A stretch of 64,000 nucleotides of DNA from Haliotis asinina (lineage: Eukaryota; Mollusca; Gastropoda; Lepetellida; Haliotidae), in contig NC_090281.1 of the NCBI RefSeq assembly GCF_037392515.1, positions 47,964,645-48,028,644 on the forward strand. Direction: 5' to 3'. The notes beneath the pieces were generated by a model. It was not told the DNA's origin, did not search any database, and saw only the letters and a list, made by a program, of their open reading frames with translations. Position 1 is the first letter of the stretch; each line of letters opens with the position of its first letter. The position numbers and the translations under genes are program-made. Shown here in pieces: positions 1 to 64,000 of the stretch.

Positions 1-167
1 TTTATAACTTGTCGCCTGAGAAGATCCAGGATGGAGTAGGTCTTCAGCAACCCAGGCCTGCTATGAAAAGTGACTAGGCGTGTCGTACGAGGCGACAACT
101 GGGATCGGGTGGTCAGGGTCAGGCTTGCTGACTTGGATGACTAAACTCACTCACTCACCCACTTTAA
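1..167 (+). repeat. SINE-A copy, internally deleted
   Basis: It has the SINE-A head (GTCTTCAGCAACCCA, GGGATCGGGTGGTCAG, GCTGACTTGG) joined directly to the ACTCACTCACTC tail. The central part is missing, and the element may begin before the window. Confidence 0.8.
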
Positions 168-368
168 CTTAGTATTGTTTCGGTGGTATTTTGGGGGATT
201 TTTTCAAATACGTTCTAATTTGATTGCAAATATACCCATGTACGTGTATAGGTGCCCACATGGAGCTATAAATGCGTTGAGTTTGGATAAAGGAGAGTTG
301 ACATCTGTTATCAGAGAGCACGGGTTTGGACCACTAATAAGGCTCCTTGCTGAGTACCCTGCTGAGTA

Positions 369-1185
369 ATGCACTATGTATCGTCATGTGTATTGTGCTG
401 TGTAAACCGCCCACCCCCCACCGCCCCTCCCCCACCTCCTCTGTATCGTGCTATGTACCGCCCTATGTACCCTGTTGTGTACCGACTTCTCTACAGCCCT
501 GTATACCATAGTGTGTACCAGTCTGTGTACCGCCCTATGCACCGTGCTGTGTACCGCCGTGTGTACCACCATGTTTACCACCATATTTACCGTGCTGTGT
601 ACCGCCCTGTGAATTATACTGTGTACCATCTTGTGTATCGCCCTGTGAACCGGCCTGTCTAGTGCACTATGTATCGTCCAGTCTACAACAATGTATATCA
701 TGTTATGTACCGCCCTGTGAACCATACTCTGTACCATGAGGTGTACCATCCTGTGTGTCGCTCTGTGTACCGCCTTCTGTTCCAGGCTGTGTAATATGCT
801 GTGTAAAGCTCTGATTACCGTGATTTGCACCGCACTGTGTACCGCCCTTTGCACCGTGCTGTGTACCGCCCTGTTGACTGTCCTGTATACCACCCTGTTG
901 ACTGTCATATGTACCTCCCTATGTACCATCTTGTCGACTGCCATATGTACCAAACTGTGTACTATCCTGTTGAATGCCATCTGTATCATCCTGTTGACTG
1001 TCCTGTCTATCGCCCTGTCTACCGTGCTGTATACCGCCCTGTGTACCGTGCTGTAGACCGCCCCGTGTACCGTGCTTTGTACCATCCTGTGTTTACCCTG
1101 CGTATCATCATGTTGACTGTCATGTTTACCTTCTTGCTGACTGCCATGCGTACTGTCCCCGTAATGCCATGATTTCCGACTGACA
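369..1185. repeat. 12-bp minisatellite (TGTACCGYSCTG)n
   Basis: About 55 units alternating TGTACCGCCCTG and TGTACCGTGCTG, decaying toward the right. Because 12 is a multiple of 3, several frames stay open on both strands and spell tetrapeptide repeats (YRPV/YRAV; HRAV/HSTV). I do not read these as proteins. Confidence 0.9.
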
Positions 1186-1190
1186 AACAC

Positions 1191-2380
1191 GTGATCAGGT
1201 TTATGCGTGAAGAGCTTCTATTTTTCTTGCCTTGCTTTCCTGACTGTTCCCGAATATAATGTTGGTTCTGTAGACGTTTGATTGTCTTCCTTTAATGTTT
1301 CTAGCACTGCACTGGATTCTCTTGCTTCCACAGAATCCATACACGGAGAGATGTATTGCTGGGTGAAGAAAACAGACGACCAAATCCCTTCTTAAAGTGC
1401 TATCACAATACTTTAGACAACAATCATTAACAATGTATGAGACAATCAGAGGTTATCAAATGTAACCTTGAAATATTTAAAAAAAATTAGATAACTCAGT
1501 CCCGATCAGGAAGATAATTTTGACATTAAACAAAAGTACTTTTGCAAGACTATGATAAAACTTATTCTCCACTCAAAATAGCCGAAAGAATGGTTTCGAA
1601 AACAATTGTTGGTACATAATGGATATGGTTTAATTTATTAAAGCAGTAAGACGGAAATATTTTTAGTAATTTCAAATTCTGTGTTGTTATTCATTTGTAC
1701 TTTTATCAAGCTCTGTGATCAAAAACGAATTCCAGTGTTGATTGTCTGTCTAAAATTATTTATTAAGAAATATAATAAAATAATTCTTTATAACCTGATA
1801 CGTAATTTCCTGATTTCCTGATTTCCTGATTGACATCCTGAGTGTCAGTATTGGTGATAGGGCATTCATACAAGTTGTTGGACAATCCTCTCTCAGTCGA
1901 CCAGCAAGCAAATCGGGTTGTTTTATTACCGCAGTACACGTTACGAATATGCTCAGGAAACAGTAGTATTTTCCTATCACCACGTGTAGTTTTGAGACTG
2001 TTGATACATATTCTGTATAGCGAACATGCACTGAATGAAATAGGCTTCTGCCTGAGTAGCGTTTTATCTGACTACAGTTATAATATACTCAACGAACTTA
2101 GTTAAGTACATAAAATGCGAGTAAAAAAAGTAATGGTTTTTTCCATCGTGGTCACCACGAGATGTTTTATTTATTTAAAGTGTTGAGTTTAGGTACCACC
2201 CCGAAACAAGTAAGAATGGTAGCCATTGTTATAAAACATCGAAGTCAGACCTATAAATATAGATCAGAAATGAATATGTGCCTTAATGTTTCTTTCCTAG
2301 TTGACAGACAAATGACATATCTGAATATACAATGTCATTTAGAAAATGGTCAAATTTAGTGGAAACCGTGGTAACTGGGT
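1191..2380. other. No gene seen
   Basis: AT-rich unique sequence. It has a short TTTCCTGATTTCCTGATT triplet repeat near 1805 and nothing else I can support. Confidence 0.5.
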
Positions 2381-2632
2381 GGGTTGGACGATGTACTGGA
2401 GATTTTGTGCCTGAATCGGAGGGTGTGGGTTCAAATCCAGGATGGCACGCAGCAATATTCCAGCTATATGGCGGCCGTCTGTAAATAATAAATAATCCCG
2501 GCTGGACCAGAGTCCAGTGACCAACACCATGACCAATGATCTACACAACTGGGTTATGATGATGTGTGTCAACTCAACGAGCTTGACCATCCTATCCCCT
2601 TGGTCACTTCTGACGGGTCTTCACGGGTTCAG
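2381..2632 (-). repeat. SINE-A copy (minus) next to a tRNA-like head
   Basis: 2446-2632 is SINE-A on the minus strand (CAGCAATATTCCAGCTATAT, CTGGACCAGAGTCCAGTGA). 2381-2445 resembles a tRNA-derived head with a B-box-like GGTTCAAATCC. A related head lies at 26743-26824. Confidence 0.7.
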
Positions 2633-2818
2633 TGACACGGTTATTCCTAGTACCTAAAGAATTGCCCAAATTAGCACTTGTCAGTTTTGCTTGAGGATGG
2701 CCTCAAGATGAATGTCTGACCAGAAAGATCTGAAGATTTACGTAGGATATAACGTATTTTGGATGTTCAGGTTTGGTGGACTACCTGTCACCGTGACTAC
2801 CTATCATCGTAAACATAG

Positions 2819-2834
2819 AATATGTATGTATGTA

Positions 2835-2882
<48 letters not shown>

Positions 2883-2895
2883 GTTGCCTAGCAAC
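2819..2895. repeat. (TATG)n(TG)n microsatellite followed by an X-box-like palindrome
   Basis: TATG and TG repeats to 2880, then GTTGCCTAGCAAC at 2883-2895, a perfect palindrome matching the RFX-factor X-box pattern. No gene start lies nearby. Confidence 0.7.
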
Positions 2896-3007
2896 CGTCA
2901 AATACCTATACCCATGGTATGAGCCAGGCTATCACTATATCAACCACATAATTATACCCAGGAGGTGTCCGCGTCACTCAACGATCACCTAGGCAACCAC
3001 TGTCACG

Positions 3008-3180
3008 TAAGTGTCGTTGGGATAGCCTAATGGTTAAAAAGTGTTCACTCGTGACGCCGAGTATCCGGTTTCGATTCCCTACATGGATACAACGCGTTAA
3101 TCCCATCTCTGGCGTCCCCGCAGTGATATTGCTGAAATATTATGAAAACGGCGTAAAACCTCACTCACTCAGCGACATAC
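3008..3180 (+). repeat. SINE-B copy, tRNA-derived, near full length
   Basis: It has an A-box-like GGATAGCCTAATGGTT and a B-box GGTTTCGATTCC, then GTGATATTGCTGAAATATT and a CGTAAAACCTCACTCACTC tail. Confidence 0.85.
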
Positions 3181-3476
3181 GCAGGACACGATTCGCGACA
3201 GGCACAAGGAATGAAGCGAGGGTGATTCACGACTTATTAAATGGTCTCATTGTCACTGCTTGTCAAGCCATAATCAATCTACTTATGTTGACAGTAAATT
3301 GTGTGGAAGTGTGTGATATTTATCATCACGTGTTTATAACCGTGTTGTTGACTTTGAAACCGAAATCGAAACAGGTCAACAGTCACAAATACACACGACA
3401 TACATCGTCAAATTAAAGTTGCCGCTGTGTCACTATGGCCAGACAGGATGTGGTGCAGAGTTTGTCGTCGGAGTGT

Positions 3477-3660
3477 TGTTTTACGCCGCACTCAGCAATA
3501 TCCGCGCAGCTACGTGACATCAGTCTATACATGCTCGAGTCTGGACCAGACAATTCAGTGATTGACATAAAGAGCGTGACTGGTTTACGATGGAATACTT
3601 CAACCACGTCAGTTAGTCTGACTACCAGGTGTGTTAGTCGCCTCCCACGATTTGAAGATT
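3477..3660 (-). repeat. SINE-A 3' fragment
   Basis: TTTTACGCCGCACTCAGCAA and GAGTCTGGACCAGACAATTC are the reverse complement of the SINE-A 3' half; the part beyond 3570 is diverged. Confidence 0.7.
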
Positions 3661-4185
3661 TAATCTTTAACTTACTTTTGTAAGGAAATTCAACATATCT
3701 GTTAACAATGCCAACACGTTTCAGAAAAATCAACGTTGTACTGATCAGAGAATATGGTTTCTTTTTCTCTATGAGGGACAGCTGTGCAAAATACAAAAAA
3801 TGAACTTGAATTTATCCTACTGCACTAAGATGTAAACGTGACATCTCCGACTATTTGATTGACTCTGCTTGTTTCATATGATCCCACTGACAGTGGTGTC
3901 CGAGAAAAGGTTAGTGGCTGTGACAGAAATTCGACGTTATACTTGCCGGAGCATGCAATACATGCGATATATCACTGTTTGTATGGATTCTGTTGAAGAT
4001 AAAGAACCTAGTTTGGTGTTGGAAGGAAGCCAAACAAACACCTTTAAATCAATAAATCATTTCACATTTGTATAACATCGAGAAAAAATAGAGCACCTTG
4101 CAGGATAGACAATACTGGGTCATCTCCTTGAGCAAAAGGTTACACAACAAATAGCAAAATACCGTACACATCATGAAAAAGCAAT

Positions 4186-4300
4186 ATGCACCCGTATCTT
4201 GCCGTGTACCATAGTGCGTATCTTGTCGTGGACCATAGTGCGTATCTTGCCGTGTACCAAAGTGCGTATCTTGTCGTGTACCATGGAATGTATACTATAT
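4186..4300. repeat. 24-bp minisatellite, about 4 copies
   Basis: Units of CGTATCTTGCCGTGTACCATAGTG type. The GTGTACC core is shared with the 12-bp array at 369-1185, and 24 is twice 12, so the two arrays may be related. Confidence 0.8.
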
Positions 4301-5314
4301 ATCTTGTACACAGATTTGTACACTTGTTCACATCGAAGGCGAAATATTTTCAAATGTTTGTTGTGTTACAGAATTGTCCTTCTAAAGTCAGGAGTCAGGC
4401 CAAAGATTCATTCGTCAGTCATGGAGTTTCATACTAAGTGTCATTTTCTGAAAAAGGTGATTTGATAGTCGGATATATATGCTACAATTATTTTCACAAC
4501 ATAAGCCATGCCCGCAAGTAGTTGTGTTTGTTTGTTGTAATGCCCAGCATGAAAATACTCCAGCTAGACTACAGCAACGGCAACATTGACCCACCAACCA
4601 GGGATCGATACTACGAGCACACTCCACGCCGTCGGAACACGATAACACTCAGTCACCAAACCTGAGCGCCGGATCTTTGAGCCTTCGTTCAAAGACAAAC
4701 ACAGGCTGCTTGAGACGTTTTCAAACCAGACATTGTCGACAGGGGTCATGAAGGTACTTGCTCAGGTATCAATTACCAAAATACTAAAAAACTGGGTAAT
4801 TAAAGTAGTCCCTGATGTTACTGGGAACTCATTTCGTCATTGCTTGCCTGTGATGTCCATTTATCACATCCTGGTATCGTTGTCTCATTAACTATAATGT
4901 CATACAGTTAGGCAATGTGACTCGTTGGCGTCAGTGTTGAGAGATGTGTGCAGTACCCACAGTCAGTTCTTGGACTGGTTCTCTGACGATTACGACAGCT
5001 TATGATGCCACTTTTGTTGTGTAAAAATAACGAGAGAATAATTGAAATAACGAGAAAACACTTCCGTGCACCGGAAAAGTATTCGAAGCAACGAGAAATG
5101 TTTATGAAAGTATATTTATGCTACAAAGTGGCAGCATAGGCCTTCGTAAAAGTTATTTTTATAGTCGATGATTTTGTTGATTTCCATACGTCTAGAGGTG
5201 ATGGTTAAAGGAGAACCACCTTAAAAGAGGACAATATTATACGTGTGACATATCTGAACCGGGAGACACGTACACATTTCACTTCTTCTGCCATGATATA
5301 TTTTTAAAAAAAGG
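4301..5314. other. No gene seen
   Basis: Unique AT-rich DNA downstream of the DNase II gene; no domain or known repeat recognised. Confidence 0.5.
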
Positions 5315-5320
5315 TTTATT
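5315..5320 (-). terminator. Putative poly(A) signal of DNase II
   Basis: AATAAA on the minus strand, about 137 bp past the stop codon. It is the first canonical hexamer I found downstream of the gene. Confidence 0.45.
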
Positions 5321-5456
5321 TAAAGAAAAATAGTGTTTTGATGTCACATTTTTAGAGATGAGATGAGGACCAAATACAATGAAAATGTACAGATTATGGT
5401 TCAAATGCAACAACGGGAACACCCCGTGACTTTTTCATTAAGGGAGGACTCTCGAA

Positions 5457-5555
5457 TCAACATTTCTCAAACGCCTGGATGCTGTTGCTGAACTGAGACC
5501 ACACCTTGGTATTCTTCAGACACACGGTTCCCCCTCCTCTCTTCAGCTGATGGAG
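5457..5555 (-). CDS. DNase II exon 8 (C-terminus)
   Basis: It encodes LHQLKRGGGTVCLKNTKVWS and ends IQAFEKC-stop. RGGGTVC matches the RGGGTLC motif near the C-terminus of the family. Confidence 0.93.
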   Translation of the reverse strand, partial: LHQLKRGGGTVCLKNTKVWSQFSNSIQAFEKC

Positions 5556-5782
5556 CTGAAATGCAGTTGTCAGTTGCCTCTTTACAGGTATTGTATGGTC
5601 ATCGAACTTCACTGTCATCAATTTAAATAGAATTGATAAAACACTCCCCATAAAATACGAAAGTCAAATGAATGAATGAATTAATAAATTAAATTAATGG
5701 TTGCACGTGGTTTGATAAATGAATGAATGAATGAATAGGTGGATGGGAGAGTGGTGGAAGAATGGATGGAAGGATGGATGTG

Positions 5783-5821
<39 letters not shown>

Positions 5822-8800
5822 ATGTAATAATTGTTGCGTGGCCATGACTTCAGGTAAAACAGGTGATCCACTATGCGAAGAGGACGATATTTGGGAGGAT
5901 TTCAGTCCAACTGTTGCAGGCGTTTGTTATATGTGAAAACATAGTGCGAGGCAATGTCCAATGTCTCTGGTTTATTTGCATGCTCACCTGTCTGAAAAGC
6001 ACTCACCTGTCTGTTGATATCTCCAATGCATACCCAGTTTCCCGTCATAGATACAGCCCACTTGGAGTGGTCTTTGGTCTCTTTGAAGTGGATACCACGT
6101 GGTAGAGAAATAGCCTGCACATTGTACACCTGTAATAAAACAAGGACCAGTTTTAAAATGTTTTCACCATCTATGAGCACATTTTCTTTAATCCTTTTTC
6201 TGGAATGACCAACCACTGGTTGCAAACGTGTTCTTACGTGGTCCTACCACTGTGGTATGAAAGCTGAAAATATGGTCCTACCACTGTGGTATGAAAGCTG
6301 AAAACCTGGGCCTAGCACCGTGGTACGAGTATTAATTCTGAAAATATAATCACATCTATGTGGCGTGAAATCTAAAAATATGGTCATACCACGTTGGTAT
6401 GAAATCTGGCAATATGGTCATACCACAGTGGTATGAAATCTGGCAATATGATCATACCAAGGTGATATGAAATCTATAAATATGGTCATACCTCTTTGAA
6501 GACATAAAATATCGATGTAAAACGGAGAACCTGAACTGAAAGGAAATCTGTAACTAGGTGACAGATAATTGCTCAAACTAGATTCACCCGTGAACTGCAC
6601 CGTGTATCGAGTGGTTGCGATTAGATAAAGAAAAGCAGCAAGTACGTCGATTAACTGAAAACATGAACTTCACCTTGAAACTGCTGCTGCAGTTGGATTT
6701 CATCTTTCCCCGTCCATCCTGCCACGTCTCTGTCTTCAGGTCACTCTGCAGTACCGGCGCAACAAAACCTGAATACAGATCTGAAACAAAGAAATGAATA
6801 GTCAGTTTAACTTTCCAGTTTTCCCTTTCAAGGTGCTAGAATGCTGCTTGACATGAAGACGAGTTGATACAACTTGAAAATGTACAGCCTTGGGGAGACT
6901 TTGTGTCACTTTGAATCGCTCTGCCTAGATATGGATATGAAATATCTGTCTGTTTATATCTTGTCTAGCCAGGTAAATCAGTGGTAGGGATCTTATTTAA
7001 CAGTTTTAAACGACATCAGACCACCCGCACACCTGAGGCTTCAGTTAATATTCCTGGCCACTTACACTAAGTTTGATTTGGCCAGAAAGTACGATCAACA
7101 GACAGAAACTTGTGAGCACGCTTGGTGACCTAGGACAACTTACTGGCAAAACGTCTTATCCCCAGAGTTCATAGTTCCTATTTAAGAAAGCCCATCATTC
7201 ATATAATGTTATCTCAGTGGACTTGGTATAACATGTACTTTCTTTATGTTGTTTTGGACAAGGTATCTCAAACCGTTCACGAGAGACGAAAATTGTTAGA
7301 ACTACCTAGGAGCATGGCTCAGTGAAGTGTTACCCTACGTTTGTAAAGTGGAATGGATGGACAAATATAAGTGTTCCCCAAGAATTGATCATAGTTCTTC
7401 TCTGATATTGCAATTTAAAGCAAATCCTTGGAATGTATGAGTGGAACTAATTGTCTCAAACACTTCCCACCCATATACAGAACACCTTTTCGTGATGGTA
7501 TTAACGGTTATGGTTTAACCACCTTGAAGGACATGACTTGAATGTTGCCCCCTTGATTAACCAATAGTTGACTAACGTCTGACGATATGTGCAGTCTGTT
7601 TAGAAAAGGGAATCTGAGCGATACATGAACCAATAAAATAAGTGAGTAGGTGAGTGAGTGAGTGTGTGAGTATAGTTTTCCGCCGCTTTAGCAATATTCC
7701 AGAAATATCACGGAGGGTGACATCACAAATGGATGTCACACTTTGTACCTGTGTGGAGAATCGAGCCCGGTGCTCGGTGAAAGCTTTAACCACCAGGCTA
7801 AACCTTTTAGAAAAAGTGTAAATATATACTGAAAGGAACAAATAAGGGTCACATGACAGCACAAGTGTTCCTTTATTTTTTCGGCTTCTTCACAAGCATT
7901 ATATGGCACAGTATGTGAAGAAACCTAGAAAAAAGGAGAACACTTGTGCTTTGATGTAATCCGTCATTTCTTTCCTTCCGGATCTCCAACTTCCTAAAGT
8001 ACCACACAAAATTGTCCTGAAGGTTTTGTGTCGGTAGTGAGTGAAAAATTATGCATAATAGTTATCTACCGTCGTTAAAGGCTGCGGTCTTGGCAAAGCT
8101 GAGGAAGGGTGTTCCCTGAATAGACGTCAGCTGACGTTTACCGGTGGTGGCTCCTTTTGGAAACTTGTGGTCAATGACGGCCGCTAAACTGGGGTTGTCA
8201 GACAGGAAGGTCGCTGAGGCCATGTGGTCATACACTTGTACGTAGTTGTACACAACCTGGGAAGCTGCCAAAAAACTCAAACTGACAGTTAAACAGTTCA
8301 GTGTACTTGAGCAGAATTCAAACCATTTTACATGACGTTTTAACAAGAATTACCCTCCTTTACACACTGCAGTCAAAAAAATGAAACAGACCCCGGACTT
8401 TTACATGTCGAATGCTTGAATAATACTTTATCCAACTGCCTACCTCAAGAGTGCTCCGATATGCTACATGCTCCAACCCATTGACAACGGCTAGTCGTGT
8501 GGGATAAAATGGTAAAAATATCCAACTGTAGCTTCCAGTTTAAAACCTAACCCCGATCATAGATAAAGTTGAATGTATTGATTGTGATTAACAATGATGC
8601 ACCAAATAACGTGCTTTGCAGTCAATCAGAGTTTAGTCAGTTGTATATAGCATGGAAGAATCAGGTTTCGCCGGACAGTCGTGGACTGATTTAGAGAACT
8701 TCCGGTTTATTCTATGAACTACCTCCTCGTCCTATACCACCGATATCATCCCATATGGGTGTTATTCAACTGACGAGGTCAAAAGCTCAGGGAGGGATGT

Positions 8801-11800
8801 TTCCAAGTTCAGCCAATCTTGAATGATAACTATATATATAAAGATATAATAACAGCAGTAATGCTATCTGATAAATTACTTACCGATGTTTCCTAACTGT
8901 GAATACTTGTAGGACACACAGAGAAAACTTTGCCCGTACCGAATAGCGGAATCAGGCCAGTTGTACCCAAATTCGCGTTCAGGTGGGAATCCAGGGGTGC
9001 TATGGACAAGCCAAAACCCTTCCTCTTTGTCAAACGCAAATACACCTGCAACAGAAACGTTAGACCCAAGGGCCTAGATTTTCGAAGCTCTCTCATCGCT
9101 AAAATAGTCGTAGGTTAATGTTAATGTATGGCACTTAACACTACCTTAGCCCTAATCGAGGCCCTGTTTTCCTGAAGAAACCGAAATCTACTGAAGGAAA
9201 ACAATAAAGGAACGCCACTTCATCTCTCATTTAGATTTTCCCACACCTCCACCCATAATGCAACACAACGTTTGCGAAGAAACCCGGAAAAGAAAAAGAG
9301 GTATGCTTGCATATTAATGTGTTCCTTATTTGTCTCTCTCAGTATCGATACAGTTTTATGCAAGGATATCCTCAGAGTTGCCCCACAAACTTTGGTTGCT
9401 GGCCGTATGATGAAGCATGATGTCTACAGTGGTTTGTTTTAGTCACATTCTTCATTATGGCGTATCAGCTTATCCCGATCGATTTGCTCATAGTATCAGT
9501 CACTGGTTTGTGTAATCAATTATTTACTAGCTCCCGGCATATAGTTTGAATATTGCGTTACATAATTATGTAGAAGTTGGTATGTACAGAAATGAAAACA
9601 CACGTCATTGTTATACATCCCCATATTAGATTGGTCCTTAACAACTGGGCATGGGTTACTACTGAGGCCGTTTCAGACAGTGTCTCCACGAAGTATTGCG
9701 TCACATCTGATACGCCGAAATCTGGTAGTTTCGTTTTCACAAATACAAATACCTTTGGAATGGCCGACGCTTTCGGGTTCTTTTCCAGAGGGCGATTTGT
9801 CGTTGTACATGACATAGGCCAAGTCATGAGTCTGCAAAGGTAAGTAAGGGTTTTCTACGGAAGCGTAGTAGGGCCACGGTGAAATCTTTTGAGTCTCATT
9901 ATCATCTACGCAGGTCATAGCATCTCCTACCTAGGACTTAGTACTCATAATATACTGTCTCCTACAAAGGACTTAGCACTTAATATCTCCTACGTAGTAC
10001 TTAGTATCACCTTTCTTAAGCTTTGTTATTTTTACTTATTATTACCCACATTTGTGGGCAGTTTAATGGATTACTCTGCAACACTGCATCGGTACGGTGC
10101 ACATTTCATTATTGCGAGTTGGTGTGTAGCCTTGTGCATGAGGCCCACGTCACAAATCAGGTGAAGTTTGGCACGAAAGAGTTTTGGGATAGGTAACCGT
10201 CTATGGCAACTTCTGAGAGTTTCCATGACTTCATTCCTGCCCCACAACGAAGCTCATGTGACACATGTGGTGTCAGGTTTGTGTGTTCATAAATTGCCTC
10301 TGTTCACCCAGCAGTTTATGGGTACCCGATGGGATAGGTCATATGACTGTTAACCTCCCTGAAACTCACTGGCAACGTGGGTTATCCTGGGTAATTATAT
10401 GTTAGCGTCTTGAGCATTCACAAACTACGTGGACACAGGGTTTTTGTTTATATAAATAACCATTTTTATCTGAAGTAAATGTCTGTAAATTTTAAAGGGA
10501 GGGGGGGGGGGGGTTTGCAAAACTCACAGTTTTGGCTTGATATATTGCCTGGAGCGTGTTGTAGACGGCGTGATTCGTATCCTTCATCTTTACGTTAGAA
10601 AACGTCCACGTCGGGTTATTGACGTCCATGTAGAAGTGCCCCGAGTCTTCAACACCACTGGCTTGACCGGCAGAGTCACCATCAGTGTTATTCTGGTTTC
10701 TATGGAGAGATGGCAGCTTGTAGACACTGAACCTGTGGATGCATCAGTTTTAGAGCAACTGTTGTTTAGAGTGGAATGTTGATTCACGGGATTGGCGTAT
10801 GGTAAATAACATCAACATTGCAAAGATACTATTTTAATACGCTGAAGGCGCTGAGCTTTTGAACCTGTTTCTGGACGGATTCATCGCCTCATGTGACGTA
10901 AATCTGCGTTAATTATTGCATTGAATACGCTAATGAATCAGGTGACGCAATGGTATATGTTAATAATTCGGGCTTAGGAGGGTAATTCGTAATTCTGTGA
11001 AATCGCCATTGGACAGTGCTGGTTCTCGACGCAGAGCAAATGAGGGTTTGCTATTATACCCTTTAAACACGTCATGTCAGATTATACCGCCAAACCGGGA
11101 CGCTTCTCCAGGCTGCTTGATAATAATTACAACAGGCACAATACGGCATGTGACGATCCTGGTTTGATCGAATTGATCTTCAGAAACCCATGCTCTGTCG
11201 TAAGAGGCAACTAACGGTATCGGGTTGTCAGACTAGCTGACGGCTGACCCATGACCCCATGTCCCAATAATTATTGTGTAGATCAATGCTCACGCTGTTA
11301 ATCACTGAATTGTCTGGTCCAGACTCGATTATTTACAGACCGCCGCCATTTAGCCTGAATGTTCCTGAATGAGTCGTTACACCATCCAGTGATCAATAAC
11401 ACCTGACCAGCCGATCCCATTAATTGCCTTCTGCGACAAGCATGGATTACTGAAGATCAATTCTAACCCAGATCTTCACGGGTCCGTATCGCTATTGATC
11501 ACAAACAGGTAAAATGTCGTGTCAATGATTATTACGTTTTTGTATGTAACTGCGTGTTGGTGAGTGAGTTTAGCTTTTAGCAATATTCCCGCAATATCAC
11601 AGCGGGGGACACCAGAAACGAGCGTGCGTGCATGCGTGCTTTTTAATCAGTTGGTTGTTACAACTGCAGCACAACACATAAAGAAAGAAAACAATATAAC
11701 GGTAATATACAATTTGTACTATTGAATCAAAAGTGATGCAGTGTCATAAGACTTGTGAGAGACAGAAGGGTGAGAAGACGGAGAGTGAAAGAAAGTGAGA

Positions 11801-12351
11801 AAGAGAGAGAGGGAGTGAAAGAGATAGAGCATGAGAGGGTGGGGAGAGGGTGAAACAGACAGAGGGATAGAGAGAGGGAGGGGTAAAAGAGAGTGAGAAA
11901 GAGAGTAAGGGTGTGAAAGGGAGCGAGAAAGAAAGAGAGAGAGAGGGAAGGCTGAAAGAGGGAGAGAGAGAGAGAGGGGGGGGTGGAAGGTAACGTCACA
12001 AGCTTCCTCGCCATTCATGTATTGTGTAAAACCGGTCTACAATTACTGTCTACATATCTACCCCGGTCAGTACCACGAGATATACTCCCAATCACATTCA
12101 TTCATATTCTGAACCTCCTGTCAACTGTCCACAAATTAAACAAATGCCAAATGTTCGTATTGTTTGTTGATAACATTCATGTTATATATCATACGATGCG
12201 GATGCTACGAGTCGTCGGCCGGTTTGTAACAACATGCGTTATCTGTAGTTATACAATGAACTCACCAGTCAACTGGGGCACCCTTCGGTGACATACACTG
12301 TACGCCATTCACGGCAGGAACCAGGGACACAGCAAGGACGAGCCACAACAT
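5457..12351 (-). CDS. DNase II-family acid deoxyribonuclease, 8 exons, 351 aa
   Basis: I assembled this gene from eight minus-strand exons: 12351-12266, 10732-10528, 9831-9753, 9045-8884, 8264-8070, 6780-6674, 6129-6007 and 5555-5457. Every junction has GT/AG ends and matching phase, and the sum is 1056 nt (351 codons plus stop); human DNASE2 is 360 aa. The protein starts with a signal peptide (MLWLVLAVSLVPAVNG), then VDWFSVYKLP, the family's N-terminal signature. The first catalytic His motif is LVHS (His138) and the second is DHSKW (His299). DNase II enzymes are phospholipase D-like and cut DNA in lysosomes or after secretion, without metal and at acid pH. From memory of the human enzyme, its six disulfide cysteines have counterparts here at C19, C166, C273, C312, C331 and C351. 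The extra human Cys right after DHSKW is Ala here. The protein ends exactly at the last paired Cys. Starfish plancitoxin-type proteins belong to the same family, but nothing here suggests a venom role. The gene looks intact. Confidence 0.93.
5781..5823. repeat. (AAAT)n microsatellite in DNase II intron 7
   Basis: About ten AAAT units, preceded by diverged GAATGAAT and GGATGGAT repeats from 5670. Confidence 0.9.
6007..6129 (-). CDS. DNase II exon 7 (second catalytic His, DHSKW)
   Basis: It encodes 41 residues including HFKETKDHSKWAVS and GNWVCIGDINRQ; the family motif is DHSKWCVS...WTCVGDMNRN. Phase 0 at both ends, with CAG acceptor and GTGAGT donor. The only change in the motif region is Ala for the unpaired Cys. 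Confidence 0.95.
6233..6495. repeat. 34-bp palindromic minisatellite in DNase II intron 6
   Basis: About seven units of roughly 34-35 bp. Most contain an inverted repeat such as CATACCACAGTGGTATG, followed by AAATCTGGCAATATGGT or AAAGCTGAAAATATGGT. The array starts about 100 bp from exon 7. Confidence 0.85.
6674..6780 (-). CDS. DNase II exon 6
   Basis: It encodes DLYSGFVAPVLQSDLKTETW and then KSNCSSSFK, matching DLYSGWLAAAL and the SNCS segment of human DNASE2. Phase 1 entry and phase 0 exit. Confidence 0.93.
7641..7805 (-). repeat. SINE-B copy in DNase II intron 5
   Basis: GTGAGTGAGTG tail, TTAGCAATATTCCAG, and the complement of the tRNA-like head (GAATCGAGCCC ... AACCACCAGGCTAA). Confidence 0.85.
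8070..8264 (-). CDS. DNase II exon 5
   Basis: The acceptor is TTTTTGGCAG, 8 nt upstream of a second AG; only this choice keeps the frame. It encodes SQVVYNYVQVYD (vertebrate YPWVYNYQLEG) and GTPFLSFAKTAAFND. The donor is GTAGAT. Confidence 0.9.
8884..9045 (-). CDS. DNase II exon 4 (first catalytic His)
   Basis: It encodes VFAFDKEEGFWLVHSTPGF, carrying His138 of the first HxS motif, then GYNWPDSAIRYGQSFLCVSY with the cysteine expected to pair with Cys19. Both splice sites are canonical (TTGCAG, GTAAGT). Confidence 0.94.
9753..9831 (-). CDS. DNase II exon 3
   Basis: Phase 0 entry after CCTTTGCAG, phase 1 exit. It encodes THDLAYVMYNDKSP and GHSKG, matching the LAFLLYND and HTKG segments of vertebrate DNase II. 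Confidence 0.92.
9919..10012. repeat. Short tandem repeat, about 3 units, DNase II intron 2
   Basis: ATCTCCTACCTAGGACTTAG-type units of about 35-40 bp, three diverged copies. Confidence 0.6.
10498..10513. repeat. G-run (C-run in the DNase II transcript)
   Basis: A nearly pure G tract on the plus strand lying 10-25 nt past the exon 2 donor of DNase II. Confidence 0.9.
10528..10732 (-). CDS. DNase II exon 2
   Basis: Acceptor CCACAG, donor GTGAGT. It encodes FSVYKLPSLHRN through VYNTLQAIYQAKT, the N-terminal half of the first phospholipase D-like lobe. An N-glycosylation sequon (NNT) is present. A long C-run in the transcript sense lies just past its donor. Confidence 0.92.
11152..11376 (+). 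repeat. SINE-A copy in DNase II intron 1
   Basis: CTTCAGAAACCCATG, GTAAGAGGCAACTAACGG, GTCTGGTCCAGACTCGATTA and TTTACAGACCGCCGCCAT mark a near-complete copy lacking its tail. Confidence 0.85.
11382..11490 (-). repeat. SINE-A fragment, inverted relative to the copy at 11152
   Basis: Complement of the SINE-A head (GACAAGCATGGATTACTGAA, TCTTCACGGGTCC). It can pair with 11165-11260. Confidence 0.8.
11560..11624 (-). repeat. SINE-B 3' fragment
   Basis: TGGTGAGTGAGTTTAG, TTTTAGCAATATTCCCGCAA and GGGGGACACCAGAAAC only. Confidence 0.75.
11750..11990. repeat. Purine-rich (GA)n tract
   Basis: 240 bp of GAGAGA and GGGAGG repeats inside DNase II intron 1, so a polypyrimidine tract in the transcript sense. 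Confidence 0.9.
12266..12351 (-). CDS. DNase II exon 1 (signal peptide)
   Basis: ATG at 12351, followed by a 16-residue hydrophobic signal peptide and CMSPKGAPVD. It ends in phase 2 at a GTGAGT donor. The Trp of VDW is split across the junction with exon 2. Confidence 0.9.
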
Positions 12352-12395
12352 TTTGTGTTGACTCTTTGTCAATTGACTGCTAGATTGGTCCTAAC

Positions 12396-12404
12396 CTATA
12401 TATA
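12396..12404 (-). promoter_or_regulatory. Possible TATA box of DNase II
   Basis: A TATATATA run on the minus strand lies about 45-50 bp upstream of the start codon, which would give a very short 5' UTR. The position is plausible; there is no other support. Confidence 0.35.
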
Positions 12405-12960
12405 CATCCTGGCTGCGATCGACAGTATATATTACGGGGAAGTAAAATGTTCTATTTGACATCACGTGACTGTGAGTCACCCTTTGTGTGGCGGTCATGG
12501 CTGGGGGATGATCTCAAACAAATCGAAAGTAGGAATTTTCAGTTTTACTTCCGAGGTTGTATCAGTTGTAATAACATGTTAATAATATTCGAGGCAGCTG
12601 CGTTACAGGTGGATGGGGGAAGGGTGGGGTCATGAAACAAGACTTGCCGATGCATGACCACGACACATACACTTTACCTCCTTCCCTTCATTTACCACCC
12701 ATTATGCACCACGATGTACGCTTCGCCTAGGGCTGGAACGGGTTAACACTTTCAGTCCGGGTATCCCACCCCTTACCATCCTACCCTACCCGGATGCCCA
12801 TTATTGCTACTGGCATCAAATTTGCAAGAAATTGCTAAGTATTCTTCAGCTCGGTGTCTAAAATTTTTAATTCCCCACATTCCCTTGTCCAACATTGATT
12901 TACATAAGATCAAATATACGATAAAGATTAAACTAAACATACAATATCCCCCTCCACATC

Positions 12961-13005
12961 CCCACACACACACGCACACGCACACGCACACACACACACT
13001 ATCTC

Positions 13006-13037
<32 letters not shown>

Positions 13038-13170
13038 ACACACATACACACCACAAGCACACAAATATCACCACCACCGAAGTTCAAAATACACACAAAC
13101 GCTGCACACAATCTCCTTTCCTCTCCCCGCCCCCTCCCCTTCTCCCTTCTCTCTCTCCCTCTCCATCTCT
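12961..13170. repeat. (CA)n(TC)n microsatellite and pyrimidine-rich tract
   Basis: CACACACG repeats, then CTCTCTCT, then CA again, then a TCTCCCT-rich stretch. Long open frames here (HTHTHT, SLSLSL) are low-complexity artefacts. Confidence 0.9.
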
Positions 13171-13890
13171 CCAAATATGAATGAATAAATGCCATAGAAA
13201 TTTGAAAAATACGTACCATATAAAAGAAATATAGAAATAAAAAAGGCAACGCCAAAAACGAAGTGCTACTTGTACAGCCATACGCCGTCCCAACCCGACA
13301 TTGATCCCTCCTCCATCCCGCAGTCATTTACATCGACGTACTCCCGTTCAAAACTTCACACTCAGACATACGTCACTCTCTCAAGCAGTTACAATATCAC
13401 AAACGCCCTTAGTCTTCTTTGCCGCCGTCATAACTCACATGGCCCTGGCCCAGTTAAGATCAACAGTCTACACTCCTCAATTTAGAGGGAATTCATTCAA
13501 TGAGACTTTGCCCGGAACATTTAGTATCTTGTGCTCTTGCTCTAATGACCTGCTGGAGGATAGGGACGCAGACTGCCATTCGGTTCGTTCTTTGTAATTA
13601 GCAAGTCTAGACAAGCCGGTCACCAGGAACAAAATGTTTCAGTTTTATGATGATGATTAAGATGATGAATGTTGTCCTTATCATTATGAATTCATTACGT
13701 ACAATTATCTCTGACCGATGATTCAAGCTGTTAACCAGAAAACAATAATTTGATGATTTAAAAATATAGTTTACTTTTCTATTGCTTTACATTGACTTTC
13801 ATTTTCTTGTTTCATTAACACTGCCAAAACGCTCTAATGATAATTGGAACAAAATACGTTTGTCATTTTCTTAAAATATATATATTACAT
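13171..13890. other. No gene seen
   Basis: Unique AT-rich DNA between the low-complexity tract and inverted SINE pieces; no recognisable product. Confidence 0.5.
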
Positions 13891-13892
13891 TT

Positions 13893-14135
13893 CACTGAGT
13901 GAGTTATTGAGTGAGTTAAGTTTTTCGCCGCACTCAGCAATATTCCAGGTACATGGCGGTCTGTAAATAATCGAGTCTGGACCAGACAATCCAGTGATCA
14001 ACAGCATGAGCATGCTTGTCGTAGGAGGTTCAAGTTCTCTGAATGGGTTGACATATGTAATCATATCCCAATTATGTAGATCGCAGTTCATACTGTTGAT
14101 CACTGGATTGTCTAACTCAATTATTTATCATCCAA
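13893..14135. repeat. Head-to-head SINE-A fragments
   Basis: 13893-14012 is the minus-strand 3' half (GCCGCACTCAGCAATATTCC). 14013-14135 is a plus-strand piece (TTGACATATGTAATC, GTTGATCACTGGATTGTCT). The two can form a hairpin. Confidence 0.8.
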
Positions 14136-14150
14136 AACTGTGTTCTACAG

Positions 14151-14490
14151 GAGATATCGCTTGTGTGAGATCTCTGTCCTTGGAGATATCGTTTGGATAG
14201 TAGACTTTGCACAATGCCCTGACAATGCTATGACGTCAAGAACTTGATGGCGTCACAATGCTATGACATCGCCGCTCTGCAAATCTAATGGCAGTACCGT
14301 ATTCAGAGATGTACACTTCTCATTGAAAACTAATGAAGAATGATTTGGGATGATAAATAGAATCTCCCTCGCGTGTCTACTGATATCAATTACATCAACA
14401 CATGTTGATAACGGCAAGCATCGGATATTTGTTACTTTATCAACTCGTGTTGATACATTTGATATCAGTAGACACTTGGGTGAGATTCTC
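14151..14490. mobile_element. Foldback dispersed repeat, copy 1
   Basis: It contains CTAATGGCAGTACCG, TTCAGAGATGTACAC and GAAAACTAATGAAGAATGA, all shared with 61261-61525. Its right part is a foldback: arms of about 60 bp (14359-14416 and 14429-14489) share GTGTCTACTGATATCAA and ATCAACAC. No coding capacity seen; probably a MITE. Confidence 0.65.
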
Positions 14491-14570
14491 TACTTACAGA
14501 CCGCCGCCATACAGCTGGAGTATTGGTGAGTGCGGCGTAAAATATACCCGCTCACTCACGTACACAGCCC
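14491..14570 (+). repeat. SINE-A 3' fragment
   Basis: TACAGACCGCCGCCATACAG, then GTGAGTGCGGCGTAAAATAT and a CGCTCACTCAC tail. Confidence 0.8.
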
Positions 14571-14832
14571 GTCCGGTCAAACTCCGGTCATGCGGAGCTC
14601 TGAATGACTCTGAAACACCCAGTCGGAACTGAAAACCAACTTCCACCGTACTTTGTAATTTCATTTTGAATGCTAGCCATTTTGTTGGCACCGTTCTGGG
14701 ATATGTACCTTCAAACGAATTGCCGGAACGTTTGTTGCTGTTACACTACATTTCACACGTAACTTCCCTTCTTCCCTTACATTGTCGGGGAGATTCTCTT
14801 GCCTAACGCGACACAGTCATTGGATACTCGGG

Positions 14833-14985
14833 GTAATGAGGGAGCCTAATGGTTCACGCTGAAGACTCGGGTTCGATTCCCCATATGGGTATAATGTGTG
14901 AAGCGCATTTCTGGTGTCCCCCGCCGTGATATTGCTGCAATATTGCTAAGACGGCATAAAACTATACTCACGCATTCGCTCATAC
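14833..14985 (+). repeat. SINE-B copy, near full length
   Basis: GGGAGCCTAATGGTTC (A-box-like), GGGTTCGATTCCCCATATGG (B-box), GGTGTCCCCCGCCGTGATAT and a CATAAAACTATACTCACGC tail. Confidence 0.88.
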
Positions 14986-15748
14986 GATAATCGAGTCCCG
15001 ATTAAGGTTCAAGTTTCAAGATTCGTAAAATTTTAACCATCATGTTACAAAAGAATTGAGGCGGTACCTTCGCGCTACTATTGTGCAGCTTTTAGAAAAG
15101 CGCACGGCGTTTATCCTCGTTTTAACATCGCGATGCTTCGCTATGATTATTCAGATAAGTAGTTTTTGTAAAGTAGTGTAGTCTGGTTCCTAAGTAACCG
15201 ATCAGAGGTAAACACAGCGGGATTGTTCCATCTCTTCACCTTCGGTCGTTAAACACGATTTGCTAACGGCCTTAATGGATCCTTAACAAGTCGTTATCAT
15301 CAGTGATACATACACAGTTATGTTTAGCACTTTTGGCTAGGATCGCATGTGATTTTGGTATTAGGCACTGAAAGTACACTCCGTCCACAGAGGAGGATGT
15401 GGAGCTTTCTCGTGCCAATATTACCTGCTGGGATTTCTGCTTGGCGTTAGTGATGCTAGATGGGAATATCGTCAATGAAAAGGTTGCTTTATAATGAAAG
15501 GCAAAACTGGTTAGAGCAAGGTCGTAGATTGCAATACCTTGGTCGGCTATCTTAACAGCCCTTTTTGTTGATTCCATAGCTTCATTTCCTATTCCGTTTA
15601 AGTACCTTTACAGCCATTAAATGACACCAATAATAAGGATAAGAATAGCAAAAAAAACAACCCCTAAACATATGTGAATCAGGAAACCATAAACATAATG
15701 ATTTGATTCAGAATAATAATCCAGAATACATTGTAACAAGGATGCTGT

Positions 15749-15782
<34 letters not shown>

Positions 15783-16414
15783 TTTGTTGATGATGATAAT
15801 GACGATGATGTTGATGTTGATGATGATGGTGATGGTGTTGGACAGTTGGGTTTTAGTCATGCTACAGGTGAGGCTTCCCATGCTAAACATACCTATGCTA
15901 ATTTTGTTTCTTCAAAGAAACGACCGACAGTAATTCGAATAAACATTTTGTTCTTGATGCATTAAAAAATAACTAAATATGTCATCTTCCGTTGGGGATA
16001 TGACCGCTGGTGGATAATTTTGAATGAAAAAGAACATTTATTTGACCTTTATGTACATGAGGACATTCTCATCCATCCCGTGCCTGCTGGCTGGTGAGGA
16101 CCTCTAACTAATCTGTTAACCTGATAATTGTTTCTGACGTACACAACCGTCATTGCAATTATTTAACAATTCACACATAATTGTTGGCTTGACCACGGAG
16201 CATGTTTAATACGAGGTCACCAACATTATCGCGGATGGATGCAACAACACCCCTTCCCCTTACTCCTCCCCCGCCGACTGTGACATCATCACTCTGACGC
16301 TCTGCATCAATAGGAACCACTAGCCAGCTGGAGATGGTGGAGTCAAAGCTTCTTACTACCCTACGTCACCACGCGGCATGAGGCCCCAACCAGCATCAGC
16401 ATCCAACAAGGCAT
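14986..16414. other. Upstream region of the GPCR gene; microsatellite only
   Basis: (CTG)n(ATG)n trinucleotide repeat at 15742-15840. A 101-codon minus-strand open frame (15577-15272) has no recognisable domain. No core promoter can be identified. Confidence 0.5.
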
Positions 16415-16850
16415 ATGCGATACATCCTCATCTTCAATATTCACCCTCCTAACAGCATGGACCAAGCTGCCAAAATGCCCAGCGAAAGTACAGACACTGA
16501 CACCGGTCTTCTGAAGAATTTCAGAGTCAAAATGTCCATAGATTTCCTACGGAACCTAAGCGCTTACAACGCCTCTGGAATCTATATTTTCAATGACAAT
16601 GAAGACGAGCCTATGATATTTACTCCCGAGACAAGAATCGTTCCGGTGTTGTTTCTTATTATTTTTGTTGTGGGACTTATTGGTAATAGTTTGCTAGTGT
16701 ACATCGTCGTCCGCCACGCCGCCATGCGCACTGTCACCAACTTGTACCTAGTGAACTTGTCTGTTGTGGATATTCTGTTTCTAGTAGCATGTGTTCCTCT
16801 CACCTCAGTTGCTTATGGAATTACCGACTGGCCGTTTGGAGATGGTTTAT
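16415..16850 (+). CDS. GPCR exon 1 (N-terminus to TM2 and first loop)
   Basis: It encodes the glycosylated N-terminus, TM1 and TM2, and ends inside the Cys146 codon at a GTGAGT donor. Two candidate starts lie 42 nt apart (16415, 16457). Confidence 0.9.
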
Positions 16851-19800
16851 GTGAGTACTCTCTATGACATTCTATATTTCTTTTATATATGCATTCATTA
16901 CTTATGGTAAAATGGTAAATTGCGTCCATATCAACAAAAAAAGTAACGATGCATTTGTCAAAGTGTTGTGCGCATGGATCCGTAAAAATCCAGGATAAAA
17001 TTGTTCTTAAGCAACCCATGCTTGTCTCTGCGTGAATACACGGGTTTGAGTTGATTTTCAGCAACCCATGCTTGTCGTAAGAGACGCCTAACACGATCGG
17101 GTGGTCAGGCTCGCTGCCTTGGTTGACACATGTCATCGTATGCCATTTGAGTAGACCGATGCTTATCATGGTTAAGACTGTGTTGGTTGGTTGGTCGAGA
17201 CTTGATTATTTACAGACCGCCGCCGTATAGCTGGAATAGTGCGTCAGTAAAGCACAAACAAACAAAACAAGCAAAACAAACAAAACCAGTGGCAATGAAA
17301 CTGAATTCCATTAGACTACCCATAACTTTATGGTTCTTATTTTTAATGTCCAATCTCAACCAGCAAGAGAAGGCTGGCGATTTGTGTTCGTGAAGAGCTA
17401 CACAAATTTCGTTATAAATCTTCTAGTTATTTTTTTCATAACCATTTTAATGTTTTAAACTATTAGAGCCAGTCCTGTTACGACTTCATAACGTAGATAT
17501 AGTCGTTTTGATTTCTTAAGGATTTTAAATATACTGATATTAACTATATCAGATATATATCAGACATAAATAAATGAATATATTAGATATATCAGATATA
17601 AATAAATGAATATAGGTAAAGAGAGACTGGGCTGACCTTCATCAGAGTTAGCAGTATTTTTATATCATATTTGGGTATACATTTGAGAAAATGAAGACGG
17701 AAAAAAATATTTTATTTTGAATGAATTTTCAAGACGAGTGGGATTTAGCCTAGTGCGCACTGGTCTGGTTTTAAGATGACATGACACATGAGAGACTGTT
17801 TCGACCTGCCTGACGTAAATAGCACATGTCCTTGTTTTGGGTCATCTCTGTAACCAACCAAATATTTGTATAACCTTCTAACTTCCAGCTAGCGCTGCAA
17901 TGATGTTTTTTTTAAAAAACAAAACAAAAAAAACAAAACAAAAAAACACAAAACAAAAAAAAAACAAACACGTAAAGTTCGTGGTCTTAATTATTGTGTT
18001 TTCAGTTTTAGCAAACTATGTTGTGCAAGCTACGCTGTCCCTGAATGTTCGGATAAACCGAATTAACTTTCAATACCCTCGTTACATACGGCATTGTACC
18101 GAGTATTTTCTTCCTCTAAGCCTCATACACTTAAACCTGCAAAGCAGTTGATGTTTGTAAGAAAATTAATGAAGGAACTTCTCAACTAATAATTGCAATC
18201 TGCTTCCCGCAGTGGCTGCGTGAGTTGTATGTTCCCCAAGGAGCTGAGAATAAAGCATAAAAAATCCGAGAGTGATAACATAGTGCCGTGAGTATATTTC
18301 GGAGTGGATTCGTTTTGTTGGTCGAGCAGTACTAGGTACACGCGACTCAAACGTGGCATTTCCTAAGCGAGGCCACACATCTCATGAATCTCATCAATAT
18401 AAAAGGGCAGACAGTTTTCTGATTGTTTCTGATTGTTTGAGATTTATGCATAAGGAAAATGTCAAGTTTATTGGCGTGGATCGGCCAAAGAATTCCATAA
18501 TGGTCATTTCCCATGCCGCCCACTACACAGTCTCTGTCGCACCAAGGGCTGACCACTGAGTCAAAACCAGAACCATGGCGAAGACGATAGTGATATCATC
18601 CAACCACGCCATTATGTCGCTGAAGACATTGTTTTTACCAAAGCTGAGCACCCTATGACATATTAGTATTCATAACCGTTCCAGGTCATCTTTCTTTGCG
18701 TGTTGCACTTAACTTTAATTATGGATTGTGTTCTTCCCTGATCGTGTACTGGCCATAATTTCGTAACAAGCTAAGGATCAAATCAATACCGTACTTTTAA
18801 AAGTTTTCCGTCTTATAACATTGTTCTGGTTTACTTCTATGTGGTGTCTGTTCTGGGCTGGCCCACTTCATTGGAGACGCAGTTTAATTGTACAGCGCTG
18901 CAGCAGAGATCATGATTATGTCCTTGCAGGCATTCAATCAATACATACGGAAGGCTGACACGTGATCGCGGAACATTTGCGAACGTGATGTGACGTCACA
19001 ACTCCTGATATACACAACTGGGGCCCCGTTTCACAAAACTCTCGTAAGCCTAAGATCTCGTAACTTTTATCGTAGCATTTGCACCTCCTATGTTAAAGTA
19101 TGCCTGGTACAAATGCTGCGAGAAAAGTAACGAGATCTTAGGCATACGAGAGAGAGAGAGAGCTGAATTTTCCAGAGGTTTCTGGATTCACGATTTTTTG
19201 TCACAATAATCGTCTTATGTAAAATTTGATTAAAAATTGTCCACGACAGGATAAAACCCTGTCAACGTCTGAAAACGTAGAGCTCTAAGATCGGTTGGTA
19301 GGCTGGTTGTTGGTCGGTTGGTCGATCGGTCGGTCGGTCGGTCGGTCGGTCGGTCCGGTTGGTTGGTCGGTCGGTTGGTTGGTTGGTTGGTCGGTTGGTT
19401 TGTTAGTTTGTTGGTTGGTCGGTTGTTGTTTAACGCCTCACTCAGCAATTTTCCAGCTATATGGCTGCGGTCTGTTAATAATCCAGTGATCAACATCATG
19501 AGCATCAATTTCCCCAGTTGGGATACGATGACGTGGCAAGCAGGTCAGCGAGCCTGGCCGTCCTATCCCGTTAGTCGCCTCTTGTGACAAAAACATGGGT
19601 TGGAGAGGATTAATTCTAACCCGGATCTACACGGGTCCGAGCTCTACGAAGATTCCGTAAACGATCAACAATTGTCTTGGTGATGTGTCGGACTCAGGAG
19701 TGAGTTTAGTTTTGCTCTGCTTTCAGTAATATTCCTGCCATATCACGTCGAAGGACATCCGAAATGGACCTCACGCTTGTACCCATGTGGGGAATCGAAA

Positions 19801-22800
19801 CTGGGCCTTCGGCGTGTCGAGCGAACGCATTGACCACTAGAGATAGAGATATGGTGTTTTCCTCTTAAAAGCGGAAGGTTGTTGACCGAGTAAACAGATA
19901 ACGGCATAGAGTTGTGAGGAAAACGTCCTCATTTGATATAAACTAGTGGGCAAAACAAAAGTGAACACTCATATTAGTGATCGAAGCGAATCATTTTGGA
20001 ACATGGTGAATCGACTGTCGTCAGTACAAAAAAACACTCGCTGCCAGTTTTGTTGCATTCAGCGACGCACAGCCTTTGCCCACTGTAACCAACGATGACG
20101 ATGTTCCTCTTTCCCAGGCAGGGGACGTCGAGTTGTGATGCCTGCTGCAAGTAGAAGTCATAGCCCTGTACGTCGATTGATGACATGTCGTTAGACGTTA
20201 GATTCGTTGCTGCCGTTTCTATTGTCGTCATTAACCGCTTGCGCAGATGAAGAATACGCACATGGTGGTCTTCCTATGGGGTCCTCACACGTGGTCTGCC
20301 TGATTGTGGTCTGTCTTGAGTACTGCCAATCTGCCTGTAACGTTGGAACAGCCTGATGTTGGTACCACGTGAACAGTTTATTGGCCCTTGCAACGTGGCC
20401 GTGGTTGGCGCCCATCTGCCTCATACCTATGGTCCTGTCTCTCATGTGCTGTTAGCCGTGGCATACCTTCGGTGGTTTTCTGTCAGCTGAGATGTGTAGC
20501 CATCGTTTCGCTGCCTTTTAGTAACAGTTCTCGACAAACCATTATCAAAATCTCTGAGATGACGTTTTTACATTTTTCGCAAATTTCGAGTGCTTCTATA
20601 CAGCCAGCATGTTGTGTTTGCGAGAATGATTAGCAAGTGTCTGGGCAGACCGTTTCGTCCAAATGGATTTTACTGACTTGGATAACTTAAACCATAACCA
20701 AAGATTCAAAATAAAAAGTGTTCACTTTCTTTTGCCCATGAGTTTAGTTTGTGTAGTGGTGTTTTCAAAAATATGTTTGCTACTTTACCATTTAGTACCC
20801 GCGTTTATCGATTTAACACATCAAACCCTGACGATCCCTAGAACCAACCAATCAGTCAGCCAATCACATGGCCAGTCATTTAAACAAACCAATCACTTAC
20901 CCAGTCGCTTAATGGTCATTCCGACTTTGGACCCGGAAGTCCAGGCTGCCCCGAAAAGAAAGCCCAGTGTTTTAGGGGTTAGACTGGATGATATCGCATT
21001 GCAGTATTGTGGATCGTTGGTGAGAATATCACTCACAGGGTGGTCTAATAGTCACGACCGCCTCGATGGTGGTGTGGTTATATTTTAAGTTAAAAAGTGT
21101 GGGGCAAAGTGTGGAGTCTGAATATCCACCTCAGTTCGAGTGATCTCCTCTTTTGGGTGGTGCTAACAAGCTCAGGGTCCTCTCTGAGTTGTGCGATGAT
21201 CTCGTAGGTGAGATCTGATTTGCCATGTTTTTCTTAGTTGAAATGGATCACAACAGGTTTGTCCCTGTTGTGCATAATGTCAGCGAAGTGTTCATTAAGC
21301 CTCGTTTTGAAGCATCTTTTTGTTTCCCCTACGTATTGTTTTTTTTTTTTTTTTTTTTTTTTTCATCTTTTGCAAGTGAGCAGATAGACCACATTTTTGT
21401 TGGTGCATCTGTATTGTCGTTTACGGTATTTGACACAAGACACTGTACTGTGGAAAGTGTCTGAACGGTTTATTACGATGCAGATTTTGCAGTTGTGTTT
21501 GTTGCATGGGTCGTCATGGAATGTGACTACCCGGCCGCTGATCTGTGGCGTATTTTTGGTGTATTCTAAGTTGGGCTATATTATAAGCTGTTCACTGGTC
21601 GCGAGGGGGCAAGGGGCTCAAGTACCCTCGAGGTGTGTTTAAGTTCTCCGAGCCCCCCATAAACACACCTCGAGGGTACATGAGCCCATGGACCCCGAGA
21701 AACCAGTGAACAATGTATTTATCTTACCGAACACCTGAATTTTAATGTTGAACTGTTTGAAGCAGTTCTGTTGAATGCTAGACGAATCGCCATTTTGCAG
21801 ACTACACAAGGTAAACATATTTAGAGTGATCTCCCTTCCATCGATTTTCAATCGCAAAACATCGGTAATTTCCGTGCTTGATGCGTGATTCAATGTTATT
21901 CGAGACAAACAAGTACTACCATGAGGCACCAGATGAGCTCGGAATTCCCAGCGGTGTGCATTGAAAATAATACACCGCCTGTATGGGGGGTACATCGAAA
22001 ATAATAGAATAGTGCTTAGCCAGTCAGAAAGCGACATTCATGTGTGAGGTAAGATAAATTTCGATGTACCTGGCTGGGAATGCCGAACTCATTTGGAACT
22101 GATATTTGATAGTATTTCTTTATCGCGAATACCATTGAATCTCATATGAAATTACCGATATTTTGTGAAAGCAAATCGATAGAAGGAAGATGACCCAAAT
22201 TCTATTTTTCCTGTCGCCTGCAAAATCTAGCGATACTTTGTTCACAGGTCCCTAGGGGCCTATGGGTCAAATTTGGAAGGTCCTTTTTACTGAACCTTGT
22301 AACATTGATCAAACAACTTTTACTGTATTTGAAATTTGCGTGACAAATAATAGAGCATCCTCAATGGCACTTATAACGCCGGAGCCCCTGTACATGCCAG
22401 TATGAGCGGAACGGGGACTCCTGAAACTTAGAGCCTTCATTATGCCATACAGACTAGTGGATGTATTTTCTGCAATGCTTGTTGTAAAGTATTTAATCAC
22501 CCATAAGAGAAGCGCAATACATAGTTACTGAACACGATTTTGTGTCGCCGTTAGCAATAGTCCAGCAATATCGCGACTGTCGACACTAGAAATGGAAATG
22601 GACTTCACACACTGTACCCATGTTGAGAATCGAACCCGGGGCGTTGGCGCGACGAGCGGCTAAACACTCGCCCCTGAAGACGATACACTGAGACGTAAAT
22701 AATAGTATTAATTTGGCCTCCGCGTGTTGATATGTTTCATCAAATGCACGGAGTAAACGTTTCCACTGTGTTTATAAATCCAGGGGTTACTATTTTTTAT

Positions 22801-25800
22801 TTCTTTATTTCAGGTAAATTTGTCAACTACACCATGGGTGTCTGTCTTGCCGTCAGTGTGATGACCTTGGCTGCTACTGGCCTTGACCGCTACTATGCTA
22901 TTATACACCCTGTGAGGTCAAGGACGTTTAGGTTCGTATATGAATATACATCTTTTCTCAATCATTTGTCACAGAAACATGACATCAAGCTTTGTGTATG
23001 GATTGTAGAATAAGGGATGGCTGGTTGTGGCTGGACCCTTTGAGTACCATGCATAGCTTCAACCCGAAACTGTTTCAGAGCTTTCCTTTTACATAAAGGA
23101 GATACGTTATAATTGTATCGGTAATAAAGTCACACCCACATGTGAACACACGCAAGCCCAAACTTATACACAAACACAAACGCATGCGCGCACGCATACA
23201 CACGCAGACAAACACACAGACACACAGACACACAGTCACTTTCTTGTTGCGTGAGTGCTGACATTATTATTCACAAATATTTAACTATTCTACGGACATA
23301 ATTCGGCGCCTAAACATAGAATGATTGGGTGCTGAATGGCTTTACGAACTGGTTATTCGATAGTATATAAACCATTTTGTCTACTGCTGACATAGATGGG
23401 ACTAAGGGATGGACACTGGTATTTCTATCCAAAGTTTGTACGTGAGATCTGAATAATGATCACAGTTAACCAGGAAATGCAATTCGTCTTAAACAGCTTT
23501 GCTACTACAGCGAGTACAAATCCTTTCATGATAGCGAGAATGTTGTGTTTGTTTATCCGTGAAACATTCAATACAACTGTAATATCTTTATAAAACGGTG
23601 TAAGCCTACATTCATGAACTGATGAATGGCGCCGTTGCTTCCGTTTATACGTAAGGATGGCGTATAGACTGCGCGAAAGATTCATGGTAAGGAGGTTAAC
23701 AGCAGAATGCACGTGCAAGTTGAGATATCCATATACAGTGGCAATGATTCTATACGTCAATCAAAAGTAAGCCCACAGTTTGTCACGTGGGAATATGCTA
23801 AACGCGTGACATTCAGAAGTTTCATCGTTCAATCAAATTAGATTCTGCATATTTAATTAACACATTAACATTGTAATAATGTATTTATATACCGTACAAC
23901 AAATGCAAGTTTCGAATAAATGAAATCTCATAAAAATGAGTATTCATAGTTATGCCTTCTATTTAAAAACTTAACAAAAACCAGAGTTTCGTTTCTTTTA
24001 CTGTTCAGTAAACACATCTCAGATGTAAGTGGTATGTTTACGACTAAAACGACTAAAACCTGAAGAGAATGTCTCCCGCGAAGTAAATTCGATATCAAAT
24101 GCGTAATGCAATGAATGTGTACTATTTGAACTCAGCCCTTCAACTATAAGAATACAGCCAACAACTCCTGACGCCCCCACGTGTTCTCTAGTGAAGTTTG
24201 TATGCGTTATGTGTGGTACTTAAATCCATAACCCCTGCTTGTAAACACGAACGCCATTCATATAATCTGCTTACGACAAACTCTGGTTGTTGTTGAGACT
24301 CTGTCCTCGTATACTACAGGGAGTTGGATCTGACGGTCTCAACACTCACTGTGTTCTGTTGTCCTAATTCATTATTTTCAGTGAGCCATTCATATGACGT
24401 TCACCGATATTTTGCCTTTACGACATCGGTTCCCAATTGCGCAGATCGATACTCATGTTGTTGATCTCTGGATTGTCTGGTCCAGACTCGATTATGTTCA
24501 GACCGCCGCCACATAGCTGGAATATTGCTGAGTGAGGCGTAAAACTAAACTCACTCACTCACTCACTCATTGCTTTATCGGCGCACATCGAGACTGGTTT
24601 TCTCTGGCATTACCTCCTGTTAAGGACAGAAATCCAATGAAATGTTATACCATAGATATTGCAACTATGCATGAATTTCCCAGATAACCTCCTTTACAAT
24701 TCATATACCAAATCCTGATATATGCAGAAGGCTTGTATACTCAGAGGGCGAGTGAATGTGGTTGTACCCCGTATTTAGCAACGTCCGGCAATATACGACG
24801 AGCAACCCCTGTAAGTCACACAACGTACTCACATGGGAATCGAACACGGATTGTGGGGTAGGCAAGCGAACACCTTAACCATTACAGTATCCTACCTGGA
24901 AGAGCGTACTTAAGTCCCTAGTAATGTGTATCCCTCTAAGATTGTTATTTCTCTTTCTGTTTCAGAACCTCAAAGCGAGCAATGGCGATAATGCTGGGTA
25001 TCTGGGTGGCTTCAGTTCTCATCATGGTGCCACGAGCATTCCTATACGGACTCAGTGAACTGTGGCACTTCCACGACATGAGGATGTTCTGTAATCGCCA
25101 CCAGGGGGCTCATGACCAGATCTGGATAATCCGGAGGAAAGTAGACTCCGTCTTGATGTTCCTGACTATGTTCCTGCTGCCGCAACTGATTCTGAGTTTC
25201 TGCCACTGCAGGATCGTTCGGAAACTCTGGACAAGCGTCAGACCAGGGTCAAGGCCGAACGACATTTCCCTGACTGCGCTCAGGGCAAGGAGGAAGATAG
25301 CTAAAATAATATTTGCAATTACTGTAGCTTTTGGTGTTGGTTGGTTGCCAATCCATATTGTGAGACTTCACGAAGACTTCATTGGCTCGGGAAACAAAAT
25401 AATTTTTAAAGACAGGGAAGTATTTGCCCTTTGTTTTTCATATGGAGCAAATGCAATTAACCCAATAATATATTGTTTGTTAAGTGGAAACTTTAGGTAC
25501 CATTTTAAGATGGCAATAATGTGCAAGAGGCACCCGAGTAGAAGGGTGAGGAGATTTCTGTCAACTTCACAGCGTCACATGCAGGAAATAAGGAACTTTG
25601 ACGCCAATCCTTCAGGAAGGTCTAACAGACACAGAGACCCAACCATGCCATGTTGTCGAAATGACCACTTGTCCCCTATTGTTCATAGTCACAGAAGGAG
25701 TCGAACCCAGACCATGACCCGTATCGGACTGGATGGATGTTATGTTCAACAACCTCTGTTTGGCGTGTCGTTCCAGCGAATGGATTTACCATCTGTTGTT

Positions 25801-25803
25801 TAA
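16415..25803 (+). CDS. Class A GPCR, neuropeptide-receptor type, 3 exons, 463 aa
   Basis: Exons 16415-16850, 22814-22931 and 24966-25803 join in frame (phases 1 and 2), giving 1392 nt. The extracellular N-terminus has two N-glycosylation sites (N47, N52). TM1 is about 75-98 (GN at 90-91), TM2 about 108-131 (NLSVVD, Asp119). WPFG precedes Cys146, which should pair with Cys227. TM3 ends in DRY (170-172). TM5 is about 246-264; TM6 has FGVGWLP (307-313, Gly replacing the usual Cys); TM7 has NPIIY (350-354). The basic C-tail ends SVV, a class I PDZ-ligand pattern. The WPFG-C and DRYYAIIHP pattern fits peptide receptors of the galanin/allatostatin/kisspeptin/orexin group, but I cannot name the ligand. 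ATG 16457 has a better start context (A at -3, G at +4) than ATG 16415, so the protein may be 449 aa. Confidence 0.92.
16985..17260 (+). repeat. SINE-A copy in GPCR intron 1
   Basis: The head is duplicated (CAGCAACCCATGCTTGTC-type motif twice), then ATCGGGTGGTCAGGCTCGCT and TTTACAGACCGCCGCCGTAT; the tail is replaced by CAAACAAAACAAG. Confidence 0.8.
17907..17970. repeat. A-rich (AAAAC)n tract
   Basis: Runs of AAAAACAAAACA preceded by an inverted T8/A6 step in GPCR intron 1. Confidence 0.8.
19021..19155. mobile_element. Foldback MITE-like hairpin
   Basis: Arms at about 19040-19087 and 19104-19153 pair over some 45 bp (CTCGTAAGCCTAAGATCTCG against its complement). The element starts GGGGCCCCGTTTCACAAAAC. 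Confidence 0.7.
19291..19642 (-). repeat. SINE-A copy with an unusual (GGTT/CGGT)n end
   Basis: 19428-19642 is SINE-A (TTTAACGCCTCACTCAGCAA, CCCGTTAGTCGCCTCTTGTG, GATCTACACGGGTCC). Where a GAGTGAGTG tail is expected there are 135 bp of GGTTGGTCGGTCGG repeats. Confidence 0.8.
19697..19850 (-). repeat. SINE-B copy
   Basis: GAGTGAGTTTAGTTTTG, CAGTAATATTCCTGCCATAT, then GTGGGGAATCGAAACTGGGC and ATTGACCACTAGAG. Confidence 0.85.
19960..20480 (-). mobile_element. Tc1/mariner-like transposase relic
   Basis: Minus-strand pieces IGMRQMGANHGHVARA, then PIGRPPCAYS, then RILHLRKRLMTTIETAATN resemble the helix-turn-helix and GRP/RYIRLLHLR regions of Tc1-like transposases. Several frame changes and stops; not functional. 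Confidence 0.6.
21070..21570 (-). mobile_element. Penelope-like retroelement fossil, 3' part
   Basis: Minus-strand reading shows TNKNVVYLLTCKR-type and YVGETKRCFKTRLNEHFADI-type segments, typical of the GIY-YIG endonuclease end of Penelope elements. It is truncated, decayed, and split by a T-run. Broken, with a few breaks; age old. Confidence 0.6.
21590..21711. repeat. Large hairpin, 51-bp arms
   Basis: Arms 21590-21640 and 21661-21711 pair around GTACCCTCGAGGTGTGTTT with a 20-nt spacer; outer parts (GTTCACTGGT) also pair. Confidence 0.8.
21929..22096. repeat. Second inverted repeat, 24-bp arms
   Basis: 21929-21952 and 22073-22096 pair at 21 of 24 bases; inside them GGTACATCGAAAAT and ATTTCGATGTACC also face each other. 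Probably part of the same foldback element as the hairpin at 21590. Confidence 0.65.
22533..22672 (-). repeat. SINE-B copy just upstream of GPCR exon 2
   Basis: TTAGCAATAGTCCAGCAATA, GAGAATCGAACCCGGGG and GCTAAACACTCGCC; the ACTC tail is lost. Confidence 0.8.
22814..22931 (+). CDS. GPCR exon 2 (TM3 and DRY motif)
   Basis: It runs from TTTCAG to a GTTCGT donor. It encodes KFVNYTMGVCLAVSV and then GLDRYYAIIHPVRSRTF, that is TM3 and the second intracellular loop. Confidence 0.9.
24419..24568 (+). repeat. SINE-A 3' half in GPCR intron 2
   Basis: CATCGGTTCCCAATTGCGCA, GTCTGGTCCAGACTCGATTA, GAATATTGCTGAGTGAGGCG and a CTCACTCACTCACTC tail; a young-looking copy. Confidence 0.88.
24745..24898 (-). 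repeat. SINE-B copy, diverged
   Basis: GCGAGTGAATGTGG, ATTTAGCAACGTCCGGCAAT, ATGGGAATCGAACAC and CTTAACCATTACAG. Confidence 0.75.
24966..25803 (+). CDS. GPCR exon 3 (TM4-TM7 and C-tail)
   Basis: Acceptor TTTCTGTTTCAG; stop at 25801-25803. It encodes TM4 to TM7 and a 100-residue tail rich in Arg, His and Ser. Confidence 0.94.
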
Positions 25804-26162
25804 AGTACATCATTATTTTGAAAATGTATATCAACCACTGGAGAACTGGTGCTTTTATATATAGCACCTTGGCAGTTGGGCGGGGATGTGTCTGCCGTGG
25901 AATATTGAGAATGCAATGAATATTACAAATGAAACACATAGTTCTCAAGAACAATCTTGTGAATGGTCCACAATTACAATCTGACTTGGGTGGTTTGGAA
26001 GGATTTTATTTACTTTATTTTTTAAAGATAAACTTGATTCTACTGTACCACATGACCTTCTCTAGTCACGATCATACTTTCGGAACTTAAAGGGACGAGT
26101 ATAATTATGTTCCCTCCCGCTTACCAAAATCGGGTATGTTTTGAGCCAAAGGCTGGAATGCA

Positions 26163-26360
26163 GCGAGTGAGTGAGTGTGTTTAGTTTTATGCCATACTCA
26201 ACAATATTCCAGCGTACTCAGCTATATGACAGCAATCAATAAATAGTCGAGCCTGGATCTGACATTCCAGTGATTAACAGCATGAACATCGGATCTACTC
26301 AACTGGGATACGATGACATGTACCAACCAAGTCAGTGAACCTGACCACATCGTACGCATG
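26163..26360 (-). repeat. SINE-A copy
   Basis: GCGAGTGAGTGAGTG tail, ACTCAACAATATTCCAGC, GATACGATGACATGTACCAA and GTCAGTGAACCTGACCA. Confidence 0.85.
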
Positions 26361-26742
26361 CATGTGTATGATTCCCAAACACATCTCAAAGGATTTCCCG
26401 TATCCGGCATAGTAAACAGCTTCAAACTGCTTATATTTGGTTAGCATATATCCAGTAGTCACAGTCGAATTAGTATACTTTCGAAACTTATGGCAAACGA
26501 TAACCTCGCGTTGAAAAGGGACCGTCCGATTAATAAACCCGTGTAAAAATAAATATAAAATACCGAAAATTTGGGGGCTAGGCGACCATGTCATGTCATG
26601 GTTTATTTGTCTGCAATATCAATGAATCGAGAGACACTTAAATTGCTTAGATTAGAAACACAAAGATTAATCGAGTCTTGTAACATATGTCATATTTGTG
26701 ATAACACTTTCATAGTAATGTGCAAATTGTAGTACTGTTTTG

Positions 26743-26824
26743 GTTGAGTCCCATCGAAACCCTTTGTATGCTGGCGATTAGGTGCCTGACTCTGAGGGGG
26801 TTCGAATCCCGGATGGGACTCAAC
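26743..26824 (+). repeat. tRNA-like foldback (SINE head or tRNA relic)
   Basis: GTTGAGTCCCATC at 26743 pairs perfectly with GATGGGACTCAAC at 26812. The interior carries a B-box GGTTCGAATCC. The T-stem is only partly paired and no anticodon arm can be drawn, so it is not a working tRNA. Confidence 0.55.
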
Positions 26825-27380
26825 TAAAAAAGCACTAGAATTTACATTTACTAAGAAAGTGTTATCCCAAATAGGGCATATGTTACATTTGGCCACTCCC
26901 TAAATGGCAGTGTGTAATCATAATGGAGCCTTAGAATGGTAATTGTGCTGAAGTACCAGAAGATCAAAGAGATAATTGGTTGGACACAACATACGACTTA
27001 ACTTCAGTGGTGCCCCTTTGTACGTACAGTTTCTCGTGCGGTCATCCACTGGTTTGTATGGGACGGACTCGAACATCTTCATCTGCCTTGAAGATGATTA
27101 CAGCTTACAGCGACCTCCAAGCCATCAGCAAATGTGAGAGACATTGTTTTGTCGTGATATACATTCCGAATACCCGTATGTAGACAAACAGTACATTCAC
27201 CAATGAGTGGAATAATTTGTGTTTGTGACAGAGGATTGGGAACAACAATTTTGTGATGTTCATTGTGCATTATTCTGTTGTACCGAACGTTGAATATTGT
27301 TTTGTGTCGAACGGTAATAAAACATTGTCACCCATTGTATAGCAAGGCGCTATTGACTAACTAAGTGCCCATCACACATG

Positions 27381-27418
27381 GACCACTTGTCCCCTATTGT
27401 TCATAGTCATAGAAGGAG
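27381..27418 (+). repeat. 38-bp copy of GPCR exon 3 sequence
   Basis: It matches 25663-25700 (inside the receptor's C-tail coding sequence) at 37 of 38 bases, 1.7 kb downstream of the source. The flanks do not match. Confidence 0.85.
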
Positions 27419-27589
27419 GCAGGGGTATGGAGTGTCATCCTGATTAGTGGAGTGTTGGTGGTCCGATCCCCGGCGACATTATAGCAAAGGGCGTTAAAAG
27501 ATCCTGGTTCTTATTACACTGCCTGTTTCACGTCATATAGAGGATGATACAGGGCTGACTCTGAAACATTTTGGAGTTACTGAGTGAGT

Positions 27590-28100
27590 TAATCACATCA
27601 AAACTGCAACACTTCCATTGTGTGCCATTGTTGCTATGTAGCAGTTAACAGTGTTGTTGTTTCAGCGCTGCTATGTTACAGAAAATACTGATGCTCCATG
27701 TAACTCTGTTGCTAGGCTTCGTGAGATACTGCTGCTACATCCGTTCCTTTTGCTAGGTTACATGAGAGACTACTTCTGTTTTGTTGCTGTTGCTAGGCTA
27801 CATGTTGCTAGGCGACACAAAAAACATTAGTATTGCTGGGATACAAGGGTGACTTCTTCTACATGTGTCACTGTTGCTAGGTTACATGAGACACCTCTGA
27901 TACAAGTGTCAGTATTACTAGGCAACAAGGGACACATGTCGTACTTGTGTCACTGTTGCTAGGTTACATGAGACACCTCTGATACAAGAGTCAGTATTAC
28001 TAGGCAACAAGGGACACATGTCGTACTTGTGTCACTGTTACTAGGCTGCGTAAGACACTACTGTCACATGTGTTGCTGAAGTACATGAGACACTGTTGTT
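27590..28100. repeat. 41/82-bp minisatellite rich in X-box-like motifs
   Basis: Two almost identical 82-bp units (27865-27946, 27947-28028), each made of two related 41-bp halves, flanked by diverged halves. Each half carries GTTGCTAGGTTAC or ATTACTAGGCAAC. Confidence 0.85.
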
Positions 28101-29564
28101 TCCAGTATTTAAATAACATTTTTTATTTAGCTCCTTTTCGTTCGTATGATACCAAATCATTAGCTCGTTTAATGAAAAAGGTTTTAACACGGAAGGTCTA
28201 TTAGTATCAGCTATTTACACCACAAGGTCATAGTGAGCCTTAAACAATCCTAATTTTCAGACCTAAGAAAGTATTCACTTGCTAAATCATTTTAGACTTG
28301 AGTGGGGCGCCAATTAAATGTATTTCCAAGAGTTTTGGAGATTCCAAAGGGTCTCCTCAAGCGGTTTGTTTGACATTTGTATTTTAGAATGTCCTCCCCG
28401 TTACATACAAGCCACTTCACCCCATCGCACTCACTGACTCGGGTCATTAGTCCACTTACATTCATACCACACACTGGCAACAACAGAACTTTCTGAGAAC
28501 TGCCAGCGTTAAGAGCGCTCGCTCTGATTTACTCTCCTTTATCCCATCTCGAGCGGTATCCCATATCAAATACGCTGATTCGTTCCACCTGCGGAAAAAG
28601 AACCACAATTCAAGTGTGGAAGTGCTCTCTGTTGTGTAAAGCGGTGAAGTCAAATAGACCTAAACTGATGGAGACCTAGGTCAGCACGTTCTTGCTTGAG
28701 GCAGGAAATAATATCCCCGTGTTGATATACCAGCTGTAAATAAAACGAAATAATGTTAATGTAAGCTGTCTCAGGACTTTACAAAACGAAAGTTGATTAT
28801 AGCACACAGGTTTCTGTTCCATGCGCTTAACAAGAAATAAAATCTAAGGATACTTTTGCCTTACCCAAACCTTCTGAATTTGCGCACCAACTTTTCAACA
28901 TGGCTACCATGCCTCGCCTTCCAGAGATACAATCATTCATAGGGGGAATTATTGGAGAAATGGTTTTCTACAAACGCTTGGAGACGTTTCATTCACACAA
29001 ACAGCACGTGTGGTGTCGGCGCGGAATGCGGGTGGCCACTAGCGTTGAAAATTAATCAAACAAACAAATAAATAAAACGCACTTCTCATTCTTTCGGAAG
29101 AACACGTCAGCTTGGATTCGGAACCGGGGATCCGGTAATACCAAGGGACGCAACGCTGAACATCCAACCGGGTGTATGACAACGGGCAACGTTCACGCTG
29201 ATTCTTTTAGAAAGTGTACATATCTTTTATATTGGTTTATTTTCAACTAAAAATTAAATGTTGGCATGAGGAAAACAACCTGAAGTTACATTTATGTTTG
29301 TTGTATTACTGAAATATTGCTTCTAGTGGCGTAAAACGAAACGTGCTCACTCCACAACACAAAGACATGCCCTGGGGGCTTACAGTATGATGGACATTAT
29401 CATACATAAACCAGACTTTGTACAGACAAACCGGGAATAATTCAAACATTAGATATAAAGCGAAACACTACTATTAGATACTGCAAAAAGAAAATAACGC
29501 TGATGCGGATTAGATGCATGTTACTGAAAAAGGTAATTTTAAGGTGTCTAAATTAGATAAAGTT

Positions 29565-29690
29565 TAGCTATAGTCTAGCAATATCACGACGGGGGATACC
29601 AGAAATGGGCTTTAAACATTCTACCCCTCTGAGGATTCGAAACTGAATCTTCGGTGTAACGAGCGAACGCTTCACCAAGGAGGCCACTCC
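29565..29690 (-). repeat. SINE-B copy
   Basis: GTCTAGCAATATCACGACGG, GGGATACCAGAAATGGGC, GAGGATTCGAAACTGAATCT and CACCAAGGAGGCCAC. Confidence 0.8.
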
Positions 29691-31149
29691 ACCGCCTCTT
29701 AGATTCAGAACAAACGACGAAGACAAACACGCTTACACAACTTTTTACAGCTCTCATCGGTGATATCGATGAACAATGTTTCCCAAGTCTAGTCATGTGA
29801 AAAGTAAATAAAAACAAAAAAGGAAAACAAACAAATATAGTATATATTATCTGCGAAACTTTATCAACTAACCATATTTCTCTATGTTAATTATTTCACA
29901 CTGTATACGGATGATTGTAAAAAAATATCATACTGCAAACTGATCAACACATTGCCGTTACATTAAGAAGCGACATTGTATCTAAATGGGTATTTTTTTG
30001 TTTTTTTCTGTAGTTGAGGGAGCTTAGTGGTTATACAACACAAAGTCTGTGCAGAATGACAGCTGCGATTGGGTGATTTTGGGTAAGAATGTTCTTGTGT
30101 TGTTTAAATGTACATCCAGTAACTTAACTGACCATATTTTTTTTACAGCGCGGCCGTGTCTTACGGATGACTTTAACTGAATTTGACGACAGGTATTTTC
30201 AAGCAATGGACATTTGGTGCGGAACTGAGGTTGGTCTGCTTTGCTTCCTCACTAGGAAAAGGATCCGACTGAGGCGTTGATATTTTATATTTTTATAGCT
30301 TCTTTCAGGCCACATTATGCACGTATGTACATGTAACAGGTGTTGATATCATAGTTATGTTTTTTAAAAATATAACGTTAATATAGACGTCAACGGAAAA
30401 AATAGTTGGTTTTGTGTAGCTTTGAACTATAGACATAATATCGTATTGAATTATATGGACTTGCAATTGCACGTGCCTCTATGTCACGTTGCCAGAGACC
30501 ACTATGAGAAAATATGGCTTTGTGTTTTCAGTCGTTTGCTAAATCCACATTATTAGCAAGTACCAAGCATAACACAGACATTTATCACCTCATTGTCATA
30601 ATGGGATGTTTTCCTAACGACTGATCACACTTCAACTGGTAAATACTTCATCGTTAACGAGTCATTCGTATACAATAACGGGCACAGTTCAACAACGATG
30701 TCGTCTTGATAAGTGGATAATTTAATGTCCTATAAACATAAACGGTCATGGTATGTAAAAGTGGTTTTCATTATCCTGTGAACACATGTAAACACGAGTT
30801 CTCTCAACTTGATTCGAGGAAGTTATACTTAAAAGCAAAATCTCCTTATGGAAAAGGGATATTTTCATTATCCCATAATGTTTAACTCGTGAAAGATTAT
30901 TTGGACGATGAACAGATGGAAACATATGTTTTAAAGTTTGGAGGTAAATTAACAAGCAGTATTTACCAAATCAAACTATTATTTTATCTGAATATTTCTC
31001 AGAAATTCATGGAATATCGGTATTTTCTGTTCAGAAGATATATTTGCTTTTCGGACAGTTTCTTCTGGAACAAGAGCCTCGACACATCTCTGCAGATTTA
31101 TGAAAACGGAGCGTTTGGTTATAAAGTCCTGGAGGAGACAGCTGAAAAA

Positions 31150-31910
31150 TCTGTCTCCCCAGTACTGATTTGGTTTGACACTATTTTTAGTTAGTATGAT
31201 GTCTGGGGCTCATGAAAAGGCGTGTAATACTCTCAGATTGTGGTATCAGTTTTTTTCACAGGCCGTTTTGTGTGGTGGGTGTCTGTGAGCATTTTCATGA
31301 CATTCGGTTTGCTGCCCGACAACATCACAAAGTTAATCATGGATAGTTTTACCACTACAATCTGATCACTTTCATTTTGACTTTTGTGTATTGCTAAAGG
31401 ATGTATAAATTTTTGACATATTTTTGCTTTTGAAAATAATCAAAATGACCGCCATTTTGAATTGTCGTGTGTTACCTTCTCGTCAATTAAATTCACATAA
31501 AAATTAACACTGAATGTGTCCATTTACATCCGATGTTGATACTTTTGATGTTTTTTTACACTTGTCTCTTCATGAATGGTGGCTCGGGCACAAAACAAAT
31601 AATTTTGTATGGTCATGTCGAGGTAATATATCGTTTTACAGCTTATTCTTTGAGACAAGTGATTTTGTCGATTCTCCGACTCTTCATGGACATGTGTGGT
31701 GGTGATTTATTTATTGAAAGTTTACATTATTCTTGTAAATAGAATCAGTTGTTTTTGTTTCTTCTAGAGTGACAACATGTTATTTGGAATTACTTCATAG
31801 TATCCAGAATTCAAAATGACTGCCAAGATGGCCGCCATTGTAGTTTTACTACTTATACATAGCAGAGGACTAAATTTGTACTGATATTTAAAACAAACAA
31901 TTGATTTGAT
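31150..31910 (+). repeat. Left arm of a long inverted repeat
   Basis: 31510-31910 matches 36015-36405 in reverse complement (GTCCATTTACATCCGATGTT, AAGATGGCCGCCATTGTAG, CATAGCAGAGGACTAA); a second match at CTCCCCAGTACTGATTT extends it leftward. Confidence 0.75.
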
Positions 31911-33490
31911 GTCGTATGTTTAACACAATATAGAAACAAAAATAAATTTCAATGTTATGGTTGATTAAAGCTCCTAAAATATTTAATGAAATAGCATTAT
32001 CCAAAGTAATAGAAAGCTATGCTTCACGATCGATAACTGCGTCTAAGCTCTTGTTGTAGGTATTCAAATGGTCTGTCAGATAGCATTCAGAAGCTTCACT
32101 TTCTTTCATATCATGTTACATCATGTCAGCATTGGAGTCATCTACAAGCCAAAGCTGTTCGGGCAACAATCACCTGCCATACAAAAAGACATGTCTCTGT
32201 GCACAATATATCAGTTCATCTGCATTGACATAGGTCTCTCTGCTGGCATACTGACGTTATTGCATTTAGTCTATATCAGTTCAACCAATCCACGGGGAGC
32301 AGAATCTCTCTACATCAGAACACCAGAAAAGGGATAAGCTGACATCACAAATGCTCCAACCATGTCAACTGGTGAAGGAATATGACTGACCGGAGATACT
32401 GTTTCCAAACATGCTCTCGGTAGTTTACTTGCTCAATGTGATATTCTAGACTGTTGGATGTAGGTGGGAGCTTTTCATTTAATATCTTCTGTCATCTATA
32501 GACATCACTGGATTGTTTGGTACATACATTGAACTAAACGTCTGTGCGATGGGATCTGGTAATGTTGATAGGCTTTTTTGTATTTACGTTCTGGTTTGTG
32601 GATATTACAATACGCCTGTGTACTGATGTATTTTTGTTTTAATGTTAGAGATGTTTCCAGATGTGTTTCTGTGTTGGCAGTGTTTAGCAGTGTACGACAG
32701 TGTATGGCAAACCAAACACTCCTACAGAGCGATAAAGTCGGGCACATCCGATTTCCATGGACAAAAACCGTTCTTCTCGAGTTCACAACTTTCAAAAACA
32801 AAACAACAAAACAACCAAGTACAACTGGACGAGCTGTGCGGAATACGTTTTTAATGTCGTCATTCCCAACATGGAACGGTACTAAATCCTCGAACATAAA
32901 CACCAACATTGTTGCCTCAGAATGTGTGTCTAAATTTACCCTGTTCAAATTTGAGATTTGAACACGGTCAAAGGTAACTGAAGCCCGACACGTAAAACCA
33001 GAGATAAAGACCCTGTTTTGAGAGAAAAAACTCTGGAACCGTGTTCCCTCAATGTATGCAACGCTACCTATTCTACTGGAGGGTTTACAGTAGTAGACAC
33101 GCATGGTACATTGTCACAAAATAAAACATCCACATCCTGCTCCAGAAGAATCCTTGATCCACTTCTGTCCATGGAATGTCTTCTTGGCAGTCGTCCTGCC
33201 TCTGGGGAACTTCAGGGTCCATTTCCGCCCCCAGGACGATGGCATCCACTCTCCTGATAATAAAGGTAAACATATTTTACATCATTGGTACTGAGGGTAT
33301 TAATGCAAACTATATGCCTAAACGAGAAAAAAGCTCAAACAGGAAACTAAAGTTGTGTGCAGTAGAGGTCATTGTAAACAAGGAGGTAATTCACGTTTGA
33401 AAAAACACAGCTGCTTTCGTGGGCGACTGTTCCACCAATAAAGGTACATAGTATTCTCTATCATTTACACTTCCCACACTCATTAAGACT
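31911..33490. other. No gene supported
   Basis: Overlapping open frames at 32578-32961 (+) and 33104-32505 (-) show no domain and are mutual shadows. A minus-strand frame at 33273-33085 is also unrecognised. This is the interior of the inverted-repeat interval. Confidence 0.4.
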
Positions 33491-33648
33491 GCATGAGTGT
33501 GCTTTTTGAACTTCTTTTAGCAATGTACCAGCTTTATCATGGTGGGAAAATACAAATCTATGCTTCGCACATCATTCCCATGTGGGAAATCAAAATAGGG
33601 TTGTTTAGAGCGTCACGAGCGTGATAACCACTCGGTTATCCCCATAGA
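33491..33648 (-). repeat. SINE-B copy, old
   Basis: TTTTAGCAATGTACCAGC, CCCATGTGGGAAATCAAAA and ATAACCACTCGGTTATCCCC. Confidence 0.7.
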
Positions 33649-34284
33649 TTTAAATGCAAAACAAATATGTCGAATCGTGAAAAACAAAATTTAATCTAAA
33701 TTTTAAACTGAAATATTTGAAATACTTTACCAGCAGGTGGCCGCAGAGTCGGCCAGTACACTGACTCTCAAAGTGACCATCCGGGACTTGCTTTGTCTCG
33801 AACTACCTACTGAAGGACGGAATGGTGGGTTAAAACTAAGTTATACTATCTATAGAAAGCGTCGTACAGGGCATGCACGAAGGGGGCCCTATCTACACTA
33901 ACCCCTAAATCTACCAGTCAAGTGCAGTCAGCATTGGGTCTACTGGGGATGCTGAAAAGACTGGGGCCACAGAGTGTGCCAACCCTAAACTAGCTTGGTT
34001 GCTGTAACAACCGTCCTGACTGTACAGTCAGGCCCTAGCACCGAACCTACTCCAAGTACAGTCGGCAGGGGGCTACGCGGAGAGCGGACGTACAATGGAG
34101 CCACCATGAGACAAAAGCTCATCCCATCGGTCCCTTGGAACGCCAGTGTACTAAAGTCCAAGTGGAAGGGTTTAGAGTGACACAACACCAAATCCAGAGT
34201 GTGCCAGGGTTCCTGCGTCTGAAAGAAATGTGTCATCCATAAGCATTAGGAATCACATTTCTCTCGGATGTAGGTAGGTTTAAC

Positions 34285-34435
34285 AACAGCGAGTAAGTGT
34301 GGTTTCTGCCGCTTTTGGCAATATTCCAACAACGAACCTCAGAAGTGGGCGTGAGGCATAGTATTTAAGTGGGGACTCGAACGTTGGCAATGAACATGGC
34401 GTGCCAACACTTCAACAACGAGGCTATACTACCAC
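34285..34435 (-). repeat. SINE-B copy, old
   Basis: TTTTGGCAATATTCCAACAA, GTGGGGACTCGAACGTTGGC and CACTTCAACAACGAGGCTAT. Confidence 0.75.
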
Positions 34436-35399
34436 TCCGTTTACATGCAGAAACCAATGTCAACCTTTCCCATCTATACCTAAATGGCTGTATACTATCA
34501 GAGAATGAGTGTGTACTGTATATCAAACAAATATTCACGTAGACGCATATTTCTTCCAAACAGAATTGGAAACACCTGCCTGTCTGGTCCTCTGTCGCCC
34601 TTCTGAAGAATCCTTGAAGTCGCCCTACCTCTACAGGATTTCAAGACTTTCTGTCCCCACGACGAATATTTCACATCATTGTGGGTCGGTGCTCAGAGCA
34701 CGTGCGGTACGTGATGAGCGTTAACATAGACCAACCCAACTTCTTCTCGGCGTCTTATTTAACGTTCATACCCGCCTGTAATACAAACGAAGAAAGTGAT
34801 TTGGGACGGCTTTATATTTTAACTGTCCACAGGGTATAATGGCGGACAAACTCCTGATTGTCACCTAATTGTGTGAATGTAGTTGATGAGTTTCAGATGT
34901 CTTCAGTAAGGTAATTCCCATTGTCTAATGTTCTACATGTTCTAAAATGGGACAGAGTGATAACACACCCTAAACAAGATTGCCATATGACGAACGGAAC
35001 CGCCGTACTTCAAACCTATTGGGGATGTGTACAGACATAATATAGTTAGACATCAGTTGCAATACGTTTGTGCACAGTTTCCACCAGGTCAATTCCGTTC
35101 GCAGACAGACGAAACTCGGCCGTGTTATGTTCTTAGTTACTTTGGTATTCTATGCAATATTCTCAAAACCAAATGAACTGTTCTTAAGAAGTTAGTACAT
35201 TGTAGTACATTGCTACTCGGTTCTGAAAGAGCGCAATGGATTCTCATCAAGTACTACTCGTTCTGCTTTTATGTAGGTCTCACACTGGTCTTACTATGTC
35301 AACACTGTGTGCATTACTCTATGGCACGGTAGGGTATGCAGACATGCGTTTTTAACATGTCCTCCATTTGGGATACAAACATCTACCTGTGAAACATGA

Positions 35400-35720
35400 A
35401 CAAATTTGCAGCTGTTAGCATGCTGAATGCTCATTTCCAGCAATTTGTACAGGAAGCAGAACAAGATTACAATGCGTTGGTAGAGCAAGAAAGGAGGAAA
35501 CGAAGAAGAACTTGTTGGGTGAGAAACTAGCTTTAACCTGAGAGGCCAACAGCTGTGGAACAGTTCATCAACTGACACAGGATCTCCGCCTTGATGATCA
35601 TGAGTCCTACAGTTTCTTTAGAATCACCCCACCCACGTTTGATGAAATTCTTGAATGCATCACCCCTTCTTTAAATAAGATGTCTTTCTTGGTCCATCCT
35701 CATGTTTCTGTGGAGGCATG
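35400..35720 (+). mobile_element. PIF/Harbinger transposase relic (N-terminal part)
   Basis: A basic RRKRRRTCWV segment precedes QLTQDLRLDDHESYSFFRIT and TFDEILECITP, the pattern at the start of Harbinger DDE nucleases (RRxWWV ... LRLDDxExF..YLRM). The frame changes between the two parts and the catalytic core is absent. It lies inside the inverted-repeat interval 31150-36425. Confidence 0.6.
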
Positions 35721-36014
35721 GTGATGCCGAAAATTTCTCAAATAAGGGAGCACTATCAACATTAAAAGAGTGTTATATCAATACGTTTATGCATAAAAAG
35801 TGACCTGTAAAAATTTTATAGGGGGCAGCTGTACCCCTGCTTCCCCGACCCTGTATAGCTCTGCCTAGATGCAGTTATCGGCCTTGAAGCATAGTTTTCT
35901 AACACTTTGGGTAATGTTATTTCATCAACTATTTTAGGCAAATGACGCTTTCATAAACCAAACCATTGCATTTTGTTCTTTTTTTTCTATGCTGCACAGA
36001 ACATTTGACATCAA

Positions 36015-36425
36015 ATGAATTATTTGTTTACATATCAGTACAAACTTAGTCCTCTGCTATGTATAAGTAGTAAAAATACAATGGCGGCCATCTTGGCAGC
36101 CATTTTGAATTCTGGGTAATATGAAACAATTCCATATGACATGCTGTCACTCTAGATGTAAACAGGAAACAAAAACAACTGATTCTAGTTACAAGAATAA
36201 CGTGAACTTTCAATAATACATCACCACCACACATTACAGGGACAGGGGATTTTGTCTCAAAGAATAAGCTGTAAAACGTTATTTTACTACATGGCCATAC
36301 AAAGGTACTTGTTTTGTGCCCAAGCCACCACTCTAGAAGAGACTAGTTTAAAAAAAACAACATCAAAAGTATCAACATTGGATGTAAATGGACACATTCG
36401 GTGTAAATCAGTACTGGGGAGGCTA
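36015..36425 (-). repeat. Right arm of a long inverted repeat
   Basis: Reverse-complement match to 31510-31910 plus the CAGTACTGGGGAG end; about 300 bp of the left arm is missing here. Confidence 0.75.
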
Positions 36426-36689
36426 CGACTAATATATATTATATCATACATCATACATATTATAAACATATCATTTATAAACATATCATACATATTAGAA
36501 GCATATATGCGAGCACGTCCAAAATACACGCCATACTTACTCAGCATATTCCGCTTGCAGATTGTAGTAAGTCGACATTCATAGCTATTCGTGTACATGC
36601 ACTATAATTTAAGTAGTTCTGAATTTAAACAAGTTAGGCAATGTAGAGTAATAATTTATGTAAGGTACAGACCACACACTTCTTCTCTT

Positions 36690-36835
36690 AAGTATCGGTT
36701 CACCCATGACACCAAAGTCCCGGATTGATTCCTAAAATGAGAACATTGTGTGAAGTTCATTTCTGTAAGGTCTCTCAGTGGTACTGATATAGCGTTAAGC
36801 GCCGCTAAAACTCAATCAATCAATCAATCAATACC
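36690..36835 (+). repeat. SINE-B copy with (AATC)n tail
   Basis: CATTTCTGTAAGGTCTCTC, GATATAGCGTTAAGCGCCGC, TAAAACTCAATCAATCAATC; the tail unit is changed from ACTC to AATC. Confidence 0.75.
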
Positions 36836-36839
36836 ACCG

Positions 36840-38380
36840 TCAGCTATCTACGTTCAACACACACAATTTTTGTGTCGTTGCGTATCTCAAAACATATTCC
36901 TCACACAATAGTTAAATAATGCTACAATTCTTAAAATAACTCGATAAAGCTTAATATATAAAGAAGCGCAAATACGCTGGTATTAATAGATACGGCGTCC
37001 TCTCGCTAAATAGCATCTGTCGTTTTTTACTCGTCGTTATCAGGTAAAGTAAATGTAAACTGAGCTCATTGTCGGGTTTTGTGTATAAATGTTGAAAAGA
37101 CTGTGGTCCTGAAACACTTCAGTGCGTTATGCTTCATAATTAGTTCAAAGTAAAAGAGAAAAAGTTTAAACCGCCTAAATCAAAGCCTGATTGATTGCGT
37201 GTCATTCTACCCCAATAGCGAGTGGCATCGATCACTGGTTTGTCTGACTCATCTTTCAATAATTACATGCTGAGTCATGTGGTTGGAGCTCTGGCGCTAA
37301 ACAACAAACATAATCTCACAATGGGTCAAGGTCATTGTTTTAAGTATTCCCAAATTACATCAATACAACATAAAAGAAATCTCCATCTTTTCCGAAGAGC
37401 GGACATAAGTCATAAAGATAACCAATAACAAAATAACTCCCGTTTCTATTTCTACAAGTCACACAAATTCACTATATTGAACTGAAGCTTGCGACATCAC
37501 ACGATCGGAACTCACACACGGTGTCACTGGACCCCAGATGTCGTGGCGGATTATCTGCTGTGAAATCCTCTCTCTTCTGAATTGTTATAAACAGGCCACG
37601 CCAATTGTTCTAGTGAATTATTCGGCCGATCAATAAGAAAGCTTCGGATATTGCCCTCGGTTTACCCATGTGTCACAATACAATATACAATATAATATAT
37701 AAAGATATGTGTGGCAGAGCTGCATCTGACGATATATCATTCAAATTTAATAAAAATAATTTCTTTACGAATTCCCATCAAGCGGAATCTCACCGCCGTC
37801 TCCAACAATCGTGAATAGAATCGTTTGTCATTGAGAGCGATTACCAAATTGTTATGTAAACGCATTACGCTTGAAAGAAAAAACCTCTACAACAAGTGAC
37901 TGGAGATTGCCATGGTATTATGTTAGAAGCTTATAAAACCGAGTTAACTCTGAGTGTGTCTATATGGTCTTTGATGATACACAATCATAACTGACAATAA
38001 CATTGACACGCATCTCAGTAGGAGCGCCCCGAGCGAGAAGGGCCTATGGCAGATAACGGTAAAGAGCGGTACAACGGTAGATATCATCTGGCACAGACTC
38101 AATGTCTCTGAGACACGCTATAGATTGACCTTCTGTGTCTGTGAGTTGGTTTTCATCGATATGAGGTCAGTGAGTTTAAAGTGCGTTTGATGTACCTTAC
38201 TCGTATCTGTGGCCAGATCAACCTGTTTTGTATTTTTTCATATTTTTCAAACTTAAACGGAATAAATGTCGTTTTATGCAAATAAATAAATAAAATGTAA
38301 ACAAATAAATAAAAGGAATGTATCAAAACAATGTGTTTATGAATAACTGATAGATACTGAAGCTGTTACACAAGATTATC
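36840..38380. other. No gene seen
   Basis: AT-rich unique DNA with short AATA-rich patches; no domain in any frame. Confidence 0.5.
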
Positions 38381-38385
38381 AATCT

Positions 38386-38545
38386 GGGGGCAGTACGGTA
38401 GCTCAGCGCTTAAAAGGGTTGGCTTCTAACGCCGGAGACTCGGGGTACGATTCCCCACGTGGGTACAATGTCAGAAGTCCATTTTCTATTGTGATATTGC
38501 TGAAATGTTGCTAAAAGCGTAAAAACACACTCACTCACTAACTCA
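38386..38545 (+). repeat. SINE-B copy, near full length
   Basis: GTACGGTAGCTCAGCGCTTA keeps a good tRNA A-box, GGGGTACGATTCCCCACGTG the B-box, then GTGATATTGCTGAAATGTTG and a CACTCACTCACTAACTC tail. Confidence 0.88.
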
Positions 38546-38698
38546 CCGGATTGTCAGGTCGAGAAACGTAAACATGTACTTAATGACGCTTAAAGTAGTC
38601 GAATGAAGTTAAAATGACTTGTGCCATGATACTTATAAATATACTGCTATACGTTTACAACCTCTTAACCCTGTGTCTCGAGCAAATAACATAAATAT

Positions 38699-38700
38699 CC

Positions 38701-38731
<31 letters not shown>

Positions 38732-38795
38732 CGTGTGTGTGTGTGTGCGGGAGAGGGGTGGTCGTGGGGGGAGGGGGAGGGGGTGGGGGGCAGGA
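38699..38795. repeat. (TG)n tract followed by a G-quadruplex motif
   Basis: About 50 bp of TG/CG alternation, then G-runs of four or more at 38765-38792 separated by one or two bases. Confidence 0.85.
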
Positions 38796-40316
38796 CGATA
38801 CTAGTGATAGGCTTCATACATTGCTTCACTCCTAAAAGAACATGGTGACGGTCATCCAAAATATTGGAGAAGGTCATTATTGAGCGAATTCCATTTAACC
38901 CATCCTTCCTGTCTTAAATCAACCGTTCCTAATTGAACTAATACAATAACATACAGGCATACGCGTTTGTGACTGTCAGCCCGATTCTGATATTCTAGTA
39001 GAAAAGGAAATGCCTACAACTAACAAACCCTTGTTCTACACTAACGTCTTGAAATAATGTCTTGAAAAAACACACATTACAGTAACAGCTGTAATACCGT
39101 TGAAAACAAGTATCTGCTCACGGTGCACTCTCAGTGTACAGTCGGCTCTGCTTTTAGCAGAGATTTCAAATGGACGTGGAAAGGGTATTGTTGTCTTCTA
39201 TTCAAATAAATACACATGCAATCACCATTTATTTTGTGCAAGTTCTACACGGAACAACATGATATTTTGTCAAAACTGGGAAAAAGCGTGTTCAGTGGTC
39301 TTTTCAAATTTGAATTAGGAAAGAGAACAAAATACATTTGTTGTATACTAAGTAAAGAAGTAGTGAAACTTTTAGAAAATACTTTCATACAACCATGCTT
39401 AATAGCATTTGACGCATGTACTTGAGCCCTTCACAATCATAATTTTCTTGGGAATGCACACCCCACTACCTCTCGTCCGGGCGCAAAATGTTATTGGTTG
39501 TGGTTGCACTGAAAAGTAACCCAGTTGCACCCCTGGGTGCTTTCTTCAGTGTGAGATAGTGTCGTATGTACAATGCCAGACACCATGGTCGTCCAGCACT
39601 TTGGCATCCGAAGTACCGAACACCAGGTGGTCATTAAGAGGTAAGACCCATAACGCACACATTCCGTGGATAAAACTGCAAGCATCATGGATGGTATCCC
39701 TATGTTTGTACATTCAAATCCACTCCGCTTATTCCGGTACCTTCGTAATAACTTGTAGACGTATGTCCTAAGTACAAGTGTACCCAGACCAACACGTGCC
39801 GTGGAACATGCGCTCTGGTTGCAGTCAACTTAACCAAATCAGAACATCACCATAACAAGTTACTGACAGGAATTTGTCTTTCGCAGTATGTTATGTAAAT
39901 CTTAACTAGGCAAATGAAAGTTATTGACAGGACTCACTTGGAAACACAGCAACCATTCACGGTGATACTGGTACAGACAGACAGACAGACAGACAGACAG
40001 ACTGATGTATATGCCACAGTCATTTAATTCCGATACGTTATCATTTCTGCATAAAAATGTTCAAAGATAACCAGAGGACAGAAAATATGTTACAGTGATT
40101 GTTTGTACTTTAATCTTTACGCTTTTAGACATATTGTGCCCAACATCATCAAATGAATGGACAAGTGTAAGTACTCTACGTCATGATTTAAAACATGTTT
40201 TTTTGAACATATATCTGAGTTTTCAAAATGACAAGACAGATGGAGCTCTAAACTGTTCCTGGCGTTGAAGTAGGTTTGTCGTCGTTTTCACGTATTCTGT
40301 TTATGTCCTTCAGTAG
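38796..40316. other. No gene seen
   Basis: Unique DNA; a (CAGA)n run at about 39975-40003. No recognisable product. Confidence 0.5.
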
Positions 40317-40425
40317 GGCGAGTGAGCTTAGCAATATTCCAGCAATATCACAGCGGTGGAGACCATAAATAGGCTTTGCACACTGTACCCATGAGGAATC
40401 GAACCTCTCCAACAGAACAAAAACT
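40317..40425 (-). repeat. SINE-B copy
   Basis: GCGAGTGAGCTTAGCAATAT, TCACAGCGGTGGAGACCATA, ATGAGGAATCGAACCTC. Confidence 0.8.
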
Positions 40426-40554
40426 TGGCCTTTGGCGGAAGGAATATCGTTTTTTCTTGCCCCTGCCCATCTGTTTTTTTAAAAAAAACAAGGGTAGAAA
40501 GGCAGATCTCCAGCCAGAACTGCTGTCTCTGCGCCACACATACAGTGTGCGGTT

Positions 40555-41150
40555 TCTTCGTGTGCCTTGATCCTTATGTCGTTTGGGTGCTTTAATCACT
40601 AATGTCATCTGAATGGTTTGTTTCTGTACCCTGATCCTAATGTCGTTTGAGTGCTTTAATCAACAGATCTCTTACTAACGTCATCTGAATGGTTTGTTTG
40701 CGTTCCCTGATCCTAATGTCATTTGCGTGCTTAAATTACGAGATCTCTTACTAATATTATCTGGATACGTTTTCTGTGCCCTGATCCTAATGTCAGTTGG
40801 GTGGCGTAATTACGAGATCTCTGAATGTTTCTAGGTTTCTTTTGTTTGTTTCTTTTGTGCGTCTGTGTCTGTGTCTACCTGCCTGCCTGTGTGTCTGTGT
40901 CTGTGTCTGTGTGTATGTGTGTGTCCTGACTGTTTGGGTGATCTCACGAGATCTCTTACTAATGTTATCTGGATGGTTTGTTTGTGTGCCCTTATCCTTC
41001 TGTCGCTTGGATCGTTTAATTACGAGATATCTTACTAATGGTAAATGTGTGGTTCATTGTGCAGCATGATTCGTATGTCGTCATAGTCTTTGAAGCACGA
41101 GGTCTCTTTCTAGTGTTGTCTGCATGATTCATTGTGTACTCTGATCCTAA
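40555..41150. repeat. Minisatellite with 64-77 bp units
   Basis: About seven diverged units built on CCCTGATCCTAATGTCGTTT, then TTACGAGATCTCTTACTAAT and ATCTGGATGGTTTGTTTG. A TCTGTG-rich patch interrupts at 40865-40925. Confidence 0.85.
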
Positions 41151-41780
41151 CCCCCAACCCCGATGTATGGTCCAGTCTATTGAAGTCAACTAAGGTATGT
41201 AGAGTTATGTCCCGTTGACACACCAGACACCAATAATATTTGGTCTGAATCCTACTTCAGCCCCATTGTCTTTCAACTGAAGCGGGCGTAAAATGACCGA
41301 TAACAGTATTCCACGGTGCCGTTGCGTCAATGGTCAACAGAAAACACTTTCCGGAAAGGTTCATGTGATCAAGACTACATCGTTCAATGAATAATCGAAT
41401 AGACCATGAATGCATTTCTAATTTTCACAGTTGTAGTTGGTATACAAGTTTATAAAACTCAGGTAAATCCTAAAGTCCATGACAGTTGTTGCAGTGTTTT
41501 TCATAATAATGATATGATGGAAGTTTACCGAAAAAGAAGGTTGGGATGTTACCAAGAATATATAATAATATTCACCTAGTCCCTTAGTCTGGCATACACA
41601 CTATGAAACAAAATATCCCAAGAAATCCCACGTAAAATTAATGTAGAATATGTGGCAGCTAACAGGATTTCCACAGTTTCAATCTGAAAATGTGGAGAGT
41701 CCCAGGGTTCCGATTTATGATATCTTCTTATCAGTGCCGTAAACTCATCAAAAGTTCATCTGCGAGACATCTAAACAACT

Positions 41781-42916
41781 GGGCCCACTTGCACAAAACG
41801 ATCTTACCTCAACGACTATACTAGAGAATGGGAGTTACAATCATTGTAGTGTCACGGTGTCACCCACCGTCAAGGGAATCTGGACGGAAAATGATCCAGT
41901 AAACGTTCCAAGAACAAAAACCCGACTGTGAGTTTAAAACATTTATTGAGTGCAGGGTACCACGCCAGCATAACAACAAGCTGCTAGATCAACAAGCATA
42001 GAATTAACTGGCCACAACAGCTCGCCTTAACAGACAAGGCCAGGGGTCGGCCCATAAATTGCTTAGTGCCCCCTACTGAGGGAGGACGTGGAATAAGTGT
42101 CGGACTGCAGCCTCTAACAGGGCGCGCAAGGGTCCAAAATAGAAATATTAATAGTAGTATCTTAGTAATAGTAACTAGCGTGACCAATAGACCGGACAGA
42201 CAAAGACAGGTAGAAATACCATCACGAGATCCTGTCTTGGACTCCCAAGATCAGCCTCCCGGTTGTCTCCCGATGCAACTCTTGACAGCAAGGTAGCCGG
42301 TCAACCTGCGCGCAGCAGTCTAGTCTTCCCCAAGGTCCCGAGTGACTGTCCATGGTCGGCTATAGCTATATCTCAGCCGCGCGGACGTCGGAGTGGACAG
42401 TACCCAATGTGGGATGTAAAATGTCGGCTCATCTCTGACCTTCACAGCAGTGTGCTAACTGTTGGGTATATCAAAGGCTATAACTATGTCCTAAGAGTAG
42501 GTATAGGTGAAAGGGGCACCAGATCAGTTAGAGCGAGAGTCCTACTACAAACAGATGTAGGAGAATAGTTGGTCAATGGGTTCAGAACTTGTGTAAACAG
42601 CGAAACCCTGATATAATACATAGTATACCTGAGAATTTGGGCGGCATAAATGGTTTTATCTTTGGTATATTAACAAATAGAAAGACATAAGTTACATGTA
42701 CTGAAGACTAGTGGACTCCTCTGCGAGAGGGTAAGCACATCGAAGGATGAGATGTTAATTACATGGTATAATAAGTAAGAAAATGAGTACTAGTCAAGCA
42801 CGGCTCAAACAGCCTGAGCGGGGTAATGTGATGCGTCGGCACCATTGGCCAAGTTGCGGGATACACACGCGAGTCGCGTGACAGTAGCACTAAGATTGCT
42901 TTGTGCAAGTGGGCCC
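41781..42916. mobile_element. DNA transposon with GGGCCCACTTGCACAAA termini, copy 1 (1136 bp)
   Basis: The left end GGGCCCACTTGCACAAAACG and the complement of the right end agree over about 25 bp (continuing through ATCTTA). No transposase frame is seen inside, so it is non-autonomous. Confidence 0.75.
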
Positions 42917-43267
42917 TGGTCTGTTAACTCTCTAAAGTTCCCAGACCAGTTGGAAATCTGCCAGTCCAGAATTGTCTGGTTTGATAAAACCAATAAGAAC
43001 GCAAATAAGAGGAGGAAAACTGTATAATGTTTTCAAATCTATTTCAGTCAAGGCTTTAGTGATTATACTCATTGATTATAAGTCCAAGACCATCGGATGA
43101 ACGTCCGGTCGCAAGACAGACCGTCCCGGACGGTCGAGCAGGGGGGAGTTTGCAACGCTGTTACTATGAACTGTTGTATATGTAAAATATGTACCAGCTG
43201 TCCGCGCACTAGTTTCCAAAATAGTCAAGCTACCCAGGCTTAGACTGGGTATCATAGTGGTTGCCCG

Positions 43268-43508
43268 TGAAAGGTCCGAGTTAGAAAACTGGCCTTCAGT
43301 AACCCATGCTTAAGCCTGTTGTAAGAGGCGACTAACGGGATCGGGTGATCAGACTGGCTGACTTGGCTGACACGTGTAATCAGTTTCCAAGTGCGGAGAT
43401 CGATGATCGTGCTGTTGGTCACTGGACTGACTGGTCCAGACTCGATTGTTTATCATATAACTGGATTATTGATGAGTGCTGTGTAAAACTAACCTCACTC
43501 ACTCATAG
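43268..43508 (+). repeat. SINE-A copy, near full length
   Basis: CTTCAGTAACCCATGCTTAA, GGCGACTAACGGGATCGGGT, GACTGGTCCAGACTCGATTG and a CCTCACTCACTCAT tail. Confidence 0.88.
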
Positions 43509-43509
43509 T

Positions 43510-44160
43510 GGAAGTATGATCTTCATCTCACAGCATGTTCCCGAGTTTCACATTGTGAATCTATGACAAACATTTCCTCGAAGTATTTGTATCACCACTA
43601 CTAAATGATCCACGAACACATTCCCGGTATTGTAACAGTAGAAATATAATGTCACAAAACAAAGTGATGACAACCATGAACTGATATTTAATAACCTACA
43701 ACCATCCCACAACTCAATCTTTCTCTAGGTGGCCTGTACCAAACTAGACATTCAACGTATGTTTTGTTGGTCTAGCCCTGTAGCAAACCAGACGCTCAGC
43801 GCCTACTTTTGTTGCCTTTACCCAGAGCGCTCTTTCTCTGTTTTGGTCCCGATACCACTGAGATATTGCCGTGGTGACTATAAATCTTAAGTCATCGGGA
43901 ACAAATTCCACTATATCTGCTTTCTGTAAACTGAAGCGGAGGTAAAATACCAGATCCCGATGGCGTGCAGGCTTGACGCTGAAAAGGGTCGTGAGACTTC
44001 ATGGAAACTGCAACGTTTGTTGCTATGGCAAGCGCAACAAGACGAGGTGGGGGGAAGTTTACCGATAAACGCCGGTGGGATGGTACCAGGAATACATGAT
44101 AATATTCAGCTAGCCCCCAAGTGAAAGTGCCAAAAGTTGATATCGTTGACGGGATATCGT
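43510..44160. other. No gene seen
   Basis: Unique sequence between two SINE-A copies; no domain recognised. Confidence 0.45.
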
Positions 44161-44169
44161 AGTAGAAGT

Positions 44170-44436
44170 GAGTGAGTGAGTGAGTTTAGTTTTACGTCGC
44201 ACTCAGCAATATTCTAGCTATATGGTGGCGGTCTGTAAATAATTGAGTCTGGAACAGACAATCCAGTGATCAACAACATGAGTATCGATCTGCGCATTTG
44301 GGAACCGATGACATGTGTCAACCAGATCAGCGACCCTGACCATCCGATCCCGTTAGTTGCCTCTTACGACCAACATATTCGCCTTTTATGGCAAGCATGG
44401 GTTGCTATTCTATACCCCGGGACCTTCGCGGGTCCA
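44170..44436 (-). repeat. SINE-A full-length copy with target-site duplication
   Basis: It runs from the GAGTGAGTGAGTG tail to the GGGACCTTCGCGGGTCC head. TAGTAGAAGT occurs on both sides (44160-44169 and 44437-44446), the expected 10-bp target duplication. About 25 bp of extra sequence sits near the head. Confidence 0.92.
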
Positions 44437-44574
44437 TAGTAGAAGTAAGCTAGTAAGCTCTTCACAAAGCGACTGGACTTGATATAATGTGAGATGGTAT
44501 AGCTTATTGCTTGTTTTTGTACAGACTTTAAAAACCTTCAGATTCAGTGCCATCCCGGTTGGTTTGTTGGTCAC

Positions 44575-44735
44575 CATTGTTCCAACCATATGGCGCCTCT
44601 CTGTAAATAACTGAGTCTGGACCAGACAGTCCAGTGATCGACACCATGAGCATCGATCTATGCAACTGGAATACAATGACTATCCGTTTACGACAAGCAT
44701 AGGCTACTGAAGACAAGTTATGTATCCTGGATCAG
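44575..44735 (-). repeat. SINE-A copy, 3' end lost
   Basis: GAGTCTGGACCAGACAGTCC, CATGAGCATCGATCTATGCA, GACAAGCATAGGCTACTGAA. Confidence 0.8.
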
Positions 44736-45104
44736 TTTACTCTGTTCTTGAAGATGTTATATATTGTAGAACAGTGTTCCAAGTGTAATCATTTTAAGGA
44801 TTGACAGTCGGTGAGGGGCAGCTGTGTGGGACATTTAGACTTAATTTAACCATTTTACCACCACTTAAAGCAATACATGCTGTACCTTGCAACACCTTAT
44901 GGAGGATACACTGGAATTTAAACTTGATACCCATATTAAAATTATCAAAAAAAGACAAACGTAAAAATCCATCATGTGTCCAAAGGACGTGAAACGTGAA
45001 GAACCATGTAAAGTAATGCCCGCTTTGCTATGTATACCACAAACAAAAAGTTTGGGAACAAATTAAATAATCGTACATAAACTTAAATGTGGGGATCTTA
45101 TTTA

Positions 45105-47385
45105 TACACTAAGGTAAATGCAACGACATGTTGGAACATACGGTGAGTGAGTGAGTGAGTTATTATTTAACGTCACGTCGGCAATATTGCAGCCATATTG
45201 TGACGAGAACGTACGTGACATAAAAAGGAATATATAGGCATATTATGAAGAACCTGTCGACGAAGACAGTAAAACCACTAGACTATCACAGTTAGTATTT
45301 AAAACTAGCGTAGAAACTTAAAAGTTAATATTATCACTATTGGGACAGTGATAAAAACAGGCTATAGATCGCCAACAACCGAAGGTAGATCACCATACTA
45401 GGGACCATGGGGACTTACAGTACCTCAGCTACCTGCATGGTCCCTACTTGGATTTACACCATCCCTTCAGCTGCTGGCGACTGTATGCAAGATTAGCCAC
45501 AATTTAAAATTACACATATTCTACGACTACAAAAGTGGAAGATTAAATCTGACTTCGACTGTTTTGGGGACTTACGTACCCTCTCAGGAGGACAATAATT
45601 TTACGGTACTTCAACACCCTTCGAGGATACAGCCACTAACAATCTTAGTTGCTAATTCAACTTCCAATCATAAAATATTTATCCATTTACAAGTCATGTA
45701 ACAGGTCTAATTCTTTTCAAAACGCAATGATTAAATGATAACGAACATTACTAAAAAGATCCTTCATAGTTCTTGATTTTAAAAAGTTATCCCTTGCGAT
45801 GGAATATTCAACACAGTCAAGCAAAACATGCTTGACTGTGATTCTGTCAGCACAAGGGCTACAAAACGGAGTATGTACGGTTTTATTTCATGTAATTTGT
45901 TCGTACCTACTTGCCTATCCCACCTCTTCTGCATCAGATCACGGATGTAAGACCTAATGATAGCTTTATAGTCAGTGTATGGAATAAGAAGTGGCGTCAC
46001 AGATTTGTTGAGTGCTGCTTTAGCAGCAAGGTCTGCCATTGTGTTACCAGAAATGCCTACGTGGCTTGGTAACCGACAAAAGACGATGTTGTATTGGCCA
46101 GTAGCAAGATTCTTATACAATTCAATAATATCAATTAAAAGTGGATGTTTACAAGAAATATTTTTAATAGCCTGAAGGCAAGGAAGAGAGTCGGAATAGA
46201 TTATATACTGTTTATGTTTAGGGTGTCTTTGGATATATTTAAGAGCTGTTAATATGGCGTTAGCTTCTGCAGTAAAAATACAGCTATTATCTGGTAAGCT
46301 ATAAGATATTGTTCAGGATCCAATGACAGTGGCACAAGCCACTGCGCCACCATCCTTGGACCCATCTGTAAATAAGAATTTATAATTGCTATATTTATGT
46401 TTCAATTGATTATATTCTTGTTTATATTGTAATTCATTTCTTTCTGATTTTTTAAATGTAGTTAATGTCAGGTCGACTTGTGGCCTAAACAATTGCCAAG
46501 GAGGAGAAGAAAGAAGACGGGAAGGAGCTATGTTTTCCAGCTCAGTGCTGGCAGCAGAAGTAAGTGGTTTTATTCTTAATCCAAGAGGCGGAACAGGGTC
46601 GCAACCCACGGCCAACAGGTTGGTGGACGAAATATCACAACGAGGGGTTGGCAAGCACTTAGCGTTACCCAGCACCCACCACGAGGAGGTGGCTTGCCAC
46701 GGCTGCCGGAACATACGGTAAAGTAAAGGATACAATATTCACTGAGTTTGAATGAAAACATTATCAAAACCCGTGAAAAATAAGGGTGCGGAAACAAACC
46801 AACTCGATGTTTGATTCAAACTCCGAAACTGTAGTGCATGTAGAAGACTGAGTTCCTATGCAGCTTGTTTCCCGCAAAAGAAGCTGCAGACAAAACTGAA
46901 GTCTCACAGCTTTTCATCATGGCATAGCTGAGACAGTTCAGCGCTCACAACAGAAACGGGGCCATTGCATGGTTCCAGGATGGTGAAGCCATAGTAAGTG
47001 TTGCTCGCTGTCGTCAGGTGTCTAAGGGGCAGGTTCCAGGCCACTTGTAGAGTACTGGACAGTAGAGCTCTGGAAGAGACAGAAAAACAACAATGGCCGA
47101 TTACCGATATGTTTTGCTCCAAGTCCACAGGAACCGATTCACAACTGACAGTGCCTAGTTGTTACAAGCTGCAGGAACGTCTGTATGCCACATGAACTTC
47201 GATGTTTTGTTCCGGAGTTTGAATCAAACAAGCACCCTTGTTTTTCGCTGTTTGACAGTGTTTCATTTTAGTCAAACTAAATGAATATTTAATCAGTTGC
47301 TTCACTGCATGTTCCAACATGTCGTTTAAAGTGTCCATTACGCACACAAACAGTCGCATTTACCATACAGTATATATGACCTCGC
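45105..47385. mobile_element. TIR foldback element interrupted by a LINE
   Basis: Left terminal repeat 45105-45144 plus 46720-46800, right terminal repeat about 47215-47385. The arms share CGACATGTTGGAACAT, TAGTTTGA and AAGGGTGC, and both have GGTAAATGC further out. A 1563-bp LINE sits in the left arm. Without it the element is about 0.7 kb and non-coding. Confidence 0.7.
45145..46707 (-). mobile_element. 5'-truncated I-group LINE with RNase H domain
   Basis: Read on the minus strand, it gives the ORF2 end: YKFLFTDGSKDGGAVACATV (first RNase H Asp), FTAEANAILTALKYI, YSDSLPCLQAI and FCRLPSHVGISGNTMADLAA, then a zinc-knuckle-like CSPCADRITVKHVLLDCVEY. There is one in-frame TGA near the start of the RNase H part and one deletion/frameshift near 45860. 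It ends in (ACTC)n. GGAACATACGGT flanks it on both sides (45133-45144, 46708-46719). The domain order fits the I/Nimb group. Confidence 0.85.
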
Positions 47386-47594
47386 CATGTCTAAGTTTAT
47401 ACACTAGCTACATAAAGAAACTGTGCATTGTCAAAATATTAGCCCAGTTGATAAGTACGATACCAATGTCAAAGGTACATGTAAACGTTAATGGAGGGAT
47501 CATGAGACCATAACAAGTCAGGGGAGTTTCAATTGGACAATCAATCACAATGACGTCACGAGTCCACAATCGGGACAGGAGTCAAACGACCATG

Positions 47595-47880
47595 CCCAAA
47601 GCTCAACAACGGGTATGTCCTCCATCGGCATTGCCATTGCATCGACGACACATAGAGCCTTTCAAACGTGCAAGGAAGGCTTGTGAGATGTCAGTTAAGT
47701 TGCCCTGAACAATCACCAAAGGAGCTCTTTGGAGTGCTGTTATTTCACCCCACATCATCACGGAATCATCACCAAAGCAATTCCTCTCCAAGACACAGAC
47801 TTGTGCATAACATTCTCCCACGCACGTTGACGTCCATCGTTATGGGAAATGTTGAATCTGGACTCATCTCTAAAAAGATA
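47595..47880 (-). mobile_element. Tc1-like transposase fragment
   Basis: Minus-strand reading gives DESRFNISHNDGRQRAW, then VLERNCFGDDSVMMWGEITA and PLVIVQGNLT, the DDE core of Tc1-like transposases (the second Asp region). Stops interrupt it and both ends are missing. Confidence 0.75.
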
Positions 47881-48237
47881 CAGCATTGCACCACACCTCA
47901 TTTAACTATAGAAATTTAATGGCGACAATGTATTTTAGTGTCTTGAAGACTTGAACTCATTCCTACTACTTTCTGGCATTGATAACAAAACAATAGTGAA
48001 ACAGTTGTCTTTGTTTTCTAGTCAGCTTTGCCTAAACAAAAGTTAAAGTTCCCCCAAATCTGTATTGTGTATTATTCACGTCTATTAACGTGTTTATGCT
48101 GGCGACATGGATAAACGCCAGTTGGCACCATTTTGATGGAATGACTCACTCGGCGGGCTTCACGCAACAGAAAACAAAATCACGAAAACACCAACCCAAG
48201 TTAATTGATGAAATATAAAAGCATCCTGGATTATTCG

Positions 48238-48375
48238 TCGTGCCTAGTGTTTAAAGCGTTCACGCGTCAAGCCACTTGTCACATGGATACACTGCATGAG
48301 GTCCATTTCTGCTTTCCCCGTCGTGATATTGATGGAATATTGCTAAAAGCGGCGTAAAACTAAATTCACTCACTA
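48238..48375 (+). repeat. SINE-B copy
   Basis: GTGCCTAGTGTTTAAAGCGT, CCATTTCTGCTTTCCCCGTC, GAATATTGCTAAAAGCGGCG and a TAAATTCACTCAC tail. Confidence 0.85.
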
Positions 48376-48379
48376 TCTT

Positions 48380-49085
48380 TCCACAACCACGGTCAACCAC
48401 GGTCAACCACGGTCAGTGTTTCATGGTGGAATATATAGAGAATATAATATGAGTGCCCATGTCATACAATGTTTATGACACAAGTTCCTAAATGTTGATA
48501 TTTCCCGAGCGAGAACAAGGAATATGCCGATATTTAGACACGACTGTCGTAAAGCTAGTATGATTGGGCACTAAGATGATATTCTGTTTATCACCGAAGC
48601 CGTAAGATTGGAGAAAATACACCCAAACTGAATGACAGAAATGACTGATGTTTTTTTTTTCCTGCTTCGATGTGTACCATATGTTCCTTATGTTTTATTG
48701 TTGTCATGAAATCATGACTGTGTATTGATTCACACATACATACATATTGCTTTAGCAAAATATGGAAAACGCGAGAGTCCATTATATTTAGCGGCAATTG
48801 ATCTATGTGAAACGGTGAAAGTGGGCGCAAGACTTTCATCTACACAATTTCGTGGGTCTTTTGTGATAATTTGCAAGCTCTGAGAGTAACACAATGACAT
48901 TTGTTGTGGAAGCTGAATATTTATTGAGCTGTTTTCTGACACAGTAAACCGGCTGTTACATGTTATATCAATAACATGACCACGTAGGTACCCATGCTGT
49001 TGCATTGTATGGTATTAATTTAAACTGTATTCCTTTTGGCAGGGGAGCTTCATATGAGAGGAAAGGTGTACATGTCCTAGAGGTT
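48380..49085. other. No gene seen
   Basis: A short CAACCACGGT triplication at 48378-48412; otherwise unique DNA with no domain. Confidence 0.5.
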
Positions 49086-49089
49086 TACG

Positions 49090-49265
49090 AGTAAAGATCG
49101 GACCCGTGACGCTTCGGTTTGGAGGAAGGAATTGGTTTTCAGCGACCAATGTTTGTCCCAAGATCGGGATCGGGTCGTCAGGCCCGTTGACTTGGTTGGC
49201 ACCCATTTGCACAAAACGATGCTCATGCGCTTCATCACTGGATTGACTGACCTAAACTAGACTTT
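49090..49265 (+). repeat. SINE-A copy, diverged, tail lost
   Basis: TTTTCAGCGACCAATGTTTG, GATCGGGTCGTCAGGCCCGT, TTGACTTGGTTGGCACCC. Confidence 0.75.
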
Positions 49266-50222
49266 TTTTAAAGATCGCTGAGACATAGCTATCTATTCTG
49301 TCGCCAGGTGTCAGTTAAACAACAAACAAATGAAACTAGAGAACGGGTGTAGTGGTGTCAGACTTAAAAACGTAATGTGGACTGGGATTCGAACTCACAA
49401 TTGTAGGTGTTTGGCTCGCCCAGGGAGTCAACTGCCCTGTTCACGTATCAAGAAATAGCGTTGAAATCTGTTAGTGACTTGTGGCTTCTCCATCGTCTTA
49501 TTTCGTCCGTTCGTTCGTTCATATTTTGTTGTTTGTATATATTGGTTATACACTGTACATACTACACAATCTACATCCGTGTTCTCTGTCATAGGCAATT
49601 TATAATGCACACGGGTTAACGAACATCTGTTCATGAACGTCATCATCATTTAGCTTTATACGACCGGGTGTCCCCTAAACAGTGAACCGGTTTTGACTCG
49701 CATTTTCTCAATGAATTTAGTTTCTCTCCCGCTGAGAAAATACTTGTCGTAAAACGGTTCACACCTGATAACTATTGGTTGTAGTTACGCGTAGAAACCG
49801 ATTTCACCGAGCGTGTAAAGAAAATTGAACACTGTACAGATGTTTGTTAACCCACAAACATCCCCCACCCAATCTGCGCCTGGGTGGCCTGTATACAACC
49901 CAAATATTCATTTTGGCATGATTTTTCCAGAACTTTCTCTCATCGAATGAGGTGTAACATAATTCGACCGTCCGAAGGGCAGTCCAAGTTGGATAAATAC
50001 AACACGCAGAAAACCAACATAGTAAAAAAAACCAAGTAATCAATCCTTTAACGAGGTCACCTTCTTCGATCTCTGTATTCGATTCAATCAGTACCCTTGC
50101 ACTTTTTCAATTTTGCCGAGGTAGCAGATGTCAACCTCTCCTTGCGCATAAATTATGGTATAAGTAACAAATGGGTCTCAAGTTCAGACACATGCAACAT
50201 AACATCATTTTGATTCTCACAA

Positions 50223-50388
50223 ATGCCCCGTAAACTAGTTTTACTTGTAGGTAGCCTGACTGCCTTTACAGCTATATACCTGTCTGTTGCCATGCTTACA
50301 ACTCCTTGGAACGTATGGGATCGTGGAGGGATAGAGACACGGACACACGCCACATTCCTAGGTACTGTAGCTGTGATCCTTTCAAACA
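50223..50388 (+). CDS. Candidate signal-anchor exon of the GalNAc-T gene
   Basis: ATG at 50223 opens MPRKLVLLVGSLTAFTAIYL, a short basic tail followed by one hydrophobic span and then a polar stem. This is the type II membrane layout of Golgi GalNAc-transferases, and the segment lies 0.9 kb upstream of the first catalytic exon in the same orientation. The frame stays open to 50432. The end given is a guess near the best donor (TAG|GTACTG, about 50362), whose phase does not match the acceptor at 51323, so a further stem exon may exist or this may not belong to the gene. Confidence 0.4.
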
Positions 50389-50576
50389 CTCATTACATGT
50401 CCTTGTGGCGAAATGTTATGGGTGATGAATGAATATTTGTGATACAATCTAACATTGAAAAATTGTATGAGATTTCGAAATTAATCTGAATTCTTTGTTC
50501 TTCCAAAATGTGTGTGAATACGAGGCGGTTGGCAAGGACAAGAATACCTTGTACACATATTCGTATTAACAGGTAC

Positions 50577-50733
50577 TGTGTGAGTCTGTTTTACGCCGCT
50601 TTTAGCAATATTCCAGCTATTTCACGACAGGGGACACCAGAAATGGGTTTCCCACATTGCATCCATGTGGAAATCGAACCAGGGTCTTCTGTGTGACGGG
50701 CCAACGGTCTAATCACTAGGCTACCTCAGCGTC
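50577..50733 (-). repeat. SINE-B copy upstream of the first GalNAc-T catalytic exon
   Basis: GTGTGAGTCTGTTTTACGCC, TTTTAGCAATATTCCAGC, GACACCAGAAATGGG, GTGGAAATCGAACCAGGGTC, CTAATCACTAGGCTACC. Confidence 0.88.
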
Positions 50734-51322
50734 TCCTTAGAAAGTAACATAACATGTGATATAGATATTACTAACTGGTATTTGAAAATAGCTGTGTGCT
50801 AACGGCAGTCATCTAAAGGAAGAACGCGTGTGTATGTAGTTCGTAATTCTAAACACACCGTATAGTTTGCCTGTACCGATGACAGTTAGGTGACACACTC
50901 CAGCCGATCACTATTTGTGTACGTGAATTTCATCTCCGCGTTCCATGTGCACGTTCACGAGCATCCAGATTGGCGCTGATCCTAGGGGAACCCGCGTTTG
51001 TTGTACGAGCTAACAAGTAGGATCTCTTGATCGCATTCCCCTTTTGTATGGACTGATGCTCTGCAACTTGATTGCTTGGTCCATCCCTGATTACCTTCAG
51101 AAAATCGAAATGAAGGTTGATAACTGCTGAGGGCATTCTTTAATAGCAAACAAAGAAGCCTCACTATTCATGATAAGAATGATAAGAAAGACAATGATAG
51201 ACAAGGAAAATTGCTTCACGCATAAAGCGTTACCCAATACATATCATTCTATTGTAAATTAGCCCTTTAACAGTTTGGCGCAAATCAATACAAATCAATC
51301 AAATATTTTGGCGACTTTTCAG

Positions 51323-51943
51323 AATACAATCTTGGAAGACAACAGATCAGCAGCTATCTGGTTCCGACCTTCCTTCAAACAAAAGTCTGTCACGTCTGAA
51401 CGATCTTCTTCATAAAATCACTAAAAATCATTACCTTCCGAATGATACCTATTTTGGTTACAACGTTTCCGTGAGCGACAAGTTACCGCTGTATAGAAAC
51501 TTAAGTGATAAACGACACTCCAAATGCCGTGACATAAAATATAATTTCACGGGTGAATTGACTGTGTCTGTTATCATTCCATTCTATAACGAAGCATTGA
51601 CGCCCTTACTACGCCATGTGCATACACTACTACACCGAACACCTTCATACTTGTTGAAAGAAATACTACTGGTAGACGACAGAAGCACATTTTCGTATTT
51701 AGGAGCCGATTTAGATCGTTATTTTGAAATACTGGACAAGAGAATAAGGATACTTCGAAACAAAAAGCGAGAAGGTTTGATAAGGACCAGAATGAACGGT
51801 GCCAGAGAGGCCAGGGGAGATGTTCTTGTGTTCCTGGATGCACACATGGAAGTTGGCGTGGCATGGCTGGAGCCCCTCCTGGAACGAATAGTCAATCAAC
51901 CACAAATTGTTGTTCAACCCGATATACCTGATATAAAATACGG
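51323..51943 (+). CDS. GalNAc-T catalytic exon (GT-A half, DAH motif)
   Basis: Acceptor TTTTCAG, donor GG|GTAAGT. The first 50 residues look like stem. VIIPFYNEA through GLIRTRMNGAREARGDVLVF and DAHMEV are diagnostic of GalNAc-T. The frame is open upstream to a stop near 51255 without an ATG, so an upstream exon must exist. Confidence 0.9.
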
Positions 51944-53944
51944 GTAAGTTCAAGATCCTAACAATTGTTTGCTCAATTTACTTTATAGCATATAAATATA
52001 GGTATCGCGGTGCATCCGTGGGAGATATTTTAAAATGATGAAACTTGATTCTTACAGAGAGTTATCCTGGGGAATATCAGGAACCTTTTAATTGGATGGC
52101 AAATGGGTTTTAGGTTGATTGAGCTATGAAAATGTTTTGGTTTATTAATTTGGTAGTATCGGTAAGGATAGATACCACTGTAAAACAACATGTGAAGGTG
52201 TCAGTAGAGTAGATTATGTCATCTCTTCACCAAACACATTGCCCTTATTTAATGATTTTCATATTGAGGAATTTTGTCCAGTGTTATCTGATGTACATGC
52301 ACCAATCCCTTTCAGCCTATATACATCAGATGGTCATAATACAAACCTGTCATAATTATATCCCTGATTATAGCAACACTCACAGCAAAAATAAGCTGGT
52401 TTCCGGAACACTGAAACCGAGAAGAAACGTCATGGAAACCAACATTTCCAGTTGGTTTCCAGGGAGTTTCCTATAGTTTCATTGTGGTTTCCATGCAACT
52501 GAAACTGCACCATTTCAGGATGGTTTCCAGTTCGTTTCATTACCCACTCCTCCAAGCGGGATCCAGTTGGTTTCCATGTACGAGTTTATTGTAGGTTTCA
52601 ACCTGGTTTCCATGTATGATTTTTTTGTAGGTTTCAACCTGGTTTCCATGTATGAGTTTATTTTAAATGAACACTTATGGTCATCTGTATCAAAATTGCC
52701 TCCATTTTATGTGGAATATTTTAACTTGGGACTTTAATATAAACTAGAACCTTGCCGGACGCATGGCTTACTGGCAAAAATTAAACCTATCTATAAGAAA
52801 ACAGGAAATCGTATGGACCCAAGTTCATATAGGCCGATCTCCACCTTGAGCTGCTTTGGCAAACTTTTTACAAGTATCATTAATGAGAGACTGAATAAAT
52901 GTTGTGATGATAATGACATTGTCTACAACAGACAATGTATTTGTTATTCATAATCTGATAAATCGTATGAAAAGGTGCAAAAGAAAACGCTTTTGTGCTT
53001 TTATCGATTTTTTACAAGTATTTGATAGAGACTGGAAAATTGGGCTGTGGACCAAACTAAGTCAAACTGATATCAAGGGTAAAATTCTGACTTTAATTCA
53101 AAACTATGTATAAGGACATAAAATCATGCGTTATGGTAGATTCTCGAAGATCAGATTTCTTTGATTGCCTGTCAGGAGTTAGACAAGGAGAAAACCTGTC
53201 CACTCTCTCATTCTCCATTTTTCAAAATGACCTAAAATCCCACCTAATGGAACAGTCTTGTGTTGGTGTTCAACTGGAAACAAATGATGATCATTCGATG
53301 AAGGTTTAAATATTAGCTCTGAAACAGTCGTGTCGTGGTAAAAAATAGAAGTTGTTATTCATAATGTAGTCATGCGGTCGTATTCGTCCAAACTTAAAAT
53401 GTCTTTAAAGAACTGCACCAAAGCCATAATAGTGTACCAGCATTATCACATTTTCCCTTCACTTGTTCTTCTTTTCAGACATCCAAAAACAAATCAGCAT
53501 TCAGTTGTCTGTGACGAATCTGACAAGGAGGAATATATCTCAAGACCTGGCATGTCTTCGGAACTGAGGTAATCAAATTAATTAGTAATCAAAATAATTG
53601 TATCAAAGAATAAATAGAAGGTGAAATCCAATACATTCTTCGTTTTCATCCAAAAGTATCTTCTAAAAATCCAATCAAGGATCTAGTTTACATGTTGTTA
53701 TAACAAGTGATATACATCAAGAGACGAAAGTATGTGACTGAATGACAGGTTGATAGTGTACGAGCATTATCACATTTTTCAATCACTTGTTCTTCTTTTC
53801 AGACATCCAAAAACAAATCAGCATTCAGTTGTCAATGACAAGTCTGACGAGGAGGAATATATCCCAAGACCTGGCATGTCTTGGCAACTGAGGTAAATTA
53901 CACTATTAGAAACCAAAATAAGCAGAGATGGTAACGATAAACAC

Positions 53945-54023
<79 letters not shown>

Positions 54024-57000
54024 GAGGGGGATTTGGGGGGTAGGGAGGGGGAGGCGGTAGTTTTGAAAATCTTGCTGATGATCGGTCCTACACTTATCTT
54101 GGAATGCAAGTTCAAGAACTCCATAATGTCCAGACTCAAGACAAACTTAAGGCTGGCAACCTGGAGCTCAGAGCTATTGCTTCAAATAAGATCAAAGTTA
54201 ATCCTTCCCTATTCTTTTTAGTAGATGATTGGACAAACAAGTCTTGATATTTTAGTGAATGCAATTGAGAAGTGACAGAGACTTCCAACACCTTGCCGAT
54301 GGTTGGCACAAACGATATATCTTAAATTACAAGATGGCATAGTTTCGACAACGCTCGTTTCATATAAGGTGACTCCGAGGTCGCATCCATGGAATTCCTT
54401 GCTTCATATGCACCACCAAAGCATCATCTGATGAAATAATATGTGCAAAAGTACACAAGAAAAGTCTCTCATGAAGAAAAACAACCTTTCCGAATTGGGA
54501 TATATAATGACAGTCACTTCCGAATTGTATTTGCTAAAGTACCATTCTCGTGGAATGTCGGTTGTGCAATAAGACTTCAGTGGATGTCACAAACAGCATA
54601 TATTTAATGACATGATACCACAGCTTCAATAACCCTCTTTCCAGCCATGTGGCGTAGACTCCGCGATTCATGGTACAAGCTTAAACATGTCCATGACTTC
54701 ATGAAAATGATGCTTTTAAATTTCTTTGGAATGAGCTCATATACAGCTTAGGTAGAATTCATGCCAACTGATAATATTTGTTCCTGTTTTTTTGTAGCCA
54801 GTGATTACATTTATGAAACTGCCTGTCCCCTTTAACTTTTGTGATTGGCACGATTCAGGAAAAGCGTGCTGCTGAATGCTGACTTCGTCTTTGAATCTTT
54901 GCATCCTAAGTACACTATCGTCCTGCTCCCATTACCCCAGCTACCGGACGCAACAACCATGTACTGATGAAAGTACAAATGAAACAATGTCTGAAAATGG
55001 CATTGAGTAACATTTTTTATTAAGGTTTTATTTTATCGTCAAATCGTCAAATCGGCAAAATTTCAGCCATACCGTCACGGGAACAATCATTTATAATTTG
55101 TTTACAATAAAACCGTACCGATGAATTTCACTTTAAACAAACATTGTATACAGACTAGAGTGAAATTTAGATTGCGAATCCTCATAATGTTACCTTGTTA
55201 GTTGAACAAGTAAATGTCAAAATTTTAGTCATTGTAGGATAAAAGTTGTTAAACAAACGATCATAGTGTCACATCCCTTCTATTGCTCTTTATTGCAAAG
55301 GGGTTTGCACATTCAGTGAAATACCAAGAACAAGTCGGATTGGTCTCAATTAACGCTCACCCTAGCTAGATGAAATCACACCTTCATGCACTGTTCATTG
55401 TTTAACAAAATAGCCATACATTTTAAGAACAAACTAAAACAAACTTAGTAGTAGCATTTGGGTAGCTTGGCACACCCACACCACGTACCTAAAATTTGCC
55501 ATCTGTAAAGATCCGGGTTAGAATTGGTCTTCAGCAACCGTCTTTGTGACTAACGGGATCGTGTGTTCAGATTCGCTGACTTGGTTGACACATGCCATGG
55601 CATCCCATTTGCGTAGATCGGTGATCATGACGTTGACCACTGAATGATCTGTTCTAGACGCGAAAAGTTACAGACCGTTAGTATTGAGATGGAATATAAA
55701 CAACATACTAAACAACCTGAGACTCGCCGATTCTTATTCCTTGCAATCCCGTCTCTTTTGTTCTTGTGGTGTTTGTGTGTGTCTGTGTGTGTGTGTGTGT
55801 GTCTCTGTGTGTGTGTGTGTTTTCTCTGTGTGTGTCTGTGTGTGTGTGTGTGTCTGTGTTGGCGTGGGAGAAAGGGTGTGTGGTGGGGGAGGTCTTTACA
55901 CGGTTTGTTGCTAATGAAGTCGTGAATGGGCTGCTCTTCAAGCATGATCGCAAGTATTAGTGTGGTCTGATGTAGCGCTCAGGTGTAATATCACAATTTT
56001 GTAAATTGCAGGGATAGCCGCTTTCAAACTGTTCCGTTATTATTCGTCGCATATTCATATCTCTGACCATTATCCAAAGACTAAATACCCTGGGCCCTCT
56101 TGCACAGAGCAGTCTTAGTTACAATCAATCTTAGGCCCCTACAATCAACTTTACAATCATCGTACAATTGCCCTAATCCACTTGCACAAAGACGATCTTA
56201 AGACAGCATGGGCTTAAGATCGCAATCTTAACTAAGATCGAACTCTTCAACGTTGGAGGTAAAACTTTCTTAAACTCGACTCCTGTCTACAGTTGTCTTC
56301 AAGTGCGCAAAGAATGCAGCGCAAGTAAAACGTGGAACTGGTTACTGCACGCACCTGACATTCCTGCCTTAACCGCACCTTGCAGATTTTTCATAAAAAC
56401 AAAACAAAAAAAACAAAAAAAACAACAAAAACAACAACAACAACAAAAAAACAAAGCAAAAAACAAGCAAAAACACCCCACAAATCTTTGTAATGATAAC
56501 GTGGAAGATAACATATATGGTACCTCGTACCTCGTGGGCTATTCTCTAATTTTTCTACATTCTAATATTATTTATGAACTAAGAATGTCATACTGCAACC
56601 ACAGAAATATCACGTTTTATGATAAAATATTGAAATACAAACAAGTACATTAACAAATTTGGGTTTTGAGTTACTGACCTAGTACTCATGAAAATTAAAA
56701 GATAACATAAATTATAAACAAAATGTCCTTATGATACAACACCTAATTTACCATGATTTGTCAATGGCTGTCAATGAGTCTGTGTTTGGCATCTGGTTGG
56801 TGTTATTTGGAGTAAAATCCCAAATATATCCCACAAGCATTAGATGTGTAAAGATATGAAAGTGTGACATGAAAGTGGGAGTGATGAGGAAAATGCATGA
56901 CAGGGAAATATGAAAACGTTATTATTCAGTGTGTCTTGTATGTGTTGTTAAATACTTATCTAAAGTATGTTAACTGCGTTACGCTATTTTGTTGATAATT

Positions 57001-59202
57001 ATTTTTTCTTTTTGTCAAAAACCTTTTTACGCAAATTTCACATGCCTCAGCAAGTGTATTTTGAAGAATACTTCAAATTGTATTATATTTAAAATGCATA
57101 GATTAAAACTCTATTCTCTCGTCAGAAAGAAACATAAATTTGTACGTTAACCAACTGTAGATTATTGACACGTCTATGATCGAAAAGAAATATATGTGGA
57201 GATCTGTGCTGTCACAATATAACATACACTGTATTTGGGCATGGCAGATTTTACAGCAGCGGTATAAAACGCAAAGGGAAACCACTCCCATCTTGCGTGA
57301 AAATCAAGATTAGCTGCCCTTGAGTTATTGCAAAGATCATGGCCACTGCTAATCGCATGCAGACACCTTTCGTTACTATCCTTTCCTTGTTTATCAAAAA
57401 GGTATGGTGTTCATACTTTTTCCAACACTGAATCGGGTGAGAATTGTACTCAATGATATGGACTCGATAATGATGTTGTTCACTTCCGCAAATAGCGATA
57501 TTTCTGACGTTAAATCGATGTTCCATTCTCCGTGTCGTTGAAGTGTCGAGGCGAATCATACAGTTTTATGCAATATAAAAGCAATCCCCAAACGTAAAGC
57601 TAATTATTTGCGTGAAATTGACACCAGCTTGGACGCCATTTTGCTACTGACAACAATGATCTTAGCTCCTTACAATTGGTTCCGACCAATTGTAAGTTTT
57701 GATTGTAACTTACAATGATCCTACCCTACAATAGCTTTGTGCAAGTGGATTGCGATTGTGACCGAAGCCTCAGATCGCGATCTTAAGGATTTACAATAAT
57801 TGTAGCTCTAAGATTGCACTATGCAAGTGGGCCCTGAAGTAGGTACAATTCCTAAAGTTTAAAATCATTGGTTGATGTGTTCTGGAATAATTTTCTTTCA
57901 ACTTTCAAAATATCTAAATATCTACAAATCAAAACATCAATTTTCAAACATCGGTTTTTGACTGAAGGTTTCAAAATTACCAAAAGCGCAATGTAACGAA
58001 CTTGATGATGTACTGAATATAATGATTTTAGACTTGTAAATGTTATTGAAGAAATAATTTTCTCTCCAAATGCCATCGTATACTTCATTTAACCTCTGCG
58101 CTACATTTCGGACAAGATCATATCTTCAAATCATTCACATATATTGATGGGATTAAACTATCACGTCAACACCCGACAATGGAAATGTAAATTTAAATGT
58201 AAATGTAAATCTACTAATGATTTTCATCTTTCCAGCCAGAATTGGTTTCCGTTCCCACCCTACCTCTACCAAGTTGGCTTTCACCAAACTAATGCCTTTC
58301 CATCACCAGCACTACAAGGATCGGCAATTGTGGTTCGTAGGTCTTACTTCATGAGTATCAGAGGCTTTGATGAAGGACTGAACATCTGGGGAGGCGAGCA
58401 GCTGGAATTGGCTTTGAAAGTTTGGATGACAGGAGGACGAGTTGAGACAGTTCCATGCTCTATCGTTGGCCATGTTTTTAAAGATAATCCGAATGTTAAA
58501 ACACAAAAGGAAGATGATGTACTTACCAAGAATGTTTTACATATTGCTGAAATATGGATGGATGAATACGCAGACTTTGTGATTGCAAATTGTAGAGCTG
58601 AATCTCATAATGGACACTTGCCAACTTTTACGTCAAAAGAAGATGAATCGATTCACGAGGGAAGGATTTTCAGGGACCGAATGGGGAGCAAGAGCTTTAA
58701 ATGGTATCTCGATCATGTATTTCCGGAACTACAAATCCCATCAAGGGAAGATCTATTGTGGGGAGAAATCATGAAGGATAACGAGTGTCTTTTTGTCGTG
58801 GATGATGCCTTTGTTGCTCTTGGCAATGTGTGCGAGTCATACGGAATTTCATTTAGAACAATTTTTTCTCTCGACAAATGGGGCAGACTTCGTAGCAATG
58901 GCCAGTGTTTGGGCTTGGATGAACACACTAGGAACATTGTCACGATCCCGTGTTACAAAGAGGATATGGCTGAAGCTGCTGGTGAATGGGACTACACAGA
59001 ACACGATCAGTTGATGTATCGAAGTCCCAGTGGAACATACTGCTTAGGTTATGTTGAGTCAGAGGAAGCCGTTAAAATGGAAGCCTGCAAACCTACAAAT
59101 GAGCAGCAGCCATGGTCCTTTCAGATACAGTTTGAATGGGAATCAGGAACTGAAGAGCTAGATTCGAAATTAAAGGGTAAAGACATTGATTTTCGATTTT
59201 GA
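51323..59202 (+). CDS. Polypeptide N-acetylgalactosaminyltransferase (GalNAc-T), partial 5'
   Basis: This enzyme transfers GalNAc from UDP-GalNAc to Ser/Thr in the Golgi, starting mucin-type O-glycans. Exon 51323-51943 encodes SDKLPLYRNLSDKRH, VSVIIPFYNEA, EILLVDD and the metal-binding DAH (51837-51845), then WLEPLLERI. Exon 58236-59202 encodes the WGGE motif (58387-58398), VGHVF with a metal His, AEIWMDEY, FKWYLDHVFPEL, and a ricin B-type lectin domain (about 58860-59150) ending in a natural stop. Between them lie two alternative 90-nt exons with matching phase (53479-53568, 53803-53892); one is needed to supply the part of the catalytic domain before NWFPFPP. All exons enter and leave in phase 2. 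Key catalytic residues are present, so the enzyme is probably active. Which of the roughly 20 family members it is cannot be told here. Confidence 0.93.
52569..52665. repeat. 36-bp tandem repeat in GalNAc-T intron
   Basis: GGTTTCCATGTA(T/C)GAGTTTA followed by TTGTAGGTTTCAACCT, three copies at exact 36-bp spacing; diverged GGTTTCC pieces extend left to 52380. Confidence 0.8.
52740..53430 (+). mobile_element. LINE reverse-transcriptase relic
   Basis: NRMDPSSYRPISTLSCFGKL (one frame), FCAFIDFLQVFDRDWKIGLW and LSGVRQGENLSTLSFSIFQN are RT palm motifs of a non-LTR element. Several frame changes; not functional. It ends just before the first alternative GalNAc-T exon. A weak possible continuation (SYTYLGMQV-like thumb) lies near 54075. 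Confidence 0.75.
53479..53568 (+). CDS. GalNAc-T alternative exon, copy A (90 nt)
   Basis: Acceptor TCTTCTTTTCAG, donor GAG|GTAATC, phase 2 at both ends. It encodes HPKTNQHSVVCDESDKEEY then ISRPGMSSEL. Joined to the next exon (SQNWFPFPP) it aligns with the GGFxWxLxFxWxPxP stretch of the family. A near-identical copy follows 324 bp downstream. In this copy the usually conserved Trp is Ser. Confidence 0.7.
53803..53892 (+). CDS. GalNAc-T alternative exon, copy B (90 nt)
   Basis: Same length, phase and acceptor as copy A; donor GAG|GTAAAT. It encodes HPKTNQHSVVNDKSDEEEY then IPRPGMSWQL. The Trp in GMSW fits the family's GGFDW/GGFNW motif, so this copy is closer to the standard enzyme. Eight base differences from copy A fall in six codons, and all six change the residue. 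Confidence 0.72.
53946..54055. repeat. (TG)n(GA)n microsatellite
   Basis: About 28 TG units, then GAGAGA and a G-rich stretch, just past alternative exon copy B. Confidence 0.95.
55018..55110 (-). repeat. LINE 3'-end fragment
   Basis: TCGTCAAATCGGCAAAATTT and CAGCCATACCGTCACGGGAA resemble the 3' end of the LINE at 45150-45230 (AACGTCACGTCGGCAATATT, CAGCCATATTGTGACGAGAA). Confidence 0.5.
55504..55695 (+). repeat. SINE-A copy in GalNAc-T intron
   Basis: AAGATCCGGGTTAGAATTGG, GTCTTCAGCAACCGTCTTTG, TTGACTTGGTTGACACATGC-type core; the 3' end is diverged. Confidence 0.8.
55766..55865. repeat. (TG)n/(TCTGTG)n microsatellite
   Basis: 100 bp of TG repeats broken by TCTG steps. Confidence 0.9.
56092..57834. 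mobile_element. DNA transposon with GGGCCC(A/T)CTTGCA termini, copy 2 (1743 bp)
   Basis: Left end GGGCCCTCTTGCACAGAGCA, right end complement GGGCCCACTTGCATAGTGCA. Subterminal copies of the end motif (CCACTTGCACAAAGACGATC at 56179, CTTTGTGCAAGTGG near 57736) also face each other. It lies in the last intron of GalNAc-T. A 102-codon minus-strand frame (57559-57251) has no recognisable domain. Confidence 0.75.
58236..59202 (+). CDS. GalNAc-T last exon (WGGE motif and lectin domain)
   Basis: Acceptor CATCTTTCCAG with a TACTAAT branch-point-like motif at 58212-58218. It encodes FDEGLNIWGGEQLELALKVW, VPCSIVGHVFKDNP and the C-terminal beta-trefoil lectin domain with CLGL and QQPW motifs. The stop at 59200 fits the family's length. 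Confidence 0.95.
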
Positions 59203-59684
59203 TATGCACCCTTCTTGACGATCGTAATAATAGATATAACATCCAACCGACGGGACAGAATATCAAAGGGAAGGGCCCATAAACATTAAATCAAAGACCA
59301 CCCGACCAGGAGCATAGGGGTGGAGCAGGAAAGCAAACATAATTCACGATATGTTCAATGAATACAATTGAAACTATGCATCGTAAGGCTGAGGACATCT
59401 ATTTCTAAATTCTGTCTATCTCTGAATAGGTCAACATATCTGAACTTCATATTTACCATTGTCATGGCAGACAGCGGACTGATAGACGGATGGACAGAGA
59501 GACTGACTCGAATCTTAGAAGTGGCCAAAAAAATACGTTCGTGGGGTCGAAGATAAAACAGCACATGATTAGGTGAAAATTCTCTTCACAGAAACGGTAA
59601 ACCCAAATTCTAAAAGATATCCTCAAGTAATCATTTGCTTAATAGTGGTGTTTGTTATCGACACCGAAACATCACACTCATTAC

Positions 59685-59690
59685 AATAAA
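59685..59690 (+). terminator. Putative poly(A) signal of GalNAc-T
   Basis: AATAAA 483 bp downstream of the stop, followed by an A-run. It is the first canonical hexamer after the gene. Confidence 0.4.
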
Positions 59691-59789
59691 AAAGTTGACG
59701 ATTGAACTTGGTTTTCCTCCCATGAATTTGGTGAGCTAAAAATCAGTTGTGAAAACTAATTATCTTAGTGAATTCTGATCAGTCAGGTA

Positions 59790-60340
59790 TCAGCGATATG
59801 ACTAGGCATTCACCTACATTGTTAGATATGAGCTTTGAGGGATATACGTACAAACTGATCAAGAGAAAACAAGAATATATTTCCAGGTACTGCATTGTCA
59901 AGAACTGTGGATCAACAGCTACAGCATCGAATGACATCATCACATTGGTTGGCAATACCCACAAGCACCCATATTTAAGGTACATATGGTATCCTACAAG
60001 TATTATGAAATCATATATATTTGAATATGAATACATTGTACCATATCCTATAAGAACGTGTGAATATAAACCATTTGATTATGATGATGTTTTTGGTTAA
60101 GGCAACAGAGGTTCTGAAGAACAAATATGAGACGATTGTCAAGCCATCTCTCGAGCCAGTGCCATCACTTTCGATCAACAAGATGAGAGGAGATCTAGCA
60201 GTGTCTGCAATGCCATCGAATGACACCCCGGGTGTTCAAACAATTGACAATGAAAATTGCAGAAATGTGTATTTTTCCCTTGCCTCTGAAATTTGTGAAA
60301 ACCATGTTAATTTCAACCTAAACTTACCCGTGAAGGTTCC
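59790..60340 (+). pseudogene. FLYWCH-type zinc-finger segment, in two pieces
   Basis: The first piece (about 59790-59979) reads MSFEGYTYKLIKRKQ, then RYCIVKNC and THKHPYL. This is the aromatic-rich, C-x4-C ... H-x-H layout of FLYWCH zinc fingers (RYC where WRC is usual). It ends at AAG|GTACAT. The second piece (about 60102-60340, ATEVLKNKYETIV ... GDLAVSAMPSND) resembles the helical stretch after the finger in FLYWCH and MULE-associated proteins. The donor phase (2) does not match an AAG|GCA acceptor (phase 0), so it is either a decayed MULE-derived copy or a gene whose exons I have not joined correctly. SINE-A follows at once. Confidence 0.4.
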
Positions 60341-60573
60341 CGGGTAGAATAGGCCTTCAGCAACCCATGCTTGCCATAACAGGCGACTAACGGGATTGAG
60401 TGGTCAGCATTGCTGACTTGGTTGACACATGTCATCGGTTCCCAATTGCGCAGATCAATACTCATGTTGTTGATCACTGGATTGTCTGGTCCAGACTCGA
60501 TTATTTACAGACCGCCGCCATATAGCTGGAATAATGCTGAGTGCGGCGTAAAACTAAACTCACTCACTCACTC
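60328..60573 (+). repeat. SINE-A full-length copy
   Basis: It runs from CCGTGAAGGTTCCCGGGTAG through GTCTGGTCCAGACTCGATTA to GCGGCGTAAAACTAAACTCA and (CTCA)n. It is the best-preserved copy here and close to what I take as consensus. Confidence 0.92.
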
Positions 60574-60574
60574 T

Positions 60575-61260
60575 AAAGAACAAGGAGATCTGTCCAGCCC
60601 CAACTTCCAACAAGCAGACAAGATCCTGTAATACCGCCAGAATTCCAGACAACAGGGACAGATCAGATTTTGTTTAGTCTGTACTTTATCAGGCGATAGT
60701 TTGCATTTTCGCATTACGTCACAACTTGGCATCACTGCGCAATTCTTGTCTGCCACAAGGCCGTCATCGAACAAATTTGTACGACATCACAATGTAAACT
60801 GACTTCAGTACGCATGTCAGTTGTATCGCTGCATATAGCCGTCTCCAGCAAACTACTCCATTGCATGCCGTTTCTGGTTTGCAGCTGCGTCACTCACCTA
60901 ATATCACTGGTGGAAACATTACGCTTTTCCGACGGATAGTATGTCTCATAGTTCGAGTCAATAATTTTACAGTGACACGGTAACGTTTGCAATGTTTACG
61001 TTCAAACATACGCAGGATTCTTAATTTAGGAAGTATGGAATATAGCATCTCAGAAAAGAAATACAGTTCGCTCTACCACCATGGATAGTTATTATGCACG
61101 CACACTTTCGCCCTGAACTATTATAGTTAAGGACGAGTATGCTTATGAAAGTGTGCTTTGTTTCACTATAAATGGTGTAGCGCGAACTGCATGTCTTCAT
61201 TTAAGTAGTCTTAAATCAACGACAAAGGACGGCAAAATTGAAAACTGAGTAATTGTTACT
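60575..61260. other. No gene seen
   Basis: Unique DNA; no domain recognised on either strand. Confidence 0.45.
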
Positions 61261-61525
61261 TGCTTGGATGCGATCAAATGATATCTCCTAGGATTTTGTA
61301 CATTTGCACAATTTTGTACATCACTGAACTGTCTAATGGCAGCACCTTTTTCAGAGATGTATAGTGTATTTTCACTGAAAACTTGAGAAGAGTGATTTTT
61401 GATGGTAAATAGAATCCCTATCCTAATGTCTTCGGAAGTCAAATACATCAGCACTCGTTGATAAAGATAAAACTAAATTATAAGACATGATATCCAAAGA
61501 CACTTGAGTGAGATTATTTATAGCC
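61261..61525. mobile_element. Foldback dispersed repeat, copy 2
   Basis: Shares CTAATGGCAG(C/T)ACC, TTCAGAGATGTA and GATGGTAAATAGAATC-type stretches with 14151-14490, including the inverted end (GACACTTGAGTGAGATT). 47 kb separates the two copies. Confidence 0.6.
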
Positions 61526-62682
61526 CTTTGAGTTCGCAATATCTGTAGCTGACGCCACACGAAATTAAAGCCTAGATGCAATCAAAAGTGAAACATAATT
61601 AAAAAACAGTTATCATTTATTCATGACACATAATATACATTGCTGATTATGATAAAAATATAAGTGTATAATCACAAATCAAAAGTGAGAAATGTTTTGT
61701 ACTTGGGTTTACTACCCTCGAAATGAAGCACCCGATATGCCGAACCTAGTCAGAATGGGTCGGCGTGTAGGTAAGGGAAACGAAAACTTTCATTGACTGG
61801 TTTGTTTGCGGATACACTCAAGGCTCTTTGTTTATGGTGTATAGCTTGACAGGTGTTAAGTTCAAACTGCATATGCTCTATGACTGAAGTTGTGTATTGC
61901 ATATTATCATTACCAAGACAGACACACAGGTGTTAAAAAACAGACATTGAGTTCTGTCTGTGACAGATGCTGATTACCACAATGAACATGTTCTTTTTCT
62001 GTGTCTCCATGTACATGAATTAAAATATTGGAGTTTTCAAACTAAGTAGTTTCTAACAATAAAATTAGTACAGTTAGAAATATTGACAATGCTATGTAAA
62101 CACTTTGCTGTTTACTATGGAACTGAGAAAATGACTTGGTAAGAAGAACGTGTGGTGAAATACTAGTGCATGTAGTCAAATGAAATTATATTAACAGTTA
62201 AATCGGTAATCTACTGTCATCATGTAGGAAAAGCTTGTGCATGTGAAATATCAACAAAATCGCCTCCTCCCAGTATTCACCGAAGGTTTGTTGACACATA
62301 GCTGAGTAGATGTAGATCCTTAGCAGGGTTATTTCATGTAACGAGTAGATTATTTACTATTTGTTGTTTGTGTACACTACCCTACCATTGCTCACGACTT
62401 TATAATCTGGGAATCCCGCTTCAAGCTCCGCAAACCTATTTGCGCAATGCCGCTATTGAAACAACTTTTCATCCCAGCCAGGGTGAAATTGGTGAATCGT
62501 TTCTGATTTCGAGGTTCATTTTTCAACTTTATAAGTTGAATTTGCATTTTTGATAACTTGTTACTGCAAGTTCACACCAAAAGGTATCAGACTCTGCAGA
62601 GTTGTGTTTTACGTTACATGTAAGGTTATGTTTAGAAATCAAAAGATAAATTCAGTGCAGTGTCGATAGGCCGTGTGTAGAT
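61526..62682. other. No gene supported
   Basis: AT-rich sequence downstream of the lectin exon; may include its 3' UTR. A 61-codon plus-strand frame at 62368 shows no domain. Confidence 0.4.
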
Positions 62683-62897
62683 CTAGCGTTTAACAGGAGC
62701 TTCACAAAAGAACCCTGCTTAACCACTGCAGTTGGCATCATCCCATCTATACTGTCTGTCTCTCCATCGATAGGACAAACAACAGTTTGCAGGCCATCCA
62801 TCCGTCCTGCTGTTCTGCCAGTAGAACTTGACAATGGGTGTTCCGTCAAACCAGATCCAGTTGATCTTCCCCTTGCCTCCAATGCACACTGAACGCT
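62683..62897 (-). pseudogene. 3' exon of a C-type lectin-like domain with in-frame stop
   Basis: After an ATTTTTCAG acceptor the minus strand reads RSVCIGGKGKINWIWFDGTP, then FYWQNSRTDGWPANCC, then WDDANCSG. These match the WIWSDGTP, CV and WNDxxC landmarks of the C-type lectin fold. TAA (62721-62719) follows NCSG; beyond it the same frame gives AGFFCEAPVKR and TAG (62685), which is the normal end of the domain (FxCE). Either the copy is broken by one nonsense change, or the protein ends early and loses the last disulfide Cys. Upstream exons would lie to the right and were not found in the window. Confidence 0.6.
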
Positions 62898-62907
62898 CTG
62901 AAAAATA

Positions 62908-63125
62908 TGGTTAGTTCTCAACAATATATCAGCTATATGGCGACTGTCTGCGTATACTCGAGTTTGGAACATACAGTCCACTGACAAGCAAGAAGAGCAT
63001 CTATCTGTGGAACTGGGATACAATGAAATGTGTCAAGCCTGATCTTATGACAAGACGTCTCTTACGTCTCTTACGACAAGCACGAGTTACTGAAGATCCA
63101 TAATGATTCTAAATCACATCTTCAC
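62908..63125 (-). repeat. SINE-A copy, diverged, next to the lectin exon
   Basis: CTCAACAATATATCAGCTAT, CTGTGGAACTGGGATACAAT, CTTACGACAAGCACGAGTTA; no ACTC tail. Confidence 0.75.
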
Positions 63126-63825
63126 ATGTTTATCGAGAAACGAAGTGATCTATTGATATCTGAAGGCTTGGAAACCGAGGGTAACATGAGCATCACTGTG
63201 CATTTTCCTCTTGTTTCAAATGACGCTATTTAGGGTGGACAGTTTCAGCAAGGGAACATGGGGATTAATAAGTAATTATAAAATAAATCAATCTTCTAAT
63301 TTTCCTTACATTTTTCAGTCACAATTCTGTTTGGAATTGCATTTTCTATACATGTCCAGCACGACATTAGTTGTTCATACATATTTTCATACTTTTGAAA
63401 CCCATCAATTCATTACATGTGATAACAAATTTGATGCGATAATCATTTGAAAGTCCATGGTACCTATTCTACAGGTTGCAGTGGAATTTATGAATTTGGT
63501 ATAAGGTTTCGGGAATTACACACGCCTTGTGTGCGTGCGGGTAGCATTCTGAATATTTTTACTGGCAATATATGATAGTTTTCTTGAAAGTGTATGGTTC
63601 CAATTAGTAAATGAAAATATAGCCAAATGACTCACTGAATAGAGAGCATTCATATTGATCTTTTATACAGTTGTCACATTTGGATAAGTAATTCTTAAAA
63701 TTCTCGACATTTCATCAGAACAGTTTTGGTTGTTTCATCTCAAAGTTTGGTTACATTTTGGAGATAGTTATGAAAGATTATTACTACTGAAATTACTGGG
63801 AGAGAGGTAAGCTGTATATACGATT

Positions 63826-63914
63826 GGGGTACGAGACCACATTTGACAAAAAGTCTCTGTAAAGCTTGATCTCACATTTTCAGAGACTTTTTGTCAAACG
63901 TGGTCTCGTACCCC
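63826..63914. repeat. Near-perfect 34-bp hairpin, 21-nt loop
   Basis: Arms 63826-63859 and 63881-63914 differ at one base out of 34 (an A-C pair on the plus strand, a G-U wobble on the minus strand). Confidence 0.92.
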
Positions 63915-64000
63915 CATACTATTTACTACTGACTTATGCCGGGGGTCGACACTCCCTTCAAACAATTATATCTAGATAAGTATGTACAGATACATGCATG

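Follow-up and report, generated by a model that had tools for sequence, protein, structure and literature searches.

The window analysed here, a stretch of 64,000 nucleotides of Haliotis asinina corresponding to C2:47964645-48028644 of the 1.14-Gb genome, carries a gene for a GalNAc-transferase in which one exon of the catalytic domain, exon 3, is present as two tandem copies, A and B (Table 1). The hallmarks of family GT27 were observed in this gene, namely a GT-A fold with the DxH metal motif, WGGE and GHV(F/I), together with a C-terminal ricin-type lectin domain. An N-terminal membrane anchor might be provided by candidate exon 1, which is in phase in the window gene; in the neighbouring gene copy described below, the corresponding candidate (L005, C2:48115730-48115875) has 7 additional nt and does not join exon 2 in phase. 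For three Haliotis species, the annotated proteins start within exon 2, at an internal Met. Exon 4 shares 94% amino acid identity with the predicted H. asinina protein P0001, and exon 2 is 98.5% identical to the neighbouring copy over 667 nt. The motifs, phases and reading frames support the proposal of the first-pass annotation that this is a GalNAc-transferase gene with a tandemly duplicated catalytic-domain exon of phase 2/2, as predicted from the genome sequence. The tail of the window gene (59145-59202) adds 18 residues beyond the C-terminus FEWES common to P0001 and the H. rubra protein P0002, and it differs from the neighbouring gene by a one-base indel.

Table 1. Features of the GalNAc-transferase gene and its duplicated exon (positions in the window unless marked C2)
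Feature	Positions	Strand	Remarks
Candidate exon 1 (start codon, membrane-anchor-like hydrophobic stretch), weak assignment	50223..50361	+	phase 1, in-frame join to exon 2
Exon 2: first part of GT-A catalytic domain, DAH (DxH) motif	51274..51943	+	start inferred from phase
Duplicated unit enclosing copy A	53429..53597	+	88.8% identical to 53753-53921
Exon 3, copy A (GMSSEL; Trp to Ser)	53479..53568	+	from sequence; counterpart A2 = C2:48119136-48119225
Duplicated unit enclosing copy B	53753..53921	+	upstream part absent in window gene, present in neighbour
Exon 3, copy B (GMSWQL; conserved Trp), probable working copy	53803..53892	+	counterpart B2 = C2:48119881-48119970
Exon 4: remaining catalytic domain (QNW, WGGE, GHVF), ricin-type lectin domain, stop	58236..59202	+	

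Several other features were seen in the window. Exons with rhodopsin-type receptor domains are found at 16382-16867 and 24940-25803, the latter matching an allatostatin-A receptor-like protein of H. cracherodii at 94%. An RNase H-like remnant, probably of a retroelement, lies on the reverse strand at 45782-46312 (PF00075 above cut-off). Upstream of exon A, weak reverse-transcriptase-like pieces occur at 52795-52920 and 53112-53255 (RVT_1 below the curated cut-off), and a possible further reverse transcriptase part, recognised by eye and with no Pfam match, follows exon B at 54044-54247; exons A and B sit between these pieces.

The two copies of exon 3 are 90-nt blocks lying 324 nt from start to start, each with its own acceptor TCTTCTTTTCAG and donor GAG|GT, and their phases fit those of the exon that ends at 51943 and the one that starts at 58236, as had been described. 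Of the 90 bases, 8 differ between the copies; they fall in six codons, and all six codon changes alter the residue (C/N, E/K, K/E, S/P, S/W and E/Q), with the translations confirming Trp in B and Ser in A. All splice forms are in frame and reach the common stop, giving 621 residues with A, 621 with B, 591 with neither and 651 with both, the last being the third form foreseen in the first-pass annotation. The donors match the splice donor consensus CAGGTAAGT at 6 of 9 positions in A and 7 of 9 in B. Within the window, the units enclosing A and B match with an E value of 3.5e-58, and this similarity is therefore not due to chance. No third copy of the unit was detected by blastn in the 64-kb window, and searches of the genome in which the A unit or the B unit served as query, and which score only the best candidates, gave four matches each, consisting of the window pair and the pair of the neighbouring gene. 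A different exon elsewhere in the intron might have supplied the GGFxW segment; the 12 Haliotis proteins used as queries revealed no other such exon in the window at E 0.01. Among the features by which tandem exons are recognised, A and B are adjacent, homologous, of similar length and equal phase, and have conserved splice sites; the key structural residues, however, are not retained in both copies. Such retention is typical of annotated human tandem exon events (PMC9741552) and is no strict requirement.

A second copy of the gene lies about 101 kb downstream of the window gene and likewise contains the exon pair (A2 and B2), each copy having an open frame and intact splice sites. The copies differ by 9% and 16% within the two pairs. 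The predicted protein P0001 is 100% identical over residues 81-384 to C2:48122425-48123336, and it is thus the protein of the neighbouring gene; the exon used in it is B2. The P0001 cluster has two members, and the annotated protein of the window gene itself may therefore be inside this cluster. The duplicated unit has 14 informative sites, and every one of them groups A with A2 and B with B2, indicating that the exon was duplicated first and the gene later. The duplicated unit of the neighbour spans at least 307 bp (48118948-48119254 and 48119703-48119999), and about 422 bp between its exons, including part of this unit, are absent in the window gene. Both genes belong to a segmental duplication of about 18 kb that includes the whole GalNAc-transferase gene (window 44866-62624 and C2:48110873-48128186), the ends of which are not fixed by the comparison of 44000-64000 with 48105500-48130000; the duplicates are on the same strand, about 101 kb apart, and are broken by unmatched stretches. 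The aligned intron windows of the two gene copies differ by about 5%.

At the position of the copy-B Trp, the 120 homologs listed of 1941 found have Trp in 118 cases, Phe in 2 and Ser in none. Both A and A2 have Ser at this near-invariant position, and copy A is clearly without a residue kept by nearly all listed relatives. In the chain numbering of GalNAc-T2, GGFDW corresponds to residues 272-276, which makes the exon-3 Trp equivalent to Trp276. Its identification with Trp282 was considered and rejected: in the GalNAc-T4 alignment the exon-3 Trp falls at 280 and the next Trp at 286, and GalNAc-T4 Trp286 is the counterpart of GalNAc-T2 Trp282 (PMC5716993). The T2 chain numbering also speaks against this identification, with Trp282 matching the QNW Trp of exon 4. 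The Trp282 Ala mutant of GalNAc-T2 is reported to lose activity almost completely (PMC4432651), and since exon 3 carries Trp276 and not Trp282, this result provides no argument against copy A. The term Trp276 occurs in neither of the two papers listed in a literature search for it; the conservation of Trp276 suggests that this residue is important to the enzyme. The peptide contacts reported for GalNAc-T2 include Leu270, Phe280, Trp282 and Tyr284 (PMC4432651). The Leu270 position, the only one of these contacts in exon 3, is Ser in A and Pro in B under an ungapped reading, a match that is uncertain because the HMMER alignment with GalNAc-T4 has a gap at this position, whereas Phe280, Trp282 and Tyr284 map to exon 4, which is common to the A and B forms. 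Four of the six residue changes lie in the loop, predicted to be flexible (pLDDT 58 and 52 for residues 51-60 and 61-70 of P0001), and two are charge reversals (E/K and K/E).

Which of the two copies is constrained was addressed by several comparisons. First, H. rubra and H. rufescens have the same residue at 15 positions of the exon; A departs from it at 3 (N, D and W) and A2 at 5 (N, D, P, S and W), and B departs at 2 (E and D) and B2 at 3 (K, E and D); the RPGMSW block is broken only in the A type, A and A2, and is kept in B and B2. Including the H. asinina protein among the references leaves 12 positions; A breaks 2 of them and B none, a count biased to B since this added reference is B2 itself. 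The overall identity does not separate A from B, as A and B share 19 and 18 residues with H. rubra and 13 and 15 with H. rufescens, respectively. A protein search with the copy-A segment only gave a single match, P0001, which has B2, and no protein containing A was among the matches. Second, in the two comparisons of A with B units, the exon diverges at 10/90 and 14/90 positions and the duplicated intron at 22/159 each time (p about 0.7), the 50 bases immediately upstream of the exon being excluded from the intron count. In these comparisons the exon has no gap openings, versus 9 and 8 in 205 aligned flank bases, a hint of frame upkeep. Third, between the two genes, the flanks differ at 2/79 positions for A and 10/76 for B, with introns at about 5%, and the pN/pS values are 0.008/0.044 for exon 2, 0.027/0.046 for the first part of exon 4, 0.055/0.096 for A and 0.055/0.05 for B. 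The equal pN indicates that A overall is no faster than B, and exon 3 seems to be fast-evolving in both copies, at a borderline level (Fisher p about 0.06 each versus exons 2 and 4 combined). A rough neutral simulation at the intron rate, taken from 42 of 60 windows (18 were dropped because they overlapped or adjoined exons, were misaligned or contained a microsatellite), left both A and A2 intact in about 12% of runs. The comparison of dN and dS between the copies, which the first-pass annotation had proposed, yields 7 non-synonymous substitutions over 72.9 sites and 1 synonymous substitution over 20.1 sites, but with p 0.68 it is not decisive. Taken alone, only 1 of 8 changes between A and B is silent; with 8 random changes, the frame stayed open in 68-70% of runs, and about 15% of those had residue-changing codons only, so that eight changes are too few to decide on selection. 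Neither selective constraint on A nor a lack of it follows from these comparisons.

The GxW segment was also found in 9 of 10 further H. asinina GalNAc-transferase stretches on C2, the tenth (L036) giving partial matches only. In all nine paralogs, two of which (P0005 and P0011) are already in the list of 120 homologs, the segment forms one piece with the exon before it, shares its end junction with exon 3, and contains the Trp. A loose motif search, which a strongly diverged copy could escape, revealed no second GxW copy in the context of these nine paralogs, and two matches that it gave, in L035 and L040, look like chance. Intron 51944-53478, which contains the weak reverse-transcriptase-like pieces upstream of exon A, is absent in the nine paralogs and, among the genes read, therefore seems special to the window gene and its neighbour. 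In the simplest reading of these sequences, this intron seems to have been gained in the lineage of this H. asinina gene.

Herein, we favour, with a probability of about one half, the explanation that B is the working exon and A a drifting spare that is mostly skipped or used at a low level, so that the gene makes mainly one enzyme, with B. In the H. asinina lineage, the exon that encodes the conserved GxW strand together with a variable loop was duplicated in tandem, and a later duplication of the whole gene placed a second set of both exon copies about 101 kb away. B and B2 would supply the catalytic segment, and A and A2 have kept an open frame and good splice sites and lost residues of the working exon. 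A would then most likely be skipped or included at a low level, and we infer that it is mostly absent from mRNA. The conservation of the Trp, the departures of A and A2, an exon divergence equal to that of the intron, the use of B2 in P0001 and the donor scores support this explanation. Counting against it, A and A2 are open and free of indels with intact splice sites, the flanks of A are well kept, A and B have equal pN, and A is as close as B to H. rubra.

The main rival, which we consider unlikely, is that both exons are included, with B joining exon 4 and providing the Trp and A forming a 30-residue extension of a flexible loop. Since A comes first and B lies next to exon 4, A would be freed from keeping its own Trp, and this arrangement would account for the indel-free open frame together with the loss of Trp in A and A2. 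The frame of the 651-residue form, the 234-nt intron between the exons, which is long enough for splicing, and the predicted flexibility of the loop are all compatible with co-inclusion; however, the annotated protein of the neighbour has B2 only, and the copy-A segment search found no A-containing protein.

Mutually exclusive use of the exons, giving an active enzyme with B and a catalytically impaired form with A that might act as a lectin only or dampen activity, appears rather doubtful. The homology of A and B, their equal length and phase and similar splice sites are the kind of criteria used for predicting mutually exclusive exons (PMC3228551), and both copies have been retained through the gene duplication with the same Trp to Ser change in A and A2; tandem exon substitutions are also annotated in GALNT13, Pgant5 and gly-5 (PMC9741552). 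However, no mechanism enforcing such a choice was found, as double inclusion causes no frameshift and the intron is not too short. Pairing of RNA as an enforcing mechanism was rejected, since exon B and the intron share no antisense match longer than 11 nt, a length that was reached in 44 of 300 shuffles. Moreover, PMC9741552 describes tandem duplication as common and mutually exclusive splicing of the copies as not, and the most important residues as being kept. A tentative extension, which we also hold to be unlikely, is that the gained intron isolated the GxW segment as a 30-residue cassette, the duplicate of which, retained through the later gene duplication, would let splicing switch between an active form and a form without the Trp whose transferase activity is altered or absent.

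Among the functional readings, the earlier proposal of two working enzymes that differ in acceptor preference has the least support, and we consider it improbable. The Ser/Pro difference at the uncertainly matched Leu270 position and the clustering of changes in the loop with two charge reversals would fit such a switch, but A and A2 lack the near-invariant Trp276 found in 118 of 120 homologs, A2 has two more losses in the block, and the main contacts, Phe280, Trp282 and Tyr284, are in exon 4 and common to both forms. A spurious local duplication in the assembly, a general possibility only, is very improbable, as a single 102-Mb contig contains the pair at two places, all 14 informative sites agree in their relationships, and the copies within pairs differ by 9% and 16%.

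If A is expressed, the locus would provide a natural case in which a GalNAc-transferase loses a near-invariant aromatic residue next to its acceptor site, with splicing making this loss optional, and part of the enzyme core would have become an exchangeable cassette through a newly gained intron. If A is not expressed, the pair would be a clear case of a duplicated exon that has kept its frame and splice sites and lost conserved residues, and a warning against calling mutually exclusive exons by sequence alone.

Among the papers listed in literature searches on GalNAc-transferase splicing (20 of 75, 3 of 3 and 8 of 4,419), no report of the abalone exon pair was found, and of the 14 papers given by the search combining Haliotis and N-acetylgalactosaminyltransferase, none had either term in its title or abstract or was a report of the pair. 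Tandem exon swaps are known in the GalNAc-transferase genes pgant5, gly-5 and GALNT13, and the kind is thus not new; the statement in the first-pass annotation that no catalytic exon swap of this kind was known is superseded by pgant5 (preprint PMC12776162) and by GALNT13, Pgant5 and gly-5 (PMC9741552). As in Drosophila pgant5, a segment of the GalNAc-transferase catalytic domain would be alternatively encoded. In pgant5 A/B, alternative splicing of residues 398-457 (a flexible gating loop, helix I-turn-helix II) alters peptide preference, and both forms are reported to be expressed and active (PMC12776162); in contrast, the abalone segment comprises the GxW strand and loop, lies further upstream, has one copy without the Trp and is known from genome sequence. 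GALNT13, Pgant5 and gly-5 likewise have tandem duplicated homologous exons, with repeated origin in animals (PMC9741552), but these are annotated splice events, whereas the abalone pair is predicted, and the likeness to GALNT13 and gly-5 is one of kind. In Drosophila pgant9 A/B, the exon variants 8A and 8B are described as tuning the substrate preference of the GalNAc-transferase; exon 8 there encodes the alpha subdomain of the lectin domain, whereas the abalone exon belongs to the catalytic domain (PMC6115407).
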